Part shown: positions 1 to 58,385 of the stretch, in pieces
Numbering within the stretch: position 1 is the stretch's first letter
How the letters are laid out: each line of letters starts with the position of its first letter
NCBI GenBank assembly: GCA_020846855.1
Contig: JADLDD010000053.1
Location: 1 to 58,385 of the forward strand
Direction of reading: 5' to 3'
Source of the DNA: Acidimicrobiia bacterium
GTDB taxonomy: Bacteria > Actinomycetota > Acidimicrobiia > IMCC26256 > JADLDD01
Length of the DNA stretch: 58,385 nucleotides
Notes under the pieces: model-generated
Database searches by the model: none
The model's input: only the letters and a program-made list of their open reading frames with translations
What the model was told of the DNA's origin: nothing
Translations under genes and position numbers: made by a program

Positions 1-510
<510 letters not shown>

Positions 511-597
511 ACCTTCGGCGTCGCACCGGCAGGACCGGTGGTCGGCCTTCGATCCGTTGAGAGCTGCCGGGCGGGCCACTGACCCTTCCGGCAACTG

Positions 598-621
598 CAC
601 GGGCTCCCGTGGGAGCCCGTG
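598..621 (-). repeat. Perfect hairpin in the 16S leader
   Basis: CACGGGCTCC and GGAGCCCGTG form a perfect 10-bp inverted repeat around a 4-base loop, about 90 nt upstream of the 16S 5' end. It is not followed by a U-run on the rRNA strand, so a processing or structural role in the rRNA precursor is more likely than termination. Confidence 0.55.
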
Positions 622-680
622 GCTGTTCTTGACGTGAACGACTCGTGCCGCGCTCGAGGCACGGCGCGGTCGCCCGCACT

Positions 681-712
681 GGCTTTTGGCATCGTGTTCC
701 GTTTTCAAGGAG
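681..712 (-). promoter_or_regulatory. rRNA leader antitermination-like element
   Basis: The minus strand reads CTCCTTGAAAACGGAACA followed by an AAAAGCC run. This resembles the CTTGAAAACTGAACA-type element commonly found in rRNA leaders of Gram-positive bacteria, where it is thought to act in antitermination or processing. It is the only AT-rich island of the leader. The role is inferred from resemblance and position. Confidence 0.45.
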
Positions 713-842
713 CGCTCGCCCGGGCGTGGCGCGGCTTTGGCGCCGAGCCGGGCTGGACACGTCATCCGGGTGCCGGCCTGAACGGCGCGGACCTCGGGAG
801 CGGTGTCGCTCCGCCGACGGTATCCCGTCGGGCGGACCATGG

Positions 843-885
843 ATCGTACACCCGGCCGTGTTGCATGGTCAAGTTGCGTGGTCAA
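843..885 (-). promoter_or_regulatory. rRNA operon promoter
   Basis: The minus strand carries TTGACC (867-872), an 18-base spacer and TACGAT (843-848), close to a strong housekeeping promoter. A second TTGACC lies 13 bases further upstream (880-885), so the -35 element is duplicated. Predicted transcription starts near 836, giving a leader of about 325 nt before the 16S 5' end. The 511-971 stretch holds no convincing gene: it is the rRNA leader and promoter. Confidence 0.75.
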
Positions 886-937
886 GCTCACCGGTGGCCG
901 GGCACACAACCGTAGCAGGGGCGCGACCCGACCCCAC

Positions 938-963
938 GACGCGTGTGGGTGACGCGCGTGGGT
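938..963. repeat. 13-bp tandem duplication after tyrS
   Basis: GACGCGTGTGGGT (938-950) is followed directly by GACGCGCGTGGGT (951-963), two copies differing at one base. They sit just downstream of the tyrS stop codon. No function is evident. Confidence 0.6.
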
Positions 964-971
964 GTCGCCGG

Positions 972-2231
972 TCACTCCGGGCCGCCGCTCGGCACCACGA
1001 GGCGCGCCCAGTGGCGCCGGCCCATCTGGAGGATCCGGCCCTCGAGGCCCGCCACCTCGGCCTCGGCGTCGGGATCGTCGAGCTTCACGCCGTCGAGGCG
1101 CACGCCCCCCTGCTCGATCTTCCGGCGGCCCTCCTTGTTCGAGGGCACGGCGCCCGGGAAGGCCAGGTGCACGAGGCGGGCCCAGCGGATGCGACCTCCG
1201 GCCACCTCCGAGGCGGGGACGTCGAACGTCTCGACCTCGGACGGAACCTCGTGCGACCGGAAGACGCGGTCGAACCCGGCCTCGGCCTCGGCGCCGGCTC
1301 CCTCACCGTGGTAGAGGTCCACGACGGTGCGGGCGAGCAGGCGCTTGGTCTCGACCGCCGAGCGGCGGCCCGACATCAGATCGGCTTCCACCTCCTCGAC
1401 CCGGTCGGGGTGCCAAGCGGTGGTCAGGGCGAGGTACCGCGGCATCAGCGCGTCGGGGATCCGCATCAGCTTGCCGAACTGCTCGGCGGGCGCCTCGGCG
1501 ATGCCGATGTAGTTGCCGAGCGACTTCGACATCTTCTGGACGCCGTCGGTGCCCTCGAGGAGCGGGGTGGTCAACACGACCTGGGGGTCCTGGCCCTCCT
1601 GCGCCTGGAGCTCGCGGCCGACGAGGTTGTTGAAGAGCTGGTCGGTGCCCCCGAGCTCCACGTCGGCCTCGACCACCACGGAGTCCCAGCCCTGCAGCAA
1701 CGGGTACAGCAGCTCGGTGACGGAGATGGGACGCCCCTCCCGGTAGCGGTTCGCGAAGTCGTTGCGCTCGAGCATCTGGGCCACGGTGGCGCGGGCCGTG
1801 AGGCGCAGGACGTCGGCGATGCCCATCTCCCCGAGCCACTCCGAGTTCCGGCGCACCTCGAGCCGGTCGGGGCGCAGGATCCGCGCGACCTGCTCGACGT
1901 AGGTGGCGGCGTGCGCGTCCACCTGCTCGGCGGAGAGCGGCGGGCGGGTGGCGGACCGTCCCGACGGGTCGCCGACGCGGGCCGTGAAGTCGCCGAGGAT
2001 CAGCACCGCGACGTGGCCGGCGTCCTGGAACCGGCGCAGGGTCCGCAGGACCACGGCGAAGCCGAGGTGGATGTCGGAGGCGGTGGGGTCGATGCCGAGC
2101 TTGACCCGCAGGGGCCGCCCGAGGGAGAGCTTGCGCCGCAGGTCGGCGGGGGTGATCACGTCGACGGCCGACGCGGTGAGCACCCACATCAAGTCGTCGA
2201 GCTCCGCCCCGGCACCGTCGGGAGACGTCAT
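972..2231 (-). CDS. tyrS: Tyrosine--tRNA ligase
   Basis: Class I aminoacyl-tRNA synthetase of 419 residues that charges tRNA-Tyr with tyrosine in the cytoplasm. The HIGH-like motif HLGF is at residues 55-58. A canonical KMSKS is at about 233-237, as in the TyrZ-like subgroup rather than the KFGKT form of E. coli TyrS. Residues about 345-410 look like the C-terminal S4 RNA-binding domain. Length is normal for the family. The ATG at 2231 is preceded by TAAGTT and 7 bases with no Shine-Dalgarno, which fits a leaderless start. It is the last protein gene before the rRNA operon on the same strand, separated by the rRNA promoter. Its own promoter separates it from the upstream DUF2249 gene. Confidence 0.97.
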   Translation of the reverse strand: MTSPDGAGAELDDLMWVLTASAVDVITPADLRRKLSLGRPLRVKLGIDPTASDIHLGFAVVLRTLRRFQDAGHVAVLILGDFTARVGDPSGRSATRPPLSAEQVDAHAATYVEQVARILRPDRLEVRRNSEWLGEMGIADVLRLTARATVAQMLERNDFANRYREGRPISVTELLYPLLQGWDSVVVEADVELGGTDQLFNNLVGRELQAQEGQDPQVVLTTPLLEGTDGVQKMSKSLGNYIGIAEAPAEQFGKLMRIPDALMPRYLALTTAWHPDRVEEVEADLMSGRRSAVETKRLLARTVVDLYHGEGAGAEAEAGFDRVFRSHEVPSEVETFDVPASEVAGGRIRWARLVHLAFPGAVPSNKEGRRKIEQGGVRLDGVKLDDPDAEAEVAGLEGRILQMGRRHWARLVVPSGGPE

Positions 2232-2238
2232 GCGGCGA

Positions 2239-2244
2239 AACTTA
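2239..2244 (-). promoter_or_regulatory. tyrS -10 box (leaderless)
   Basis: TAAGTT on the minus strand lies 7 bases before the tyrS ATG. A transcript starting at or within a base or two of the ATG is expected. No good -35 hexamer is seen. Confidence 0.5.
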
Positions 2245-2295
2245 CCAACCGGCTCCGGGCGACCCTCCCCGCCGCCCGGCGCCGCGGAGCCGCGA

Positions 2296-2778
2296 TCAGG
2301 GCTTCCCGATGCGGACCTTCCAGACCTCGGGCCCGGACTCCAGGTAGTCCCACGTGAACTTGTCGGGGTACTCGGCCGCGAACTGGTAGTAGAGCGGCTT
2401 CGGGTCGTGGTCGTTGACCAGCACGAAGCCCTCGCCGGCGCCCAGGTCGCCGTAGCGGCCCAGGATCAGGTCGTGGCGGCGCATCGGGACCTCGTTGCGC
2501 ACGTCGAGTTCGGGATCGGCCATGGGATCGGTCCTTTCGTCGTCGGAGGGACCGGGCTCCTCGGGGAGCCCGGCGAGGTAGTGCATGACGCCGTTGATGC
2601 GCTGGGCCCCCCGCTCGTCGGAGTCGCGCAGCGCCCACCACGCCTCGCCGGCGAGTCGGCTGGCGGCGACGGGTCGGCCCGCCTCGCCCAGCTCGCGCAG
2701 CGCCCGGGCCAGGATGACCACGACGTCACGCTTCTGGGACCCGTGCTCCGGGGGGTCGCTCGTGGAGCGATGCATCAC
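2296..2778 (-). CDS. DUF2249 domain protein
   Basis: A 160-residue protein read from GTG 2778. Its C-terminal half (about residues 90-158) contains the DUF2249 signature VNDHDPKPLYYQF followed by an acidic-aromatic strand-rich end. This domain is found alone or fused to hemerythrin-like domains and is often linked to redox or nitrogen-oxide handling, but its biochemical role is not established. The N-terminal half is helical and unassigned. The start codon follows TAGGAT by 6 bases, a leaderless arrangement, so it is probably transcribed separately from mpg, whose stop lies 39 bases upstream. An internal ATG downstream could be an alternative start, but the upstream helices look coding. Confidence 0.85.
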   Translation of the reverse strand: MMHRSTSDPPEHGSQKRDVVVILARALRELGEAGRPVAASRLAGEAWWALRDSDERGAQRINGVMHYLAGLPEEPGPSDDERTDPMADPELDVRNEVPMRRHDLILGRYGDLGAGEGFVLVNDHDPKPLYYQFAAEYPDKFTWDYLESGPEVWKVRIGKP

Positions 2779-2784
2779 CGGCGG

Positions 2785-2790
2785 ATCCTA
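2785..2790 (-). promoter_or_regulatory. -10 box of the DUF2249 gene (leaderless)
   Basis: TAGGAT on the minus strand is 6 bases before the GTG at 2778, consistent with transcription starting at the start codon. Confidence 0.5.
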
Positions 2791-2817
2791 GACGCATTTT
2801 CCCTACGGCCACCAGAT

Positions 2818-3474
2818 TTATTCGTCACCCTCGTGGCTCGTCGGCGGCCGGTGCCCGGGAGCCCGGCGGCTGACGTTCGGGTCGTCCCGCACGTACCACC
2901 GCCACGGGCTCCGGTCGCCCCGGCCCGGCCGCAGACCCACCCGGGTCGTGACCACCGGGTCCGCCGGTGGCGCCACGCCGTCGTCGAGCAGCCTCACCTC
3001 GCCCCGGACCAGGTCGGCGCCGTCGAAGGCGCCGTCGAGACCCAGCGCCTCGGTCAGGCGGGCCGGGCCCGCGCACAGGAACCGGTCGACCCGGGCCCGC
3101 GGTCGTCGCGCCCGCATCGTCTCGATGCCCAGGACGGGCGCACCCGCGCGGAGCAGCACCGCGGAGGCGTCGCCCCGCTTCGCGGAGCGGGCCACCACGT
3201 TGGCGCACCAGTGCATGCCGTAGGTGAAGTACACGTAGAGGCGACCAGGCGGGCCGAACATGGTGGCGTTGCGAGGGGTGGGGCCCCGGAAGGCGTGGCT
3301 GCCGGGGTCCTCGGAGCCGCAGTAGGCCTCGACCTCCACGATCCGGGCCGCGACCGGCCCGGCGACCGGGTCGTGGTGCACCAGGACCTTGCCGAGCAGG
3401 ACGGGGGCGAGATCGCGGGAGTCGCGGGCGTAGAACGATCGGGGGAGCGTTCGGCCCCTCAGTCCGCGAACCAC
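2818..3474 (-). CDS. 3-methyladenine DNA glycosylase (AAG/Mpg family)
   Basis: A 218-residue monofunctional base-excision glycosylase that removes alkylated or deaminated purines from DNA. Visible family motifs are VEVEAY (about 46-51, with the catalytic Glu), GSHAFRGPTPRNATMFG (about 58-74) and YVYFTYGMHWC (80-90). Length matches bacterial Mpg. GTG 3474 is the first start in this frame after the frame becomes family-like; it overlaps the argH 3' end by 16 bp, so it is the last gene of the arginine operon and is probably translationally coupled to argH. Its presence there is not obviously related to arginine synthesis. The stop is TAA. Confidence 0.92.
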   Translation of the reverse strand: MVRGLRGRTLPRSFYARDSRDLAPVLLGKVLVHHDPVAGPVAARIVEVEAYCGSEDPGSHAFRGPTPRNATMFGPPGRLYVYFTYGMHWCANVVARSAKRGDASAVLLRAGAPVLGIETMRARRPRARVDRFLCAGPARLTEALGLDGAFDGADLVRGEVRLLDDGVAPPADPVVTTRVGLRPGRGDRSPWRWYVRDDPNVSRRAPGHRPPTSHEGDE

Positions 3475-4910
3475 GCGCTCTGGACCTCGAGCCGATCGGC
3501 CGCGGCCCGGAGCTGGCGGGACACGGGATCCGGCCCCGCACCACCGGGGGTGGACCGCATCCTCACCGACTGGCCCGCCTCCAGCAGGGCCAGGGCGTCG
3601 TCGCCGAGGCGTGGCTCGGTCGTCACCAGCTCGGCCAGGGGCACCCGGCGCTCGATCGACTGGCGTACCAGCGAGCCCACGAGTGCGTGGGCCTCCCTGA
3701 ACGGCAGGCCGCCTCGGACCAGGTACTCGGCCAGGTCGGTCGCGGCCGCGGCCGAGCCGTCGGCGGCCGCGGCCATGCGCGCCTCGTCGATCGTCGCCGT
3801 GGCGATGAGGCCGGCGAGCGCCCGGCACGAGGCGGTGCTGGTGTCGAGCGCGTCGAAGAGAGGCTCCTTGTCCTCCTGGAGGTCGCGGTTGTACGAGAGG
3901 GGCAGGCCCTTGAGCGTGGCCAGGAAGCCGGCGAGGTCGCCGATGAGGCGCCCGGCTCGGCCGCGGGCCAGCTCCGCGACGTCGGGGTTCTACTTCTGGG
4001 GGAGCATCGAGGAGCCGGTCGACCACGCGTCGTCGAGGTGCATGAACCCGAACTCGTCGGAGGTCCACAACACGATCTCCTCCCCGAGGCGCGAGAGGTG
4101 GACCTGGGTCAGCGCGGCGGCGAAGAGCGCCTCGGCCACGAAGTCGCGGTCGCTGACCGCGTCCAGGGAGTTCTGGAAGCACCGGGAGAAGCCGAGCGCC
4201 TCGGCCGTCGCGGCCGGGTCGAGCGGGAGGCTGGAGCCGGCCAGGGCGCCGGCTCCCAGCGGCGAGACGTCGGCCCGCCGGAGCAGGTCGCGCCAACGCC
4301 CGGCGTCGCGCGACAGCGCCCAGAAGTGGGCGAGGAGGTGGTGGGCCAGCAGGACGGGCTGGGCGCGCTGGAGGTGCGTGTAGCCGGGCAGGTACACGTC
4401 GCCGGCCTCGCGGGCCCGGTCGAGGAGGACGGCCTGGAGGTCGTGGATCGCGGCGCCGGCCCGGCGCCCCGCCGACCGGAGCCAGAGGCGCAGGTCGAGG
4501 GCGATCTGGTCGTTGCGACTCCGGCCCGTGTGGAGCTTGGCGCCGGCATCGCCGGCCAGGTCGGTGACCCGGCGCTCGACCGCGGTGTGGATGTCCTCGT
4601 CGGTGGGGACGAACTCGAAGGTGCCCTCCTCCAGCTCCCGCTCGACGCGATCGAGCGCGGTGCCGAGGATCGCGTGCTCCTCGGCCGTGATGATCCCCAC
4701 CGAGGCCAGCATCGCCACGTGCGCCCGCGACCCGGCGATGTCGACACCGGCCAGCCGCCGGTCGTAGGGCAGGCTGACGCTGAACTCCAGCAGCTCGGGC
4801 GCGGGACCGCCCTCGAACCGGCCGTGCCACAGCGGCCGACCTTCCGGCGGGGAACCCTCGCCGGGCGTCGTGGGGTCTCCGGGGTCGTCTCCCGTGCGCG
4901 TCGGGCTCAC
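3459..4910 (-). pseudogene. argH: Argininosuccinate lyase, frame interrupted by one TAG
   Basis: Would cleave argininosuccinate to arginine and fumarate, the last step of arginine synthesis. The frame has 483 sense-length codons, normal for the family. It starts at GTG 4910, overlapping the argG stop as GTGA. The fumarase/aspartase-superfamily signature reads SSMLPQK-stop-NPDVAEL, where relatives have KKNPD. Codon 307 is TAG (3992-3990) in place of the second lysine (AAG), a single A-to-T change. Family sequence continues downstream (ATLKGLPLSYNRDLQEDKEP and so on) to the TGA at 3459. As written, a 306-residue protein lacking the C-terminal third would result and would be inactive. No frameshift or other lesion is seen. 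A sequence error, a very recent nonsense mutation or readthrough are possible. All other arg genes here look intact, which favours an error or readthrough over a dead pathway. Confidence 0.93.
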
Positions 4911-6142
4911 GAACCCTCTCCGGCCTGCGCACCGAACGGCTGCTGGCGCCGCGACCACGTCTCGGTGGAGAGCCCCCAGAGCCTCACGAACCCCTCGGCG
5001 TCCTGGTGCCGGAAGGCGTCCTCGGCCTCGTAGGTGGCCAGCGCGTAGTCGTACAGGGGAGCCTCGGCCCGGCGCCCCACGGGAGCGCAGCGCCCGGGCT
5101 CGAGGCGGAGCCGGACCTCACCGGTCACGTGGCGTTGCGTCGATTCGACGAAGGCGTCGAGCGCCTCGCGCAGCGGCGAGAACCAGAGGCCGTCGTAGAC
5201 CAGCTCGGCGTAGCGGCCCTCGAGACGGGCCTTCTCGCGCATCACGTCGCGCTCCACGGTGATCGCCTCGAGGTCCTGGTGGGCCACGATCAGGGCCAGC
5301 GAGCCCGGGCACTCGTACGTCTCCCGACTCTTGATGCCGACGCGGCGGTTCTCGACCATGTCGATCCGGCCGAAGCCGTACTCCCCCGCCGCGGCCCCGA
5401 CGGCGGCGACCAGCTCGGCCGGGCCCATCGCCCGCCCGTCGAGCGCCACGGGCGTGCCCCGCTCGAAGGCGACGACGATCTCGCGCCGCTCGGTCGGGGC
5501 GTCGGCCACGTCACGGGTCAGCTCGTATACGTCGTCGGGCGGTGCCACCCAGGGATCCTCCATCGCGCCGCACTCGATGGCCCGGCCCACGAGGTTCTCG
5601 TCGATCGAGTAGGGCTTCTCGCGGGTGACGGTGATGGGGATGTCGTGGCGGGCCGCGTAGTCGATGCAGTCGTCGCGGGTGAGACCCCACACCCGCACCG
5701 GCGCCAGGACGTCGAGGTCGGGGGCCAGCGTGCGGACCCCGACCTCGAAGCGGACCTGGTCGTTGCCCTTGCCCGTGCAGCCGTGGGCGACGGCGTCGGC
5801 GCCGTGACGCCGCGCCGCGAGGACGAGGTGGCGGGCGATCACGGGGCGCGACAGCGCCGAGACCAGTGGGTACTTCCCCTCGTAGAGGGCGTTGGCCCGC
5901 AGCGCCGGACCGAAGTAGCCGGCCGCGAGCTCGTCGCGGGCGTCGACGACCTCGGCCTCGACGGCCCCGGCGGCCAGCGCCCGCTGCCGGATGCGCTCCC
6001 AGTCGCCGCCGTCGGCCGACGGTGCCTGGCCGACGTCGACGGCGAGGGCCACCACCTCGGCCCCCCACTCCTCGCGGATCCAGCGCACCGCCACGGAGGT
6101 GTCGAGGCCCCCCGAGTACGCCAGCACGACCTTCTTCGCCAT
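4907..6142 (-). CDS. argG: Argininosuccinate synthase
   Basis: A 411-residue enzyme joining citrulline and aspartate using ATP to give argininosuccinate. The N-terminal P-loop AYSGGLDTS of the N-type ATP pyrophosphatase fold is at residues 7-15, and the rest follows the family to a normal length. Two ATGs are possible. ATG 6148 overlaps the argR stop (ATGA), but a GGAGG ends only one base before it. ATG 6142 is 7 bases after that GGAGG and gives the usual MAKKVVLAYSGG beginning, so I chose 6142. The gene is followed by argH through a GTGA overlap. Confidence 0.97.
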   Translation of the reverse strand: MAKKVVLAYSGGLDTSVAVRWIREEWGAEVVALAVDVGQAPSADGGDWERIRQRALAAGAVEAEVVDARDELAAGYFGPALRANALYEGKYPLVSALSRPVIARHLVLAARRHGADAVAHGCTGKGNDQVRFEVGVRTLAPDLDVLAPVRVWGLTRDDCIDYAARHDIPITVTREKPYSIDENLVGRAIECGAMEDPWVAPPDDVYELTRDVADAPTERREIVVAFERGTPVALDGRAMGPAELVAAVGAAAGEYGFGRIDMVENRRVGIKSRETYECPGSLALIVAHQDLEAITVERDVMREKARLEGRYAELVYDGLWFSPLREALDAFVESTQRHVTGEVRLRLEPGRCAPVGRRAEAPLYDYALATYEAEDAFRHQDAEGFVRLWGLSTETWSRRQQPFGAQAGEGS

Positions 6143-6144
6143 CC

Positions 6145-6633
6145 TCATCCCTCCAGGGTGGATCCGAGGCCCGCGAGGCCGGCCATCTTCGCCGCCACCG
6201 CCGCGCCTCCGACCTGCTCCGAGCAGACCGTCACGATCGTGTCGTCGCCCGCCACCGTCCCCAGCACGTCGGCGACCCCGGCCCGGTCGATGGCCGACGC
6301 CACCACGTGGGCCGATCCCGGCGACGTCCGCAGCACGACCAGGTTGGCGCTGTGCGCCACCTCGACCACGAACTCGCCCATCACCCGGCGGAGGTGGTCG
6401 TCGGAGCCGCCCCGGTCCTTGGCGTGCTCGGGGACGGCGTAGGCGAAGATGCCGCCCGGCAGCCTCACCTTCACGGCGCCGAGCTCCTCGAGATCACGGC
6501 TGACCGTGGCCTGGGTGGAGATCACGCCGTCGGCGGCGAGGAGCTCCACGAGCTGGGCCTGGTTGGAGATCGGCTGCTCCTCGAGCAGGCGGCTGATCCG
6601 GTGCTGGCGCTGGGGCTTGCCGAGCGCGCCCAT
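6145..6633 (-). CDS. argR: Arginine repressor
   Basis: A 162-residue DNA-binding regulator of arginine genes that uses arginine as corepressor. The N-terminal winged helix (about 10-75) contains ISTQATVSRDLEELGAVKV, typical of the ArgR recognition helix. The C-terminal hexamerisation and arginine-binding domain contains GTVAGDDTIVTVC (about 130-142). It lies inside the operon it presumably represses, 2 bases after the argF stop and directly before argG, so autoregulation through the argC promoter is likely. An ARG-box-like palindrome overlaps that promoter. Confidence 0.96.
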   Translation of the reverse strand: MGALGKPQRQHRISRLLEEQPISNQAQLVELLAADGVISTQATVSRDLEELGAVKVRLPGGIFAYAVPEHAKDRGGSDDHLRRVMGEFVVEVAHSANLVVLRTSPGSAHVVASAIDRAGVADVLGTVAGDDTIVTVCSEQVGGAAVAAKMAGLAGLGSTLEG

Positions 6634-6635
6634 GG

Positions 6636-7547
6636 TCAGGCCTCCTCCGTCACGAGCACGGCCAGCAGGGCGCGCACCGCGTGCATCCGGTTGGCGGCCT
6701 GCTGCCACACGACCGACGACGGGCCGTCGAGGACGTCGTCGGTGACCTCCTCCCCGCGGTGCGCGGGAAGGCAGTGCATGAACACCGCGCCGCCCGACGC
6801 GTCCATCAGATCGCGGTCGACCCGGTGGGTGGCGAAGGCCCGCCGGCGGGGCCCGGCTTCGTCCTCGTCGCCCATCGACACCCACACGTCGGTGTAGACG
6901 GCGTCGGCGCCCTTCACGGCCTCGTACGGGTCGCCGGTGAGCTCGACGCTCCCGCCCAGGTTCCGGGCGCGCGCCAGGACCTCGGCGTCGAGCTCGTAGC
7001 CCGTGGGCGACGACACCGTGAGCTCCAGACCGCTCAGGGCGGCGGCGAAGGCCAGGGAGGCCGCCACGTTGTTGCCGTCGCCGACGTAGGTGACCCGGCG
7101 GCCCTCGAGGCTCCCGAGCCGCTCGCGCAGGGTCAGCAGGTCGGCGAGGGCCTGGCAGGGGTGGGCCCGGTCCGAGAGCAGGTTGACCACCGGCACGGGG
7201 GCCGCACCGGCCATCCGCTCCAGCACCGCGTGGTCGAAGACCCGGGCGGCGATCACCGCGGTGAAGCAGCCGAGGGTCCGGGCGACGTCCTCGGCCGACT
7301 CCCGCCCGTCGATCCCCACCTCCTCCGCCCGGAGGGTCACCGGGTGGCCACCGAGGGTGTGCACGGCCATCTCGGTGGAGACCCGGGTCCGGGCCGACGG
7401 CTTCTCGAACAGCAGCGCCGCGCCGCGCCCCTCCAGGGCGGCGGGGACGAGAGCGGGGTCGGCCTTCCATGCCGACGCCAGGTCGAGGACCCGGGCCAGG
7501 AGCCCGGGCGAGAGGTCGTCGACCTCCAGGAACCGCGCAGGGGTCAC
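6636..7547 (-). CDS. argF: Ornithine carbamoyltransferase
   Basis: A 303-residue enzyme making citrulline from ornithine and carbamoyl phosphate. The carbamoyl-phosphate loop reads SARTR at about residues 51-55 (the family has SxRTR). HPCQ is present near 130, and the ornithine-site motif FMHCLPAHRGEEV lies near 265. GTG 7547 overlaps the argD stop as GTGA. The motif set points to the anabolic OTC rather than aspartate carbamoyltransferase. The gene ends 2 bases before argR. Confidence 0.97.
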   Translation of the reverse strand: MTPARFLEVDDLSPGLLARVLDLASAWKADPALVPAALEGRGAALLFEKPSARTRVSTEMAVHTLGGHPVTLRAEEVGIDGRESAEDVARTLGCFTAVIAARVFDHAVLERMAGAAPVPVVNLLSDRAHPCQALADLLTLRERLGSLEGRRVTYVGDGNNVAASLAFAAALSGLELTVSSPTGYELDAEVLARARNLGGSVELTGDPYEAVKGADAVYTDVWVSMGDEDEAGPRRRAFATHRVDRDLMDASGGAVFMHCLPAHRGEEVTDDVLDGPSSVVWQQAANRMHAVRALLAVLVTEEA

Positions 7548-8791
7548 AGGGGCACCTCCGATCGGGCCTCGGCGAGGACGCCCCGCAGGATCTCCACCGC
7601 CCGGTCGATCTCGTCGTCGGTCACGAGAAGGGGCGGGGCGAGACGGAGCGCGCTCGGCGTCACCGCGTTCACCACCAGGCCGGTCGCGAGCGCCGCGGTC
7701 GCGATCGCGCCGGCGTCGAGGCCGCCGGCGAGCTCGGCGGCGAGGAGCAGGCCGGCGCCCCGGACCGAGGCGACACCGGCCACGGCGTCGAGGGCCCGGG
7801 CGAGGCGGGCGCCGGCCTCGGCCGCCCGCCGGTCGACGGACTCCGAGCGCATCACCCCGAGGGTGGCCAGGGCCGCCGACGCCGCGAGCGGCTGGCCCCC
7901 GAAGGTGGACCCGTGGTCGCCGGGCGCGAACGCGGCCGCCACCTCGTCGCGGGCCCAGCACGCCCCGATCGGCATCCCGTTGCCGAGGGCCTTGGCCAGG
8001 GTGACGACGTCGGGCCTGACCTCGCCTCCGTGCTCGAACCCGAACCACCGCCCCGTGCGGCCGAGGCCGGTCTGCACCTCGTCGACGACGAGGAGCACCT
8101 CGCGCTCGTCGCAGAGGGCACGGACCGCCTCCAGGTAGCCGGGCGGAGGCGTGACCACCCCCGCCTCGCCCTGCACCGGCTCGAGCAGGACGGCGCAGAC
8201 GCGTTCGTCGATGGCCGCGGCGAGGGCCCCGAGGTCGCCGTAGGCGACGTGCCGGAACCCCGAGGGCAGCGGCGCGAACACCTCCTGCTTCTCCGGCTGG
8301 CCGGTGGCGGCGAGCGCGGCGAGGGTGCGGCCGTGGAAGGACCCGTACGCCGAAACCACGTGGTACCGGCCGGGCCCGCCGTGGGCCTGCCCGAAGCGCC
8401 GGGCGAGTTTGATCGCGCACTCGTTGGCCTCGGCCCCCGAGTTGGCGAAGAAGACCCGGCCGTGGGCTCCGGCGGCGCCACCGACGAGCGCGTCGAGCTC
8501 GGCCGCCAGCCGGGGCTGGAGCTCGTTCAGGTAGAGGTTGGAGACGTGGACGAGGGTGCGCGCCTGGTGCGCGATCGCGTCGGCGACGGCCGGGTGCGAA
8601 TGGCCGAGCGACGCCACCGCGAGACCGCCCACGAAGTCGAGGTACGCGCGTCCCTCGGTGTCGAACAGGGTCGAGCCCTCGCCGCGCACGAAGGCCACCG
8701 GCTGGCGGCGGTAGGTGCCGATCACGTAGCGCTCGTCGAGCGCCCGGAGCTCCTCCAGCGGAACCGGCGACGCCGCCGGCCGGACGGTCAC
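7544..8791 (-). CDS. argD: Acetylornithine aminotransferase
   Basis: A 415-residue class III PLP aminotransferase. It converts N-acetylglutamate semialdehyde plus glutamate to N-acetylornithine. The PLP region contains NSGAEANECAIKLAR near residue 120. The VDEVQTGLGRTG segment carries the cofactor-contacting Asp. The Schiff-base lysine is in TLAKALGNGMPIGA (about 265). Family members may also act on succinyl-diaminopimelate, but placement within the arg operon supports ArgD. GTG 8791 overlaps the argB stop as GTGA, with no upstream in-frame start that extends homology. Confidence 0.96.
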   Translation of the reverse strand: MTVRPAASPVPLEELRALDERYVIGTYRRQPVAFVRGEGSTLFDTEGRAYLDFVGGLAVASLGHSHPAVADAIAHQARTLVHVSNLYLNELQPRLAAELDALVGGAAGAHGRVFFANSGAEANECAIKLARRFGQAHGGPGRYHVVSAYGSFHGRTLAALAATGQPEKQEVFAPLPSGFRHVAYGDLGALAAAIDERVCAVLLEPVQGEAGVVTPPPGYLEAVRALCDEREVLLVVDEVQTGLGRTGRWFGFEHGGEVRPDVVTLAKALGNGMPIGACWARDEVAAAFAPGDHGSTFGGQPLAASAALATLGVMRSESVDRRAAEAGARLARALDAVAGVASVRGAGLLLAAELAGGLDAGAIATAALATGLVVNAVTPSALRLAPPLLVTDDEIDRAVEILRGVLAEARSEVPL

Positions 8792-9642
8792 GGCGTCACC
8801 ATCGTGCCCACCCCGGCCCGGGTGAAGAGCTCCAGGAGCAGCACATGAGGTACCCGGCCGTCGAGGATGTGGGCCCGGCCCACTCCGCCGCGCAGGGCCC
8901 GGACGCACGACTCGAGCTTGGGGATCATGCCGTCGGCCACGGCGCCGGCCTCGATCAGCGCCTCGAGCCCGGCGACGTCGGTGCGCGAGACGACCGACGA
9001 GGCGTCGGGGTAGTCGCGGTAGACGCCCGCTACGTCGGTGAGGTAGATCAGCTTCTCGGCCCGGAGCGACGCCGCGACCGCGGCCGCCACGACGTCGGCG
9101 TTGACGTTGTACGCCTGGCCGTGCTCGTCGACACCGACGGTCGCCAGCACCGGGATCAGGTCCTCGCGCAGCATGCGCTCCAGCAAGCCGGGCTCGACCT
9201 TCTCCACGTCGCCGACGAAGCCGAGCCGCTCGTCGGCGGGACCGACCCGGAGGAGCCGGGCGTCCTCGCCGGAGACGCCCACCGCGTACGACCCGTGCCG
9301 GTTCAGGTTGGTGACGACGTCGCGGTTGACCTTGCCCACCAGCGCCATGCGGACGATGTCGACCGTCTCGGCATCGGTGACCCGCAGACCGTCGACGAAG
9401 GCCGGTTCCTTGCCGAGGCGGCGCATCAGGTCCGAGATCTGCGGACCGCCGCCGTGCACCACCACCGGGCGCATCCCGACCAGGTGCATCAGCACGACGT
9501 CCTGGGCGAAGAGGTCGGCCAGCTCCGGCTCGACCATGGCGTGGCCGCCGTACTTCACCACGACCGTCCGGCCCCAGAACTCGCGGATGTAGGGCAGCGC
9601 CTCGGCCAGGATCTCGGCCCGGCCGGCGTCGGCGGTGCTCAC
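8788..9642 (-). CDS. argB: Acetylglutamate kinase
   Basis: A 284-residue amino-acid kinase that phosphorylates N-acetylglutamate, usually the arginine-inhibited step in cyclic pathways. VVKYGGHAM (about 30-38) and VVHGGGPQIS (about 65-74) are the nucleotide- and substrate-binding glycine loops. DGMIPKLE near residue 234 is also conserved. An N-terminal helix precedes the fold (residues about 5-22), as in arginine-sensitive hexameric NAGK, so feedback inhibition is likely but not proven. GTG 9642 overlaps the argJ stop as GTGA. Confidence 0.97.
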   Translation of the reverse strand: MSTADAGRAEILAEALPYIREFWGRTVVVKYGGHAMVEPELADLFAQDVVLMHLVGMRPVVVHGGGPQISDLMRRLGKEPAFVDGLRVTDAETVDIVRMALVGKVNRDVVTNLNRHGSYAVGVSGEDARLLRVGPADERLGFVGDVEKVEPGLLERMLREDLIPVLATVGVDEHGQAYNVNADVVAAAVAASLRAEKLIYLTDVAGVYRDYPDASSVVSRTDVAGLEALIEAGAVADGMIPKLESCVRALRGGVGRAHILDGRVPHVLLLELFTRAGVGTMVTP

Positions 9643-10835
9643 GACGTGGTCCGGTTCTCGTCGATGTAGCCGTACGAGAGGTCGGTGGTGGTGACCACCG
9701 AATCGTGGTCGCCCCGGTGGAGGTCGCAGCGGATCTCGATCTCCCGTCGCCGCATGGCCGCGGCCACCGCCGCCGCGTCGTGGGGCGCCGCCATGCCGTC
9801 GCGGCACACGACCACGCCGTTGTAGGCGATGTCGACGCCCTCGGGGTCGAGCTCGGCGCCACTGGCCCCGAGCTCGGCGAGGACCCGGCCCCAGTAGGGG
9901 TCCTCGCCGTTGAGCGAGCACTGGACGAGCTGGCTCAGGGCGACGGCCCGGGCGGCCCGGCGGGCGTCGGCCGGGCTGCGGGCGCCCCGGACGACGATCC
10001 GGGCCAGCTTGGTCGCGCCCTCGGCGTCGAGGGCCATCTGCTCGGCGAGGGAGGCGCACACCGTGCCCAGGGCGTCGACGAAGGCGTGGAACGCCGTGCC
10101 GCCGACCCCGATCGGCCGGCCCCCCGCCGCGCCTCCTGCGAGGACGATGACGGTGTCGTTGGTGCTCTGGGCGCCGTCGATGCAGAGCTGGTTGAACGAC
10201 GACTCCACCGCGACAGCCAGGGCCTCCCGCAGCGCCCCTGCCTCGACGGCGGCGTCGGTGGTCACCACGGACAGCATCGTGGCCATGGCCGGGGCGAGCA
10301 TCGCGGCTCCCTTGGCCATGCCGCCCACCGTGGCCCCCGAGCCCGCGACCGCCGCGGTCGCCTCCTTGGCGACGGTGTCGGTGGTCATGATGGCCTCGGC
10401 GGCGGCCCGGGCGCCCTCCTCCCGCCCCTCGGTGGTCAGCGCGTCGGTGAGCGCCGGGATGCCGGCCTCGAGGGGGCCCGTCGGGAGCGGCACGCCGATG
10501 AGCCCCGTGGAGCAGACCAGGACGTCGGCCGGCTCGCACCCCAGACCCGTGGCGGTCAGCTCGCACATCCGGCGCGCCGCGACGCGGCCCGGCTCGCCGG
10601 TCGCGGCGTTGGCGTTGCCCGAGCTCAGCACGACGGCGGCCGCCCGGCCGTCGTCGAGGTGACGGCGGCTCACCTGGACCGGGGCCGCGGCGACGCGGTT
10701 CGAGGTGAAGACCCCGGCCGCGCTCACGGACCGCCGGTCGGCGGTGGCGACGAGCGCCAGGTCGGGCCGGCCGTCGGGCTTGATACCGCAGGCCAGCCCG
10801 GCGGCCTGGAAGCCCTCGGCGGCGGTGACGCTCAC
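9639..10835 (-). CDS. argJ: Bifunctional ornithine acetyltransferase/glutamate N-acetyltransferase
   Basis: A 398-residue enzyme that recycles the acetyl group from acetylornithine to glutamate and can also use acetyl-CoA. The self-cleavage site is seen in DAEGATKLARI near residue 195; the Thr after Ala becomes the N-terminal nucleophile of the beta chain. Upstream motifs SSGNANAATG and VCSTGLIG are typical. Its presence explains why no argA or argE is needed in the cluster. GTG 10835 overlaps the argC stop as GTGA. Whether it is mono- or bifunctional cannot be decided from sequence alone. Confidence 0.96.
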   Translation of the reverse strand: MSVTAAEGFQAAGLACGIKPDGRPDLALVATADRRSVSAAGVFTSNRVAAAPVQVSRRHLDDGRAAAVVLSSGNANAATGEPGRVAARRMCELTATGLGCEPADVLVCSTGLIGVPLPTGPLEAGIPALTDALTTEGREEGARAAAEAIMTTDTVAKEATAAVAGSGATVGGMAKGAAMLAPAMATMLSVVTTDAAVEAGALREALAVAVESSFNQLCIDGAQSTNDTVIVLAGGAAGGRPIGVGGTAFHAFVDALGTVCASLAEQMALDAEGATKLARIVVRGARSPADARRAARAVALSQLVQCSLNGEDPYWGRVLAELGASGAELDPEGVDIAYNGVVVCRDGMAAPHDAAAVAAAMRRREIEIRCDLHRGDHDSVVTTTDLSYGYIDENRTTS

Positions 10836-11902
10836 GGCCAGAGCCCCACGGAGCCGAGGCCGGCGTCCTCGGGCAGGCCGAGCAGGAGGTTCGCGTTCTG
10901 GACGGCCTGACCCGCCGCACCCTTGCCCAGGTTGTCGAGCGCCGCGAGGGCGAGCACGCGCCCCGTGCGCTCGTCGACGCGAACGGTGACGTGGGCCACG
11001 TTGGAGCCGGAGGTGGCCTTGGTGTGGGGGGCTTCGTCGAGGACCTCGACGAAGCGGCAGCCCTCGTAGAACCGCCGGTAGTGGTCGAGGAGCGATGCGG
11101 TGGAGAGGCCGTCGACCGCGGGACGGGCGTGGCAGGTCGCGAAGATGCCGCGCACCGCCGGGACGAGGTGGGGCGTGAACAGCACCTCCGGCGGCGATAC
11201 CCCGGTCGCGGTCCGTTTCCGGGCCACCTGGGCCAGCGCGAACTCGATCTCGCCGGTGTGGCGATGGTCGAGCAGCCCGTAGGCGGTGACGTCGTCGGCG
11301 GCCTCCGAGAACAGGCTGGCGGCCGAGAGGCCCCGACCGCGCCCGGAGATGCCCGACATCGCGTCGACCGTCAGCCCCGAGCCCTCGACCATGCCGTCGG
11401 CCACCAGCGGGGCCAGGGCCAGGGCCGCCGCGGTCGGGTAGCAGCCCGGGGAGGCGACGTGCTCCGCCGCCTCGATCTCGGCCGCGAACAGCTCGGGGAT
11501 CCCGAACGCGAACGAGTCGAGGAGCTCGGGGGCCCCGTGCTCGGCTCCGTACCAGCGGGCGTAGGTGTCGGCCGGGAGGCGGAAGTCGGCGCCCAGGTCG
11601 ACAACATGGCCCACCCGCCCCAGGATCCCGGGGGCGATCCGCTGCGACTCGCCGTGCGGCAGCGCGAGGAACACCACGTCGGCCCCGGCCACCGCCTCGG
11701 GATCGAACGCGGCCAGCACCAGGTCGGGGTAGGCGGCCCCGAGAGACGGGTAGAGGCGCCCGACCGGCGCACCGGCGTTGGAGTCGGCGGTGGCGTGGAC
11801 GACGCGAAGTGCCGGGTGGCCGCTCAGGAGCCTCATCAGCTCGGCGCCGGCGTAGCCCGACGCGCCCACCACGGCGGCCGTCCTCGACCCGTTACTCGTC
11901 AC
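10832..11902 (-). CDS. argC: N-acetyl-gamma-glutamyl-phosphate reductase
   Basis: A 356-residue NADPH-dependent reductase and the first gene of the arginine operon. The Rossmann motif VVGASGYAGAELMRLL is at the N terminus (about 10-25). The catalytic cysteine lies in ASPGCYPTA near residue 150, and HTGEIEF follows in the C-terminal domain. GTG 11902 is preceded by TATGCT and 7 bases, which predicts a leaderless message beginning at the GTG. An in-frame ATG at 11914 would lie inside the -10 box and is therefore unlikely. The promoter carries an ARG-box-like palindrome. Confidence 0.96.
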   Translation of the reverse strand: MTSNGSRTAAVVGASGYAGAELMRLLSGHPALRVVHATADSNAGAPVGRLYPSLGAAYPDLVLAAFDPEAVAGADVVFLALPHGESQRIAPGILGRVGHVVDLGADFRLPADTYARWYGAEHGAPELLDSFAFGIPELFAAEIEAAEHVASPGCYPTAAALALAPLVADGMVEGSGLTVDAMSGISGRGRGLSAASLFSEAADDVTAYGLLDHRHTGEIEFALAQVARKRTATGVSPPEVLFTPHLVPAVRGIFATCHARPAVDGLSTASLLDHYRRFYEGCRFVEVLDEAPHTKATSGSNVAHVTVRVDERTGRVLALAALDNLGKGAAGQAVQNANLLLGLPEDAGLGSVGLWP

Positions 11903-11904
11903 GC

Positions 11905-11938
11905 TGCATAGCATACAGACGGGTGCATGCCGGCGCAA
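11905..11938 (-). promoter_or_regulatory. argC operon promoter with ARG-box-like operator
   Basis: The minus strand has TTGCGC (11933-11938), a 17-base spacer and TATGCT (11910-11915), 7 bases before GTG 11902. The near-palindrome TGTAT-GCT-ATGCA (11905-11917) overlaps the -10, and another TGCAT half-site lies in the spacer (11924-11928). This resembles the TGCAT...ATGCA core of ArgR boxes in high-GC Gram-positives, although the centre is 3 rather than 4 bases. ArgR binding here is an inference. Confidence 0.6.
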
Positions 11939-12082
11939 CGCCGATCGGGGCCGGCATCCGCCGAGGTACGTCGACCCGAATCCGGTTGCCCGATCCCCGG
12001 ATAGCCCTGTCCATCGCCGCCGTACGCCTGTGATGCCACGCCCACGACCCGGATCTGTCGGAGCGGGTAGCCTGAGGCTGTT

Positions 12083-12099
12083 GTAGAGACATCTTCTAC
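12083..12099. promoter_or_regulatory. Candidate operator of the TetR-family regulator
   Basis: GTAGA-N7-TCTAC is a perfect inverted repeat ending 15 bases upstream of the regulator's GTG. A wider GGGTAG (12065-12070) and CTACCC (12096-12101) pair overlaps it. Its position suits autorepression. Binding has not been shown. Confidence 0.45.
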
Positions 12100-12114
12100 C
12101 CGCAGGGGAAGGGC

Positions 12115-12936
12115 GTGTCAACCGGTAGGAGCGCGGAGCCCGAACGCAGCGCGGACGGCCCCCGGTTCCGGGGTCGCGGCTGGAGCGACGACATGCGGCG
12201 CCGGATCATCGAGGCCGGCCTCGCCGAGCTCCAGGAACGAGGCCTACGCCCCGGGGTCGGTCACATCCGCCTCACCGAGGTCACCGAACGGGCGGAGGTC
12301 AGCCTCGCCATCGCCTACCGCATCTGGGGCGGCAGCCGCACCCGCGACGGCCTCGGAGGCCAGGACCGCTTCCACCGCGACCTCGTGGCCGAGGCCTTCC
12401 GGGCACTCCTGACCGACTACCCGACCGCCGTCGCCGGCGAGGCGGCGCAGGTCCTGGCCGCCGACGCGCCCATCGAGGATCTGATCCGGGTGACCGCCGC
12501 GACCCTGTACCGGGCTCTCTCCGGCGACGGCACCAACATCGGCATCGTGCTCGGTCTGTACGGCTCGACCCTCAGCGACCCCGAGCTCAGTGCCGTCGCC
12601 GCGACGGCCCACGAGCAGGCGGTCGACGACTTCACCGGGATCGTCGGGTGGATCCTCGACCGGTACGGCCGCGAGATGGCCAACGGCCTCTCGGTCCGCG
12701 ACCTGGTGGTGGCCATCACCGCCCTGGCCGCCGGCTTCCTCATCCGACACGGGGTGGAGCCGGGGATCGCACTGCGCCCGGTTCCCGGACCGGGATCACC
12801 GTCAAGCGGAAGTGGGTGGACCCTCTTCGGCTTCTGCACCTGGGCGTTGGTCGACCGCTTCACCCGACCCGCCGCCCACTTGGTGGAGCCGGTCACCCAC
12901 GCAGCTCGGCCCCGAAGCGCCGTTCCACCTCCCTGA
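12115..12936 (+). CDS. TetR/AcrR-family transcriptional regulator
   Basis: A 273-residue protein. The N-terminal helix-turn-helix is seen around residues 25-75 (MRRRIIEAGLAELQERG, then LTEVTERAEVSLAIAYRIWG), with a 15-residue insert (GGSRTRDGLGGQ) before the last helix. The remaining helices form the variable ligand and dimer domain. The effector is unknown. GTG 12115 follows a palindrome that may be its own operator. The gene is divergent from argC (213 bp away), and its 3' end overlaps the 3' end of pheT by 44 bp. The C-terminal 35 residues are low-complexity and may not be structured. No target gene is evident besides itself; argC is under ArgR-like control. Confidence 0.8.
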   Translation: MSTGRSAEPERSADGPRFRGRGWSDDMRRRIIEAGLAELQERGLRPGVGHIRLTEVTERAEVSLAIAYRIWGGSRTRDGLGGQDRFHRDLVAEAFRALLTDYPTAVAGEAAQVLAADAPIEDLIRVTAATLYRALSGDGTNIGIVLGLYGSTLSDPELSAVAATAHEQAVDDFTGIVGWILDRYGREMANGLSVRDLVVAITALAAGFLIRHGVEPGIALRPVPGPGSPSSGSGWTLFGFCTWALVDRFTRPAAHLVEPVTHAARPRSAVPPP

Positions 12937-15331
12937 TGCACGCGGCCCGCACGTCGCCCACCTCGGCGTCGGTGAGGGTCCGGTCGGCGGCCCGCAGGCG
13001 CAGGGCGAAGGCGAGGCTCCGGCGCCCCGGCCCGAGCGCGTCGGAGCGGAACTCGTCGAAGCACCTCACGTCCTCGGCCAGGTCGCCGGCCACCTCGGTC
13101 AGGGCGCCCACGATCGCGGCCGCGGCCACGGCGTCGTCGAGCACGAAAGCCAGGTCGATCGCCGACGCCGGGAAGCGCGAGAGCGGGCGGAACGACCGGT
13201 CCCGCCGCGCCCCCGCCAGGAGCGCGTCGAGGTCGAGCTCGAAGCCCACCGCCGGTCCGGTCATCTCGAACGCCGCGAGCGTGGCGGCCGCGTACTCCCC
13301 CACGTGCCCCGCCACCGCGCCGTCGACGACGACGGCCGCGGTGCGCCCGGAGTGGAAGCCCGGGGCTCCCTCGGGTTCGAGCCGCACGTCGGCGAGGCCG
13401 AGCGCGTCGGTCACCACACGCAGGCAGTCGACGGCGTCGTAGACGTCGACGGGACGGTCGGGCTCGACCGGGGCCCGGCGGCGGGTACCGGCGACGACGA
13501 CCGCCACGTGGTCGCGCTCGTCGGGCAGCGGCTCCGTGGCCGGGGTCGGCGGGCGGAAGACGTGACCGGCCTCGAAGAGGGCGAGGTCGGGGAGACCGTG
13601 GGCGGCGTTGCGGGCCGCAGCCTGGAGCAGCCCGGGACCGACGAGCGGCCGCAGCACCGACTCCTCGGCCCGCAGGGGGTTGGCCGCCTCGACCACCCCG
13701 CCCGCATAGCCGGCGGCCCGCACCGCCTCCGACGAGACGAGCGAGATCGTGACCGCCTCCGCCAGGCCGGCCCCGACCAGGGCGTCGACGACCGTACGGC
13801 GATCGCGCTGGCGGGGCGAGAGCCCGGTACCGGACCGGGTGGCCGGGGGGAGGGTCCGGGGGATGCTGTCGAGGCCGATCCGGCGGGCCACCTCCTCGAC
13901 GATGTCGATCTCGCGCTCGAGGTCGGGCCGGAAGGTCGGGGGCCGGGCCACGAACCGGCCCGGCGGGCCCGAGGCGTCGGGCTCCACCTCGATCTCGAGC
14001 GGCGCCAGCAGCTCGGGGATCCGGTCGGCGGGGAGGTCGGTGCCGAGCAGTGCGTTCACGCGGTCGGTCCGCACCGTCACCCGGGGCCGGTCGACGGGTG
14101 CGGGGTAGGAGTCGATCGGGTCGGGCGCCACGGTCGCGCCCGCCACCTCCTGCATGAGCTGGGCGGCCCGGCCGCTCGCGTCCAGGACCCCGCCGGGATC
14201 GACGCCCCGCTCGAAGCGGGCGCTCGACTCCGAGCGCAGCCCGAGCCGCTTGGAGGTGCGGGAGATCCCCTCCGGCTCGAAGTACGCGGCCTCCAGCAGG
14301 ATCTCGGTGGTGGTGTCGCGCACCTCGGCGTCGGCTCCACCCATGATCCCGGCGATCGCCTGCGGCACGCGCTCGGCGTCGCAGACCAGCAGGTCGTCGG
14401 CCTCTAGCCGGCGCTCGACGCCGTCGAGGGTCGTGATGCGCTCGCCGGGCGCCGCCCGGCGGACCACCAGGCCCCGCCCCGCCAGGTGCGCGAGGTCGAA
14501 GGCGTGGAGCGGCTGGCCCCGCTCGAGCAGCACGTAGTTGGTCACGTCGACCACGTTGGAGATCGGTCGCATCCCGGCCAGGGCCAGGCGGCGCGCCATC
14601 CAGCGCGGCGCCGGACCGATCGAGACGTCGAGGCGCCGGGCCGTGAACCGGGGCGCCCGCTCGGGGGCCTCGACCACGACCGAGATCGTGGTGGCCGTGG
14701 GGGCGCCGGCCGGGTCGGGCCGGGCCGCGGGGACATCGAGGGGCAGACCGAAGTGGGCGGCGAGGTCACGGGCCACGCCGACCACCGACATGGCGTCGGG
14801 TCGGTTCGGGGTGATCGACAGGTCGAAGACGGTGTCGTCGAGGCCGAGGACCTCCACGACGTCGGTGCCGGGCTCGGGGTCGTCGCCGGCGCCCTCGGCC
14901 GGCGACGCCTCCCCGTGGCCGCGCAGGTCGAGGATGCCGGCGTGGTCGTCGCCGAGAGCGAGCTCCCGGGCCGAGCAGAGCATCCCGTCGGAGGTGACCC
15001 CGCGGATCCGGCGGGCCTCGAGGGTGACGCCGCCCGGGAGGCGGGCGCCCGACGGGGCGTACGGCGCCAGCATGCCGGGCACCACGTTGGGCGCGCCGCA
15101 CACGACACGGGTGGAGCCCACGCCGTAGTCGACGTCGACGAGGCGCAGCTTGTCGGCGTCGGGGTGGGGCACGACGTCGACGACCCGGGCCACGACGACC
15201 CCGCCGATCTCCCGGCCGGGCTCGTCGACGGCCTCCACCTCGAGGCCGAGATGGTCGAGCGCCCGGGCGACTTCGGCCGGCTCGGCCTCGATCGGGGTGA
15301 AGTCGCGGATCCAGCTCAGGGGTACGCGCAC
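12893..15331 (-). CDS. pheT: Phenylalanine--tRNA ligase beta subunit
   Basis: The 812-residue beta chain of the alpha2-beta2 synthetase. Domains in order are a tRNA-binding OB fold (about 40-155, with VVCGAPNV), the B3/B4 editing region (about 215-390), the B5 DNA-binding-like domain (about 410-480), a catalytic-like core and a C-terminal FDX-ACB anticodon domain (about 715-811). Length is typical. The GTG at 15331 lies 7 bases after the pheS stop with AGAGG just upstream. It ends convergently with the TetR-family gene, sharing 44 bp. Confidence 0.97.
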   Translation of the reverse strand: MRVPLSWIRDFTPIEAEPAEVARALDHLGLEVEAVDEPGREIGGVVVARVVDVVPHPDADKLRLVDVDYGVGSTRVVCGAPNVVPGMLAPYAPSGARLPGGVTLEARRIRGVTSDGMLCSARELALGDDHAGILDLRGHGEASPAEGAGDDPEPGTDVVEVLGLDDTVFDLSITPNRPDAMSVVGVARDLAAHFGLPLDVPAARPDPAGAPTATTISVVVEAPERAPRFTARRLDVSIGPAPRWMARRLALAGMRPISNVVDVTNYVLLERGQPLHAFDLAHLAGRGLVVRRAAPGERITTLDGVERRLEADDLLVCDAERVPQAIAGIMGGADAEVRDTTTEILLEAAYFEPEGISRTSKRLGLRSESSARFERGVDPGGVLDASGRAAQLMQEVAGATVAPDPIDSYPAPVDRPRVTVRTDRVNALLGTDLPADRIPELLAPLEIEVEPDASGPPGRFVARPPTFRPDLEREIDIVEEVARRIGLDSIPRTLPPATRSGTGLSPRQRDRRTVVDALVGAGLAEAVTISLVSSEAVRAAGYAGGVVEAANPLRAEESVLRPLVGPGLLQAAARNAAHGLPDLALFEAGHVFRPPTPATEPLPDERDHVAVVVAGTRRRAPVEPDRPVDVYDAVDCLRVVTDALGLADVRLEPEGAPGFHSGRTAAVVVDGAVAGHVGEYAAATLAAFEMTGPAVGFELDLDALLAGARRDRSFRPLSRFPASAIDLAFVLDDAVAAAAIVGALTEVAGDLAEDVRCFDEFRSDALGPGRRSLAFALRLRAADRTLTDAEVGDVRAACIREVERRFGAELRG

Positions 15332-15338
15332 GGGGCCT

Positions 15339-16397
15339 CTAGTACTGGGAGAGGAAGCGGATGTCGCCGTCGAAGAAGGTCTTGATGGGGTTCACGCCGT
15401 AGCGCAGCATCGGCATGCGCTCCAGGCCGAACCCGAAAGCGAACCCCGAGTACTCCTCGGGGTCGATCCCCACGGCGGCGAAGACGTTCGGGTCGACCAT
15501 CCCGCAGCCGCCCAGCTCGATCCAACCCGTCTGCGAGCAGACGCGGCACCCCGACCCCTCGCAGAACACGCAGCCGACGGCGAACTCGGCCGACGGCTCG
15601 GTGAACGGGAAGAACGACGGGAGCAGGCGGGTGGGGACCGTCGTGCGGAAGTACGCGGAGGTGAACGCCTCGATCGTGCCGGCCAGGTCGCCGAAGGTGA
15701 TCCCCCGGTCGACGGCGAGGCCCTCGATCTGGTGGAAGACCGGCGAGTGACGGGCGTCGAGGGTCTCGTTGCGGTACGTGCGGCCCGGCATCACGCAGTA
15801 GATGGGCGGGGGCTGCGACTGCATCACCCGGATCTGGACCGGGGACGTGTGGGTACGCAGCATCACCTGCTCCGGGCGGCCGAGCTTCACGTAGAGCGTG
15901 TCCTGCATGGCGCGGGCCGGGTGCCCGGGCGGGAAGTTGAGCGCCTCGAAGTTGTGCCAGTCGTCCTCGACCTCGGGGCCCTCCGCCACCGCGTACCCCA
16001 TGGCGACGAAGATGTCCTCGAGCTCGCGCTGGACCTGGGTCACCAGATGGTGGTGACCCCGGTTCAGGCCGTGCCCGCCCAGCGTCAGGTCGAGGCGTTC
16101 GGCCGCGTCCGCCTCGCCCGCCGCGGCCGCGGCCGCGGCCAGAGCGGTGGCCCGCTCCGCGAGCATCTCGCGGACGCCGGCCTCGTAGGACGACAGGGCC
16201 CGGCCGGCCACGGGGCGCTCGGAGGGGTCGAGGCCCTTGATCGCCTCCCTCACCTCGCGCGCGCCCGACCGACGCCCGAGCAGGTCCCGCTCGACGACCT
16301 CCAGCTCGGCGACGTCGGCGGCGGCCGAGATCCGGTCGCGGGACGCGCCCGTGTCGAGCCGGGCGAGCAGCGCGTCGAGCTCCGGGGAGTTGTCCAT
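15339..16397 (-). CDS. pheS: Phenylalanine--tRNA ligase alpha subunit
   Basis: The 352-residue catalytic alpha chain of PheRS. It has an N-terminal coiled-coil arm (about 5-85), then class II motifs: HPARAMQDTLYV, RTHTSPVQIR, YRNETLDARHSPVFHQIEG and a C-terminal GFGLERMPMLRYG motif 3. A cysteine cluster (CVFCEGSGCRVCSQTGW) is present, as in many bacterial PheS. ATG 16397 starts 13 bases after the upstream methyltransferase stop. A GTG at 16424 is also in frame but would overlap that gene by 14 bp. The stop is TAG. Confidence 0.96.
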   Translation of the reverse strand: MDNSPELDALLARLDTGASRDRISAAADVAELEVVERDLLGRRSGAREVREAIKGLDPSERPVAGRALSSYEAGVREMLAERATALAAAAAAAGEADAAERLDLTLGGHGLNRGHHHLVTQVQRELEDIFVAMGYAVAEGPEVEDDWHNFEALNFPPGHPARAMQDTLYVKLGRPEQVMLRTHTSPVQIRVMQSQPPPIYCVMPGRTYRNETLDARHSPVFHQIEGLAVDRGITFGDLAGTIEAFTSAYFRTTVPTRLLPSFFPFTEPSAEFAVGCVFCEGSGCRVCSQTGWIELGGCGMVDPNVFAAVGIDPEEYSGFAFGFGLERMPMLRYGVNPIKTFFDGDIRFLSQY

Positions 16398-16410
16398 GGG
16401 CCCGCGGATT

Positions 16411-17295
16411 CTAGGGGTCGCCACCGGCGGACGATCGACGATTCCCGCCGGACGCCCCGGCCCGGCGCTGCCGGGCGGCCTCGAATAGCACGATGCTCCC
16501 CGCCACCGCCGCGTTCAACGACTCCCCCGCCTCCATGGGGATGGACACCCGCTCGTCGAGGCGATCGGTCACGGCCGGACCGAGCCCGTGCGCCTCGCTC
16601 CCCACCACGAGAGCGACCGCGCCCGTCAGCGCGACGGCCTCGACGGCGCGACCGCCCGAGGGCACCGTGCCGATCGTGGTCCACCCGGCACGCCGCAGGG
16701 CGTCGAGCGTGCCCGGCGTGTCGGGGGCATCGACGATCGTCACACCGAACACCGCTCCCGCCGACGCCCTCAGGCTCTTCGGGTTCGAGGGATCGGCGGT
16801 GCCGGCACCCCTCACGACGGTGGTCACGCCGGCGGCCTCGGCGCTGCGGACCAGGGTGCCGAGGTTCCCCGGATCGGACACGCCCGCGAGCACCAGGAGC
16901 GGTCCCGGGACCGGTGAAGTGGGCGGCGGCCACGGGTCCGGCGGACCTGCGTCGGGCCCGTCGAAGAGGGCGAGGACGGGCTGCGGCGTGACCGTGGTGG
17001 CCACCCGCTCCAAGGCGCCGGTCGCGACCTCGAAGACCTCCGCGCCCTGCGCCGCCGCCCGGGCCTCCAGCGGGGCCGTGCCGGTGGCCGCCGGCCTGCC
17101 CGCCGCCACGTAGAGGGCCCGCATCCGGGCGCCACGCTCGAGAGCCCCCTCGATCAGCCGGGCGCCCTCGAGGACGACCACACCTTCGGCGCGTCGGCGG
17201 CGAGGGTCGCGCAGCAGCGCCCGGAGCCGAGTGAGCCCGGGACTACGGGCACCGAGCGGGCGGCGGCCGGCCCCGGGGGCCGGCGGCCCGCTCAC
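16411..17295 (-). CDS. SpoU/TrmH-family rRNA 2'-O-methyltransferase
   Basis: A 294-residue RNA ribose methyltransferase. The N-terminal part (about 25-100) resembles the substrate-binding L30e-like domain. The C-terminal SPOUT knot carries motif 1 ([17 protein letters not shown], about 150-166), motif 2 ([10 protein letters not shown] near 240) and motif 3 ([18 protein letters not shown] near 263). It sits between rplT and pheS as in many actinobacteria, where the gene is often called tsnR-like. GTG 17295 overlaps the rplT stop as GTGA. The exact rRNA target cannot be read from sequence. Confidence 0.92.
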
Positions 17296-17654
17296 GCCGC
17301 GTCGAGAGCCTCGCGGGCCGTGGTGACGAGCGCGCCGAAGGCCGCGGCGTCGCGGACCGCGAGGTCGGCGAGGATCTTGCGGTCGACCTCGACACCCGCG
17401 AGCCGCAGGCCGGCGATGAACCGCGAGTAGCTGATGTCGTTGACCCGGCAGGCCGCGTTGATCCGCACGATCCACAGGCGCCGGAACTGGCCCTTGCGGG
17501 CCCGGCGGTCACGGAACGCGTACTGCCGGGCGTGCATCACCGACTCGTTGGCCTTGCGGAGGTGGCGACTCCGCGCGCCGCGGTGCCCCTGCGCGGCCTC
17601 GAGTACGGCGCGGCGGTGCTTCTTGCTCTGGACGGACCTCGTGACCCGGGCCAT
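17292..17654 (-). CDS. rplT: Ribosomal protein bL20
   Basis: A 120-residue 50S subunit protein that binds 23S rRNA early in assembly. The basic N-terminal helix ([20 protein letters not shown]), the [19 protein letters not shown] segment and RINAACR are the family hallmarks. ATG 17654 has GGAG 10 bases upstream, a normal Shine-Dalgarno within an operon. It lies 59 bases after rpmI. In other phyla bL20 represses this operon by binding the infC leader or rpmI region; whether that happens here is unknown. Confidence 0.98.
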
Positions 17655-17713
17655 CTATTCGTGCTCCTTGGGCGCGGGCGCCGGGCGGCGCCGCGTGTGA
17701 GGGCTGCTCGGGC

Positions 17714-17908
17714 TCAGCGGCCGAGCAGGCGCTGGACGTGCTGGCGGTCGCCGCCGGTCACCTCGGCCGGGCGGCCGAGGCGGCGCGTGCGCCGGGTCGC
17801 CTTGTGCTCGAGGAGGTGGGCCCGGAACGCCTTGCGGCGCATGATCCGCCCCGTACCCGTGACCTTGAAGCGCTTGGCGGCGCCCCGGTGGGTCTTCATC
17901 TTCGGCAT
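17714..17908 (-). CDS. rpmI: Ribosomal protein bL35
   Basis: A 64-residue basic 50S protein. The start [20 protein letters not shown] is diagnostic. ATG 17908 shares one base with the infC stop (TGATG), implying termination-reinitiation coupling. A GTG directly upstream (17911) would add one residue but does not match the usual MPKMK start. The C-terminal tail is longer in arginine than in Firmicutes relatives but of normal length. Confidence 0.97.
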
Positions 17909-18495
17909 CACGCGACTCCTGTGGAGCTCCGCGCGCCGTCGTCGGCGGCGGGCGGGGCCTTGGGCTTGGACTTGGCGGTCGGCTTGCGGATCGGGTTCAG
18001 GACCATCGTCATGTTGCGACCGTCCTGGCGGGGCGCCGACTCGACCATCGCGACCTCGCTGACCTGCTCCGCCACCCTCTCGAGGATCCGGCGGCCCAGC
18101 TCCGGGTGCGCCATCTCGCGACCCCGGAACATGATCGTCAGCTTCACCTTCGAGCCCTCGGCGAGGAAGCGCTCGACGTGCTTCATCTTGGTCGTGTAGT
18201 CGTGCCCGTCGATCTTGGGCCGGAACTTCATCTCCTTGATGACGACGTTGCTGGTCTTGCGGCGCGACTCCTTGCGACGCTGGTCCTGCTCGTAGCGGTA
18301 CTTGCCGAAGTCCATGATCCGGCAGACCGGGGGGTTGGCGTTGGGAGCCACCTCGACCAGGTCGAGCTCCTGTTCCCGGGCGATGGTCAGCGCCTCCGGT
18401 AGGGGCCTGACCCCGAGCTGCTCGCCGTCGGCGGCGACGAGCAGCACCTCCCGGGCTCGGATACGGTCGTTGATCCTGGCGTCGTTGGCAGCGAT
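17908..18495 (-). CDS. infC: Translation initiation factor IF-3, probable ATC start
   Basis: IF-3 of 195 residues, which binds the 30S subunit and rejects wrong start codons. The N-domain begins with [14 protein letters not shown] and contains [26 protein letters not shown]; the C-domain has [16 protein letters not shown] and [13 protein letters not shown]. The Lys/Pro/Ala tail (about 175-195) is an actinobacterial feature. No ATG, GTG or TTG lies in frame near the domain start. AGGTGAT is placed 6 bases before ATC (18495-18493), which fits the family's known use of rare starts for self-control by IF-3. Longer in-frame readings begin far upstream in sequence that does not resemble IF-3. Confidence 0.93.
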
Positions 18496-18501
18496 CTCGG
18501 C

Positions 18502-18508
18502 ATCACCT
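18502..18508 (-). promoter_or_regulatory. Strong Shine-Dalgarno deciding the infC ATC start
   Basis: AGGTGAT on the minus strand lies 6 bases from the ATC codon at 18495. It is one of the best anti-16S matches in the window, and the only start-like codon at the proper distance in the IF-3 frame is ATC. The out-of-frame ATG that overlaps it leads to no plausible protein. Confidence 0.75.
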
Positions 18509-18524
18509 CGTGTGGTGACCCGCA

Positions 18525-18554
18525 GGGCGGGCGACGGGCACGGGAAGCCCGCCC
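18525..18554 (-). promoter_or_regulatory. Hairpin in the infC leader
   Basis: GGGCGGGC and GCCCGCCC form an 8-bp perfect stem with a 14-base loop, ending 16 bases upstream of the infC Shine-Dalgarno. The leader is about 190 nt if transcription starts near 18687. It could control translation of the infC operon. No specific ligand (L20 or other) can be claimed. Confidence 0.5.
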
Positions 18555-18693
18555 ACGGACCGCGGCGACGGCCGGAGGAGACGACCCGGTGCGCCTCCCC
18601 GACACCGCTCTCACCGGCGTGGGACGACCCGGACCGGCCGGGCGGCGACCGGGTGGGGCACGGAGGTGCCCGCTTCCCAGTTCGGTTTCGTGT

Positions 18694-18700
18694 GAGGATA
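18694..18700. promoter_or_regulatory. Overlapping divergent -10 boxes (infC and DUF1844 gene)
   Basis: The same bases read GAGGAT on the plus strand (18694-18699), 6 bases before the GTG at 18706, and TATCCT on the minus strand (18700-18695), about 190 bases upstream of infC. Two RNA polymerases could not use both at once. No convincing -35 is seen on either side. Confidence 0.45.
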
Positions 18701-18705
18701 GCAGC

Positions 18706-19155
18706 GTGAGCAGCATCTGGACCCCATACGGCGAGCACGAACCCCCTGAGGCGGGTGCCGGCTCCGGCGCCGTGGCACCGGATCGCGGCCCGGCACCCGG
18801 AGAGGGCCCGCCGGCGGGTCCGTCATCCGGCGGGGCCGGGCCGGACCCCGGCTTCACCGACGAGCAGATCCAGGAGATGCTCCGGCGCCTGATCGAGATG
18901 CCGGTCGCCGACATCGTCGCCGACCACGCGGCACGGCTCCACGAGGTGGCGGTGCTGCACCTCGGCGCGGCTCGGGAGCGACCCGGCTCCCTCGGCGCTG
19001 CCGCGCTCGCGATCGACGCCATGGCGGCGCTCGTCGACGGCCTGGGCGACCGGCTCGGTGCCGCCGCCGCACCGCTCGGTGAGGCGCTCGCCCAGCTGCG
19101 GCTCGCGTACGTGGAGGTCAGCTCGCCGGGAGGCGCGGACCAGCCGGCGTCCTGA
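18706..19155 (+). CDS. DUF1844 domain protein
   Basis: A 149-residue protein of unknown function. The N terminus (residues 1-45) is Gly/Pro/Ala-rich and begins SSIWTPYGEHEPP. Residues about 58-145 form a helical domain resembling DUF1844: MPVADIVADHAARLHEVAVLHLG, then AIDAMAALVDGLGDRL and LGEALAQLRLAYVEVS. A DUF1844 gene divergent from infC is common in actinobacteria, which supports this call. The GTG at 18706 follows GAGGAT by 6 bases, consistent with a leaderless start. It is followed 18 bases later by the GH15 gene. Its conserved position suggests a housekeeping role, but none is established. Confidence 0.78.
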   Translation: MSSIWTPYGEHEPPEAGAGSGAVAPDRGPAPGEGPPAGPSSGGAGPDPGFTDEQIQEMLRRLIEMPVADIVADHAARLHEVAVLHLGAARERPGSLGAAALAIDAMAALVDGLGDRLGAAAAPLGEALAQLRLAYVEVSSPGGADQPAS

Positions 19156-19161
19156 CCCCGC

Positions 19162-19167
19162 GAGAAT
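19162..19167 (+). promoter_or_regulatory. -10-like box of the GH15 gene (leaderless)
   Basis: GAGAAT lies 6 bases before GTG 19174. The same hexamer precedes trpC. It could also be an internal promoter downstream of the DUF1844 gene. Confidence 0.35.
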
Positions 19168-19173
19168 GGGCCG

Positions 19174-21039
19174 GTGACCCTGGCGATCGAGGACTACGCG
19201 CTCATCGGCGACACCGAGACGGCGGCCCTGGTCGGCGCCGACGGGTCCATCGACTGGTTGTGCCTCCCGCGGTTCGACTCCCCGGCGGTGTTCGCCGGCC
19301 TGCTCGGCGACCACGGCAACGGGCGCTGGTCGGTCGCTCCCGTGGGGGGTCTTCGGCGCACCACCCGTCGCTACCTGCCCGACACGCTGGTGCTCGAGAG
19401 CACCTTCCACGCCGACGACGGCGTGGTCCGCCTCCTCGACTTCATGCCGCCCCGCGGTCGGACCGCCGACCTGGTCCGGATCGTGGAGGGGGTGGAGGGC
19501 CGGGTCCCCATGCGCATGGATCTGGCCCTGCGCTTCGACTACGGCTCGACGATCCCGTGGCTGCGCCGCATCGACGGCGCTCTCAGCGCCGTCGCCGGCC
19601 CCGACGCCGTCTACCTCCGCACCCCCGTCACCACCCGGGGCGCCGGCCTCACCACCATCGCCGACTTCGTGGTGGGACCGGGCGACCGGGTCCCGTTCGT
19701 GCTCGGGTGGCACCCGTCGCACCGCCCCGCTCCCGACCCCGTCGACGCGGAGCGGGCCCTGCGGTCCACCACGCGATGGTGGCGCCGCTGGGTGCGGGCC
19801 TCGACCTACGAGGGCGAGTGGCGCGACGAGGTGGTGCGCTCGCTGATCACCCTGAAGGCCCTGACCTACGCCCCGACCGGAGGGATCGTCGCCGCACCCA
19901 CGACCAGCCTCCCCGAGCAGGTCGGCGGGGCCCGCAACTGGGACTACCGGTACTGCTGGCTGCGCGACGCGACGTTCACGCTCTACTCGCTGCTCGCCGC
20001 GGGCTACGAGGCCGAGGCCACCGCGTGGCGCGACTGGCTGCTGCGCGCCGCGGCGGGAATGCCGTCGGAGCTGCAGATCATGTACGGCGTGCGCGGGGAG
20101 CGGCGCCTCGAGGAGACGGTCCTCCCCTGGCTGGCGGGCTACCGCGGATCCTCACCGGTCCGCGTCGGGAACGCGGCGCACCGCCAGTTCCAGCTCGACG
20201 TGTACGGAGAGGTGATCGACTCGCTCCACCAGACCCGACGCGTGGCCGCCCCCGAACCGGAGTGGGATGCGTGGCCGTTCCAGAAGGCCCTCCTCGACTT
20301 CCTCGAGGGCACCTGGCAGAACCCCGACGAGGGCATCTGGGAGGTGCGCGGCGAACGCCAGCACTTCACCCACTCGAAGGTCATGGCCTGGGTGGCGTTC
20401 GACCGGGCCGTGCGCAGCGTCGAGGAGCTCCACCTCGACGGACCGGTGGAGCGGTGGAAGGCCACCCGCGACGAGATCCACCGGCAGGTCTGCGGCGAGG
20501 GCTACGACGCCGAGGTGGGGTCCTTCACGCAGGCCTACGGTTCACGCCGCCTCGACGCGGCGGTGCTGATGATCCCGCTGGTGGGCTTCCTGCCCGCCGA
20601 CGACCCCCGGGTGGTGAGCACGGTCGACGTGATCTCGACCCGCCTCGTCCACGACGGCTTCGTGCTGCGCTACGACCCGTCGACCGCCACCGACGTCGAC
20701 GGGCTGCCCGCCGGCGAGGGCGCGTTCCTCCCGTGCTCGTTCTGGCTGGTCGACAACCTGGCGCTGATGGGCCGGCGCCGCGAGGCCGTCGACCGGTTCG
20801 AGCGCCTGCTCGACCTGCGCAACGACGTGGGCCTGCTCTCCGAGGAGTACGACCCGGTCGCCCGGCGGCTGGTGGGCAACTTCCCGCAGGCCTTCACCCA
20901 CGTCTCGCTGATCGACTCGGCCGCGAACCTCTCGGTGCGCCGGGGACCGGCGGCCCACCGCGGGCGCCACCGGGAGGTCCACGGCGAGGGCGACCACCTC
21001 AGCGGGCACGCCCGCCGCGACCGCCCGCGCCCGGGCTGA
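19174..21039 (+). CDS. Glycoside hydrolase family 15 protein (trehalase/glucoamylase-like)
   Basis: A 621-residue cytoplasmic enzyme; no signal peptide is seen. The N-terminal beta-sandwich starts IEDYALIGDTETAALVGADG and includes GSIDWLCLPRFDSPAVFAGLLG. The (alpha/alpha)6 barrel contains GARNWDYRYCWLRDATFTLY (about 252-271). A Glu in PDEGIWEVRGE (near 388) is the likely general acid, and GLLSEEYDP (near 555) the likely general base. Actinobacterial relatives hydrolyse trehalose; others act on maltodextrins, so the substrate is uncertain. The C-terminal 30 residues are basic and low-complexity. Its end overlaps the oppositely read cold-shock-like gene by 41 bp. Confidence 0.9.
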   Translation: MTLAIEDYALIGDTETAALVGADGSIDWLCLPRFDSPAVFAGLLGDHGNGRWSVAPVGGLRRTTRRYLPDTLVLESTFHADDGVVRLLDFMPPRGRTADLVRIVEGVEGRVPMRMDLALRFDYGSTIPWLRRIDGALSAVAGPDAVYLRTPVTTRGAGLTTIADFVVGPGDRVPFVLGWHPSHRPAPDPVDAERALRSTTRWWRRWVRASTYEGEWRDEVVRSLITLKALTYAPTGGIVAAPTTSLPEQVGGARNWDYRYCWLRDATFTLYSLLAAGYEAEATAWRDWLLRAAAGMPSELQIMYGVRGERRLEETVLPWLAGYRGSSPVRVGNAAHRQFQLDVYGEVIDSLHQTRRVAAPEPEWDAWPFQKALLDFLEGTWQNPDEGIWEVRGERQHFTHSKVMAWVAFDRAVRSVEELHLDGPVERWKATRDEIHRQVCGEGYDAEVGSFTQAYGSRRLDAAVLMIPLVGFLPADDPRVVSTVDVISTRLVHDGFVLRYDPSTATDVDGLPAGEGAFLPCSFWLVDNLALMGRRREAVDRFERLLDLRNDVGLLSEEYDPVARRLVGNFPQAFTHVSLIDSAANLSVRRGPAAHRGRHREVHGEGDHLSGHARRDRPRPG

Positions 21040-21289
21040 CGGGCGGTCCCGGCTCGGTCAACCAGGCGGCCTCCCACCGGCCCAGGAGGCCCGGACCCAC
21101 CTCGAAGGCGACCGTCGCGCCGAGCGCGATCGACCGTGCCCCTCCGGCGATGCGGGTGCAGTGGAAGCCGAAGCGCTCGGCGGAGCCGTCGGCCTCGACC
21201 TCTCCGATCCCGCGTGCCTCGTCGAAGGCGACGACCACCCCCCGCCGCAGGCGGGGCGGCGTGACCGGGGTACCGGACGCCGGATCCAC
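20999..21289 (-). CDS. Cold-shock-domain-like small protein
   Basis: A 96-residue protein with a five-strand OB-like pattern: RGVVVAFDEARGIGEVEADG, then RFGFHCTRIAGGARSIALGATVAFEVGPG. It resembles cold-shock domains, but RNP1 (KGFGFI) is replaced by ARGIGEV, and only an FGFHCT version of RNP2 remains. Nucleic-acid binding is therefore plausible but not assured. GTG 21289 is 6 bases after the hisG stop, so it is probably co-transcribed with the rib-his operon. The 3' end runs 41 bp into the GH15 gene on the other strand. The C terminus is Gly/Arg-rich. Confidence 0.75.
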   Translation of the reverse strand: MDPASGTPVTPPRLRRGVVVAFDEARGIGEVEADGSAERFGFHCTRIAGGARSIALGATVAFEVGPGLLGRWEAAWLTEPGPPVSPGAGGRGGRAR

Positions 21290-21295
21290 CGCCGG

Positions 21296-22171
21296 TCAGT
21301 GGACGATCTTGGAGATCGGCAGTTCGATGATCCCGGTGGCCCCGGCGTCGACGAGCTCGGGGATCAGCGTGTTGATCTCGCTCTTGGCCACCACGGTCTC
21401 CACCGCGTAGGCGTCCTGGCCCGAGAGCTCCGACACCGTCGGCGCCTTGAGGGCGGGCAGGATGGCGATCACGCCGTCGAGCGACGCACCGTCGACGTTC
21501 AGCTTCACCAGGACCCGGCCTCTCGCCTCGAGCGCCCCGGTGAGGAGCGTGCGGAGCTGCTCCATGGCCTTGCGCCGGGCGGGGTCCTCGTGGGCGGCCG
21601 GGTTCGCGATGAGCTCGGTGTGCGACACCAGGATCGTGTCGACGATCCGCAGGCCCGCGGCCCGCAGCGCCCGGCCCGTCTCGGTGATCTCGACCACCGC
21701 GTCGGCGATCTCGGGGATCTTCGCCTCGGTGGCGCCGTAGGAGAGGGTGATGCGGGCGTCGAGGCCGTGGCGGTCGAAGAACCGCCGGGTCAGCTCCGGG
21801 TACTCGGTGTGCACCCGCACCCCGGACGGTAGGTCGGAGATGCTCTCGACCGGGGAATCGCCCGCCACCGCGAGGACCATGCGGATGGGCCGGGCGGTGG
21901 CCTTCGAGTAGTGCAGCTCGGCGAGGGTGACGACGTCGGAGGCGGTCTCCTCGATCCAGTCGCGCCCCGTGATGCCCACGTCGAAGAGCCCGTCGGCGAC
22001 GTAGCGGGGGATCTCCTGAGGCCGCAGGATCGTGACGTCGGTGACGCGGGGGTCGGCGACCACCCCCCGGTAGTCGACGTCGGACGACCGCCGCACCGAC
22101 AGGTCGGCGTCGTCGAAGAGCTGGAGGGTGGCCCGCTCGAGCGACCCCTTGGGGAGTACGAGTCTCAACAT
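21296..22171 (-). CDS. hisG: ATP phosphoribosyltransferase, long form
   Basis: The first enzyme of histidine synthesis, joining ATP and PRPP. At 291 residues it is the long HisG_L type with a C-terminal ACT-like regulatory domain (about 210-290, INTLIPELVDAGATGIIELPISKIVH at the end). This form does not need HisZ and is normally inhibited by histidine. LRLVLPKGSLE at the N terminus and DVGITGRDW near residue 67 are typical. ATG 22171 is 7 bases after the ribH stop, so hisG is attached to the riboflavin operon. The other his genes are absent except hisI at 54265. Confidence 0.96.
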   Translation of the reverse strand: MLRLVLPKGSLERATLQLFDDADLSVRRSSDVDYRGVVADPRVTDVTILRPQEIPRYVADGLFDVGITGRDWIEETASDVVTLAELHYSKATARPIRMVLAVAGDSPVESISDLPSGVRVHTEYPELTRRFFDRHGLDARITLSYGATEAKIPEIADAVVEITETGRALRAAGLRIVDTILVSHTELIANPAAHEDPARRKAMEQLRTLLTGALEARGRVLVKLNVDGASLDGVIAILPALKAPTVSELSGQDAYAVETVVAKSEINTLIPELVDAGATGIIELPISKIVH

Positions 22172-22178
22172 CGGGCGC

Positions 22179-22652
22179 TCACGGTAGACCGCGGAGCAGG
22201 CTGACCATCTCGAGCGCCGTCGCCGCGGCCTCCTCGCCCTTGTGGCCCGCGGCGCCCCCGATGCGGTCCCGCGCCTGGTCGAGGGTGTCGGTGGTGAGCA
22301 CCCCGAACACGCACGGCACGCCGGTGTCGAGGGCGGCCCGGTTGATCCCCGCCGCGGCCTCCCCCGCCACGTAGTCGAAGTGCGGGGTGTCGCCGCGGAT
22401 CACCGCACCGAGGCAGATCACGGCGTCGACCTGCCCCGACGACGCGAGGCGCTTGGCGGTGACCGGGAGCTCGAACGCCCCGGGCACCTCGACCACCAGG
22501 ATGCTGTCGGGGTCGACGCCGCGCCCCTCCAGCACGCGGCAGGCGCCCTCGGCCAGCGACACGGTGACCGCCTCGTTGAAGCGGGACACCACGACCGCGA
22601 TGCGCATCCCCGTTCCGTCGACCGACTCGGGGCTCACGGCGTACCGGCCCAT
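22179..22652 (-). CDS. ribH: 6,7-dimethyl-8-ribityllumazine synthase
   Basis: A 157-residue lumazine synthase that condenses the ribityl-pyrimidine with dihydroxybutanone phosphate. VVSRFNEAVT (about 22-31), VPGAFELPVTAKRLA and GAVIRGDTPHFDYVAGE with the catalytic His (near 95) are present. ATG 22652 shares one base with the ribBA stop (TGATG). An ATG at residue 16 (GMRIAVVVSRF) could also start translation, but the coupled start is preferred. Confidence 0.96.
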   Translation of the reverse strand: MGRYAVSPESVDGTGMRIAVVVSRFNEAVTVSLAEGACRVLEGRGVDPDSILVVEVPGAFELPVTAKRLASSGQVDAVICLGAVIRGDTPHFDYVAGEAAAGINRAALDTGVPCVFGVLTTDTLDQARDRIGGAAGHKGEEAAATALEMVSLLRGLP

Positions 22653-23902
22653 CAGCTCCCTCCCAGGCCCTGGTCGTCGAGGTCGAGGATGTGCCCCATC
22701 TTCTGCTGCTTGGTGCGCAGGTAGGCGATGTTGTGGTCGTTCGGGGTCGTGGTGAGGGGGACCCGGTCGACGATCTCGAGACCGTACCCGTCGAGGCCCC
22801 CGTACTTGGCGGGGTTGTTGGTCATCAGGCGCATCGTGCTGATCCCGAGGTCGACGAGGATCTGCGAGCCGATCCCGTACTCGCGCGAGTCGACCGGGAA
22901 GCCCAACTCCACGTTGGCCTCGACGGTGTCGCGTCCGGCGTCCTGGAGGTTGTAGGCCCGCAGCTTGTGGCCGAGCCCTATGCCGCGCCCCTCGTGGCCG
23001 CGCAGGTACACGACCACCCCCCGGTCCTCGGCCGCGACCTTCTCGAGCGCCGCGTCGAGCTGGACGCCGCAGTCGCAGCGCATCGACCCGAACACGTCGC
23101 CGGTGAGGCACTCGGAGTGGACCCGCACCAGCACGTCGGACGCGCCCGACACCTCACCCCGCACGAACGCGAGGTGCTCCACGCCGTCGAGCACCGACTC
23201 GTAGACGTGGGCCGTGAACTCCCCGTGGCGGGTCGGGATCCGGGCCTCGGAGACCCGGCGCACCAGCTTCTCGGAGTGGCGTCGGTGCCGGATGAGGTCC
23301 GCGATCGACACCAGCACCAGCCCGTGCTCGACCGCGAACCGCTGGAGCTCCGGCAGGCGGGCCATCGTGCCGTCGTCGTTGACGACCTCGGCGAGCACCC
23401 CGGCGGGCTGCAGCCCGGCCAGGCGGGCCAGGTCGACGGCGGCCTCGGTGTGCCCGGCCCGCTTGAGGACGCCGCCCTCGCGGTAGCGCAGCGGGAAGAT
23501 GTGGCCCGGGCGGGCCAGGTCGTCGGGGGCCGACGCCGGGTCGAGCACGGTGTGCACCGTGGTCGCCCGGTCGGCGGCCGAGATCCCCGTCGAGACGCCG
23601 TGGCGGGCGTCGATCGAGACCGTGAACGCGGTGCGCTGCGACTCGGTGTTGTCGCTCACCATCAGGGGCAGGCGGAGGCGGTCGAGGCGGTCGCCGGTCA
23701 CGGGCATGCAGATCACGCCGCTGGTGTGGCGGATCATGAACCCCATCGCCTCGGGGGTCACCTTCTCGGCCGCCATGATCAGGTCGCCCTCGTTCTCGCG
23801 GTCGGCGTCGTCGACGACGATCACCACCTCGCCGCGCGCCACCGCGGCGACTGCGTCCTCGATCGGGTCGAACGGTGACTCGGGCGTCGACTCGGGCGTC
23901 AT
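22652..23902 (-). CDS. ribBA: Bifunctional DHBP synthase/GTP cyclohydrolase II
   Basis: A 416-residue fusion that supplies both riboflavin precursors. The N-terminal RibB domain (about 12-205) has [16 protein letters not shown] (31-46) and HTSGVICMP. The C-terminal RibA domain (about 210-405) has the zinc cysteines C265, C276 and C278 in [17 protein letters not shown] and [12 protein letters not shown]. Both active-site sets look complete. ATG 23902 has AGAGG 9 bases upstream and lies 40 bases after ribE. It is the third gene of the riboswitch-controlled operon. Confidence 0.97.
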
Positions 23903-23942
23903 GCTCGGTTCCTCTCGTAGGGGAAGGATCTGGCTCGCGGGT

Positions 23943-24572
23943 TCACGGTCCCGGGGTGGGACCCGACCGATCGGCGGCGTCGGCGGAGGCCAGGAGGCTC
24001 TCGACGTACTTGGCGAGCACGTCGACCTCGAGGTTGGCCCGCTCCCCCGTCCGCTTGGGGCCCAGGGTCGTGACCTCCAGCGTGTGGGGGATCGCGGCGA
24101 CGTCGAAGCTCCCACCGCCCCGGGACGCGACGGTGAGGCTGATCCCGTCGACGGCGACGGAGCCCTTCTCGACCACGTAGCGCGCCAGCGGGGCGTCGAG
24201 CTCGAAGGTGAGGCGCACGGACCCGTCCGGCTGCGGGTTCCGGGCCGCCAGGGTGGCCACACCGTCGACGTGGCCCTGGACCATGTGCCCGCCGAGCCGG
24301 TCGGCGAGGCGGACGGGCCGTTCGAGGTTCACGGGGTCGCCGGGGGCCAGGGCGCCGGTGGTGGTCCGGGCGAGCGTCTCGGGCACGGCGTCGGCGGCCC
24401 ACCAGCCGTCGCCCAGCTCGACGACGGTCAGGCAGCACCCGTTCACGGCTATCGACGCGCCGAGCTCGGCGTCGGTGAGCACGGTCCGGGCCTCGATCAC
24501 GATCCGCGCCCCGCCCTCGCGCCGCTCGACGGCCCGGACCCGCCCGAGCTCCTCCACGATGCCGGTGAACAT
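23943..24572 (-). CDS. ribE: Riboflavin synthase, alpha subunit
   Basis: A 209-residue enzyme that dismutates two lumazines to riboflavin. It has two lumazine-binding repeats. The first begins [10 protein letters not shown] and includes NGCCLTVV; the second includes [12 protein letters not shown] and [13 protein letters not shown] 24572 starts 1 base after the ribD stop. An in-frame ATG six residues upstream exists, but MFTGIVEE is the almost invariant family start. The symbol ribC is also used for this gene. Confidence 0.96.
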
Positions 24573-24573
24573 G

Positions 24574-25833
24574 TCAGGCCGCCTCCTCACGCCCCGGGCG
24601 CGGGGGTCCGTCGGGGTGCTCCCGGCTGTCGGGCTCGAGGTCGAGGCGCACGTCGCGTCCCAGGGGCACGACGGAGAGCAGGCGCAGCGGTCGGGCGGCC
24701 TCGATCGAATCCGGGCCCGGAACGCCGAACACGGCCCGACCCCTCTCGCCGAGCACCAGGGGGGCTACGTAGGCGACGAGGCGATCGGCGAGACCGGCCG
24801 TGAGCAACGAGCCGTGGAGGCGCGCTCCTCCTTCCACCAGGGCCTGGACGACGCCGTGGTCGCGGGCCAGCAGGGCGAGCACCTCGGCCGGGTCGACCCC
24901 CACACCTCCGGGGCCCGGCGGCGCCACCTCCACCGTCGCGCCGGCCGCGCGCCACTCGTCGAGCCGGCGGGCGTCGCCGGCTTCGGTGGTCACCACGAGG
25001 GTGGGCGCGATCCCGGTGTCGGACAGCGGGCCCTCCGCGGGGACGCGACCCCGGGCGTCGAGCACCACCCGCAGCGCGGGACGCGCCGGCGGGCCCGGAT
25101 CGTCGGCACCGCCGGGGAGGTCGCGGACCGTGAGCGAGGGACGGTCGGCCAGCGCGGTGCCGGAACCCACCACCACGGCCTGCGAATCGGCCCTCAGGGC
25201 GTGGGCGTCGGCGCGGGCATCGGGGCCGGTGATCCAGCGCGACGAGCCGTCGGCGGCGGCGGTCCGGCCGTCGAGGCTCGCCGCGGTCTTGAGCACCGCG
25301 AAGGCCCGGCCCGTGCGCCGCTGGTGCAGGTAGGGCGCCAGGAGATCCGCGGCCTCGCCGGCGCCGACGCCCACGTCGACCTCGACCCCCTCGGCGCGCA
25401 GCCAGCCGTGACCCCGTCCCGCCACCCGGGGGTCGGGGTCCTCCAGCGCGCTCACCACCCGCGCGATGCCGGCGTCGACGAGGGCCCCGGCGCACGGCCC
25501 GGTCCGCCCCCGGTGCGCGCACGGCTCGAGCGTCACGTACGCGGTGGCGCCCCGGGCCCGCTCCCCCGCCTCCCGCAGGGCCTCGATCTCGGCGTGCGGG
25601 CCGCCCGGGACCGCGGTGGCGCCCTCGCCCACCACCACGCCGTCGGGCCCGACGATCACGCATCCCACCCAGGGGTTCGGGGCGCTGCGCCGGCGGGCGG
25701 TCGCAGCCCGGGCGAGCGCGCGGCGCATCGGGTCGGTGGGGGGATCGCCGGCCACACGCGAAGCGGCCGCCCCGCCGCCGGGGGTCTCTCCCACCTCTCC
25801 CACCTCGCCGGGGTCGCCGGTGTCGCCTGGCAA
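24574..25833 (-). CDS. ribD: Bifunctional pyrimidine deaminase/reductase RibD, TTG start
   Basis: A 419-residue fusion. The zinc deaminase domain (about 36-180) has HAE (80-82), PCAH (104-107) and C114. The RibD_C reductase domain (about 185-400) follows, with KTAASLDGRTA and EGGARLHGSLL. It deaminates and reduces the GTP-derived pyrimidine. The best start is TTG 25833 with a perfect GGAGG 6 bases upstream. This leaves a 35-residue Gly/Glu/Pro-rich N-terminal tail not typical of RibD. A GTG at 25755 or ATG at 25728 would remove the tail but lack a Shine-Dalgarno. Longer readings run into the riboswitch and are rejected. It is the first gene under the FMN riboswitch. Confidence 0.93.
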   Translation of the reverse strand: MPGDTGDPGEVGEVGETPGGGAAASRVAGDPPTDPMRRALARAATARRRSAPNPWVGCVIVGPDGVVVGEGATAVPGGPHAEIEALREAGERARGATAYVTLEPCAHRGRTGPCAGALVDAGIARVVSALEDPDPRVAGRGHGWLRAEGVEVDVGVGAGEAADLLAPYLHQRRTGRAFAVLKTAASLDGRTAAADGSSRWITGPDARADAHALRADSQAVVVGSGTALADRPSLTVRDLPGGADDPGPPARPALRVVLDARGRVPAEGPLSDTGIAPTLVVTTEAGDARRLDEWRAAGATVEVAPPGPGGVGVDPAEVLALLARDHGVVQALVEGGARLHGSLLTAGLADRLVAYVAPLVLGERGRAVFGVPGPDSIEAARPLRLLSVVPLGRDVRLDLEPDSREHPDGPPRPGREEAA

Positions 25834-25845
25834 CGTCAGCCTCCG

Positions 25846-25865
25846 GGCCGGACGCCGATCCGGCC
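25846..25865 (-). promoter_or_regulatory. Hairpin next to the ribD Shine-Dalgarno
   Basis: GGCCGGA-N6-TCCGGCC is a perfect 7-bp stem ending one base before the GGAGG of ribD. It is placed where it could gate ribosome access as part of the riboswitch expression platform. The switching partner is not resolved. Confidence 0.45.
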
Positions 25866-25907
25866 GCCTGGGCCCACCAGGGCGCGGGTAATGGGAGCGC
25901 GAAGCGG

Positions 25908-25930
25908 GGCGCGACCGGCAAGGTCGCGCC
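25908..25930 (-). terminator. Possible riboswitch-controlled terminator or sequestering hairpin
   Basis: GGCGCGACC-TTGCC-GGTCGCGCC is a perfect 9-bp stem with a 5-base loop starting 10 bases after the FMN aptamer. There is no U-run after it, so intrinsic termination is uncertain. A high-GC expression platform is the alternative. Confidence 0.45.
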
Positions 25931-25940
25931 ACGACTGCAC

Positions 25941-26096
25941 CCTCTCCCATCCGGACTCTCACCGTCGGTCCAGGACTCGCACCTGGTCGGCCCCTGGCTG
26001 GCGGCCAGGGGTTCGCGGACTTCCGGGCGACCGCGAAGCGGTCGGGACCCGGTCACCGCCGGTCGGGACTTCCACCCGCACCCCGAGGGCTCTTTT
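25941..26096 (-). promoter_or_regulatory. FMN riboswitch (RFN element)
   Basis: The minus strand carries the conserved RFN pieces in order: a GGGTGCGGGTGGAAGTCCC-type 5' part, ACCGGCGGTGA, AGTCCGCGAAC, then GACCAGGTGCGAGTCCTGG, ACCGACGGTGAGAGTCC and GGATGGGAG closing the first stem. It binds FMN and shuts off riboflavin genes when FMN is plentiful. It stands about 110 bases upstream of ribD and controls ribD-ribE-ribBA-ribH and perhaps hisG. Together with the two hairpins it fills the 25834-26140 gap; I see no gene there. Confidence 0.97.
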
Positions 26097-26140
26097 CTAT
26101 CGGTTCGCGAGGCAGGATATCAGGGGCCGATCGGCGCAGG

Positions 26141-27655
26141 TCAGGACGGCATCCCTCGAGCCCACGCGACCCCGGGCGGCTCCTCGGGCCCGCCTGCGTC
26201 CCCGCCCATCCGCTCGCCCGCCGCCGGCTCGGGCCCGCCGACCTCCTCGGGGACGCGGAGCAGCGACTCCGGGACGCCGTCGAGCAACGCCGGGGCCAGC
26301 GGCAGGCCGTCACGGCGGCGATGGTCGATCAGGTCCGCGAGACGCGCCACCTCGCGCTCGATCACGACGGCCGCCACGGCCGGATCGGCGGCGTCGGGCT
26401 CCGCGTCCGGGGGTGGGGCGTCGAGGAACCCCGGCACCGGGCCCTGGGCCCGGCGGATCCGGGCCCGGATCCGCGCGATCTGGGCGCTCACGGCCTCGGC
26501 CTCGGGACCGAGGCCGAGCAGCAGGTCGGCGGCCCGCATCCATCCGTAGTCGATCGACGCCGCGATGAGCTCGGGATCGACGGTGAGGGCGTCGTGGACG
26601 TCGAGCTCGGGGGCGACGAGCGTGACCCGGCGGCCCCAGCCGCGGGGATCGGTCTCCTTGCGCCGGGTCTCGTCGGGGCCGATGTCGGCCGACACCCGCC
26701 GCGCGATCTCCAGCAGCCCCTTGGAGCCGAAGTCGGCAACGTGCTCGACGCCTCCCGCCGAGGCGACCACGGCGAAGATGTGCCGTGCCCCCATGTGGTC
26801 GAGCGCGATCCGCACCGGGAGGATCTCCCGTACGCCGCCGTCGACGTAGTGCTCCTCGCCGAGGCGGACGGGCGGGTAGACGACCGGGATCGCCGCCGAC
26901 GCGAGCACCGCGTCGTGCAGCGGGACCGGAGCGGCCTCCAACGGGCGGTCGGATCGGGAGTGCAGCGCGCCGGCCTCGGTCACGTACCGCAGCACCCCGC
27001 TCTCGAGGCTCACGGCCCCGACGCGCAGCCGGATGCCCGACGCCGCCACCCGCTCGGGATCGACGTGCTCCTCCACCATCCGGCGTACGGGATCCGACGA
27101 CATGAGGGACTGCGCCCGCATCGCCTGGCGCAGCGCCTCCAGCGTGCCGTCGGCCTCGGGTGGGTGCCTCACGACCTCGCCGAGCATGCGCAGCACGACG
27201 CGGGCCTGGCTCCCGGCGGTCCCCTGCTCGCCCGCCCGGCTCCGAAGCGACGACGCCCAGCTCACCTGGGCGTGGAGCTTCTCGAGCCAGGGCTGCGCGG
27301 TCCACAGGTCGTCGTTCGAGCGCAGGCCGCGCCAGATCGCCTCCACCTCGTCGATGGCCCGCCGGCCGGTCTCCGGGTCGTCGCCCTCGGCGAGCTTGGC
27401 CGCGATGATCGCCCCGACCGAGATCCCGCAGACGATCGACGGCCGGACGCGCAGCTCGTCGTAGAGGAACCGCAGGACCCCGACCTCGAAGCTGCCCTGG
27501 GAGCCGCCGCCGCTGATCACGAACGCCACCGGCTGGCGCGCGAAGCGGCGCCTCAGGTTGGCGCGCGCGGTGCGGACGAGATGGTCGAGCTTGGGGCGGG
27601 CGGCTCCCCGGGGGCGCGGCGTGCGGTGGGCGGGGGTACTCCCCGGATCGCTCAC
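26141..27655 (-). CDS. Patatin-like phospholipase
   Basis: A 504-residue putative lipid acyl hydrolase with a Ser-Asp dyad. The oxyanion loop GGGSQGSFEVG (about 49-59), nucleophile elbow GISVGA (about 79-84) and DGGVREI (about 245, with the catalytic Asp) are all present. Residues about 400-504 form a charged C-terminal extension. The N terminus is basic (RRRFARQPVAFVI) and has no signal peptide or transmembrane span, so the protein is probably cytoplasmic or peripherally membrane-bound. GTG 27655 is 19 bases after the rpsA stop; upstream in-frame sequence would overlap rpsA and looks non-coding in this frame. Substrate is unknown. Confidence 0.87.
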   Translation of the reverse strand: MSDPGSTPAHRTPRPRGAARPKLDHLVRTARANLRRRFARQPVAFVISGGGSQGSFEVGVLRFLYDELRVRPSIVCGISVGAIIAAKLAEGDDPETGRRAIDEVEAIWRGLRSNDDLWTAQPWLEKLHAQVSWASSLRSRAGEQGTAGSQARVVLRMLGEVVRHPPEADGTLEALRQAMRAQSLMSSDPVRRMVEEHVDPERVAASGIRLRVGAVSLESGVLRYVTEAGALHSRSDRPLEAAPVPLHDAVLASAAIPVVYPPVRLGEEHYVDGGVREILPVRIALDHMGARHIFAVVASAGGVEHVADFGSKGLLEIARRVSADIGPDETRRKETDPRGWGRRVTLVAPELDVHDALTVDPELIAASIDYGWMRAADLLLGLGPEAEAVSAQIARIRARIRRAQGPVPGFLDAPPPDAEPDAADPAVAAVVIEREVARLADLIDHRRRDGLPLAPALLDGVPESLLRVPEEVGGPEPAAGERMGGDAGGPEEPPGVAWARGMPS

Positions 27656-27674
27656 GGCGCGGCGGGTCGTGGCC

Positions 27675-29273
27675 TCAACCCGTGACGGCACCGTCCGTGC
27701 CGGAGCCGTCGTCGGCGGGGGCCGGGACCTCGACCTCGGCCGCCCCGGCGTCGGGTGAGCCCGACTCGGAGCCCTCCGGCGCCGCGCCGGCCTCTTCACC
27801 CGCTCCGGCCTCGGTCCCGTCGGCGACCTCCTCGGTGAACTCGGGGCCGATGTAGTTCCCGTGCTCGTCGAAGGCGTGCTCGCCGTAGAGGTCCTGGTAC
27901 TCGGCGGCCACGGTGCCGCCCTCGGCGGCCTGCTTGATCGAGAGCGAGATCCGGCGCCGGTCGAGGTCGATGTCGATGATCTTCACCCACAGCTCCTCGC
28001 CCGGGGTGACGACCTGCTCGGGCGCCTCGACGTGGTGGACCGCCATCTCCGAGATGTGGACCAGGCCCTCGATGCCGTCGCCGACCTGCACGAACGCGCC
28101 GAACGGCACGAGCTTGGTGACCCGGCCGTAGACGAGCTCTCCGACCTGGTGGCCGCCCGCGAACTCCTGCCACGGATCCTGCTGGGTGGCCTTGAGCGAG
28201 AGGGAGATTCGCTCCCGGGAGAGGTCGACGTCGAGGACCTGGACCGTCACCTCGTCGCCGACCGACACCACGGACCCGGGGTGGTCGACGTGCTTCCAGC
28301 TCAGCTCCGACACGTGGACCAGGCCGTCCATGCCGCCCAGGTCGACGAAGGCGCCGAAGTTGACGACGGAGCTGACCACGCCCTTGCGGATCTCGCCCGG
28401 CTTCAACTCGGCGAGGAACCGGTCGCGCTGATCGCGCTGCGTCTCCTCCAGGTAGGCCCGGCGGGAGAGGACCACGTTGTTGCGGTTCTTGTCGAGCTCG
28501 ATGATCTTGGCCTCGAGCGTGCGGCCGACGAAGGGCTGGAGGTCGCGCACGCGCCTCAGGTCGACGAGCGACGCGGGAAGGAAGCCGCGCAGGCCGATGT
28601 CGAGGATCAGGCCGCCCTTGACCACCTCGATCACCGGGCCGGAGACGACGCCCTCCTCCTCCTTGAGCTTCTCGATCTTGCCCCAGGCCCGCTCGTACTG
28701 GGCCCGCTTCTTGGAGAGGATCAGGCGGCCGTCCTTGTCCTCCTTCTGGAGCACCAGGGCCTCGATCTCGTCGCCGAGGGAGACGATCTCGTGGGGGTCG
28801 ACGTCGTTGCGGATCGACAGCTCGCGCGACGGGATGACCCCCTCGGACTTGAACCCGATGTCGAGGAGCACCTCGTCGGCGTCGATCTTCACGACGTGCC
28901 CCGTGACCAGGCCGCCCTCGTCGAACTCGACGATGGTGGCATCGATGGCGTCGGAGAGCGACTGGCCGCCGAGGTCGTCGAGGACGACGTCGGTGATGCC
29001 CTCCGATTCGGCGTCGCCGGCCGGGGCATCGGCCTCGGTCCCGTCGGTGGGCTCGGAGGAGGCCTCGGTGGGCTCGGTCGCCTCGCTGGCCTCGGTGGCC
29101 TCGCTGGGCTCGGAGGAGGCCCCGGCCTCCTGGTCCGGGCCGGACGCCTCCGCCTCCTGGTCCGACGCGGTGGTGGCGGGGGCGGGGGCGGGGGCGGGGG
29201 CCTCCGGCTGGGCTTCGGCGGCCGGCGCTTCCGCGACCGGGGTCGTCGCCTCGCCCTGTACGTGATCCGACAA
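27675..29273 (-). CDS. rpsA: Ribosomal protein bS1 with a long acidic N-terminal extension
   Basis: A 532-residue RNA-binding protein of the 30S subunit. Four S1 OB-fold domains are visible at about 120-190, 207-272, 293-362 and 378-448, the last two with the typical GxVxxxxxFGAFVxxG and GLVHxSEL patterns. Residues 1-95 are an Ala/Glu/Ser/Thr/Pro-rich acidic tail (SEPSEATEASEATEPTEAS and similar), and residues about 475-532 are another acidic tail. Such a long N-terminal tail is unusual for bS1. TTG 29273 is chosen because AGGAG lies 5 bases upstream; the reading continues openly upstream but without a ribosome site. Patatin gene follows. Confidence 0.95.
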   Translation of the reverse strand: MSDHVQGEATTPVAEAPAAEAQPEAPAPAPAPATTASDQEAEASGPDQEAGASSEPSEATEASEATEPTEASSEPTDGTEADAPAGDAESEGITDVVLDDLGGQSLSDAIDATIVEFDEGGLVTGHVVKIDADEVLLDIGFKSEGVIPSRELSIRNDVDPHEIVSLGDEIEALVLQKEDKDGRLILSKKRAQYERAWGKIEKLKEEEGVVSGPVIEVVKGGLILDIGLRGFLPASLVDLRRVRDLQPFVGRTLEAKIIELDKNRNNVVLSRRAYLEETQRDQRDRFLAELKPGEIRKGVVSSVVNFGAFVDLGGMDGLVHVSELSWKHVDHPGSVVSVGDEVTVQVLDVDLSRERISLSLKATQQDPWQEFAGGHQVGELVYGRVTKLVPFGAFVQVGDGIEGLVHISEMAVHHVEAPEQVVTPGEELWVKIIDIDLDRRRISLSIKQAAEGGTVAAEYQDLYGEHAFDEHGNYIGPEFTEEVADGTEAGAGEEAGAAPEGSESGSPDAGAAEVEVPAPADDGSGTDGAVTG

Positions 29274-29397
29274 CGGTGCTCCTAGGGGGTACGGACGGGA
29301 TTGTTGGCGGGCGGGAGGCACGGCCTGGCCCGCAGGCTCGGGCCCGGGCGCGAGTGCTCACGGCGCGGGCCGCCGACCCGTCGCGGGCCGACCCCCG

Positions 29398-29403
29398 AGA
29401 CTA
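29398..29403 (-). promoter_or_regulatory. Possible rpsA promoter -10
   Basis: TAGTCT on the minus strand with TTTCCG 18 bases upstream could start an rpsA transcript with a leader of about 120 nt. The match is moderate, and the 29274-29436 gap holds no gene. Confidence 0.3.
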
Positions 29404-29424
29404 CCGCGCGCCGGCCGCGCGCGG
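29404..29424 (-). terminator. GC hairpin after the methyltransferase gene
   Basis: CCGCGCGC-N5-GCGCGCGG is a perfect 8-bp stem ending 33 bases after the methyltransferase coding end. No U-run follows. It may end the polA-methyltransferase transcript or simply insulate rpsA. Confidence 0.4.
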
Positions 29425-29436
29425 AAAGGTGACCGC

Positions 29437-30186
29437 TCACCGGCGGCGGGCCAGCAGCAGGACCTCCGGATCCTCGAGGGACGGTGCGGCCCGGCCGTAG
29501 CGGCCCGGCGCCACCCCGTGCACGCCGTCGACCTCGAGCCCCGACGCCGAGGCGACCAGGGCCATCTCACGGGAGGTGAAGCACGTCGTCCACAGGTCGG
29601 CGTCCCGCTCCCGGCCGGCCTCGTCGCGCAGGACGGCCGTCTCGTGTAGCACCCCGGTCGTGGGCTCGAAGGTCTCACCCGGTTCCAGTCCCCGCACGGC
29701 GAAGTACGAGTGGAAGGCCGTGATCGCCACCCGCCCACCCGGACGGACGCACGCCGCGATCCCGGCCACGACCGGCGCGTCGTCGCCGCCGAGCAGGCCG
29801 AAACCCCCCTGGCACAGGCAGATCGCGGCGTCGAAGCGCCCGTCGAGGACCCCGGGTGCAGGGAGCTCGCGCACGTCGAGGCGCACGAACCGGGCGTCGA
29901 GGCCGTCACGCGCGGCGGCCTCGCGCGCCAGGTCGAGGAAGCGCTCCGAGAGGTCGACGCCCGTGACCCGGATCCCGCGGCGGGCCAGCTCGAGAGAGTG
30001 GCGCCCCGGGCCGCACCCGACGTCGAGGACCGTCGAGCCGGGCGACAGCTCCAGCACCTCGACCAGGAAGGAGACCTCCTGCTCGGTCCCCTTCGTGAAC
30101 GCGTTGCGCAGGTAGGCCGGCCCCAGGAAGTCGGCGATCCCGTCGAACCAGGGGCCCTCCGGGGGCGCCCCGGCCCCCCCGCTCAC
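29437..30186 (-). CDS. SAM-dependent class I methyltransferase
   Basis: A 249-residue Rossmann-fold methyltransferase. Motif I VLDVGCGPGRHSLELARRG lies at about 47-65, the acidic SAM-ribose position in VTGVDLSERFLDLA follows, and DAAICLCQGGFG near 125 is the catalytic-loop region. It resembles small-molecule methyltransferases of the ubiquinone/cyclopropane group, but the substrate cannot be told. GTG 30186 overlaps the polA stop as GTGA, indicating coupled translation with DNA polymerase I. This pairing has no obvious functional reason. Confidence 0.88.
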   Translation of the reverse strand: MSGGAGAPPEGPWFDGIADFLGPAYLRNAFTKGTEQEVSFLVEVLELSPGSTVLDVGCGPGRHSLELARRGIRVTGVDLSERFLDLAREAAARDGLDARFVRLDVRELPAPGVLDGRFDAAICLCQGGFGLLGGDDAPVVAGIAACVRPGGRVAITAFHSYFAVRGLEPGETFEPTTGVLHETAVLRDEAGRERDADLWTTCFTSREMALVASASGLEVDGVHGVAPGRYGRAAPSLEDPEVLLLARRR

Positions 30187-32837
30187 TTGGCCTCGGCCCA
30201 GTTGGGGCCGAAGCCGATGCCGACCTCGAGCGGGACCCTCAGCTCCACGACGCCCACCATCGCGGCGCGCACCACCTCCTCGGTGAGGACGCGCTCGGCG
30301 AGAGGGACCTCGAAGACCAGCTCGTCGTGGACGGTGAGGATCATCCGGCCCGTCAGGCCTCGCTCGGCAAAGGCCCGGTCGACGTCGATCATGGCCAGCT
30401 TGAACACGTCGGCCGCCGAACCCTGCACGGGGGCGTTCTGGGCCATCCGCTCCCCCATCTGGCGGATCCGGAAGTTGTCGGAGGCCAGCTCCGCGATCTG
30501 GCGCCGCCGCCCGAAGATGGTGGTGGTGTACCCGCGGTCTCGGGCCTCGTGAACGGTGCGGTCCATGTACTCCCGCACCCGGGGGAACCCCTCGAAGTAG
30601 CTGTCCAGGATCTCCCGGGCGTCGTCGGTGGGGATGTCGAGTCGCTGGGCGAGGCCGTAGGCCTCCATGCCGTAGGCGAGGCCGTAGTTCACGACCTTGG
30701 CGAAGCGGCGCTGGTGGGCGTCGACCTCGGTCTCCTCGACCCCGAACACCCGGGCCGCGGTGGCGGCGTGGACGTCGGCCCCGCGTGCGACCGCGTCGAT
30801 CAGACCGGGGTCGTCGGCCAGGTGGGCCAGGATCCGCAGCTCGATCTGGGAGTAGTCGGCGCTGAGCAGGCCGCAGCCGTCGTCGGCGACGAACGCCCGC
30901 CGCATCTCCCGGCCGTCGGCCGTCCGCACCGGCACGTTCTGGAGGTTGGGCGCCTCGCTGGAGATCCGTCCGGTGGTGGTGGCGAGCTGGTTGAAGGTGG
31001 CGTGGATCCGGCCGTCGGCGGCGATCAGGGGCGGGAGGGCGTCGGCGTAGGTGCTGCGCAGCTTCTCGACCTCCCGGTAGCGCAGGAGGTCGGCCACGAT
31101 CGGGTGCTCGCCGGCGAGCTTCTGGAGCGAGTCGGCGTCGGTGGACGGGCCGGTCTTGGTCTTCTTGACCGGCGTGAGGCCGAGCTTCTCGAACAGGATG
31201 CGCCGGAGCTGGGGCACCGAGTTGAGGGCGAAGGGCTCCCCGGCGTGGGCGTGGACGCGACGGGTCAGGTCGTCGATCTCGGTCGCGAGCTGGGCCCGGA
31301 GGTCGTCGAGGAACTCGACGTCGATGCGGACCCCGACCTGCTCCATCCGGGCCAGCACGTGCACCAGCGGGAGCTCGATGCGCCGGTAGAGCTCGTCGAG
31401 GTCGCGCGCCTCGAGGGCCTCGCGCAGGGCGTCGACCAGCAGGAGGAGCGCGGCGGCGCGCCGTCCCGAGGCCCGGGCCGCCTCCTCGCCCCCGAAGTCG
31501 AGGGTGCCCTCCACGGCGTCGGGCGAGGTGACCTCGACCCCGCAGAAGCGGAGCACGAGTTCGTCGAGGTCGTAGCGGCCCTCCCCCGGATCGAGGAGAT
31601 AGGCCATGACGGCGGTGTCGCGGTCGAGGCCGGTCAGGTCTACGGGAGCCAGGCCGTGCATGAGCTCCTTGGCCCGGTGCGCCACCACGGGCGGTCCGCC
31701 CTCGCCGACCAGGGCGGCCAGCGCCGAGCGGACACCGGGCTCCCCCAGGAGGTCGCCGGGCACGAAGACGGCCCGTTCGGGCGACGCAGCGAGGGCCAGG
31801 CCGTCGAGCGGGCTGTGGCCCTCGCGCCCGGTCCAGCGACCGTCGGCGGCCACCGGCCCCGCGGCGTCGACCAGGGCCCGGAGCGCTCCGGCCGCGACCT
31901 CGGGGTCGGCGACGACCTCGACCTCGACGTCGAGGGTCGCCGCCGGCGACTCCTCGGAACCGGGGTCGCCCACCGCCTCGAGCAGCCGGGGATAGAGCGT
32001 CCGGAACTCGAGGCGCGTGAAGAGGTCGCGGACGGCGTCGCGGTCCCACGTGCCGATCCGCAGGTCGGCGGTGGACACGCCCAGGTCGAGGTCGCGGCGC
32101 AGCAGGCTCATCGCTCGGTTGTGGAACGCCTGGTCGCGCCACTCGGCCAGGTTGGCCCGCTGGCGCGGCGGCAGCTCGTCGAGGTGCTCGTAGACGCCCT
32201 CGAGCGTGGAGTACGCGCCGACGAGCTTGGCCGCCGTCTTCTCACCGATGCCCGGCACGCCGGGGAGGTTGTCGGAGGTGTCGCCCCGGAGGGCCGCGTA
32301 CTCGGGGTACTGCGTGGGGGTGACGCCCGTCCGCTCGAGGATCCCGGCCTCGTCGTAGAGCACGTAGTCGGACACCCCCCGGCGGTTGTAGAGGACCTTC
32401 ACGTGCGGATCGGCGACGAGCTGGTAGGCGTCGCGGTCGCCCGTCACGACCACCACGTCGACGCCCTCGGCCGCGGCCGCGGTGGCCAGCGTGCCGATCA
32501 CGTCGTCGGCCTCCACGCCGGACTCCTCGATCACCGGGACCCCGAGGGTGGCGAGCACCTCGCGGATTAGCGGGAGCTGGGCCTTGAAGAGGTCGGGGGT
32601 CTCCTTGCGGCCGGCCTTGTAGGTGTCGTCGAGCTCGCTGCGGAAGGTCGGGCCCGGCGCGTCGAAGGCCACCGCGACGTGGTCGGGCTTCTCGTCGCCG
32701 AGGACCTTCACGAGCATCGACGTGAAGCCGTACACCGCGTTGGTGACCGTGCCCGCCGAGGTGGCGAGGTCGGTGGGGAGCGCGTAGAAGGCCCGGTAGG
32801 CGAGGGAGTGCCCGTCGAGGAGGAGGAGCTTCGCCAC
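30183..32837 (-). CDS. polA: DNA polymerase I
   Basis: An 884-residue polymerase for Okazaki-fragment processing and repair. The 5'-3' exonuclease domain (1-290) has LLLLDGHSLAYRAFYALP, GVEADDVIGTLA and GDRDAYQL. The middle 3'-5' exonuclease-like domain (about 310-470) lacks the DxE catalytic pair, reading AADGRWTG there, so proofreading is probably lost. The polymerase domain (about 480-884) has motif A LLSADYSQIELRILAHL, motif B RRFAKVVNYGLAYGM and motif C LTVHDELVFEVP. GTG 32837 follows TACGCT by 6 bases, a leaderless pattern. It is transcribed with the downstream methyltransferase. Confidence 0.97.
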   Translation of the reverse strand: MAKLLLLDGHSLAYRAFYALPTDLATSAGTVTNAVYGFTSMLVKVLGDEKPDHVAVAFDAPGPTFRSELDDTYKAGRKETPDLFKAQLPLIREVLATLGVPVIEESGVEADDVIGTLATAAAAEGVDVVVVTGDRDAYQLVADPHVKVLYNRRGVSDYVLYDEAGILERTGVTPTQYPEYAALRGDTSDNLPGVPGIGEKTAAKLVGAYSTLEGVYEHLDELPPRQRANLAEWRDQAFHNRAMSLLRRDLDLGVSTADLRIGTWDRDAVRDLFTRLEFRTLYPRLLEAVGDPGSEESPAATLDVEVEVVADPEVAAGALRALVDAAGPVAADGRWTGREGHSPLDGLALAASPERAVFVPGDLLGEPGVRSALAALVGEGGPPVVAHRAKELMHGLAPVDLTGLDRDTAVMAYLLDPGEGRYDLDELVLRFCGVEVTSPDAVEGTLDFGGEEAARASGRRAAALLLLVDALREALEARDLDELYRRIELPLVHVLARMEQVGVRIDVEFLDDLRAQLATEIDDLTRRVHAHAGEPFALNSVPQLRRILFEKLGLTPVKKTKTGPSTDADSLQKLAGEHPIVADLLRYREVEKLRSTYADALPPLIAADGRIHATFNQLATTTGRISSEAPNLQNVPVRTADGREMRRAFVADDGCGLLSADYSQIELRILAHLADDPGLIDAVARGADVHAATAARVFGVEETEVDAHQRRFAKVVNYGLAYGMEAYGLAQRLDIPTDDAREILDSYFEGFPRVREYMDRTVHEARDRGYTTTIFGRRRQIAELASDNFRIRQMGERMAQNAPVQGSAADVFKLAMIDVDRAFAERGLTGRMILTVHDELVFEVPLAERVLTEEVVRAAMVGVVELRVPLEVGIGFGPNWAEAK

Positions 32838-32843
32838 CTCCGG

Positions 32844-32849
32844 AGCGTA
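32844..32849 (-). promoter_or_regulatory. polA -10 box (leaderless)
   Basis: TACGCT on the minus strand ends 6 bases before GTG 32837. The GGAGG between them touches the start codon and is too close to serve as a ribosome site. Confidence 0.45.
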
Positions 32850-32890
32850 CGACCTGGCCCGCGAGCGGCCCACCTCCCGGCGCCGGCGGG

Positions 32891-34957
32891 TCAGGGTCCG
32901 GCGGTCGTGGCCGGAGGAGCGGAGGGGACCGGGGTCGACACCAGCTCGACGAGCTGCGGCATGAGCCACCGTGCGAACCAGACCGACCCCTCGACGCTGA
33001 AGTGGACGCCGTCACCGCGCCGCGGTTCCACCCGCCCGACCCGGCGGGGGCACGGCCGCCCGCCCCGGCACAGGATCTCCGAGGAGTCGATCACCGTGGC
33101 GTAGGGATGGTCCGCGGCGAAGGAGCGGTAGAGGTCGTTGACGTGGTCGAGCGCCGCGAGCTTCTCCGGCGCCGGTGGCACGACGCGGCGCTCGGGCGCG
33201 GGCGCGGGCGACGACGCTGCGAGGAATACGAGCCGGGCGCCCCGGGCCACGAGGCGCCGGTAGAGGGCCCCGATCCGCTCGCGCAGCAGGGCGTCGTCGG
33301 ACGGTGTGCCGGCGGTCGAGATCTCGCCGTCCACGTAGCGGCTCTCGATCTCCCACGTGCTGTACCAGACCACCACCTCGGGGTCGAACGAGGAGAGCGC
33401 GGAGTCGAGGACGCGGGCCACCAGATCGGGGCACTGGCGCGACCAGGCGCGCGGCGGGAGGCCGTTCACCGGCACCACCTCGCCGCTCACCACCCCGCAG
33501 CCCATGACGGCCGCGTTCCTCACGGGGGCGTCGACGGCTTCGCCGACCTCCCGGAGACCCACGGAGAGCGAGCAGGCCAGCGAGTCGCCGATCACGAGCA
33601 CGCGGGGACGGGCGTCGCCGGAGAGCCGGGGAGGGCCGCCGAACTTGCGCAGGTTCCCCTCCGCGAGACGACGGAACAACGACGACGACCGGTCGCAAGG
33701 CCAGGGGCTCCGCAGGCGCTCCTTGAGCAACAGGGCGCTCGGTGACGGGCCGGCACCGAGCGTGGCGACCACCGCGACCACGGCCGTGACGGTGAACGCG
33801 GCGGGCGCCACCGCCCGCATCGCCGGCATGCGCAGGGCGCCGAGGCGTATCGGGCGTTCGACGAGGTAGTACGACGCGATGGAGAAGGCGAAGGTCGCCC
33901 CGAGGCGAAGGAGGTTCAGGACCGCGAAGCTCCGGATGCCCGTCCGCTCGGCGCTCAGGACGACGATGACCGGCCAGTGCCACAGGTACACGCCGTAGGA
34001 GATCCGGCCGAGCCAGCGCAGGGGGGCGGGCGACAGCCCGCGGCGCAGGGCACCGGCGGGCTGCACCGCCGACGCGATGACCGCTGCCACCGCGACCGCG
34101 TAGAGCAGCGACCCGCCCCGGTAGAAGAACCCGCTCGAGTCCTCGAGCCTCCACCACGCGGCCAGGACCACCACCACCCCCACGGCGCCCAAGCCGTGGA
34201 CCAGCCGGCGCTCACCCCCCTCGCGGGGCGCGCGCCTCCGCAGGGCCAGGGCCAGCAACGCCCCCACCAGCAACGTGTGGGCCCGCGAATCGGTCCCGTA
34301 GTACGCCCGCGACGGCGAGTCGGGATCGAAGACGACCCACATCCACACCGCCGAGGCCACCACCCCCAGGCCGGTGGCCCACGCCAGGATCCGGCGCGAA
34401 CCGCGCCCCAGCCGGAGGCAGGCGAACACGACCAGCGGCCAGACGACGTAGAACTGCTCCTCCACCGCCAGCGACCACAGGTGGCGCAGCACCGAGGGCC
34501 CCGTGACGATGTCGAAGTACGACTGGCCCGTGAACACGAACCGCCAGTTGACGACGTAGAACAGGCTGGCCAGGGCGTCGCCGCGGAAGCGGACCAGCTC
34601 CCACGCCGGGAGGTCGATCCACACGTAGATCGACGCCGCCACCAGCAGCAGCCATACCGCCGGCAGCAGCCGCCGCGCCCGGCGGGACCAGAACCGCCGC
34701 AGGGTCACCCGGCCGGAGCCCTCCCACTCCACCAGCAGCAGCGAGGTGATCAGGAAGCCCGAGAGCACGAAGAACAGGTCCACCCCGAGGAACCCGCCGG
34801 GCGCCCACTTGTACCCCATGTGATAGGCGATGACCGCCAGCACGGCCCACGCCCGCAGCCCGTCGAGCGCCGGTTGGTACGCGAGCGACGCCGGGCGGCG
34901 TGAGCCGGCGTCGGGTTGACCGGGGCTCCGCGCCGGAGCCTCCGGCACGGCGCGCAC
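32891..34957 (-). CDS. Acyltransferase-3 membrane protein with C-terminal SGNH domain (OafA-like)
   Basis: A 688-residue integral membrane protein that probably O-acetylates a cell-envelope glycan. Residues about 25-390 form an acyltransferase-3 domain with around ten membrane spans. Its start (ALDGLRAWAVLAVIAYHM) holds the catalytic His, and FFVLSGFLITSLLL and RRARRLLPA follow. A last span near 395-420 leads to an extracytoplasmic SGNH hydrolase-like domain (about 470-680) with RVLVIGDSLACSLS and a C-terminal GDGVHFSVEG. The start is uncertain: GTG 34957 lies 11 bases after the ANTAR regulator stop, and GTG 34948 is also possible; neither has a good ribosome site. The close spacing suggests one operon with that regulator. 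Confidence 0.88.
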   Translation of the reverse strand: MRAVPEAPARSPGQPDAGSRRPASLAYQPALDGLRAWAVLAVIAYHMGYKWAPGGFLGVDLFFVLSGFLITSLLLVEWEGSGRVTLRRFWSRRARRLLPAVWLLLVAASIYVWIDLPAWELVRFRGDALASLFYVVNWRFVFTGQSYFDIVTGPSVLRHLWSLAVEEQFYVVWPLVVFACLRLGRGSRRILAWATGLGVVASAVWMWVVFDPDSPSRAYYGTDSRAHTLLVGALLALALRRRAPREGGERRLVHGLGAVGVVVVLAAWWRLEDSSGFFYRGGSLLYAVAVAAVIASAVQPAGALRRGLSPAPLRWLGRISYGVYLWHWPVIVVLSAERTGIRSFAVLNLLRLGATFAFSIASYYLVERPIRLGALRMPAMRAVAPAAFTVTAVVAVVATLGAGPSPSALLLKERLRSPWPCDRSSSLFRRLAEGNLRKFGGPPRLSGDARPRVLVIGDSLACSLSVGLREVGEAVDAPVRNAAVMGCGVVSGEVVPVNGLPPRAWSRQCPDLVARVLDSALSSFDPEVVVWYSTWEIESRYVDGEISTAGTPSDDALLRERIGALYRRLVARGARLVFLAASSPAPAPERRVVPPAPEKLAALDHVNDLYRSFAADHPYATVIDSSEILCRGGRPCPRRVGRVEPRRGDGVHFSVEGSVWFARWLMPQLVELVSTPVPSAPPATTAGP

Positions 34958-34968
34958 GTCGGGAGCGG

Positions 34969-35562
34969 CTACGGGACCACCTCGCCGTCGAGGACCTCGC
35001 GCGCGACCTCGTGGATGCGCAGCCTCCGGTTCATGGCCTGCGTCTGGAGGAAGCGCCACGCCTCGTGCTCGCTCATGCCGTGACCGTCCATGAGGCGGCC
35101 CTTGGCCCGGTCGACCAGCTTGCGGGCCTCGAGCCGCTCGGAGAGGTCGCCGACCTCCTGCTCGAGCGCGTTCAGCTCCGCGTAGCGACCGAGGGCCACC
35201 TCCACGGCCGGGACCAGGTCGCTGCGCTGGACGGGCTTGACCAGGTAGCCGATCGCGCCGGCGTCGCGGGCCTGCTCGATGAGGTCGCGCTGGGAGAACG
35301 CGGTCAGCACCACCACGGCGCACAGGCGCTCCGCCGCGAGGGCACGAGCGGCGGCGAGGCCGTCGAGGCCAGGCATCTTGATGTCGAGGATCGCGAGGTC
35401 GGGCCGCAGCTCGCGGATCTGCTCGACGGCCTCGTCGCCCCGGCCGCAGTCGCCCACGACGTCGTAGCCCTCCTCTTCGAGCATCTCGCGGAGATCGAGG
35501 CGGATGATAGCTTCATCCTCGGCGATGAACACCCGGGGGGGATCGACGTCGGCGGGGGCCAT
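34969..35562 (-). CDS. ANTAR-domain response regulator (PdtaR-like)
   Basis: A 197-residue RNA-binding antitermination regulator. The receiver domain (about 8-125) has the phospho-acceptor in LAILDIKMPGLDG, acidic pocket EDE (15-17) and the conserved VKPV lysine. A short coiled linker leads to the ANTAR domain (about 135-190) with KLVDRAKGRLMDGHGMSEHEAW and a terminal three-helix unit. In mycobacteria the partner kinase is PdtaS, not found in this window. GGAG lies 4 bases before ATG 35562. The stop is TAG. Neighbours are a coiled-coil gene upstream and the acyltransferase downstream. Confidence 0.93.
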   Translation of the reverse strand: MAPADVDPPRVFIAEDEAIIRLDLREMLEEEGYDVVGDCGRGDEAVEQIRELRPDLAILDIKMPGLDGLAAARALAAERLCAVVVLTAFSQRDLIEQARDAGAIGYLVKPVQRSDLVPAVEVALGRYAELNALEQEVGDLSERLEARKLVDRAKGRLMDGHGMSEHEAWRFLQTQAMNRRLRIHEVAREVLDGEVVP

Positions 35563-35629
35563 GGAGCTCCAGTCCTGCGGGGTCGGGCCAGGTACGGCGG
35601 GCGGGGGCGGCGGGAGGCGGCGGGCGGCG

Positions 35630-35929
35630 TCAGCCGTGACTCAGCTCGGCCGACATCCGGTCGAGGAGGTCGTCCTGCTCGCGGAGCAGGTCGGCGACGG
35701 TGCGGCGCAGCGCGTCGTGCTGGCGGGCCGCGGCGTCGGCGTGGCGGCGGGCGTCGCGGGCCTCGACGTCGCCGAGGGGCGTCTCCGACACCAGGGCCCG
35801 CATCCGGGCGTCGTCGGCCTCCTCCTCGAGGAACGAGAGCTGCTCCTCGGCGACGGCCAGCTCCGCGCGGAGCCTCTTGAGACGCTCGCTGACGTCGACG
35901 AGGCGTCGTTGCAGCACCGATGGGGTCAT
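35630..35929 (-). CDS. Small coiled-coil protein
   Basis: A 99-residue acidic, entirely helical protein, with heptad-like leucines from residue 5 to 60 (LQRRLVDVSERLKRLRAEL, then EEQLSFLEEEADD) and a second helix at 60-95. I do not recognise the family. The gene has clear coding bias and a convincing TAGAAT box 7 bases before its ATG, so it is likely real. It precedes the ANTAR regulator by 67 bases on the same strand and may be co-transcribed with it. Confidence 0.72.
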   Translation of the reverse strand: MTPSVLQRRLVDVSERLKRLRAELAVAEEQLSFLEEEADDARMRALVSETPLGDVEARDARRHADAAARQHDALRRTVADLLREQDDLLDRMSAELSHG

Positions 35930-35936
35930 CGACGGG

Positions 35937-35942
35937 ATTCTA
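35937..35942 (-). promoter_or_regulatory. -10 box of the coiled-coil gene (leaderless)
   Basis: TAGAAT on the minus strand lies 7 bases before ATG 35929. It is one of the clearest -10 boxes of the window. Confidence 0.55.
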
Positions 35943-36022
35943 GCGATGCCGACCGCCGGGCGATCCGGCGCGGACCGCCCGGCGGCGGGCGCCTAACCGC
36001 CGCGATGTGGCACCTTGTCGCC

Positions 36023-37180
36023 ATGAGGCATCCCGTCTTCACGCCCGAGCACGACGAGCTCCGCCTGGCCGCCCGGCGCTTCGTCGACACCGAGATCCGG
36101 CCCCACGTCCCCGACTGGGAGGAGACCGGCCTGTTCCCCGACGACGTCTTCCGGCGCTGCGGTGAGCTCGGGTTCCTGGGCCTCCACTACCCGGAGAGGT
36201 GGGGCGGTTCGGGCGGCGACCTGGCGTCGGGTCTGGTCTTCCTCGAGGAGCTCGGGCGCTGCGGTGCGGGTGGGATACCGATGGCCATCGGCGTGCAGAC
36301 CCACATGTGCACACCCGCGCTGGCCGAGTACGGGAGCGACGACCTGCGGGAGCGCTACCTCCGCCCGGCGATCGCCGGCGAGAAGATCGGCGCGATCGCC
36401 ATCACCGAGCCCGATGCCGGCTCCGACGTGGCCGCCGTCGCCACCACCGCCCGCCGCGACGGCGACGAATGGGTGGTGAACGGCGCCAAGATGTTCATCA
36501 CCAACGGCACGCGGGCCGACTTCCTCACCCTCGTCGCCCAGACCGAGCGGGGATCCTCCCATCGCGGCATCTCGCTGTTCGTCGTCGACGCCGACGCGCC
36601 CGGTGTGGCCGTCTCCCGGAAGCTGGCCAAGCTGGGGATGCTCTCCAGCGACACCGCCGAGCTCTCCCTCACCGACGTCCGGGTACCGCACGGGAACCTG
36701 ATCGGCGGCGAGCCGGGGCAGGGCTTCGCCCAGCTCATGTGGCAGCTCCAGTACGAGCGCCTGTCGGGCGCGGCGATCGGGATCGGCCAGGCCGACGACG
36801 TGCTGGCCCAGACCATCGCGTACGCCCGCGAGCGGCACACCTTCGGGCGACCCATCGCCGACCACCAGGTGATCGCCCACCAGCTCGCCGACGCCGCCAC
36901 CGAGCTCGAAGCCGGCCGGAGCCTCCTCTACGACACGGTCTGGCGTATCCAGCAGGGCGAGTACCCCGTGGCGGAGATCTCGATGGCGAAGAAGTACGTG
37001 GCCCAGATGGGCAACCGGCTCGTGGATCGTTGCCTCCAGGTCCACGGCGGGATGGGATACATGGCCGAGACGCCCGTGAGCCGCGCCTTTCGTGACGCGC
37101 GCCTGTGGCGCATCGGGGCCGGCACCGACGAGATCATGAACAACGTGATCGCCAAGCGCCTCGGGATCAGCGCCGGCTAG
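36023..37180 (+). CDS. Acyl-CoA dehydrogenase
   Basis: A 385-residue FAD flavoenzyme for alpha-beta oxidation of acyl-CoAs. Key segments are AITEPDAGSDVAAVATTA (about 128-145) and NGAKMFITNGTRAD at the FAD site. The position of the medium-chain catalytic Glu is Ala here (IGAGTDEI in place of IYEGT). Isovaleryl- and long-chain-type enzymes instead use a Glu in helix G, and one is present here in YERLSGAAIG near 250. So a branched- or long-chain substrate is likely. ATG 36023 is chosen for its family-like MRHPVFTPEHDELR start; ATG 36005 is in frame and possible. The stop is TAG. Confidence 0.93.
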   Translation: MRHPVFTPEHDELRLAARRFVDTEIRPHVPDWEETGLFPDDVFRRCGELGFLGLHYPERWGGSGGDLASGLVFLEELGRCGAGGIPMAIGVQTHMCTPALAEYGSDDLRERYLRPAIAGEKIGAIAITEPDAGSDVAAVATTARRDGDEWVVNGAKMFITNGTRADFLTLVAQTERGSSHRGISLFVVDADAPGVAVSRKLAKLGMLSSDTAELSLTDVRVPHGNLIGGEPGQGFAQLMWQLQYERLSGAAIGIGQADDVLAQTIAYARERHTFGRPIADHQVIAHQLADAATELEAGRSLLYDTVWRIQQGEYPVAEISMAKKYVAQMGNRLVDRCLQVHGGMGYMAETPVSRAFRDARLWRIGAGTDEIMNNVIAKRLGISAG

Positions 37181-37280
37181 ACGCGCCGGGGGCACCGCCG
37201 GCGACGTGCCGCTGAGCGCTCCCCCGACCGCGAAGCGTGACCCCGGCGACCCGCGCGCCGGATCAGCCCGTCGCGGGCGG

Positions 37281-37286
37281 TAACCT
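37281..37286 (+). promoter_or_regulatory. tRNA-Leu -10 box
   Basis: TAACCT lies 10 bases before the tRNA 5' end. The rest of the 37181-37296 gap shows nothing else. Confidence 0.4.
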
Positions 37287-37296
37287 GCCGGGCCGC

Positions 37297-37380
37297 GCCC
37301 GGATGGCGGAGTCGGCAGACGCGGCGGACTCAAAATCCGCTGCCCGTGAGGGCGTGTGGGTTCGAATCCCACTCCGGGCA
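37297..37380 (+). tRNA. tRNA-Leu (anticodon CAA)
   Basis: An 84-nt class II tRNA. The acceptor stem GCCCGGA pairs with TCCGGGC (discriminator A at 37380). The anticodon loop reads CTCAAAA inside the stem GCGGA/TCCGC, giving anticodon CAA for TTG codons. A long variable arm (TGCCCGTGAGGGCGT) and the T loop TTCGAAT are present. CCA is not encoded. Confidence 0.98.
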
Positions 37381-37510
37381 CCCAGGGCCCACCGGCGTGG
37401 AGCACCAGGACACCCCCCAGGCCCAGGCCACCACACCCCGACGGCGACCCGAGGCCCCCAACCCACCCCGCAGCCATGAGAGCCATCCCACCACCGACCC
37501 GGACGAAGGC

Positions 37511-38041
37511 GTGATCGTCGTACTGAGCCTCGCACCTACCCTCGCCATCGGCATCGCCGTGGCGTCGTTGATCGCCATCGCGGTGATCGTCGTGGCACCG
37601 TGGCCGGAGGTGCGGGCCGAACCCCCCCTCGACGAGACCGTGGAGAGCCGCCTGCTCCTCGGCGAGGACCCGGCCCAGGTCGCCGCCGACTCGCCCGGGT
37701 CGGAAGCGCGGACCGACGTGGGCGCCTTCCCCCCCGACGCCGACTGGGAGCCGTCCTCGGTCAACACCGCGCAGCTCCGTGCCATCCCACCCCCGCTGCC
37801 CAGCCCCACGAACGCGCTGATCCTCGGCGTGCTCTCGTTCCTCATCGTCCCGATCGGCTCGCTGGTGCTGCCGATCGGAGTCGTCGCCGCGGTGATCGCG
37901 TCGCGTGTCCTCTCGGCCGCCCGCCTCCAGTTCGCGACGCTGGAGGTGGAGCTCACCGGCGCCTTCCGGACCGCCGCCGCCCTGGCGATCGTGGGCGCGG
38001 CGACGGCCGTCGTCCTTTCGCTCGTGCTGAGCCTGACCTAG
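37511..38041 (+). CDS. Small integral membrane protein (DUF4190-like)
   Basis: A 176-residue membrane protein of unknown function. A first span (about 4-28, LAPTLAIGIAVASLIAIAVI) is followed by a hydrophilic loop with acidic residues (28-95). Two further spans near 100-130 and 150-175 resemble the Gly/Leu/Val-rich pairs of DUF4190 proteins. The start is uncertain: GTG 37511 gives a compact protein, and the frame is open further upstream into the tRNA, which cannot be coding. The TAG stop overlaps the ribosome site of acpP (TAGGAG), implying one operon with acpP. Confidence 0.68.
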   Translation: MIVVLSLAPTLAIGIAVASLIAIAVIVVAPWPEVRAEPPLDETVESRLLLGEDPAQVAADSPGSEARTDVGAFPPDADWEPSSVNTAQLRAIPPPLPSPTNALILGVLSFLIVPIGSLVLPIGVVAAVIASRVLSAARLQFATLEVELTGAFRTAAALAIVGAATAVVLSLVLSLT

Positions 38042-38050
38042 GAGCAACGG

Positions 38051-38293
38051 ATGTCACGGGAGGAGATCCTGGCCACCCTCCGGGACCTGGCCGCCGAGGT
38101 GCTGGGGGCCGACCCGTCCAGCATCACCGAGGACGCCCGCCTCGCCGAGGACCTCGACGCCGACAGCCTCGACCTGGTCGAGATGGTCATGGCGCTCGAG
38201 GACCACTACGGGATCGAGATCCCCGAGGACGACCTCGAGGGCGTCACCACCGTGGGCCAGACCATCGACGTGGTGGTCGCCCGCGTCGCCTGA
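38051..38293 (+). CDS. acpP: Acyl carrier protein
   Basis: An 80-residue carrier of growing acyl chains. The phosphopantetheine attachment serine is in DADSLDLVEMVMALED, around residue 39, with the typical acidic helix II. GGAG stands 6 bases before ATG 38051 and overlaps the stop of the membrane protein gene. The next gene is fabI, 82 bases on. Both support a role in type II fatty-acid synthesis rather than polyketide synthesis. Confidence 0.96.
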   Translation: MSREEILATLRDLAAEVLGADPSSITEDARLAEDLDADSLDLVEMVMALEDHYGIEIPEDDLEGVTTVGQTIDVVVARVA

Positions 38294-38375
38294 CCGCCCG
38301 CCGGTCAGAGGGCTCGCAGCGCGGCCTCCCCCCGGGGCGACCGGACGCGTCGAAGCGCCCTAGGGAGGTGGGAGA

Positions 38376-39134
38376 ATGCTGCACGGCAAGAGGATCCTGG
38401 TGACCGGTGTGCTCACCGAGGCGTCGATCGCGTTCTCGGTCGCGCGGCTGGCGCAGGAGAACGGGGCCGAGGTCGTCCTCAGCTCGTTCGGGCGCGCCAA
38501 GCGGCTGACCGACCGGATCGCGGGCCGACTGCCCCGGACCCCACCCGTGGTCGAGCTCGACGTCAACGACCCCGACGACCTCGCCGCCCTGGCCGACCGG
38601 GTCGGAGGACCGCTCGACGGCGTGCTCCACGCGGTGGCGTTCGCGCCCGAGTCGGCCCTGGGCGGCCGGTTCCTCGACACCCCCTGGGACGACGTCGCGG
38701 TCGCGCTGCGGACGTCGGCCTACTCTCTCAAGGCCCTGGCCATGGCCGTGCGGCCGCTCATGGAGGGGCGGAGCGGGTCGATCGTGGCCCTCGACTTCGA
38801 CAACCGGAGCCAGGCCTGGCCGATGTACGACTGGATGGGCGTGGCGAAGGCGGCGCTGGAGTCGACGGCCCGCTACCTGGCCCGGTACCTCGGGCCCGGG
38901 GGGATCCGGGTCAACCTCGTGTGCGCCGGACCGCTGCGGACCATGGCCGCCCGGGGCATCCCGGGGTTCGGCGACGTGGAGCAGGTCTGGGCCGAGCGGG
39001 CCCCGCTGGGCTGGGACGCCGGTGACGCCGAACCGGCGGCCCGGGCCTGCGTGGCCCTGCTGTCGGACTGGTTCCCCGCCACCACCGGCGAGATGATCCA
39101 CGTAGACGGCGGCGCGCACGCCGTAGGGGCCTGA
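38376..39134 (+). CDS. fabI: Enoyl-[acyl-carrier-protein] reductase (InhA-type FabI)
   Basis: A 252-residue NADH-dependent enzyme that finishes each fatty-acid elongation cycle. The short-chain dehydrogenase fold begins with GKRILVTGVLTEASIAF. The catalytic pair is in MYDWMGVAKAALES, with Tyr and Lys seven apart, the FabI/InhA spacing. At the InhA Ser94 position (VHSIGFMP) this protein has Ala (LHAVAFAP), which may change inhibitor binding; that is an inference. A strong GGGAGGTGGGAG Shine-Dalgarno precedes ATG 38376. Confidence 0.95.
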   Translation: MLHGKRILVTGVLTEASIAFSVARLAQENGAEVVLSSFGRAKRLTDRIAGRLPRTPPVVELDVNDPDDLAALADRVGGPLDGVLHAVAFAPESALGGRFLDTPWDDVAVALRTSAYSLKALAMAVRPLMEGRSGSIVALDFDNRSQAWPMYDWMGVAKAALESTARYLARYLGPGGIRVNLVCAGPLRTMAARGIPGFGDVEQVWAERAPLGWDAGDAEPAARACVALLSDWFPATTGEMIHVDGGAHAVGA

Positions 39135-39145
39135 CCGGCCGCTCC

Positions 39146-39151
39146 TAGGAT
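39146..39151 (+). promoter_or_regulatory. -10 box of the MFS gene (leaderless)
   Basis: TAGGAT is 7 bases before GTG 39159 and overlaps the alternative ATG at 39150, which argues for the GTG as the start. Confidence 0.45.
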
Positions 39152-39158
39152 GCGGCCC

Positions 39159-40745
39159 GTGCCGGGGCCCGTGACCGTTCGCGCCGACGACGCGCCCGCC
39201 GGCGTCGCGGCCCGGGCCGCCCGGGTGCTGGGGCTCGAGTCGGGCCCCGGCGGGGCGCTGGTGGGCTATCCCCACGGCCGCGAGATACGCGTCGAGGCCA
39301 CGGTCCGGCCCGACGGCGCCGGGAGCCGGGTGGACCTCACGGCCCGCGTCGAGGCCCGCGTGCCGTACTTCGACTGGTTCTTCGGCCCGATCCTCCGCCG
39401 GCGGTGCCGCCGGGTGCTCCGCCACTGCGCGGCGGTCCTGACCGACGCCGACGACGACATCCGGCCCCTCCGGTCGTCGTACTTCCTACCGCCCGTCCCC
39501 TTCGACGACGAGCAGATCACCCTCCTGGCGTCGGCCTGCGCTCTCGGGGCGCTCTGCTCCTTCGGCTCGGCGCTGTTCGGCCAGAACGCCAACTCCGTCG
39601 CCGACGCCTTCGGCTCCCACGACGCGACGCTGGGGACGTCGCTGGCGATCACGCGGGCGGGGGTCCTCGTCGCCCTGGTGGTCGCGGCCCTCGCCGACCG
39701 GTACGGCCGGCGGGCGGTGGTCGCGGCCGGCTTCGGAGGCGTAGGCCTCGCCAACGCCGCCACCGCCCTGGCCCCGAACCTCGCGTTCTTCACCGGGTCC
39801 CAGCTCCTCACCCGCGCCTTCGTGCAGGCGACGCTGGTGGTCGCCGGCATCGCGGTGGTCGAGGAGGCGCCCGAGCGCGCCCGGGCCTACGCCGCCACGA
39901 TGTTCGCCCTCGCCAGCGGTGCGGGCTTCGCTCTGTCGGTGATCCTCCTGCCCATCGCCGACCTCGGCCCCCAGGCCTGGCGCGTCTCCTTCGCGGTGAG
40001 CGGACTGACCGTGCTGCTGCTCCCGGCGCTGGTCCGGTCCTTCCCCGAGACCCGGCGATACCGCCGCGTGGTGGGCGAGGCGGTCAGCCGCGGCCGCCTC
40101 CGCACGCTTCGGGACCGGTCGTACGCGTCGCGCTTCGCGCTCCTCGGGGGGATCGCCTTCCTCACGGGGGTCTTCAGCGCTCCCTCCGCGCAGCTCACGA
40201 ACCGCTTCCTCTCCGACGACCGGGGGTTCTCGAACCTCGACGTGTCGGTGTTCCGCGCCGTGACCAACGGGATTCCGGGGCTGATCGGCGTGGTGGTCGG
40301 CGGGCGCCTGGTGGAGTCACGCGGCCGCCGGCCGGTGGCCATCTGGGCCACGGCCCTCGCCACCGCCGTCCAGGCCGCGTTCTTCCTCAGCGACGGCGCC
40401 TGGCTCTGGGTCCTCTCCGCGGTGGCGCTGCTCGGCGCCGCCCCCGCGAGCATCGCCCTGGGGACGCTCGACGCGGAGCTCTTCCCCACCGAGGTGCGCG
40501 GGACGTCGAACGCGCTGCTGCTGGTCTGTGGCGTCACGGGCGCGGTGACCGGCCTCCTCGCGTCGGGGTTCCTCGCCGACCCGCTGGGCGGCCTCGGCCG
40601 CTCCATAGCCCTGTGCGGCGCGGCGGCCATGGCCGCGGCGTTGCTCCTCGCCCCGCGCCTGCCGGAGTCGGCGTTCCACGCCCTCGACGAGGTCAGCCCG
40701 TCGCGGGTGGTGGACCCCCGGGCCCCGGCCGACGATCCGGGTTAA
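39159..40745 (+). CDS. MFS transporter with an N-terminal soluble domain
   Basis: About 528 residues. Residues about 1-105 form a soluble alpha/beta domain (VTVRADDAPAGVAARAARVLG, then EIRVEATVRPDGAGSRVDLTARVEARV) that looks SRPBCC-like. Residues about 125-510 are a twelve-span major-facilitator core with the family loop DRYGRRAVV between spans 2 and 3 and PETRRYRR after span 6. The second half carries ESRGRRPVA and a sugar-porter-like EVRGTSNA. The substrate is unknown. This domain pairing is unusual for MFS proteins. GTG 39159 is preferred over ATG 39150 because of the overlapping -10 box. Confidence 0.83.
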   Translation: MPGPVTVRADDAPAGVAARAARVLGLESGPGGALVGYPHGREIRVEATVRPDGAGSRVDLTARVEARVPYFDWFFGPILRRRCRRVLRHCAAVLTDADDDIRPLRSSYFLPPVPFDDEQITLLASACALGALCSFGSALFGQNANSVADAFGSHDATLGTSLAITRAGVLVALVVAALADRYGRRAVVAAGFGGVGLANAATALAPNLAFFTGSQLLTRAFVQATLVVAGIAVVEEAPERARAYAATMFALASGAGFALSVILLPIADLGPQAWRVSFAVSGLTVLLLPALVRSFPETRRYRRVVGEAVSRGRLRTLRDRSYASRFALLGGIAFLTGVFSAPSAQLTNRFLSDDRGFSNLDVSVFRAVTNGIPGLIGVVVGGRLVESRGRRPVAIWATALATAVQAAFFLSDGAWLWVLSAVALLGAAPASIALGTLDAELFPTEVRGTSNALLLVCGVTGAVTGLLASGFLADPLGGLGRSIALCGAAAMAAALLLAPRLPESAFHALDEVSPSRVVDPRAPADDPG

Positions 40746-40748
40746 CGT
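40743..40748 (+). promoter_or_regulatory. -10 box of the dienelactone hydrolase gene (leaderless)
   Basis: TAACGT overlaps the stop of the MFS gene and lies 7 bases before ATG 40756. Confidence 0.45.
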
Positions 40749-40755
40749 CGCCGGG

Positions 40756-41559
40756 ATGCCCGCCGACTCCCTTGACGACTTCGAGGCCGGAGAGTTCGAG
40801 TTCGGCGGAACGGTTCGTCCCGTCTTCCGGGGCGGCGACGGGCCGGCCGTGATCGTCATCCACGAGGTTCCGGGGATCACCCCGGCCGTCGCGGACTTCG
40901 CCCGGCGGGTCGTGGACCGCGGCTACCGGGCGGTGCTCCCCTCGCTCTTCGGGACCCCGGGGCGCGAACCGTCCGCCCCGTACCTCGCGTCGTCCCTCGC
41001 CCGGGCGTGCGTGGCGCGCGAGTTCACCGTCATGGCGCTCAACCGGACGAGCCCCGTCATCGGATGGCTCCTGGCCCTGTCCCGCGCGGAGCACGCTGCC
41101 GCCGGCGGGCCGGGGGTCGGTGTGGTCGGCATGTGCTTCACCGGGGGGTTCGCGCTCGGGATGGCGGTCGACCCCGTCGTGCAGGCCCCGGTGCTCAGCC
41201 AGCCGTCGCTGCCCTTCGCCGTGGGGGCACGCCGGCGAGAGGCGACCGGGGTGAGCGACGCCGATCTCTCGACGGTCCGCGAACGGGTGGAGAGCGGAGG
41301 CGCCTGCCTGCTCGGCCTGCGCTTCACCGCCGACAGGTTGGTCCCGGCGGAACGGTTCGCGACCCTGGCCCGCGAGCTCGGCGACGGCTTCATCGCGGTC
41401 GAGATCGACAGCGAGCCCGGGAACCCCCACGGCATACCCGCACGCGCGCACTCCGTGCTCACCGAGGACCTGGTCGACGAGCCGGGCCACCCCACCCGGG
41501 AGGCGCTCGAGCGGGTGCTCGAGTTCCTCGACCAGCGCCTCGGGCCACGCGGCTCCTGA
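40756..41559 (+). CDS. Dienelactone hydrolase family protein
   Basis: A 267-residue alpha/beta hydrolase with a cysteine nucleophile. The elbow reads GMCFTGGFALG (near residue 131), as in carboxymethylenebutenolidase. IHEVPGIT near 35 supplies the Glu that shields the cysteine. An Asp in FTADRLVPAE (about 195) and the His in RAHSVLTED (about 236) complete the triad. Without neighbouring aromatic-degradation genes the substrate is uncertain. It ends 13 bases before the convergent anti-sigma gene. Confidence 0.9.
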   Translation: MPADSLDDFEAGEFEFGGTVRPVFRGGDGPAVIVIHEVPGITPAVADFARRVVDRGYRAVLPSLFGTPGREPSAPYLASSLARACVAREFTVMALNRTSPVIGWLLALSRAEHAAAGGPGVGVVGMCFTGGFALGMAVDPVVQAPVLSQPSLPFAVGARRREATGVSDADLSTVRERVESGGACLLGLRFTADRLVPAERFATLARELGDGFIAVEIDSEPGNPHGIPARAHSVLTEDLVDEPGHPTREALERVLEFLDQRLGPRGS

Positions 41560-41572
41560 CCCGCGGTTCGGG

Positions 41573-42262
41573 TCAGCCGGCGCGTGCCGCCGCGCCGACC
41601 GGGTGGAGGGCCGAGCGCGCCACCGTGGATCCCGAGGCGTCGACGACCCTCACCACCCGCAGGGGCCAGGCCGAATCGGGAATCGCCGCCGCGAAGTGCG
41701 CGGCCGACCGCCCGACGTCGAAGCGGTGCACGTGGCTCCAGACGCGGCTGTCGTCGCGGCCGTCGAGGGTGTACGCGCCACGCGGCAGCGATCCGTCGAG
41801 GGCCACGAAGACCACATGCTCCGAGCCGGTCGGGACCACGACCGAACCCAACGGCGAGCCGTCGCGGTCGACGAGTCGGGCCTCGGTCACCGTCGCGGCC
41901 ACCCGGGGCGGCTCGCTCTCGGCGAGCCGGACCCCCACCACGCGGACGATCGACGCGGCCGCCCCCACGGCCAGCGCCGCGATCAGCGCCACCGCCGTAC
42001 GCCCGACCCGGCGGCGCCACCGCGGCTCGGCGGCCCCCATCCGCTCCAGCGTCCGGCGCTCGAAGCCGACCGGGGGATCGGCCTCGGCGATCAGGACCGG
42101 CAGCGCGTCGACGACCTCGGTGAGCTCGGCCAGGTAGCTGCGGCACACCGCGCACGACCCGAGGTGCTCGAGCGCCTCGGCCCGTTCGGTGCCGCCCAGC
42201 ACGTCGAGAGCCATCTCGGGCGCCCGGGCGCGGGTCTCGACGCAGGTGTAGGCGCTGCTCAC
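41573..42262 (-). CDS. Probable anti-sigma factor with one transmembrane span
   Basis: A 229-residue protein. The N-terminal domain (about 1-60) has HLGSCAVCRSYLAEL, the HxxxCxxC part of zinc-binding anti-sigma folds, although the spacing upstream is not fully classical. One span at about 88-110 (VALIALAVGAAASIVRVVG) leads to an extracytoplasmic beta-rich domain (110-229) resembling the anti-sigma-K C-terminal (RskA-like) domain. GTG 42262 overlaps the sigma factor stop as GTGA, so the pair is translated together, as expected for a stoichiometric regulator pair. Confidence 0.85.
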   Translation of the reverse strand: MSSAYTCVETRARAPEMALDVLGGTERAEALEHLGSCAVCRSYLAELTEVVDALPVLIAEADPPVGFERRTLERMGAAEPRWRRRVGRTAVALIAALAVGAAASIVRVVGVRLAESEPPRVAATVTEARLVDRDGSPLGSVVVPTGSEHVVFVALDGSLPRGAYTLDGRDDSRVWSHVHRFDVGRSAAHFAAAIPDSAWPLRVVRVVDASGSTVARSALHPVGAAARAG

Positions 42263-42828
42263 GCTCGCCCGCCCTCACCCCGCCCGCCTTCGCGGGCGAG
42301 GGCCGAGTGCAGCCGCAGCATCGCGGCGCGGATCCGGCTCTGCGCGGTGAAGACCGGGACGCCGACGCGAGCCCCCACCTCCGCCGCGGTCAGGCCCTGG
42401 AACTCGGCCAGGCTCAGGGCCCGGCGCTCGTCCGGCGGCAGGTGGTCGAGCGCGTCGCGCAGGCGGACGATGTCGTCGCCCATCGTCGCCGCCTCCTCGG
42501 GCCCACCCCCGGTGTCGTCGGCCGGAAGCGTGCCGGCGGGGTCGAGCGGCCGCCCCGGCCCGAGCGCCAGGTGCTCGATGGCCACGCTGCGGCAGATCGA
42601 GAGGACCCAGGTCGGCACCGTCCCTCGGCGCGGGTCGTAGGTGGACGCGTGACGCCACACCCGGACGAACGCCTCCCGCGCCACCTCCTCGGCGGCCCGG
42701 GGTTCGCCGATGATCGCGAGCGCGAGGCCGTAGACGCGTCGCTGGAAGCGCTCGACGAACGCCGCGGCGGCGTCGGGGTCACCCGCTGCCAGCCCGGCCA
42801 GGAGGGCGTCATCGGATACCGACCACAT
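42259..42828 (-). CDS. ECF-family RNA polymerase sigma factor
   Basis: A 189-residue group IV sigma factor. Region 2 (about 22-90) contains AAEEVAREAFVRVWRHASTYDPRRG and VPTWVLSICRSVAIEHL. Region 4 (about 125-180) holds LPPDERRALSLAEFQGLTAAEVGARVGVP and the DNA-reading helix TAQSRIRAAMLRL. The linker is Gly/Pro-rich. ATG 42828 is the start. It is followed by its anti-sigma gene and resembles SigK/RskA-like pairs in overall arrangement, but its regulon is unknown. Confidence 0.93.
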   Translation of the reverse strand: MWSVSDDALLAGLAAGDPDAAAAFVERFQRRVYGLALAIIGEPRAAEEVAREAFVRVWRHASTYDPRRGTVPTWVLSICRSVAIEHLALGPGRPLDPAGTLPADDTGGGPEEAATMGDDIVRLRDALDHLPPDERRALSLAEFQGLTAAEVGARVGVPVFTAQSRIRAAMLRLHSALAREGGRGEGGRA

Positions 42829-42959
42829 GGTCCACGGCCCGCCGGCGCCCCGGGACGGGATACGTCCGCAGGCACCATCAACGCTATCCCCGTCGTCACC
42901 GGGCGCAACCCCCGGGATCGGACGCCCACCCGGCCCGGGCCGCGGGGTCGCCCGGACCC

Positions 42960-43253
42960 TCAGAGCCGCCAGCGCCGGCGGGCGTGGGCGTGGAAGTGGT
43001 CGGGGATGTTGCGCATGACGGGGTCGACGTGGTGGTCGCCGATCACGGCCCCGGCGACCTCGCCGAGGACCCTCAGCATGTGCTCACGCTGCTCGGGCGG
43101 CGGGTCGGTGCCGTGCTCGCGCCACACCACCATGGGGACCGCGCAGACCTCGCACTCCGCGACCCAGCAGATGTCGTCCTCGTGGAACCACGGGGTCATC
43201 CGGGCCGCCTCGCAGAGGTCGCAGGGGCGCGCGGAGGGGCCGCCGGCGGTCAC
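42960..43253 (-). CDS. Small protein with two CxxC motifs
   Basis: A 97-residue protein with CDLC (near 11) and CEVC (near 35), a likely zinc or metal-binding pair. The conserved-looking stretch MTPWFHEDDICWVAECEVC is followed by PMVVWREHG and a helical end. I recognise it only as a hypothetical protein with a HIT-like or rubredoxin-like cysteine pattern; no function is known. GTG 43253 overlaps the trpA stop as GTGA, so it is produced with tryptophan synthase. The stop lies 131 bases before the sigma gene start. Confidence 0.78.
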   Translation of the reverse strand: MTAGGPSARPCDLCEAARMTPWFHEDDICWVAECEVCAVPMVVWREHGTDPPPEQREHMLRVLGEVAGAVIGDHHVDPVMRNIPDHFHAHARRRWRL

Positions 43254-44044
43254 GGTCGGGACCCGGAGGGGCCGGCCCGGTCGAGGGCCCGACGGAGCTC
43301 GGCCACCGCCTCGCCGACCGCCTCGGGACCGCCGCCTTCGAGGAGGATCCGCACCAGGGCGCTGCCCACCACCACGCCGTCGGCCGCGCTCGAGGCCTCG
43401 GCGGCCTGCTCGGGCGTCGAGATGCCCACGCCGAGCAGCACGGGCTTGTCGGTGGCCTCGCGACACCGCCGCCCCATGCCCCGGGCCTCGGGCGCCAGGT
43501 CCCGCCGTTCACCGGTCACGCCGAGGAGGGCCACCGCGTAGAGGAAGCCCTCCGTCCGCGCCCCGATCCGCACCAGCCGCTCCGGCGGCGTGGTCGGCGC
43601 GGCGAGCAGGACCGGCGCCACGCCGGCCGCCGTCGCGGCTTCGCCCCACCCGTCGAGCTCGTCGAGGGGCAGGTCGGGGACGATCGCGCCCGCGATCCCG
43701 GCGTCGGCCAGGCTCCCGGCGAAGCGCTCGTGCCCGGCATGGAGGACCGGGTTGTAGTAGGTCATCACGACCACCGGCACGTCGACGTCGAGGCGGGCGG
43801 CCTCGGCCACGATCGACGCCGGGGTCGCCCCGGAGGCCAACGCCCGGTGGGAGGCCTCCTGGATCGTGGGTCCGTCCATGACCGGGTCGGAGAAGGGGAT
43901 GCCGACCTCCACCGCGTCGGCGCCGGCCGCGGCCGCGGCCCGCACGACGTCGGTCCAGCCCGCTCCGAACCCGCCGGTCACGTAGGGGACCAGCAGCGGG
44001 GCGCGCTCCCGCCGCGCCCGCAGATGGACCTCGAGGGGGGTCAT
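43250..44044 (-). CDS. trpA: Tryptophan synthase alpha subunit
   Basis: A 264-residue TIM-barrel lyase that releases indole from indole-glycerol phosphate. The catalytic Glu and Asp are in [20 protein letters not shown] (about 41-60). The phosphate-binding [12 protein letters not shown] is near 212. ATG 44044 overlaps the trpB stop as ATGA, in line with the alpha-beta complex being made in equal amounts. A small CxxC gene follows. Confidence 0.97.
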
Positions 44045-45267
44045 CCCTCGCGCTCCGCGGCGAGCAGGTCGGCGACCTGCGCGGCGTCCTTGTCGCCCCG
44101 GCCCGACAGGGTCACCAGCACGGTGGCCCCCTCGGGGATGGACCGCCGGGCCTCGCGCGCCACCCAGGCCAGCGCGTGGGCCGACTCGAGAGCCGGCACG
44201 ATGCCCTCGGTGCGAGAAAGCAGCGAAAAGGCGTCGAGGGCCTCCCGGTCGGTCGCCGACTCGTAGCGGGCGCGGCCGGAGGCGGCCAGGGCCGCGTGCT
44301 CGGGGCCCACGCCGGGGTAGTCGAGCCCCGCCGACACGGAGTGCGCCTCGGCGATCTGGCCGTGCTCGTCCTGGAGGAACAGCGAGCGCGCGCCGTGCAG
44401 CACGCCCGGCACCCCCCGGGCCACCGACGCGCCGTGGCGGCCGGAGTCGAGGCCGTGCCCGGCGGCCTCCACCCCCACCAGTTCGGCGGGGCTGTCGAGG
44501 AAGCCGGCGAAGGTCCCGATCGCGTTCGACCCGCCCCCGACGCACGCGACCACGAGGTCGGGGTCGCGCCCCTCCAGCCGGTCGCGGCACTGCGCCCTCG
44601 CCTCCTCTCCCACGACCTTCTGGAGCTCGCGCACGATCCAGGGGAACGGGTGGGGCCCGACCACCGAGCCGAGGCAGTAGTGGGTGGTCCCCACCGTGGC
44701 GACCCACGCGCGGAGGGCCTCGTTCACGGCGTCCTTGAGGGTGGCGCTGCCCGACGTGACCGGCACCACCTCGGCGCCCAGGAGCCTCATGCGGAACACG
44801 TTGAGCGCCTGGCGCTCCACGTCGACGGCGCCCATGAACACCCGGCAGCCCAGCCCGAAGAGGGCGCACGCCGTGGCGGTGGCCACGCCGTGCTGGCCGG
44901 CCCCCGTCTCGGCGATCACCTCCGCCTTGCCCATACGCCGGGTGAGCAGGGCCTGGCCGAGCACGTTGTTGATCTTGTGGGAGCCGGTGTGGGTGAGATC
45001 CTCGCGCTTGAGCAGGATGCGTACGCCCAGCCGCTCCGACAGGCGGTGGCACTCCGTCACCGGCGTGGGCCGCCCCGCGTACTCGCCCAGCAGCCCGGCC
45101 AGCTCGTCGCGGAAGGCGGCGTCGGCCCAGGCGCGGGTGAACTCCCCCTCGAGCTCCACCAGCGCGGGGACGAGCGTCTCGGGCACGAACCGCCCCCCGA
45201 ACGCGCCGAAGCGACCCAGGCCGGTCGGGGGGGGCCCGGGCGGGCCGAGGGTCACCTCGCCCCGCAC
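44041..45267 (-). CDS. trpB: Tryptophan synthase beta subunit (TrpB1)
   Basis: The 408-residue PLP enzyme that joins indole and serine. The PLP lysine is in [13 protein letters not shown] (about 93-105). The substrate motif is [13 protein letters not shown], and the phosphate cup is [12 protein letters not shown] near 240. It is the canonical alpha-interacting form with trpA following. GTG 45267 starts the frame; a GTG four codons on (VTLGPPG) is a possible alternative. It is separated from trpF by 33 bases. Confidence 0.97.
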
Positions 45268-45300
45268 GGCGTCACCGGTGTGGATGGCGGCACGGGACGC

Positions 45301-45990
45301 TCACGAACCGAACAGCGGGTCGTCGTCGGCCCAGTCGTAGGGCGTGCCGCCGGTGGGCACGAAGTGGTCCGCGTCGGAGAGCGCCTCGGCGGCGGCGCGG
45401 GCCGCGCTGACGAAGCGGCGCAGCTTGCGGGCGTCCTTGCGGCCCGGGGCCGACTCGACCCCGCTCGACACGTCGACGCCCCACGGCCGGACCCGGGCGA
45501 CGGCGTCGGCCACGTTGTCGGCGTTGAGGCCGCCGGCGAGGAGGAGGCGCACCCCACCGGGCACGCCGTCGGTGAGCGACCAGTCGAAGACGTGCCCCGA
45601 CCCGGGCGACGACGAGTCGACGAGGACGACGTCGGCGGGGCCGTTCACCGACGCCGCCAGGGCGCCGTCGCCGGCCGCGAAGGCCTGGATCACGAACGGG
45701 ACCCGCGACCGGACGCTGCGGACCTCCGAGAGCGGCTCCCGGCCGTGGAGCTGCGCGCCGCTCAGGCCGACCTTGTTGACCACCTCGACGACCCGGTCGG
45801 GCCGTTCGTTGCGGAACACGCCCACCGTCACGACCTCGGGCGGGAGCCGGCGCACGATGTCGCGGACGGTCCCGGGCTTGACCTGGCGGGTGCTGCCCGG
45901 CGCGAACACGAACCCCAGCGCGTCGGCACCCAGGGCGACCGCGAGGAGGGCGTCGTCCTCGTTGGTGATCCCGCAGACCTTCACGAACAC
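45301..45990 (-). CDS. trpF: Phosphoribosylanthranilate isomerase
   Basis: A 229-residue TIM barrel that converts phosphoribosylanthranilate to CdRP. The catalytic Cys is in FVKVCGITN (2-10). The catalytic Asp is in VLVDSSSPG (about 123) and the phosphate site in LAGGLNADNVADA. The last 25 residues extend past the usual barrel end. GTG 45990 follows TACGGT by 8 bases, suggesting its own leaderless promoter within the trp block, 78 bases downstream of trpB2. Confidence 0.95.
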   Translation of the reverse strand: MFVKVCGITNEDDALLAVALGADALGFVFAPGSTRQVKPGTVRDIVRRLPPEVVTVGVFRNERPDRVVEVVNKVGLSGAQLHGREPLSEVRSVRSRVPFVIQAFAAGDGALAASVNGPADVVLVDSSSPGSGHVFDWSLTDGVPGGVRLLLAGGLNADNVADAVARVRPWGVDVSSGVESAPGRKDARKLRRFVSAARAAAEALSDADHFVPTGGTPYDWADDDPLFGS

Positions 45991-45998
45991 AGGTTCCG

Positions 45999-46004
45999 AC
46001 CGTA
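45999..46004 (-). promoter_or_regulatory. -10 box of trpF (leaderless)
   Basis: TACGGT on the minus strand lies 8 bases before GTG 45990. It would allow trpF-trpB-trpA to be made independently of trpC-trpB2. Confidence 0.45.
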
Positions 46005-46068
46005 CCCGAACGCGGCCGCCCGGAACGGGACCGGACCCCGGCGTCGCGGTCGCCGCGGCCGGGAGCGA

Positions 46069-47322
46069 TCAGGCGTCGATGAGCCGGTCGTGGAGGTAGT
46101 CGTCGTAGGCGGAGAGGTCGAGGAAGCCGTGGCCGGAGAAGTTGAAGAGGATCACCTTCTCCTCCCCCGTCTCCTTGGCCGCGAGGGCCTCGTCGACGGC
46201 GGCCCGCACCGCGTGCCCGGTCTCGGGCGCGGGAACCTTCCCCTCGGCCCGGGCGAACTGCACGCTGGCCTCGAAGGTCTTCCCCTGGGGCAGCGCCAGC
46301 GCCTCCATCCGGCCCGCCTTGACCAGGTTGGAGATGATCGGCGAGTCGCCGTGGTAGCGCAGCCCGCCGGCGTGGATCGAGGGGGGCACGAAGTCGTGGC
46401 CGAGGGTGTACATGGGCAGGAGGGGGGTCATTCCGACGCTGTCGCCGAAGTCGTAGTCGAAGCGCCCCTCGGTGAGCGTGGGGCAGCTCGACGGCTCGAC
46501 GGCGACGAGCCGCACGTCGCGGTCGTCGAGGAAGGGAAGGGCGATCCCGCCGAGGTTGGAGCCCCCGCCGCACGACGCGATCACCACGTCGGGCCGCTCC
46601 TCGCCCGCCAGCGCGAGCTGGTCGCGGGCCTCGAGGCCGATGATCGTCTGGTGCAGCAGCACGTGGTTGAGCACCGAGCCCAGCGAGTAGTGGGTGTCGT
46701 CACGGCCGGCGGCGTCGCGCACGGCGTCGGTGATCGCGAGCCCGAGCGAACCGGGGTGGGAGGGGTCGTCGACGGGCGACGGCACCACCGAGCCGCCCCA
46801 GGTCTCCATGATCACGCGGCGGTAGGGCTTCTGCTCGTAGGAGGCCCGGACCATGTAGACCTTGCACTCCACGTCGAACTGCGCGCAGGCGAAGCTCAGG
46901 GCCGTGCCCCACTGGCCGGCGCCGGTCTCGGTGGTGAGGCGCTTGGTGCCCTCGGCCTGGTTGTAGAAGGCCTGCGCCACCGCGGTGTTGGTCTTGTGCG
47001 ACCCCGACGGCGAGACGGACTCGTCCTTGTAGTAGATGCGGGCCGGGGTGCCGAGCTCCTTCTCGAGGCGCTCGGCGCGCACCAGCGGGGTGGGGCGCCA
47101 CAGGCGCAGGATGTCGATCACCTCGCCCGGGATGTCGATCCACACGTCGGTGGACATCTCCTGGGCGATCAACCCCATGGGGAAGAGCGGGGCCAGGTCG
47201 TCGGGGCCGGCCGGCTCGCGGGTGGCGGGGTGCAGCGGCGGCTGGAGGGGCTCGGGCAGCGACGGCAGGGCGTTGAACCACGCCGTGGGCATGCTCTCGG
47301 CGGGCAGGTGGAAGCGGGTCAC
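46069..47322 (-). CDS. TrpB2-type tryptophan synthase beta-like protein
   Basis: A 417-residue PLP enzyme distinct from trpB downstream. [14 protein letters not shown] (about 103-116) has the PLP lysine, [17 protein letters not shown] (about 124-140) replaces the GQHG of TrpB1, and [14 protein letters not shown] near 240 is the phosphate cup. An N-terminal extension (about 1-45) and these variants fit the TrpB2 group, often thought to act without TrpA, for indole salvage or on serine. GTG 47322 overlaps the trpC stop as GTGA. The role here is open. Confidence 0.92.
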
Positions 47323-48155
47323 GGACTTGTCTCCTGTTGCGGGGCCGGCGGCCGGGTTCGCGGCCCGACGCGGGAACCGGTGAGGTCGCGCAGCGTAGCG
47401 GCCGGGTCGGCCGAGCGTACGAGGAACTCGCCCACCAGCACGGCGTCGAAGCCGGCGGCGGCCATCCGCGCCGCGTCGGCCGGGGAGCGGATCGCGCTCT
47501 CGGCCACGGCCGTCACGCCCTCCGGCAGCCGGCCGGCCAGGCGCTCGGGGGTGGAGAGGTCCTCGGCGAAGTCGCCCAGGTCCCGGGCGTTGACCCCCAC
47601 GATCTGCGCCCCGGCGCCGAGGGCCCGGTCGATCTCGCGGGCGTGGTGCGCCTCGACCAGCACCGCCAGGCCGAGCTCGGCGGCCAGGGCGTGCAGGGCG
47701 CGCAGGCGGCCGTCGTCGGGGAGGGCGGCGACGATCAGGAGCATGGCGTCGGCGGCGAGCCGCGTCTCGTAGACCTGCACCTCGTCGATCACGAAATCCT
47801 TGCGCAGCACGGGCCGGTCGACGGCCGACCGCGCCGCGGCGAGGTCGTCGAGGTCGCCACCGAAGTACTCGGCGTCGGTCAGCACCGACAGCGCCGCGGC
47901 CCCTCCCTCGGCGTAGGCCCGCGCGATCCGCGCCGGGTCGAGGTCGGGGGCCAGCGCCCCCTTCGACGGCGACCGGCGCTTGATCTCGGCGATGACGGTC
48001 AGGTGCCCGCCGGCGCCGGTGAGCGCGGTGCGGAAGTCGCGCCCCGCCCGCTCGGTGCCGAAGGCCCGCGCCTCCCGCTCCAGGGCGGCCCGTCGGCCGG
48101 CCAGCGCCGCGACCTCGCGGCGCTTCGTGTCGAGGATCCGGTCGAGGACGCTCAC
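47319..48155 (-). CDS. trpC: Indole-3-glycerol-phosphate synthase
   Basis: A 278-residue TIM barrel that closes the indole ring. [13 protein letters not shown] (about 55-67) carries the catalytic Lys, RKDFVID (about 117) the second lysine, and VAESAIRS (about 218) the phosphate region. The C terminus is about 20 residues longer than usual and Pro-rich. GTG 48155 has GAGAAT 7 bases upstream and starts the trpC-trpB2 unit. The divergent GH1 gene begins 66 bases away. Confidence 0.96.
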
Positions 48156-48162
48156 CGGCCGG

Positions 48163-48168
48163 ATTCTC
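48163..48168 (-). promoter_or_regulatory. -10-like box of trpC (leaderless)
   Basis: GAGAAT on the minus strand is 7 bases before GTG 48155. No trp leader peptide or T-box is seen in the 65-base gap. Confidence 0.35.
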
Positions 48169-48206
48169 CCATCCGCGCCTCCCGGCGGGCGATCGGGGGG
48201 CCCGGT

Positions 48207-48212
48207 TACGAT
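48207..48212 (+). promoter_or_regulatory. -10 box of the GH1 gene (leaderless)
   Basis: TACGAT lies 8 bases before ATG 48221, the same hexamer as in the rRNA promoter but without a clear -35. Confidence 0.45.
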
Positions 48213-48220
48213 CCCGGCCC

Positions 48221-49396
48221 ATGCCTACGACTCTGCCCGACGGGTTCCTCTGGGGTACCGCCACCGCCGCCCACCAGGTGGAGGGCGGCAACTGGAACAA
48301 CGACTGGTGGGCGTTCGAGCACCGCGAGGGGACGCCGTGCGCGGAACCGTCCGCCGACGCCTGCGACCAGTACCACCTCTACCGCGACGACCTGGCCCTC
48401 CTCGCCGGCCTCGGCTTCGGCGCGTACCGCTTCTCGGTCGAGTGGTCGCGCATCGAGCCCGAGGAGGGCGAGTTCTCCGCCGCCGCCCTCGACCACTACC
48501 GCCGGGTGCTCGCCGCCTGCCACGAGCACGGGATCCTGCCCGTGGTCACCTACCACCACTTCACCACGCCGCGGTGGGCCGCCGAGGACGGCGGCTGGGC
48601 CAACCCGGCGATCGTCGACCGGTTCGCGCGGTTCTGCGCGCGGACCGCCGCGGCGCTGGGCGACCTGACCGGCATGGCCTGCACGATCAACGAGCCCAAC
48701 GTCGTCTCCATCATGGGCTACCTGATCGGCATGTTCCCCCCGGGGGAGAACGACCTCGGCCGCTACGCCACGGTGAACGCGAACCTCATCGCCGCCCACG
48801 CCAAGGCCTTCGGGGTCATCAAGGCCGGACCGGGCGACGCCCCCGTCGGGCTGTGCGTGGCCATGGGCGACTGGTGGGTGCCCGAGGGGAGCGACGAGGT
48901 CCTGGCCGACGTCCGCCACATGCACGAGGGCCAGTTCCTCGAGGCGGCCCGCGACGGCGACTTCGTCGGGGTGCAGGCCTACTCGCGGACCCGCCTCGAC
49001 GGGCAGGGGATGCCGCTCGGCCCCGAGGAGGGGATCGAGGTCCTCGACATGGGCTACGAGTACTGGCCCCAGGCGCTGGAGGTGTCGATCCGGCACGCCG
49101 TCGAGGTTTCGCGGCTCCCGGTGTACGTGACCGAGAACGGGATCGGCACCACCGACGACGACCAGCGGATCCGCTACGTGACCGACGCCCTCGGCGGCCT
49201 CGGGCGCTGCCTCGACGACGGCCTCGACGTGCGGGGCTACTTCTACTGGTCGCTGCTCGACAACTTCGAGTGGGCGCTGGGGTACATGCCCCGCTTCGGG
49301 CTGGTCGCCGTCGACCGGGCCACCCAGCGGCGGGCCGTCAAGCCGTCGGCCACGTGGCTGGGCGAGCTGGCCCGCACCAACCGCCTGCCCGCCTGA
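48221..49396 (+). CDS. Glycoside hydrolase family 1 beta-glucosidase
   Basis: A 391-residue cytoplasmic retaining beta-glycosidase. The acid/base Glu is in CTINEPNVV (about 162-170) and the nucleophile Glu in VYVTENGIG (about 305-313). The N-terminal [22 protein letters not shown] and C-terminal [17 protein letters not shown] are family signatures. It is shorter than the usual 440-470 residues, with loops trimmed, as in some actinobacterial members. Substrate may be cellobiose or other beta-glucosides. It starts a plus-strand block, followed about 100 bases on by a two-component pair. Confidence 0.93.
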
Positions 49397-49488
49397 GGTC
49401 CCGGATCCACCCGGTTCGGCGGCGGGCGGGTCCGGCCGCCTCACGGAGCCATCGCGCGGGGATCACGCGCTCCTGACGTGCCCGGTGC

Positions 49489-49494
49489 GACGAT
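49489..49494 (+). promoter_or_regulatory. -10-like box of the response regulator gene (leaderless)
   Basis: GACGAT lies 6 bases before GTG 49501. It matches the window's other leaderless starts except at the first base. Confidence 0.3.
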
Positions 49495-49500
49495 GGGGCG

Positions 49501-50202
<702 letters not shown>

Positions 50203-50210
50203 ACGCGTCC

Positions 50211-51842
50211 ATGGCCGAGCCTCCGGAGTCGATCGTCACCGGCACGCCGGCCGGTGACGACGGCTCCCGACCCGGGCCCGGCCTGCGGACCCGGTTGTTC
50301 GCGGCGATGCTGGTGGTGGCCGTCGGCGTGCTCGCGGTCTCGGGCGCGCTCACGCTGCTGCTGGCCCGCCGCGCGGCCCAGGACGCCGCCCTGAGCTCGT
50401 TGCGCCGGGAGGCGCCGGCACTCGCCTCCCGGGTCGACGCGTTCGTGCGCCAGGTCCGGGCCGAGGATGCGGGCACGCCGCGGCGTGATCTCCGCCTGCG
50501 GGCCGTGCTCCGGGCCGCGCTCGAGGTGAGCCGCGCCGGGGTGGCGACGATCACCCCCGAGGGCGAGGTGGTCGACGGGATCGCCGGCCTGACCGGATCG
50601 TCGTCGCGCGCCGGGGCCCGCCAGGTCGCCCCACCGGCGTCGCTGCCCCCGGGGGTGGAACCCGACGACCTCGACGCGGCCGCCCTGAGCGCCGGGCACC
50701 AGGTGAGCGGGCGGGCCTCGGCGCGCGACGTGGTGTTCGTCGCCGAGCCCCTGACCCCGACCGCGGGCGGCCGGGGCGTCGTGGTCGTCTCCGAGGAGAT
50801 CCCGGCGAACCCCGCCCGGAGCGCGGCGAGCTACTTCATGGTCGCGGCGGCCGTCGCGCTGGCCCTCGCCGCGGCCGTCGCGCTCGTCGTCAGCCGGTTC
50901 CTGACCCGCCGGCTCGGACGGGTCGACGCCGCCGCGCACCGCATCGCGTCCGGCGACCTCTCCGCACGCGCCGCGCTGTCCGATCGGCACGACGAGATCG
51001 GCCGCCTCGGCGCCGCCTTCGACGAGATGGCGGCGCGGCTGGAGCGCTCCCGGGAGCTGGACCGGGCGTTCCTGCTGAGCGTCTCGCACGACCTGCGTAC
51101 CCCGCTCACCTCGATCCGGGGCTTCGCCGAGGGCATCCTCGACGGCACCGTGGAGGGCGACGACGCCACCCGGCACGCCGCGGAGGTCGTCCTGTCCGAG
51201 GCCCGCCGCCTGGAGCGGCTCGTGGCCGACCTCCTCGACCTGGCGCGCCTCGACGCCCACCGCTTCTCCCTCACCCCGACAGCCTGCGACGCGGCCGAGG
51301 TGGTCCGCCGAACCGCCGAGGGATTCGGTCCCTCCGCGGCCGGGCTCGGACTGGACCTGCGCGTCGACGCACCGATGGCCGTCCCGGCCCGCCTCGACGT
51401 GGAGCGCACGGCCCAGCTGGTGGCCAACCTGGTCGAGAACGCCCTCAAGTACGCGACGACGACGGTGATGGTGACGGTCGAGGTCGAGGCCGGCGCCGGG
51501 AGCCACTCGGGCCCCGGCGGAGTCGCCGGCCCGCCGGCGTGGTTCTCGGTGCGGGTCGCCGACGACGGACCCGGCGTTCCCGCCGCGGAGGAGAGCCGGG
51601 TCTTCGAGCGCCTCTACCAGGCCCGCCCGGCCGCGGGCCGGACGATCGGGACGGGCCTGGGGCTCGCCATCGTCCGCGACCTGGCCACGGCGATGGGGGG
51701 CTCGGTGACGCTCGCCACGCCCCGCGCCGAGGCGGGCACCGGTGAGCGCGACCGTGACACCACGGGAACGTGGACGACCTTCCTGGTCCGGCTCCCCACC
51801 TCGGCCGGCTCGACCCTCAACGAGCCGGCAGCGCCTCGATGA
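50211..51842 (+). CDS. Sensor histidine kinase
   Basis: A 543-residue membrane kinase paired with the upstream regulator. Span 1 is at about 28-52 and span 2 at about 205-229, enclosing an extracytoplasmic sensor domain. A HAMP domain (about 230-285) follows, then HisKA with the phospho-His in LLSVSHDLRTPLTSIRGFAEG. The ATPase domain has N box LVENALKYA, G1 VADDGPGVP and G2 IGTGLGLAIVRDL. ATG 50211 is 8 bases after the regulator stop. Its last 26 bp overlap the convergent ygfZ gene. The stimulus is unknown. Confidence 0.94.
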   Translation: MAEPPESIVTGTPAGDDGSRPGPGLRTRLFAAMLVVAVGVLAVSGALTLLLARRAAQDAALSSLRREAPALASRVDAFVRQVRAEDAGTPRRDLRLRAVLRAALEVSRAGVATITPEGEVVDGIAGLTGSSSRAGARQVAPPASLPPGVEPDDLDAAALSAGHQVSGRASARDVVFVAEPLTPTAGGRGVVVVSEEIPANPARSAASYFMVAAAVALALAAAVALVVSRFLTRRLGRVDAAAHRIASGDLSARAALSDRHDEIGRLGAAFDEMAARLERSRELDRAFLLSVSHDLRTPLTSIRGFAEGILDGTVEGDDATRHAAEVVLSEARRLERLVADLLDLARLDAHRFSLTPTACDAAEVVRRTAEGFGPSAAGLGLDLRVDAPMAVPARLDVERTAQLVANLVENALKYATTTVMVTVEVEAGAGSHSGPGGVAGPPAWFSVRVADDGPGVPAAEESRVFERLYQARPAAGRTIGTGLGLAIVRDLATAMGGSVTLATPRAEAGTGERDRDTTGTWTTFLVRLPTSAGSTLNEPAAPR

Positions 51843-52791
51843 CCACGGGGCGACCCGCCACCGCGGCACCGGCCGGGGGCTCCACCTCACGGCGCACGTA
51901 GCCCAGAGCGAGGCCGGTGGTGCTGCTGGTCACCGCACCCACGGCGGTGGCGCCGACCACCACCTCGGCTCCGGGCGCGAGCCGGACGTGGGGCTCCGCC
52001 GGCCGCAGGTGCCGTAGGTAGCGGTTCACGTGGCCTCGAGCGTGGATGCGCCCGACCACCTCCTGGCCGACGAAGCAGCCCTTGTCGAACGACACCGCGT
52101 CGACGTCGAGGAACGCCTCCTGCGGGAACGTCGACCGGTCCAGCTCGGCGCCGGAGCGGGGGACGCCGCAACGGATCCGCAGCTCCTCGTAGCCGGTGTC
52201 GTCGCCGACCTCCACCGCCCGTTCCTCCAGGGCCGCGGCCGCCCCGGCGAGCCCCGCGAGCGGGGCCACGACGTCGAAACCGGGGACCCCCGGCCAGCCG
52301 TGGGCGGTGGTCCCGCCCCCGGAGCCGGCGACGGCCGCCTCGGCGACGGGCCGCAGCCCGGGCGCCGAACGGCCGCGCACCGCGATGGCCCCCCAGGTCG
52401 CCGACCGGTCGTCGATCCGGACGTCGACCCGGATCCGGTAGCCCTCGAGCCGCGCCGCCAGCCGGCCCGCGTCGCCCGGATCACAGACCAGCCACGCCTC
52501 GTCGGGACCGCGCCGCCAGAACCGCGTGGCCACCTCCAGGCGGCCACGCGGATCGAGCAGCAGCGCCGGAGCGGAATAGCCGGGGGCGACGCTTTCCACA
52601 TCCTGCGACAGCAGGCTCTGGAGGAAGGCGATCGCGTCGGGACCGCCGATCGCAACCGGCGCGGCGACCGGGCACGCGAAGAGGGTGGCGTCGACGGCCC
52701 CGGGCGCCGGGACCTTCAGTGCTCCGGCCCCCCCGACAGTGCGGTCGAGGCCGCCGCCGCGGTGAGCAGGGCCTGGGCCTTGTTGGAGCAC
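51817..52791 (-). CDS. YgfZ/GcvT-family folate-binding protein, start uncertain
   Basis: A protein of about 300 residues in the YgfZ group, which helps repair or maintain iron-sulfur enzymes and binds folate. KGCFVGQEVVGRIHARGHVNR is cut here to its key part: KGCFVGQE, with the conserved Cys, near residue 240. The N-terminal IGGPDAIAFLQSLLSQD is also typical. The protein's family-like start (about 52719) follows trpE with no ATG, GTG or TTG. The only canonical in-frame start is GTG 52791, inside trpE. A CTG overlapping the trpE stop (CTGA, 52719-52717) is the alternative. It is likely coupled to trpE. Confidence 0.85.
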   Translation of the reverse strand: MLQQGPGPAHRGGGLDRTVGGAGALKVPAPGAVDATLFACPVAAPVAIGGPDAIAFLQSLLSQDVESVAPGYSAPALLLDPRGRLEVATRFWRRGPDEAWLVCDPGDAGRLAARLEGYRIRVDVRIDDRSATWGAIAVRGRSAPGLRPVAEAAVAGSGGGTTAHGWPGVPGFDVVAPLAGLAGAAAALEERAVEVGDDTGYEELRIRCGVPRSGAELDRSTFPQEAFLDVDAVSFDKGCFVGQEVVGRIHARGHVNRYLRHLRPAEPHVRLAPGAEVVVGATAVGAVTSSTTGLALGYVRREVEPPAGAAVAGRPVVIEALPAR

Positions 52792-54257
52792 TCGAGGTCC
52801 TCGAGCGCCGGGTCCGAGTCGGCGACCACCCCGGCTCCGGCCTGCACCGACGCCCGCCCGTCGCCGTCCCAGACCATGGTCCGGATGGCGATGGCCGTGT
52901 CGAGGTTCCCCGAGAAGTCGAGGTAGCCGACCACCCCGGCGTACGGACCCCGCCGGGTGGGCTCCAGCTCGTCGATGATCTCCATGGACCTCACCTTCGG
53001 CGCGCCGCTCACGGTACCGGCGGGGAAGGTCGCGCGCAGCACGTCGACGGCGCCGCGGCCCGGGGCCAGGTCGCCCGACACCTGGCTCGTGAGGTGCATC
53101 ACGTGCGAGTAGCGCTCGAGGGTCATGAGCTCGTCGACCCGGGCCGTGCCGTACCTGACCACCCGCCCGATGTCGTTGCGGGCGAGATCGACGAGCATCA
53201 CGTGCTCGGCCTGCTCCTTGGGGTGCTCGGCCAGCTCGGCGGCGAGGCGGCGGTCGTCGTCGTCGGTGCGGCCGCGTCGCCGGGTGCCGGCGATGGGCCG
53301 CGAGATCACACGGCCGTCGAGGAGCTGGACCATGGGCTCGGGCGACGACCCCACGAGGGTCACCTCGGGATGACGCACCACGTACATGTACGGCGACGGG
53401 TTCACCTGGCGCAGCACCCGGTACACGGCGAACGGGTCGTAGGTGCCGGCCAGGTCGAAGCGCTGGCTGAGGACCACCTGGAAGATGTCGCCCGCGAAGA
53501 TGTGCTCCCGGGCGGCCTCGACGGCGTCGCGGTACACCTCGCCCGGGAGCGTGCTGTGGGTGTCGGGACGGGCGAGGGTCGCCGGGTCGGGTAGGGAGGC
53601 GACGGGAAGGGCGAGGGGCCGGGCGAGGTCGTCGACGACGGCGGCCAGGCGGGCCGCGGCGGCGTCGTAGGCGGCGTCGAGCGCCGGGGCCGGGGGTGGG
53701 CCGCCTCCGGGCGCCGGCTCGACGACCACGTTCTCGACCAGGGTGAGGCGCTGCCGGAAGTGGTCGAAGGCGGCCACCGACCCGGTGAGGAACAGCAGGG
53801 CGTCAGGGACGTGGGCGTCGTCGGTGGGCGGGTCGGGCAGCCGCTCGATCTCCCGCACCACGTCGTAGCCGAGGTATCCGACCACCCCGCCGTGGAAGGG
53901 GGGCAGGCCCTCGATGGAGGGCGAGCGGAGCCGGGCGAGCAACGCCTCCACCGCGGCGAGGATCCCCCGGTCGAGCGGCACCCCGGCCGGCGGCGCCGCG
54001 CCCCGGCACTCGACCGCCCCGCCCCGGGACACGAGCGTCATCACCGGGTCGCGGCCGAGGAACGAGAAGCGGCCCCACCGCTCGCCGTGCTCGACCGACT
54101 CGAGCAGGAACCCCGGCTTCTCCCCCACCAGCTTGGCGAACGCGGACACGGGCGTCTCGAGATCGGCCAGCACCTCGCACCACAGGGGGACGACCGTGTG
54201 GTCGCGGGCCAGGGCGTGGAACTCGTCGCGGCCGGGCCGCACACCGGCCGGCATCAC
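52716..54257 (-). CDS. trpE: Anthranilate synthase component I
   Basis: A 513-residue chorismate-using enzyme, first step of tryptophan synthesis. The feedback-binding LLES motif is in PGFLLESVEHGERWGRFSFLG, about residue 50-70 (only the LLES core is diagnostic). The catalytic region has SPEPMV, GTRRRG, DLARNDIGRV and FPAGTVSGAPKVRSMEIIDE. trpG is not adjacent and must lie elsewhere. The start is GTG 54257 or the ATG next to it (54254), 7 bases after the hisI stop. So trpE is in one transcript with hisI, apart from the trpC-trpA block. Confidence 0.96.
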   Translation of the reverse strand: MMPAGVRPGRDEFHALARDHTVVPLWCEVLADLETPVSAFAKLVGEKPGFLLESVEHGERWGRFSFLGRDPVMTLVSRGGAVECRGAAPPAGVPLDRGILAAVEALLARLRSPSIEGLPPFHGGVVGYLGYDVVREIERLPDPPTDDAHVPDALLFLTGSVAAFDHFRQRLTLVENVVVEPAPGGGPPPAPALDAAYDAAAARLAAVVDDLARPLALPVASLPDPATLARPDTHSTLPGEVYRDAVEAAREHIFAGDIFQVVLSQRFDLAGTYDPFAVYRVLRQVNPSPYMYVVRHPEVTLVGSSPEPMVQLLDGRVISRPIAGTRRRGRTDDDDRRLAAELAEHPKEQAEHVMLVDLARNDIGRVVRYGTARVDELMTLERYSHVMHLTSQVSGDLAPGRGAVDVLRATFPAGTVSGAPKVRSMEIIDELEPTRRGPYAGVVGYLDFSGNLDTAIAIRTMVWDGDGRASVQAGAGVVADSDPALEDLECSNKAQALLTAAAASTALSGGPEH

Positions 54258-54264
54258 GGGCGGC

Positions 54265-54642
54265 TCACACGCGCCCGGGGGTCGCGCCCGATCCGAAGGC
54301 CCGGAAGAAGCACGTCCGCTCCCCCGTGTGGCACGCCCCGCGCCCCTCCTGCTCGACCACGAAGAGGAGGCAGTCCATGTCGCAGTCGTAGTAGGCCTCG
54401 CGGACGTACTGGCGGTCGCCCGACGTCTCGCCCTTGCACCAGTACTCCCGGCGGCTGCGGCTCCAGAACCAGGTCCGGCCGGTCTCGAGCGTACGGCGGA
54501 GCGCGTCGGCGTTCATCCACGCCATCATCAGGACCCGCCCCGTCCCCTGCTCCTGGACGATGGCGGGAACCAGGCCGTCGGCGTCGAACGCGACGGCCTC
54601 GATCTCGTCGGGGGTGGCTCGGATCGGCGTGGCGGTGGGCAT
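54265..54642 (-). CDS. hisI: Phosphoribosyl-AMP cyclohydrolase
   Basis: A 125-residue zinc/magnesium enzyme of histidine synthesis (third step). Family motifs are [45 protein letters not shown] with the metal aspartates, and [12 protein letters not shown] with catalytic cysteines. It is the monofunctional form; no hisE domain follows. ATG 54642 follows TACGCT by 9 bases. hisI-trpE link histidine and tryptophan synthesis in one transcript. Confidence 0.96.
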
Positions 54643-54651
54643 CGCCGGGCC

Positions 54652-54657
54652 AGCGTA
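54652..54657 (-). promoter_or_regulatory. -10 box of hisI
   Basis: TACGCT on the minus strand is 9 bases before ATG 54642, so the predicted message starts at or 1-2 bases before the ATG. The first copy of the 61-bp repeat begins just beyond it. Confidence 0.45.
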
Positions 54658-54669
54658 GCGGCGCCCCCC

Positions 54670-54709
54670 GCACCCCTTCCGAGCGTTGGGGCACTACTCG
54701 TCGCCAGGC
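54670..54709. repeat. Intergenic repeat, copy A (40-bp partial)
   Basis: The first 40 bases of the 61-bp unit (GCACCCCTTCCGAGCGTTGG and on to CGCCAGGC), ending where copy B begins. It is identical to copy C over this length. Confidence 0.85.
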
Positions 54710-54770
54710 GCACCCCTTCCGAGCGTTGGGGCAGTACTCGTCGCCAGGCGCACGGAACTGTCCCAACGCC
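54710..54770. repeat. Intergenic repeat, copy B (61 bp)
   Basis: Full unit, joined head-to-tail to copy A. It contains GCGTTGGG and CCCAACGC as inverted ends around about 32 bases, so it could form a cruciform or RNA hairpin. It differs from copy C at one base (CAG for CAC). Confidence 0.85.
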
Positions 54771-54847
54771 TCGGGAACTCCACCGGTCGCCGCTCCCGTC
54801 CCGGCCCCGTCCCGGCCCCGTCCCAACCCCGGTCCGCACCCCGGTCC

Positions 54848-54908
54848 GCACCCCTTCCGAGCGTTGGGGCACTACTCGTCGCCAGGCGCACGGAACTGTC
54901 CCAACGCC
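54848..54908. repeat. Intergenic repeat, copy C (61 bp)
   Basis: Full unit, 77 bases after copy B and ending 21 bases before the oligopeptidase start. The 54771-54847 spacer itself is made of short tandem units (GTCCCGGCCCC and GGTCCGCACCC, each about twice). Confidence 0.85.
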
Positions 54909-54916
54909 GGGCGTGC

Positions 54917-54922
54917 GAGACT
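54917..54922 (+). promoter_or_regulatory. -10-like box of the oligopeptidase gene
   Basis: GAGACT is 7 bases before ATG 54930. It differs from TANNNT at the first base, as do three other boxes here. Its upstream region is repeat copy C. Confidence 0.3.
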
Positions 54923-54929
54923 CGCCCCG

Positions 54930-57245
<2,316 letters not shown>

Positions 57246-57306
57246 GGGTCACCGGACCGCCGGCCGTGGGCCGGACGCCCGGACGGACGCCCGGACGGCC
57301 GGGCGG

Positions 57307-58188
57307 TCAGGCCAGCGGGAGCATGGTGGCGAGCTGGCGGGACTGGGCGAGGAGCGTGCCGTCGGGGGCCCACAGCTCGCCGTCCTCCTCCACGAAGCCC
57401 TCGTGGGCCACGCTGGTCCGGAACACGGCCAGCACGAACCCGTCGGGGTCGCAGCCCGGGTGCGGAAGGCCGGCCCGGAAGTGGATGGTCAGGTCGACGG
57501 TCGGAACCACGACCGGTTCGGCGACGCGCGAGAACATCGGCGGGATCCAGCCGTCGGTCATCGCGGCGGCGAGGAGGGCGTCGACGGGCCGGTGCTCGGC
57601 CAGGCGCATCCACCCTCCGGCGACCGCCCGGGCGCCCGGGGGAACCCCGGGGACCGGCGGGTGCCCGATCGCCCAGCGGATCTCGTAGCGCTGCCCGATG
57701 GGCGGGACCTCCCGGGGGACCGCCGGCACGACGTAGGCCTCGGGGCCCGGCACCTGGGGCATCACCACGTCGCAGAACTCCGGCCCGGGGCGGGACCCGG
57801 AGAACGCCGCGACGGCCAGCGCGACCAGCCTCCCGTCCTGCTCCATACGGGCGCTGGCGGTCGTCATGGACCGCCCGACCCGCTCGACGCGTGTGGTGAT
57901 CTCGACCGCGCCCTCGGCCGGGGCCCGCGTGTAGTGGACGGTCAGCGACCGCGGATGGCGCGCCGGGTCGCCGACGGCGTCGCTGAGCGCCCGCAGGAGG
58001 ATCGCGGCCAGATACCCGCCGTTGGGACCTCGCATCACCCACCAGCGCCTCGACATCGCGGCCCGGTAGAGGCGCTCCGACCCCTCCGCCGGCGCGCGGC
58101 TCGGATCGCGGTCGGCGGAGGGCGTCAGGAGCTCGACGGCGGTCTCGGTGTCGAAGGGGGTCTCGGTGTCGAACGGGGTCGGGTCCAC
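57307..58188 (-). CDS. TesB-like acyl-CoA thioesterase (double hot-dog)
   Basis: A 293-residue protein of the double hot-dog thioesterase type (4HBT_3). The first fold has MRGPNGGYLAAILLRAL and SLTVHYTRAPAEGAVEI. The second fold (about 150-290) has DGWIPPMFSR and VPTVDLTIHFRAGLP. It probably hydrolyses acyl-CoA; chain length is unknown. The N terminus holds a tandem PFDTET-PFDTET duplication. GTG 58188 follows TACGCT by 9 bases. The gene is convergent with the oligopeptidase, 61 bases apart. Confidence 0.87.
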   Translation of the reverse strand: MDPTPFDTETPFDTETAVELLTPSADRDPSRAPAEGSERLYRAAMSRRWWVMRGPNGGYLAAILLRALSDAVGDPARHPRSLTVHYTRAPAEGAVEITTRVERVGRSMTTASARMEQDGRLVALAVAAFSGSRPGPEFCDVVMPQVPGPEAYVVPAVPREVPPIGQRYEIRWAIGHPPVPGVPPGARAVAGGWMRLAEHRPVDALLAAAMTDGWIPPMFSRVAEPVVVPTVDLTIHFRAGLPHPGCDPDGFVLAVFRTSVAHEGFVEEDGELWAPDGTLLAQSRQLATMLPLA

Positions 58189-58197
58189 GGCCGGGGC

Positions 58198-58203
58198 AGC
58201 GTA
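58198..58203 (-). promoter_or_regulatory. -10 box of the thioesterase gene
   Basis: TACGCT on the minus strand is 9 bases before GTG 58188, the same arrangement as hisI. Confidence 0.45.
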
Positions 58204-58214
58204 GGCCGTCGCCG

Positions 58215-58385
58215 CTACGCCACGGGCTCGAGGCGCACCCGCACGCCGCGGTCGGCGGGAACCGGCTGCCAGCCGATCGGCGCGTAGTCGAGGTGGCCGT
58301 AGCCGCCGACGAAGCCGAGGTGCTTGACCATCCCGGGGCTCACGTCGTTGGTGCCGTTCCAGCCCTCGAACATGTGGGGGTCCCA
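58215..58385 (-). CDS. C-terminal fragment of an unrecognised protein (cut by window edge)
   Basis: The last 56 codons of a gene whose start lies beyond the right edge. It reads WDPHMFEGWNGTND, then GMVKHLGFVGGYGHLDYAP and ends RVRLEPVA with a TAG stop. Codon bias and an open frame to the edge support it. The Gly/Trp/His-rich sequence suggests an enzyme core, but I cannot name the family. Confidence 0.7.
   Translation of the reverse strand, partial: WDPHMFEGWNGTNDVSPGMVKHLGFVGGYGHLDYAPIGWQPVPADRGVRVRLEPVA

Follow-up and report, generated by a model that had tools for sequence, protein, structure and literature searches.

The question raised by this locus is whether a TAG codon that interrupts an otherwise family-like argininosuccinate lyase gene (argH) is the product of a sequence error, a fresh nonsense mutation or a codon that is read as an amino acid, the three options offered by the original prediction. 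The gene lies in the window, by which we mean the whole 58,385-nucleotide stretch of DNA that was analysed. Based on stop usage, the release factor, the missing pyl genes and the arithmetic of substitutions, we conclude that the TAG is an ordinary one-base lesion. Error and fresh mutation both remain as explanations, and decoding is not supported. The features that bear on this question are as follows.

3459..4910, minus strand: argH (argininosuccinate lyase) frame, running from a GTG start at 4910 to a TGA at 3459 and broken by a single TAG
3992-3990, minus strand: in-frame TAG, codon 307 of argH; AAG (Lys) in 104 of 114 homologues
3459..3989, minus strand: part of argH 3' of the TAG; 66-78% identity to the nearest homologues
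4907..6148, minus strand: argG, intact; overlaps the argH start
6145..12121, minus strand: argC, argJ, argB, argD, argF and argR, all open and family-typical; upstream of argG and argH
2818..3444, minus strand: DNA-3-methyladenine glycosylase gene, just after argH

The argH frame and the arginine cluster

Translation of the minus-strand frame from 4910 to 3459 gives 483 codons plus the terminal TGA, with the TAG as the sole internal stop. The surrounding sequence is DDAWSTGSSMLPQK*NPDVAEL, in which the interrupted motif reads GSSMLPQK*NPD (the asterisk marks the TAG). When read through the TAG, the product matches the ArgH profile TIGR00838 over positions 27-474 with 548.9 bits against a curated cut-off of 279.5, so that the full-length match expected of a family member is present and the frame is interrupted only at codon 307. 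This bears out the description of the frame as full length and family-like on both sides of a single TAG. It is also correct that one base separates this codon from AAG, the usual homologue codon, position 3992 having changed from A to T as read along the gene. There is no in-frame ATG, GTG or TTG for 72 codons past the TAG, and a translation restart is therefore unlikely.

Apart from the TAG, the gene is in normal condition. Its identity to the closest homologue is 76% before the TAG and 78% after it, and it departs from the family at one of the 111 columns that are conserved in at least 95% of sequences, where the 30 closest homologues depart at a mean of 0.6 columns (range 0-3). Examination of argH for signs of a pseudogene thus revealed no further lesions or relaxed constraint, and repeats within the gene are unremarkable. 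The arginine pathway around it is intact as originally described, with argC, argJ, argB, argD, argF, argR and argG all open. A second intact argH, which was proposed as the mark of a plain pseudogene, was not found in this genome, a draft of 124 contigs that is 83.29% complete and 1.58% contaminated.

The cluster belongs to a compact run of minus-strand genes at 972-16424 that comprises pheS-pheT-argC-J-B-D-F-R-G-H, the DNA-3-methyladenine glycosylase gene, a small ORF at 2228-2641 and tyrS. A long ORF at 6145-7470 within this run is not a fusion, as only its last third is ArgR and the 6622-7470 part overlies argF in another frame.

Codon 307 in homologues and in the family signature

Among 114 homologous loci, the residue at codon 307 is lysine in 110, arginine in three and X in one, where the contig ends; the corresponding codons are AAG in 104, AAA in six and CGN in three. 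None of the 114 has a stop at this codon, and the genomes compared include no relative of the same genus or family that would show an unbroken allele. Some homologues had been marked as containing a single internal stop; in those examined, this stop precedes the real start or lies at the C-terminus rather than at codon 307.

The signature of the aspartase/fumarase superfamily is GSSxMPxKxNPxxxE (PMC10602362). Codon 307 corresponds to a variable x of this signature, and the conserved K (306) and N (308) that flank it are both intact. The K of MPxK is the catalytic-loop lysine of the family. Thus, the original prediction was right that relatives carry lysine at codon 307, but the conserved lysine of the catalytic loop is its neighbor, and the hint of a pyrrolysine at a catalytic lysine is weakened accordingly. 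Since the position is the variable one, a special residue there would have no clear chemical motive.

The argH contigs of two related genomes (the right ends of G013:C38 and G052:C198) stop exactly at the CAGAAGAAGAACCC stretch, which comprises the same codons as the TAG site in the argH studied here. These contig ends probably reflect an assembly-graph branch at DNA that is common to many genera. They hint that assemblers have difficulty at this stretch, although this is a post hoc observation and no more than suggestive. Search results from two further related genomes show argH split over frames in a frameshift-like manner (G040:C1:2396005-2397408 and G057:C12:9590-10962), and these are possible errors or pseudogenes.

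TAG as a stop codon and the machinery for decoding it

Stop usage was analyzed in 387 kb of the genome, in sampled stretches, using a codon model trained on the same genome. The 217 coding frames in this sample end in TGA (178), TAG (36, with argH counted) or TAA (3). TAG is a working terminator in this genome, because it ends 35 of the 216 frames other than argH, including that of the essential gene pheS, which terminates with TAG at 15341, its usual C-terminus. The genes at 16411-17475 and 37346-38041 also end in TAG, and all three genes checked from those that had been named as TAG-ended proved to be so. Three codons past the TAG of a membrane gene comes an acyl carrier protein gene in the same frame (38039-38290), and this TAG, at 38039, overlaps a possible ribosome-binding site (TAGGAG).

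No gene other than argH has an internal in-frame stop among the 217 frames of the 387-kb sample. Coding signal continues in frame past a stop at 12 places, and 11 of these were rejected as broken genes given that they have their own start codon soon after the stop and look like neighboring genes; only argH is broken inside. A scan for frameshifts returned mostly normal gene junctions. Codon usage in the same 387 kb further predicts that 2.3% of random single substitutions create a stop and that 70% of those stops are TAG, and a chance lesion is therefore expected to appear as an isolated amber codon.

The machinery for decoding TAG was searched for as originally suggested, and none of PylS, PylC and PylD was recovered above cut-off. 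PylS and PylC have only background matches in this genome, of 24 bits (cut-off 178) and 25 bits (cut-off 248), respectively, and PylD was not found in this 83% complete genome, so that neither the synthetase nor the PylC and PylD biosynthesis expected of pyrrolysine decoding was recovered. Likewise, PylS has no match at E <= 1e-20 in a search of 100 genomes (99 of them relatives) from the same order and class, where the Methanosarcina control was positive. A tRNA with a CUA anticodon, the other component that had been proposed, is absent from the 30 tRNA loci recovered by the family search plus about 330 kb of sampled contigs of this incomplete genome, a search that is itself incomplete given that ARAGORN found a tRNA-Cys and a tRNA-Leu(CAG) that the family search had missed. 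The canonical CUA-tRNA pattern TCTA...GTTCRA has 58 matches in the whole genome as compared to 37 for the control. Of these 58, 30 were examined with ARAGORN, which identified no CUA tRNA in any of them, and in each of the remaining 28 the anticodon is followed by a C, at a position that is a purine in tRNAs. The RNA 3' of the argH TAG shows no structure in excess of that of shuffled sequence (z = -0.47).

The release factor RF1 is present, as two pieces at contig ends. Genome-wide recoding of TAG does not fit this genome, in which TAG is used as a terminator, the sample contains no other internal TAG and RF1 is present. The two prfA pieces (the end of G000:C38 and the start of G000:C118) overlap by about 30 residues and differ there (EEANLWAADLARMYQRYAEAHGW versus EEANLFARDLFEMYKAYASRQGW), and for this reason one of the two contigs may belong to another organism.

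Origin of the TAG and comparison with known systems

The closest named relatives of this genome are nearly all metagenome-assembled genomes by title, many labelled Acidimicrobiia or Acidimicrobiales, and these titles together with the draft state of the assembly suggest that it is itself a metagenome-assembled genome. A chimeric assembly was considered as a source of the TAG because of the contigs of two related genomes that end at CAGAAGAAGAACCC, and was rejected since a TAG seen in none of the homologues cannot arise from joining the alleles of two organisms. We think it probable that the TAG is a consensus error, or an unfixed or minority variant, in this metagenome-type draft, a reading favored by the lack of decay in the gene, by the open state of the whole cluster and by the genome being a draft. 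In it, a one-base A to T change at 3992 would lie within an otherwise normal, selected argH, as a base that is wrong in the consensus or as a minority variant picked up by the assembly, and the living population would probably have a lysine codon at 307 and make a full-length lyase. We infer that the base at 3992 is itself erroneous or not fixed, since an arginine cluster of eight genes would be hard to keep intact when its last enzyme alone is cut, in the active-site loop. Counting against an error, the lack of any other in-gene stop in the sample speaks against a very high error rate. The main alternative, less probable but plausible, is that a real nonsense mutation arose recently. In that case the sequenced strain would have lost ArgH and would need outside arginine, the product being an inactive 306-residue fragment that lacks the motif N and the C-terminal part. 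One base is enough for such a mutation, TAG is the likeliest type of stop by codon usage, there is no restart codon within 71 codons and the draft contains no second argH, although a second copy could lie in the missing part of a genome that is 83% complete. However, neither argH nor the other arginine genes show relaxed selection, and loss of the last step alone with all others intact requires a very young event. If the base is real, the TAG would thus mark a very young arginine auxotrophy.

Readings in which a functional lyase is made from the interrupted gene fare far worse. Decoding of the TAG by pyrrolysine or a suppressor tRNA would give full-length ArgH and is in keeping with the lysine position, the intact sequence on both sides and a tRNA search that was not exhaustive, but it is very unlikely given the lack of pyl genes here and of PylS in the relatives, the absence of a CUA anticodon among the tRNAs read or of a tRNA among the pattern matches examined, the presence of RF1, the routine use of TAG as a stop and the lack of structure beyond chance in the RNA that follows it. 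A rare, argH-specific amber decoding that restores ArgH through an unusual tRNA encoded in the 17% of the genome that the draft lacks is more improbable still. We give just as little credence to a split gene, in which the two parts of ArgH would be made as separate chains that assemble. Enzymes of the ArgH family are tetramers whose active sites are built from several chains, which would suit such an arrangement, but the second part lacks a start codon for 72 codons after the TAG and the break falls within the active-site loop.

In a draft genome, a lone TAG where relatives conserve a lysine is easily taken for a case of recoding, and the present one serves mainly as a caution. The gene resembles pyrrolysine-encoding genes in that its TAG lies in a continuing frame and at a lysine position. 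It differs from them in that pyl genes are absent above cut-off here, as is PylS from the relatives, and in that only one gene is involved in a genome where TAG is a normal stop. As compared to ArgH (TIGR00838; aspartase/fumarase superfamily), it has the full-length match, the signature GSSMLPQK.NPD and the clustering with argG, argR and argF, and differs by a single TAG where the signature is variable. Finally, in regards to the isolated nonsense codons of draft genomes, which are errors or fresh pseudogenes, the argH TAG shares the single base, the single copy and the lack of flanking decay, and does not differ from them, whether it is an error or a fresh pseudogene.
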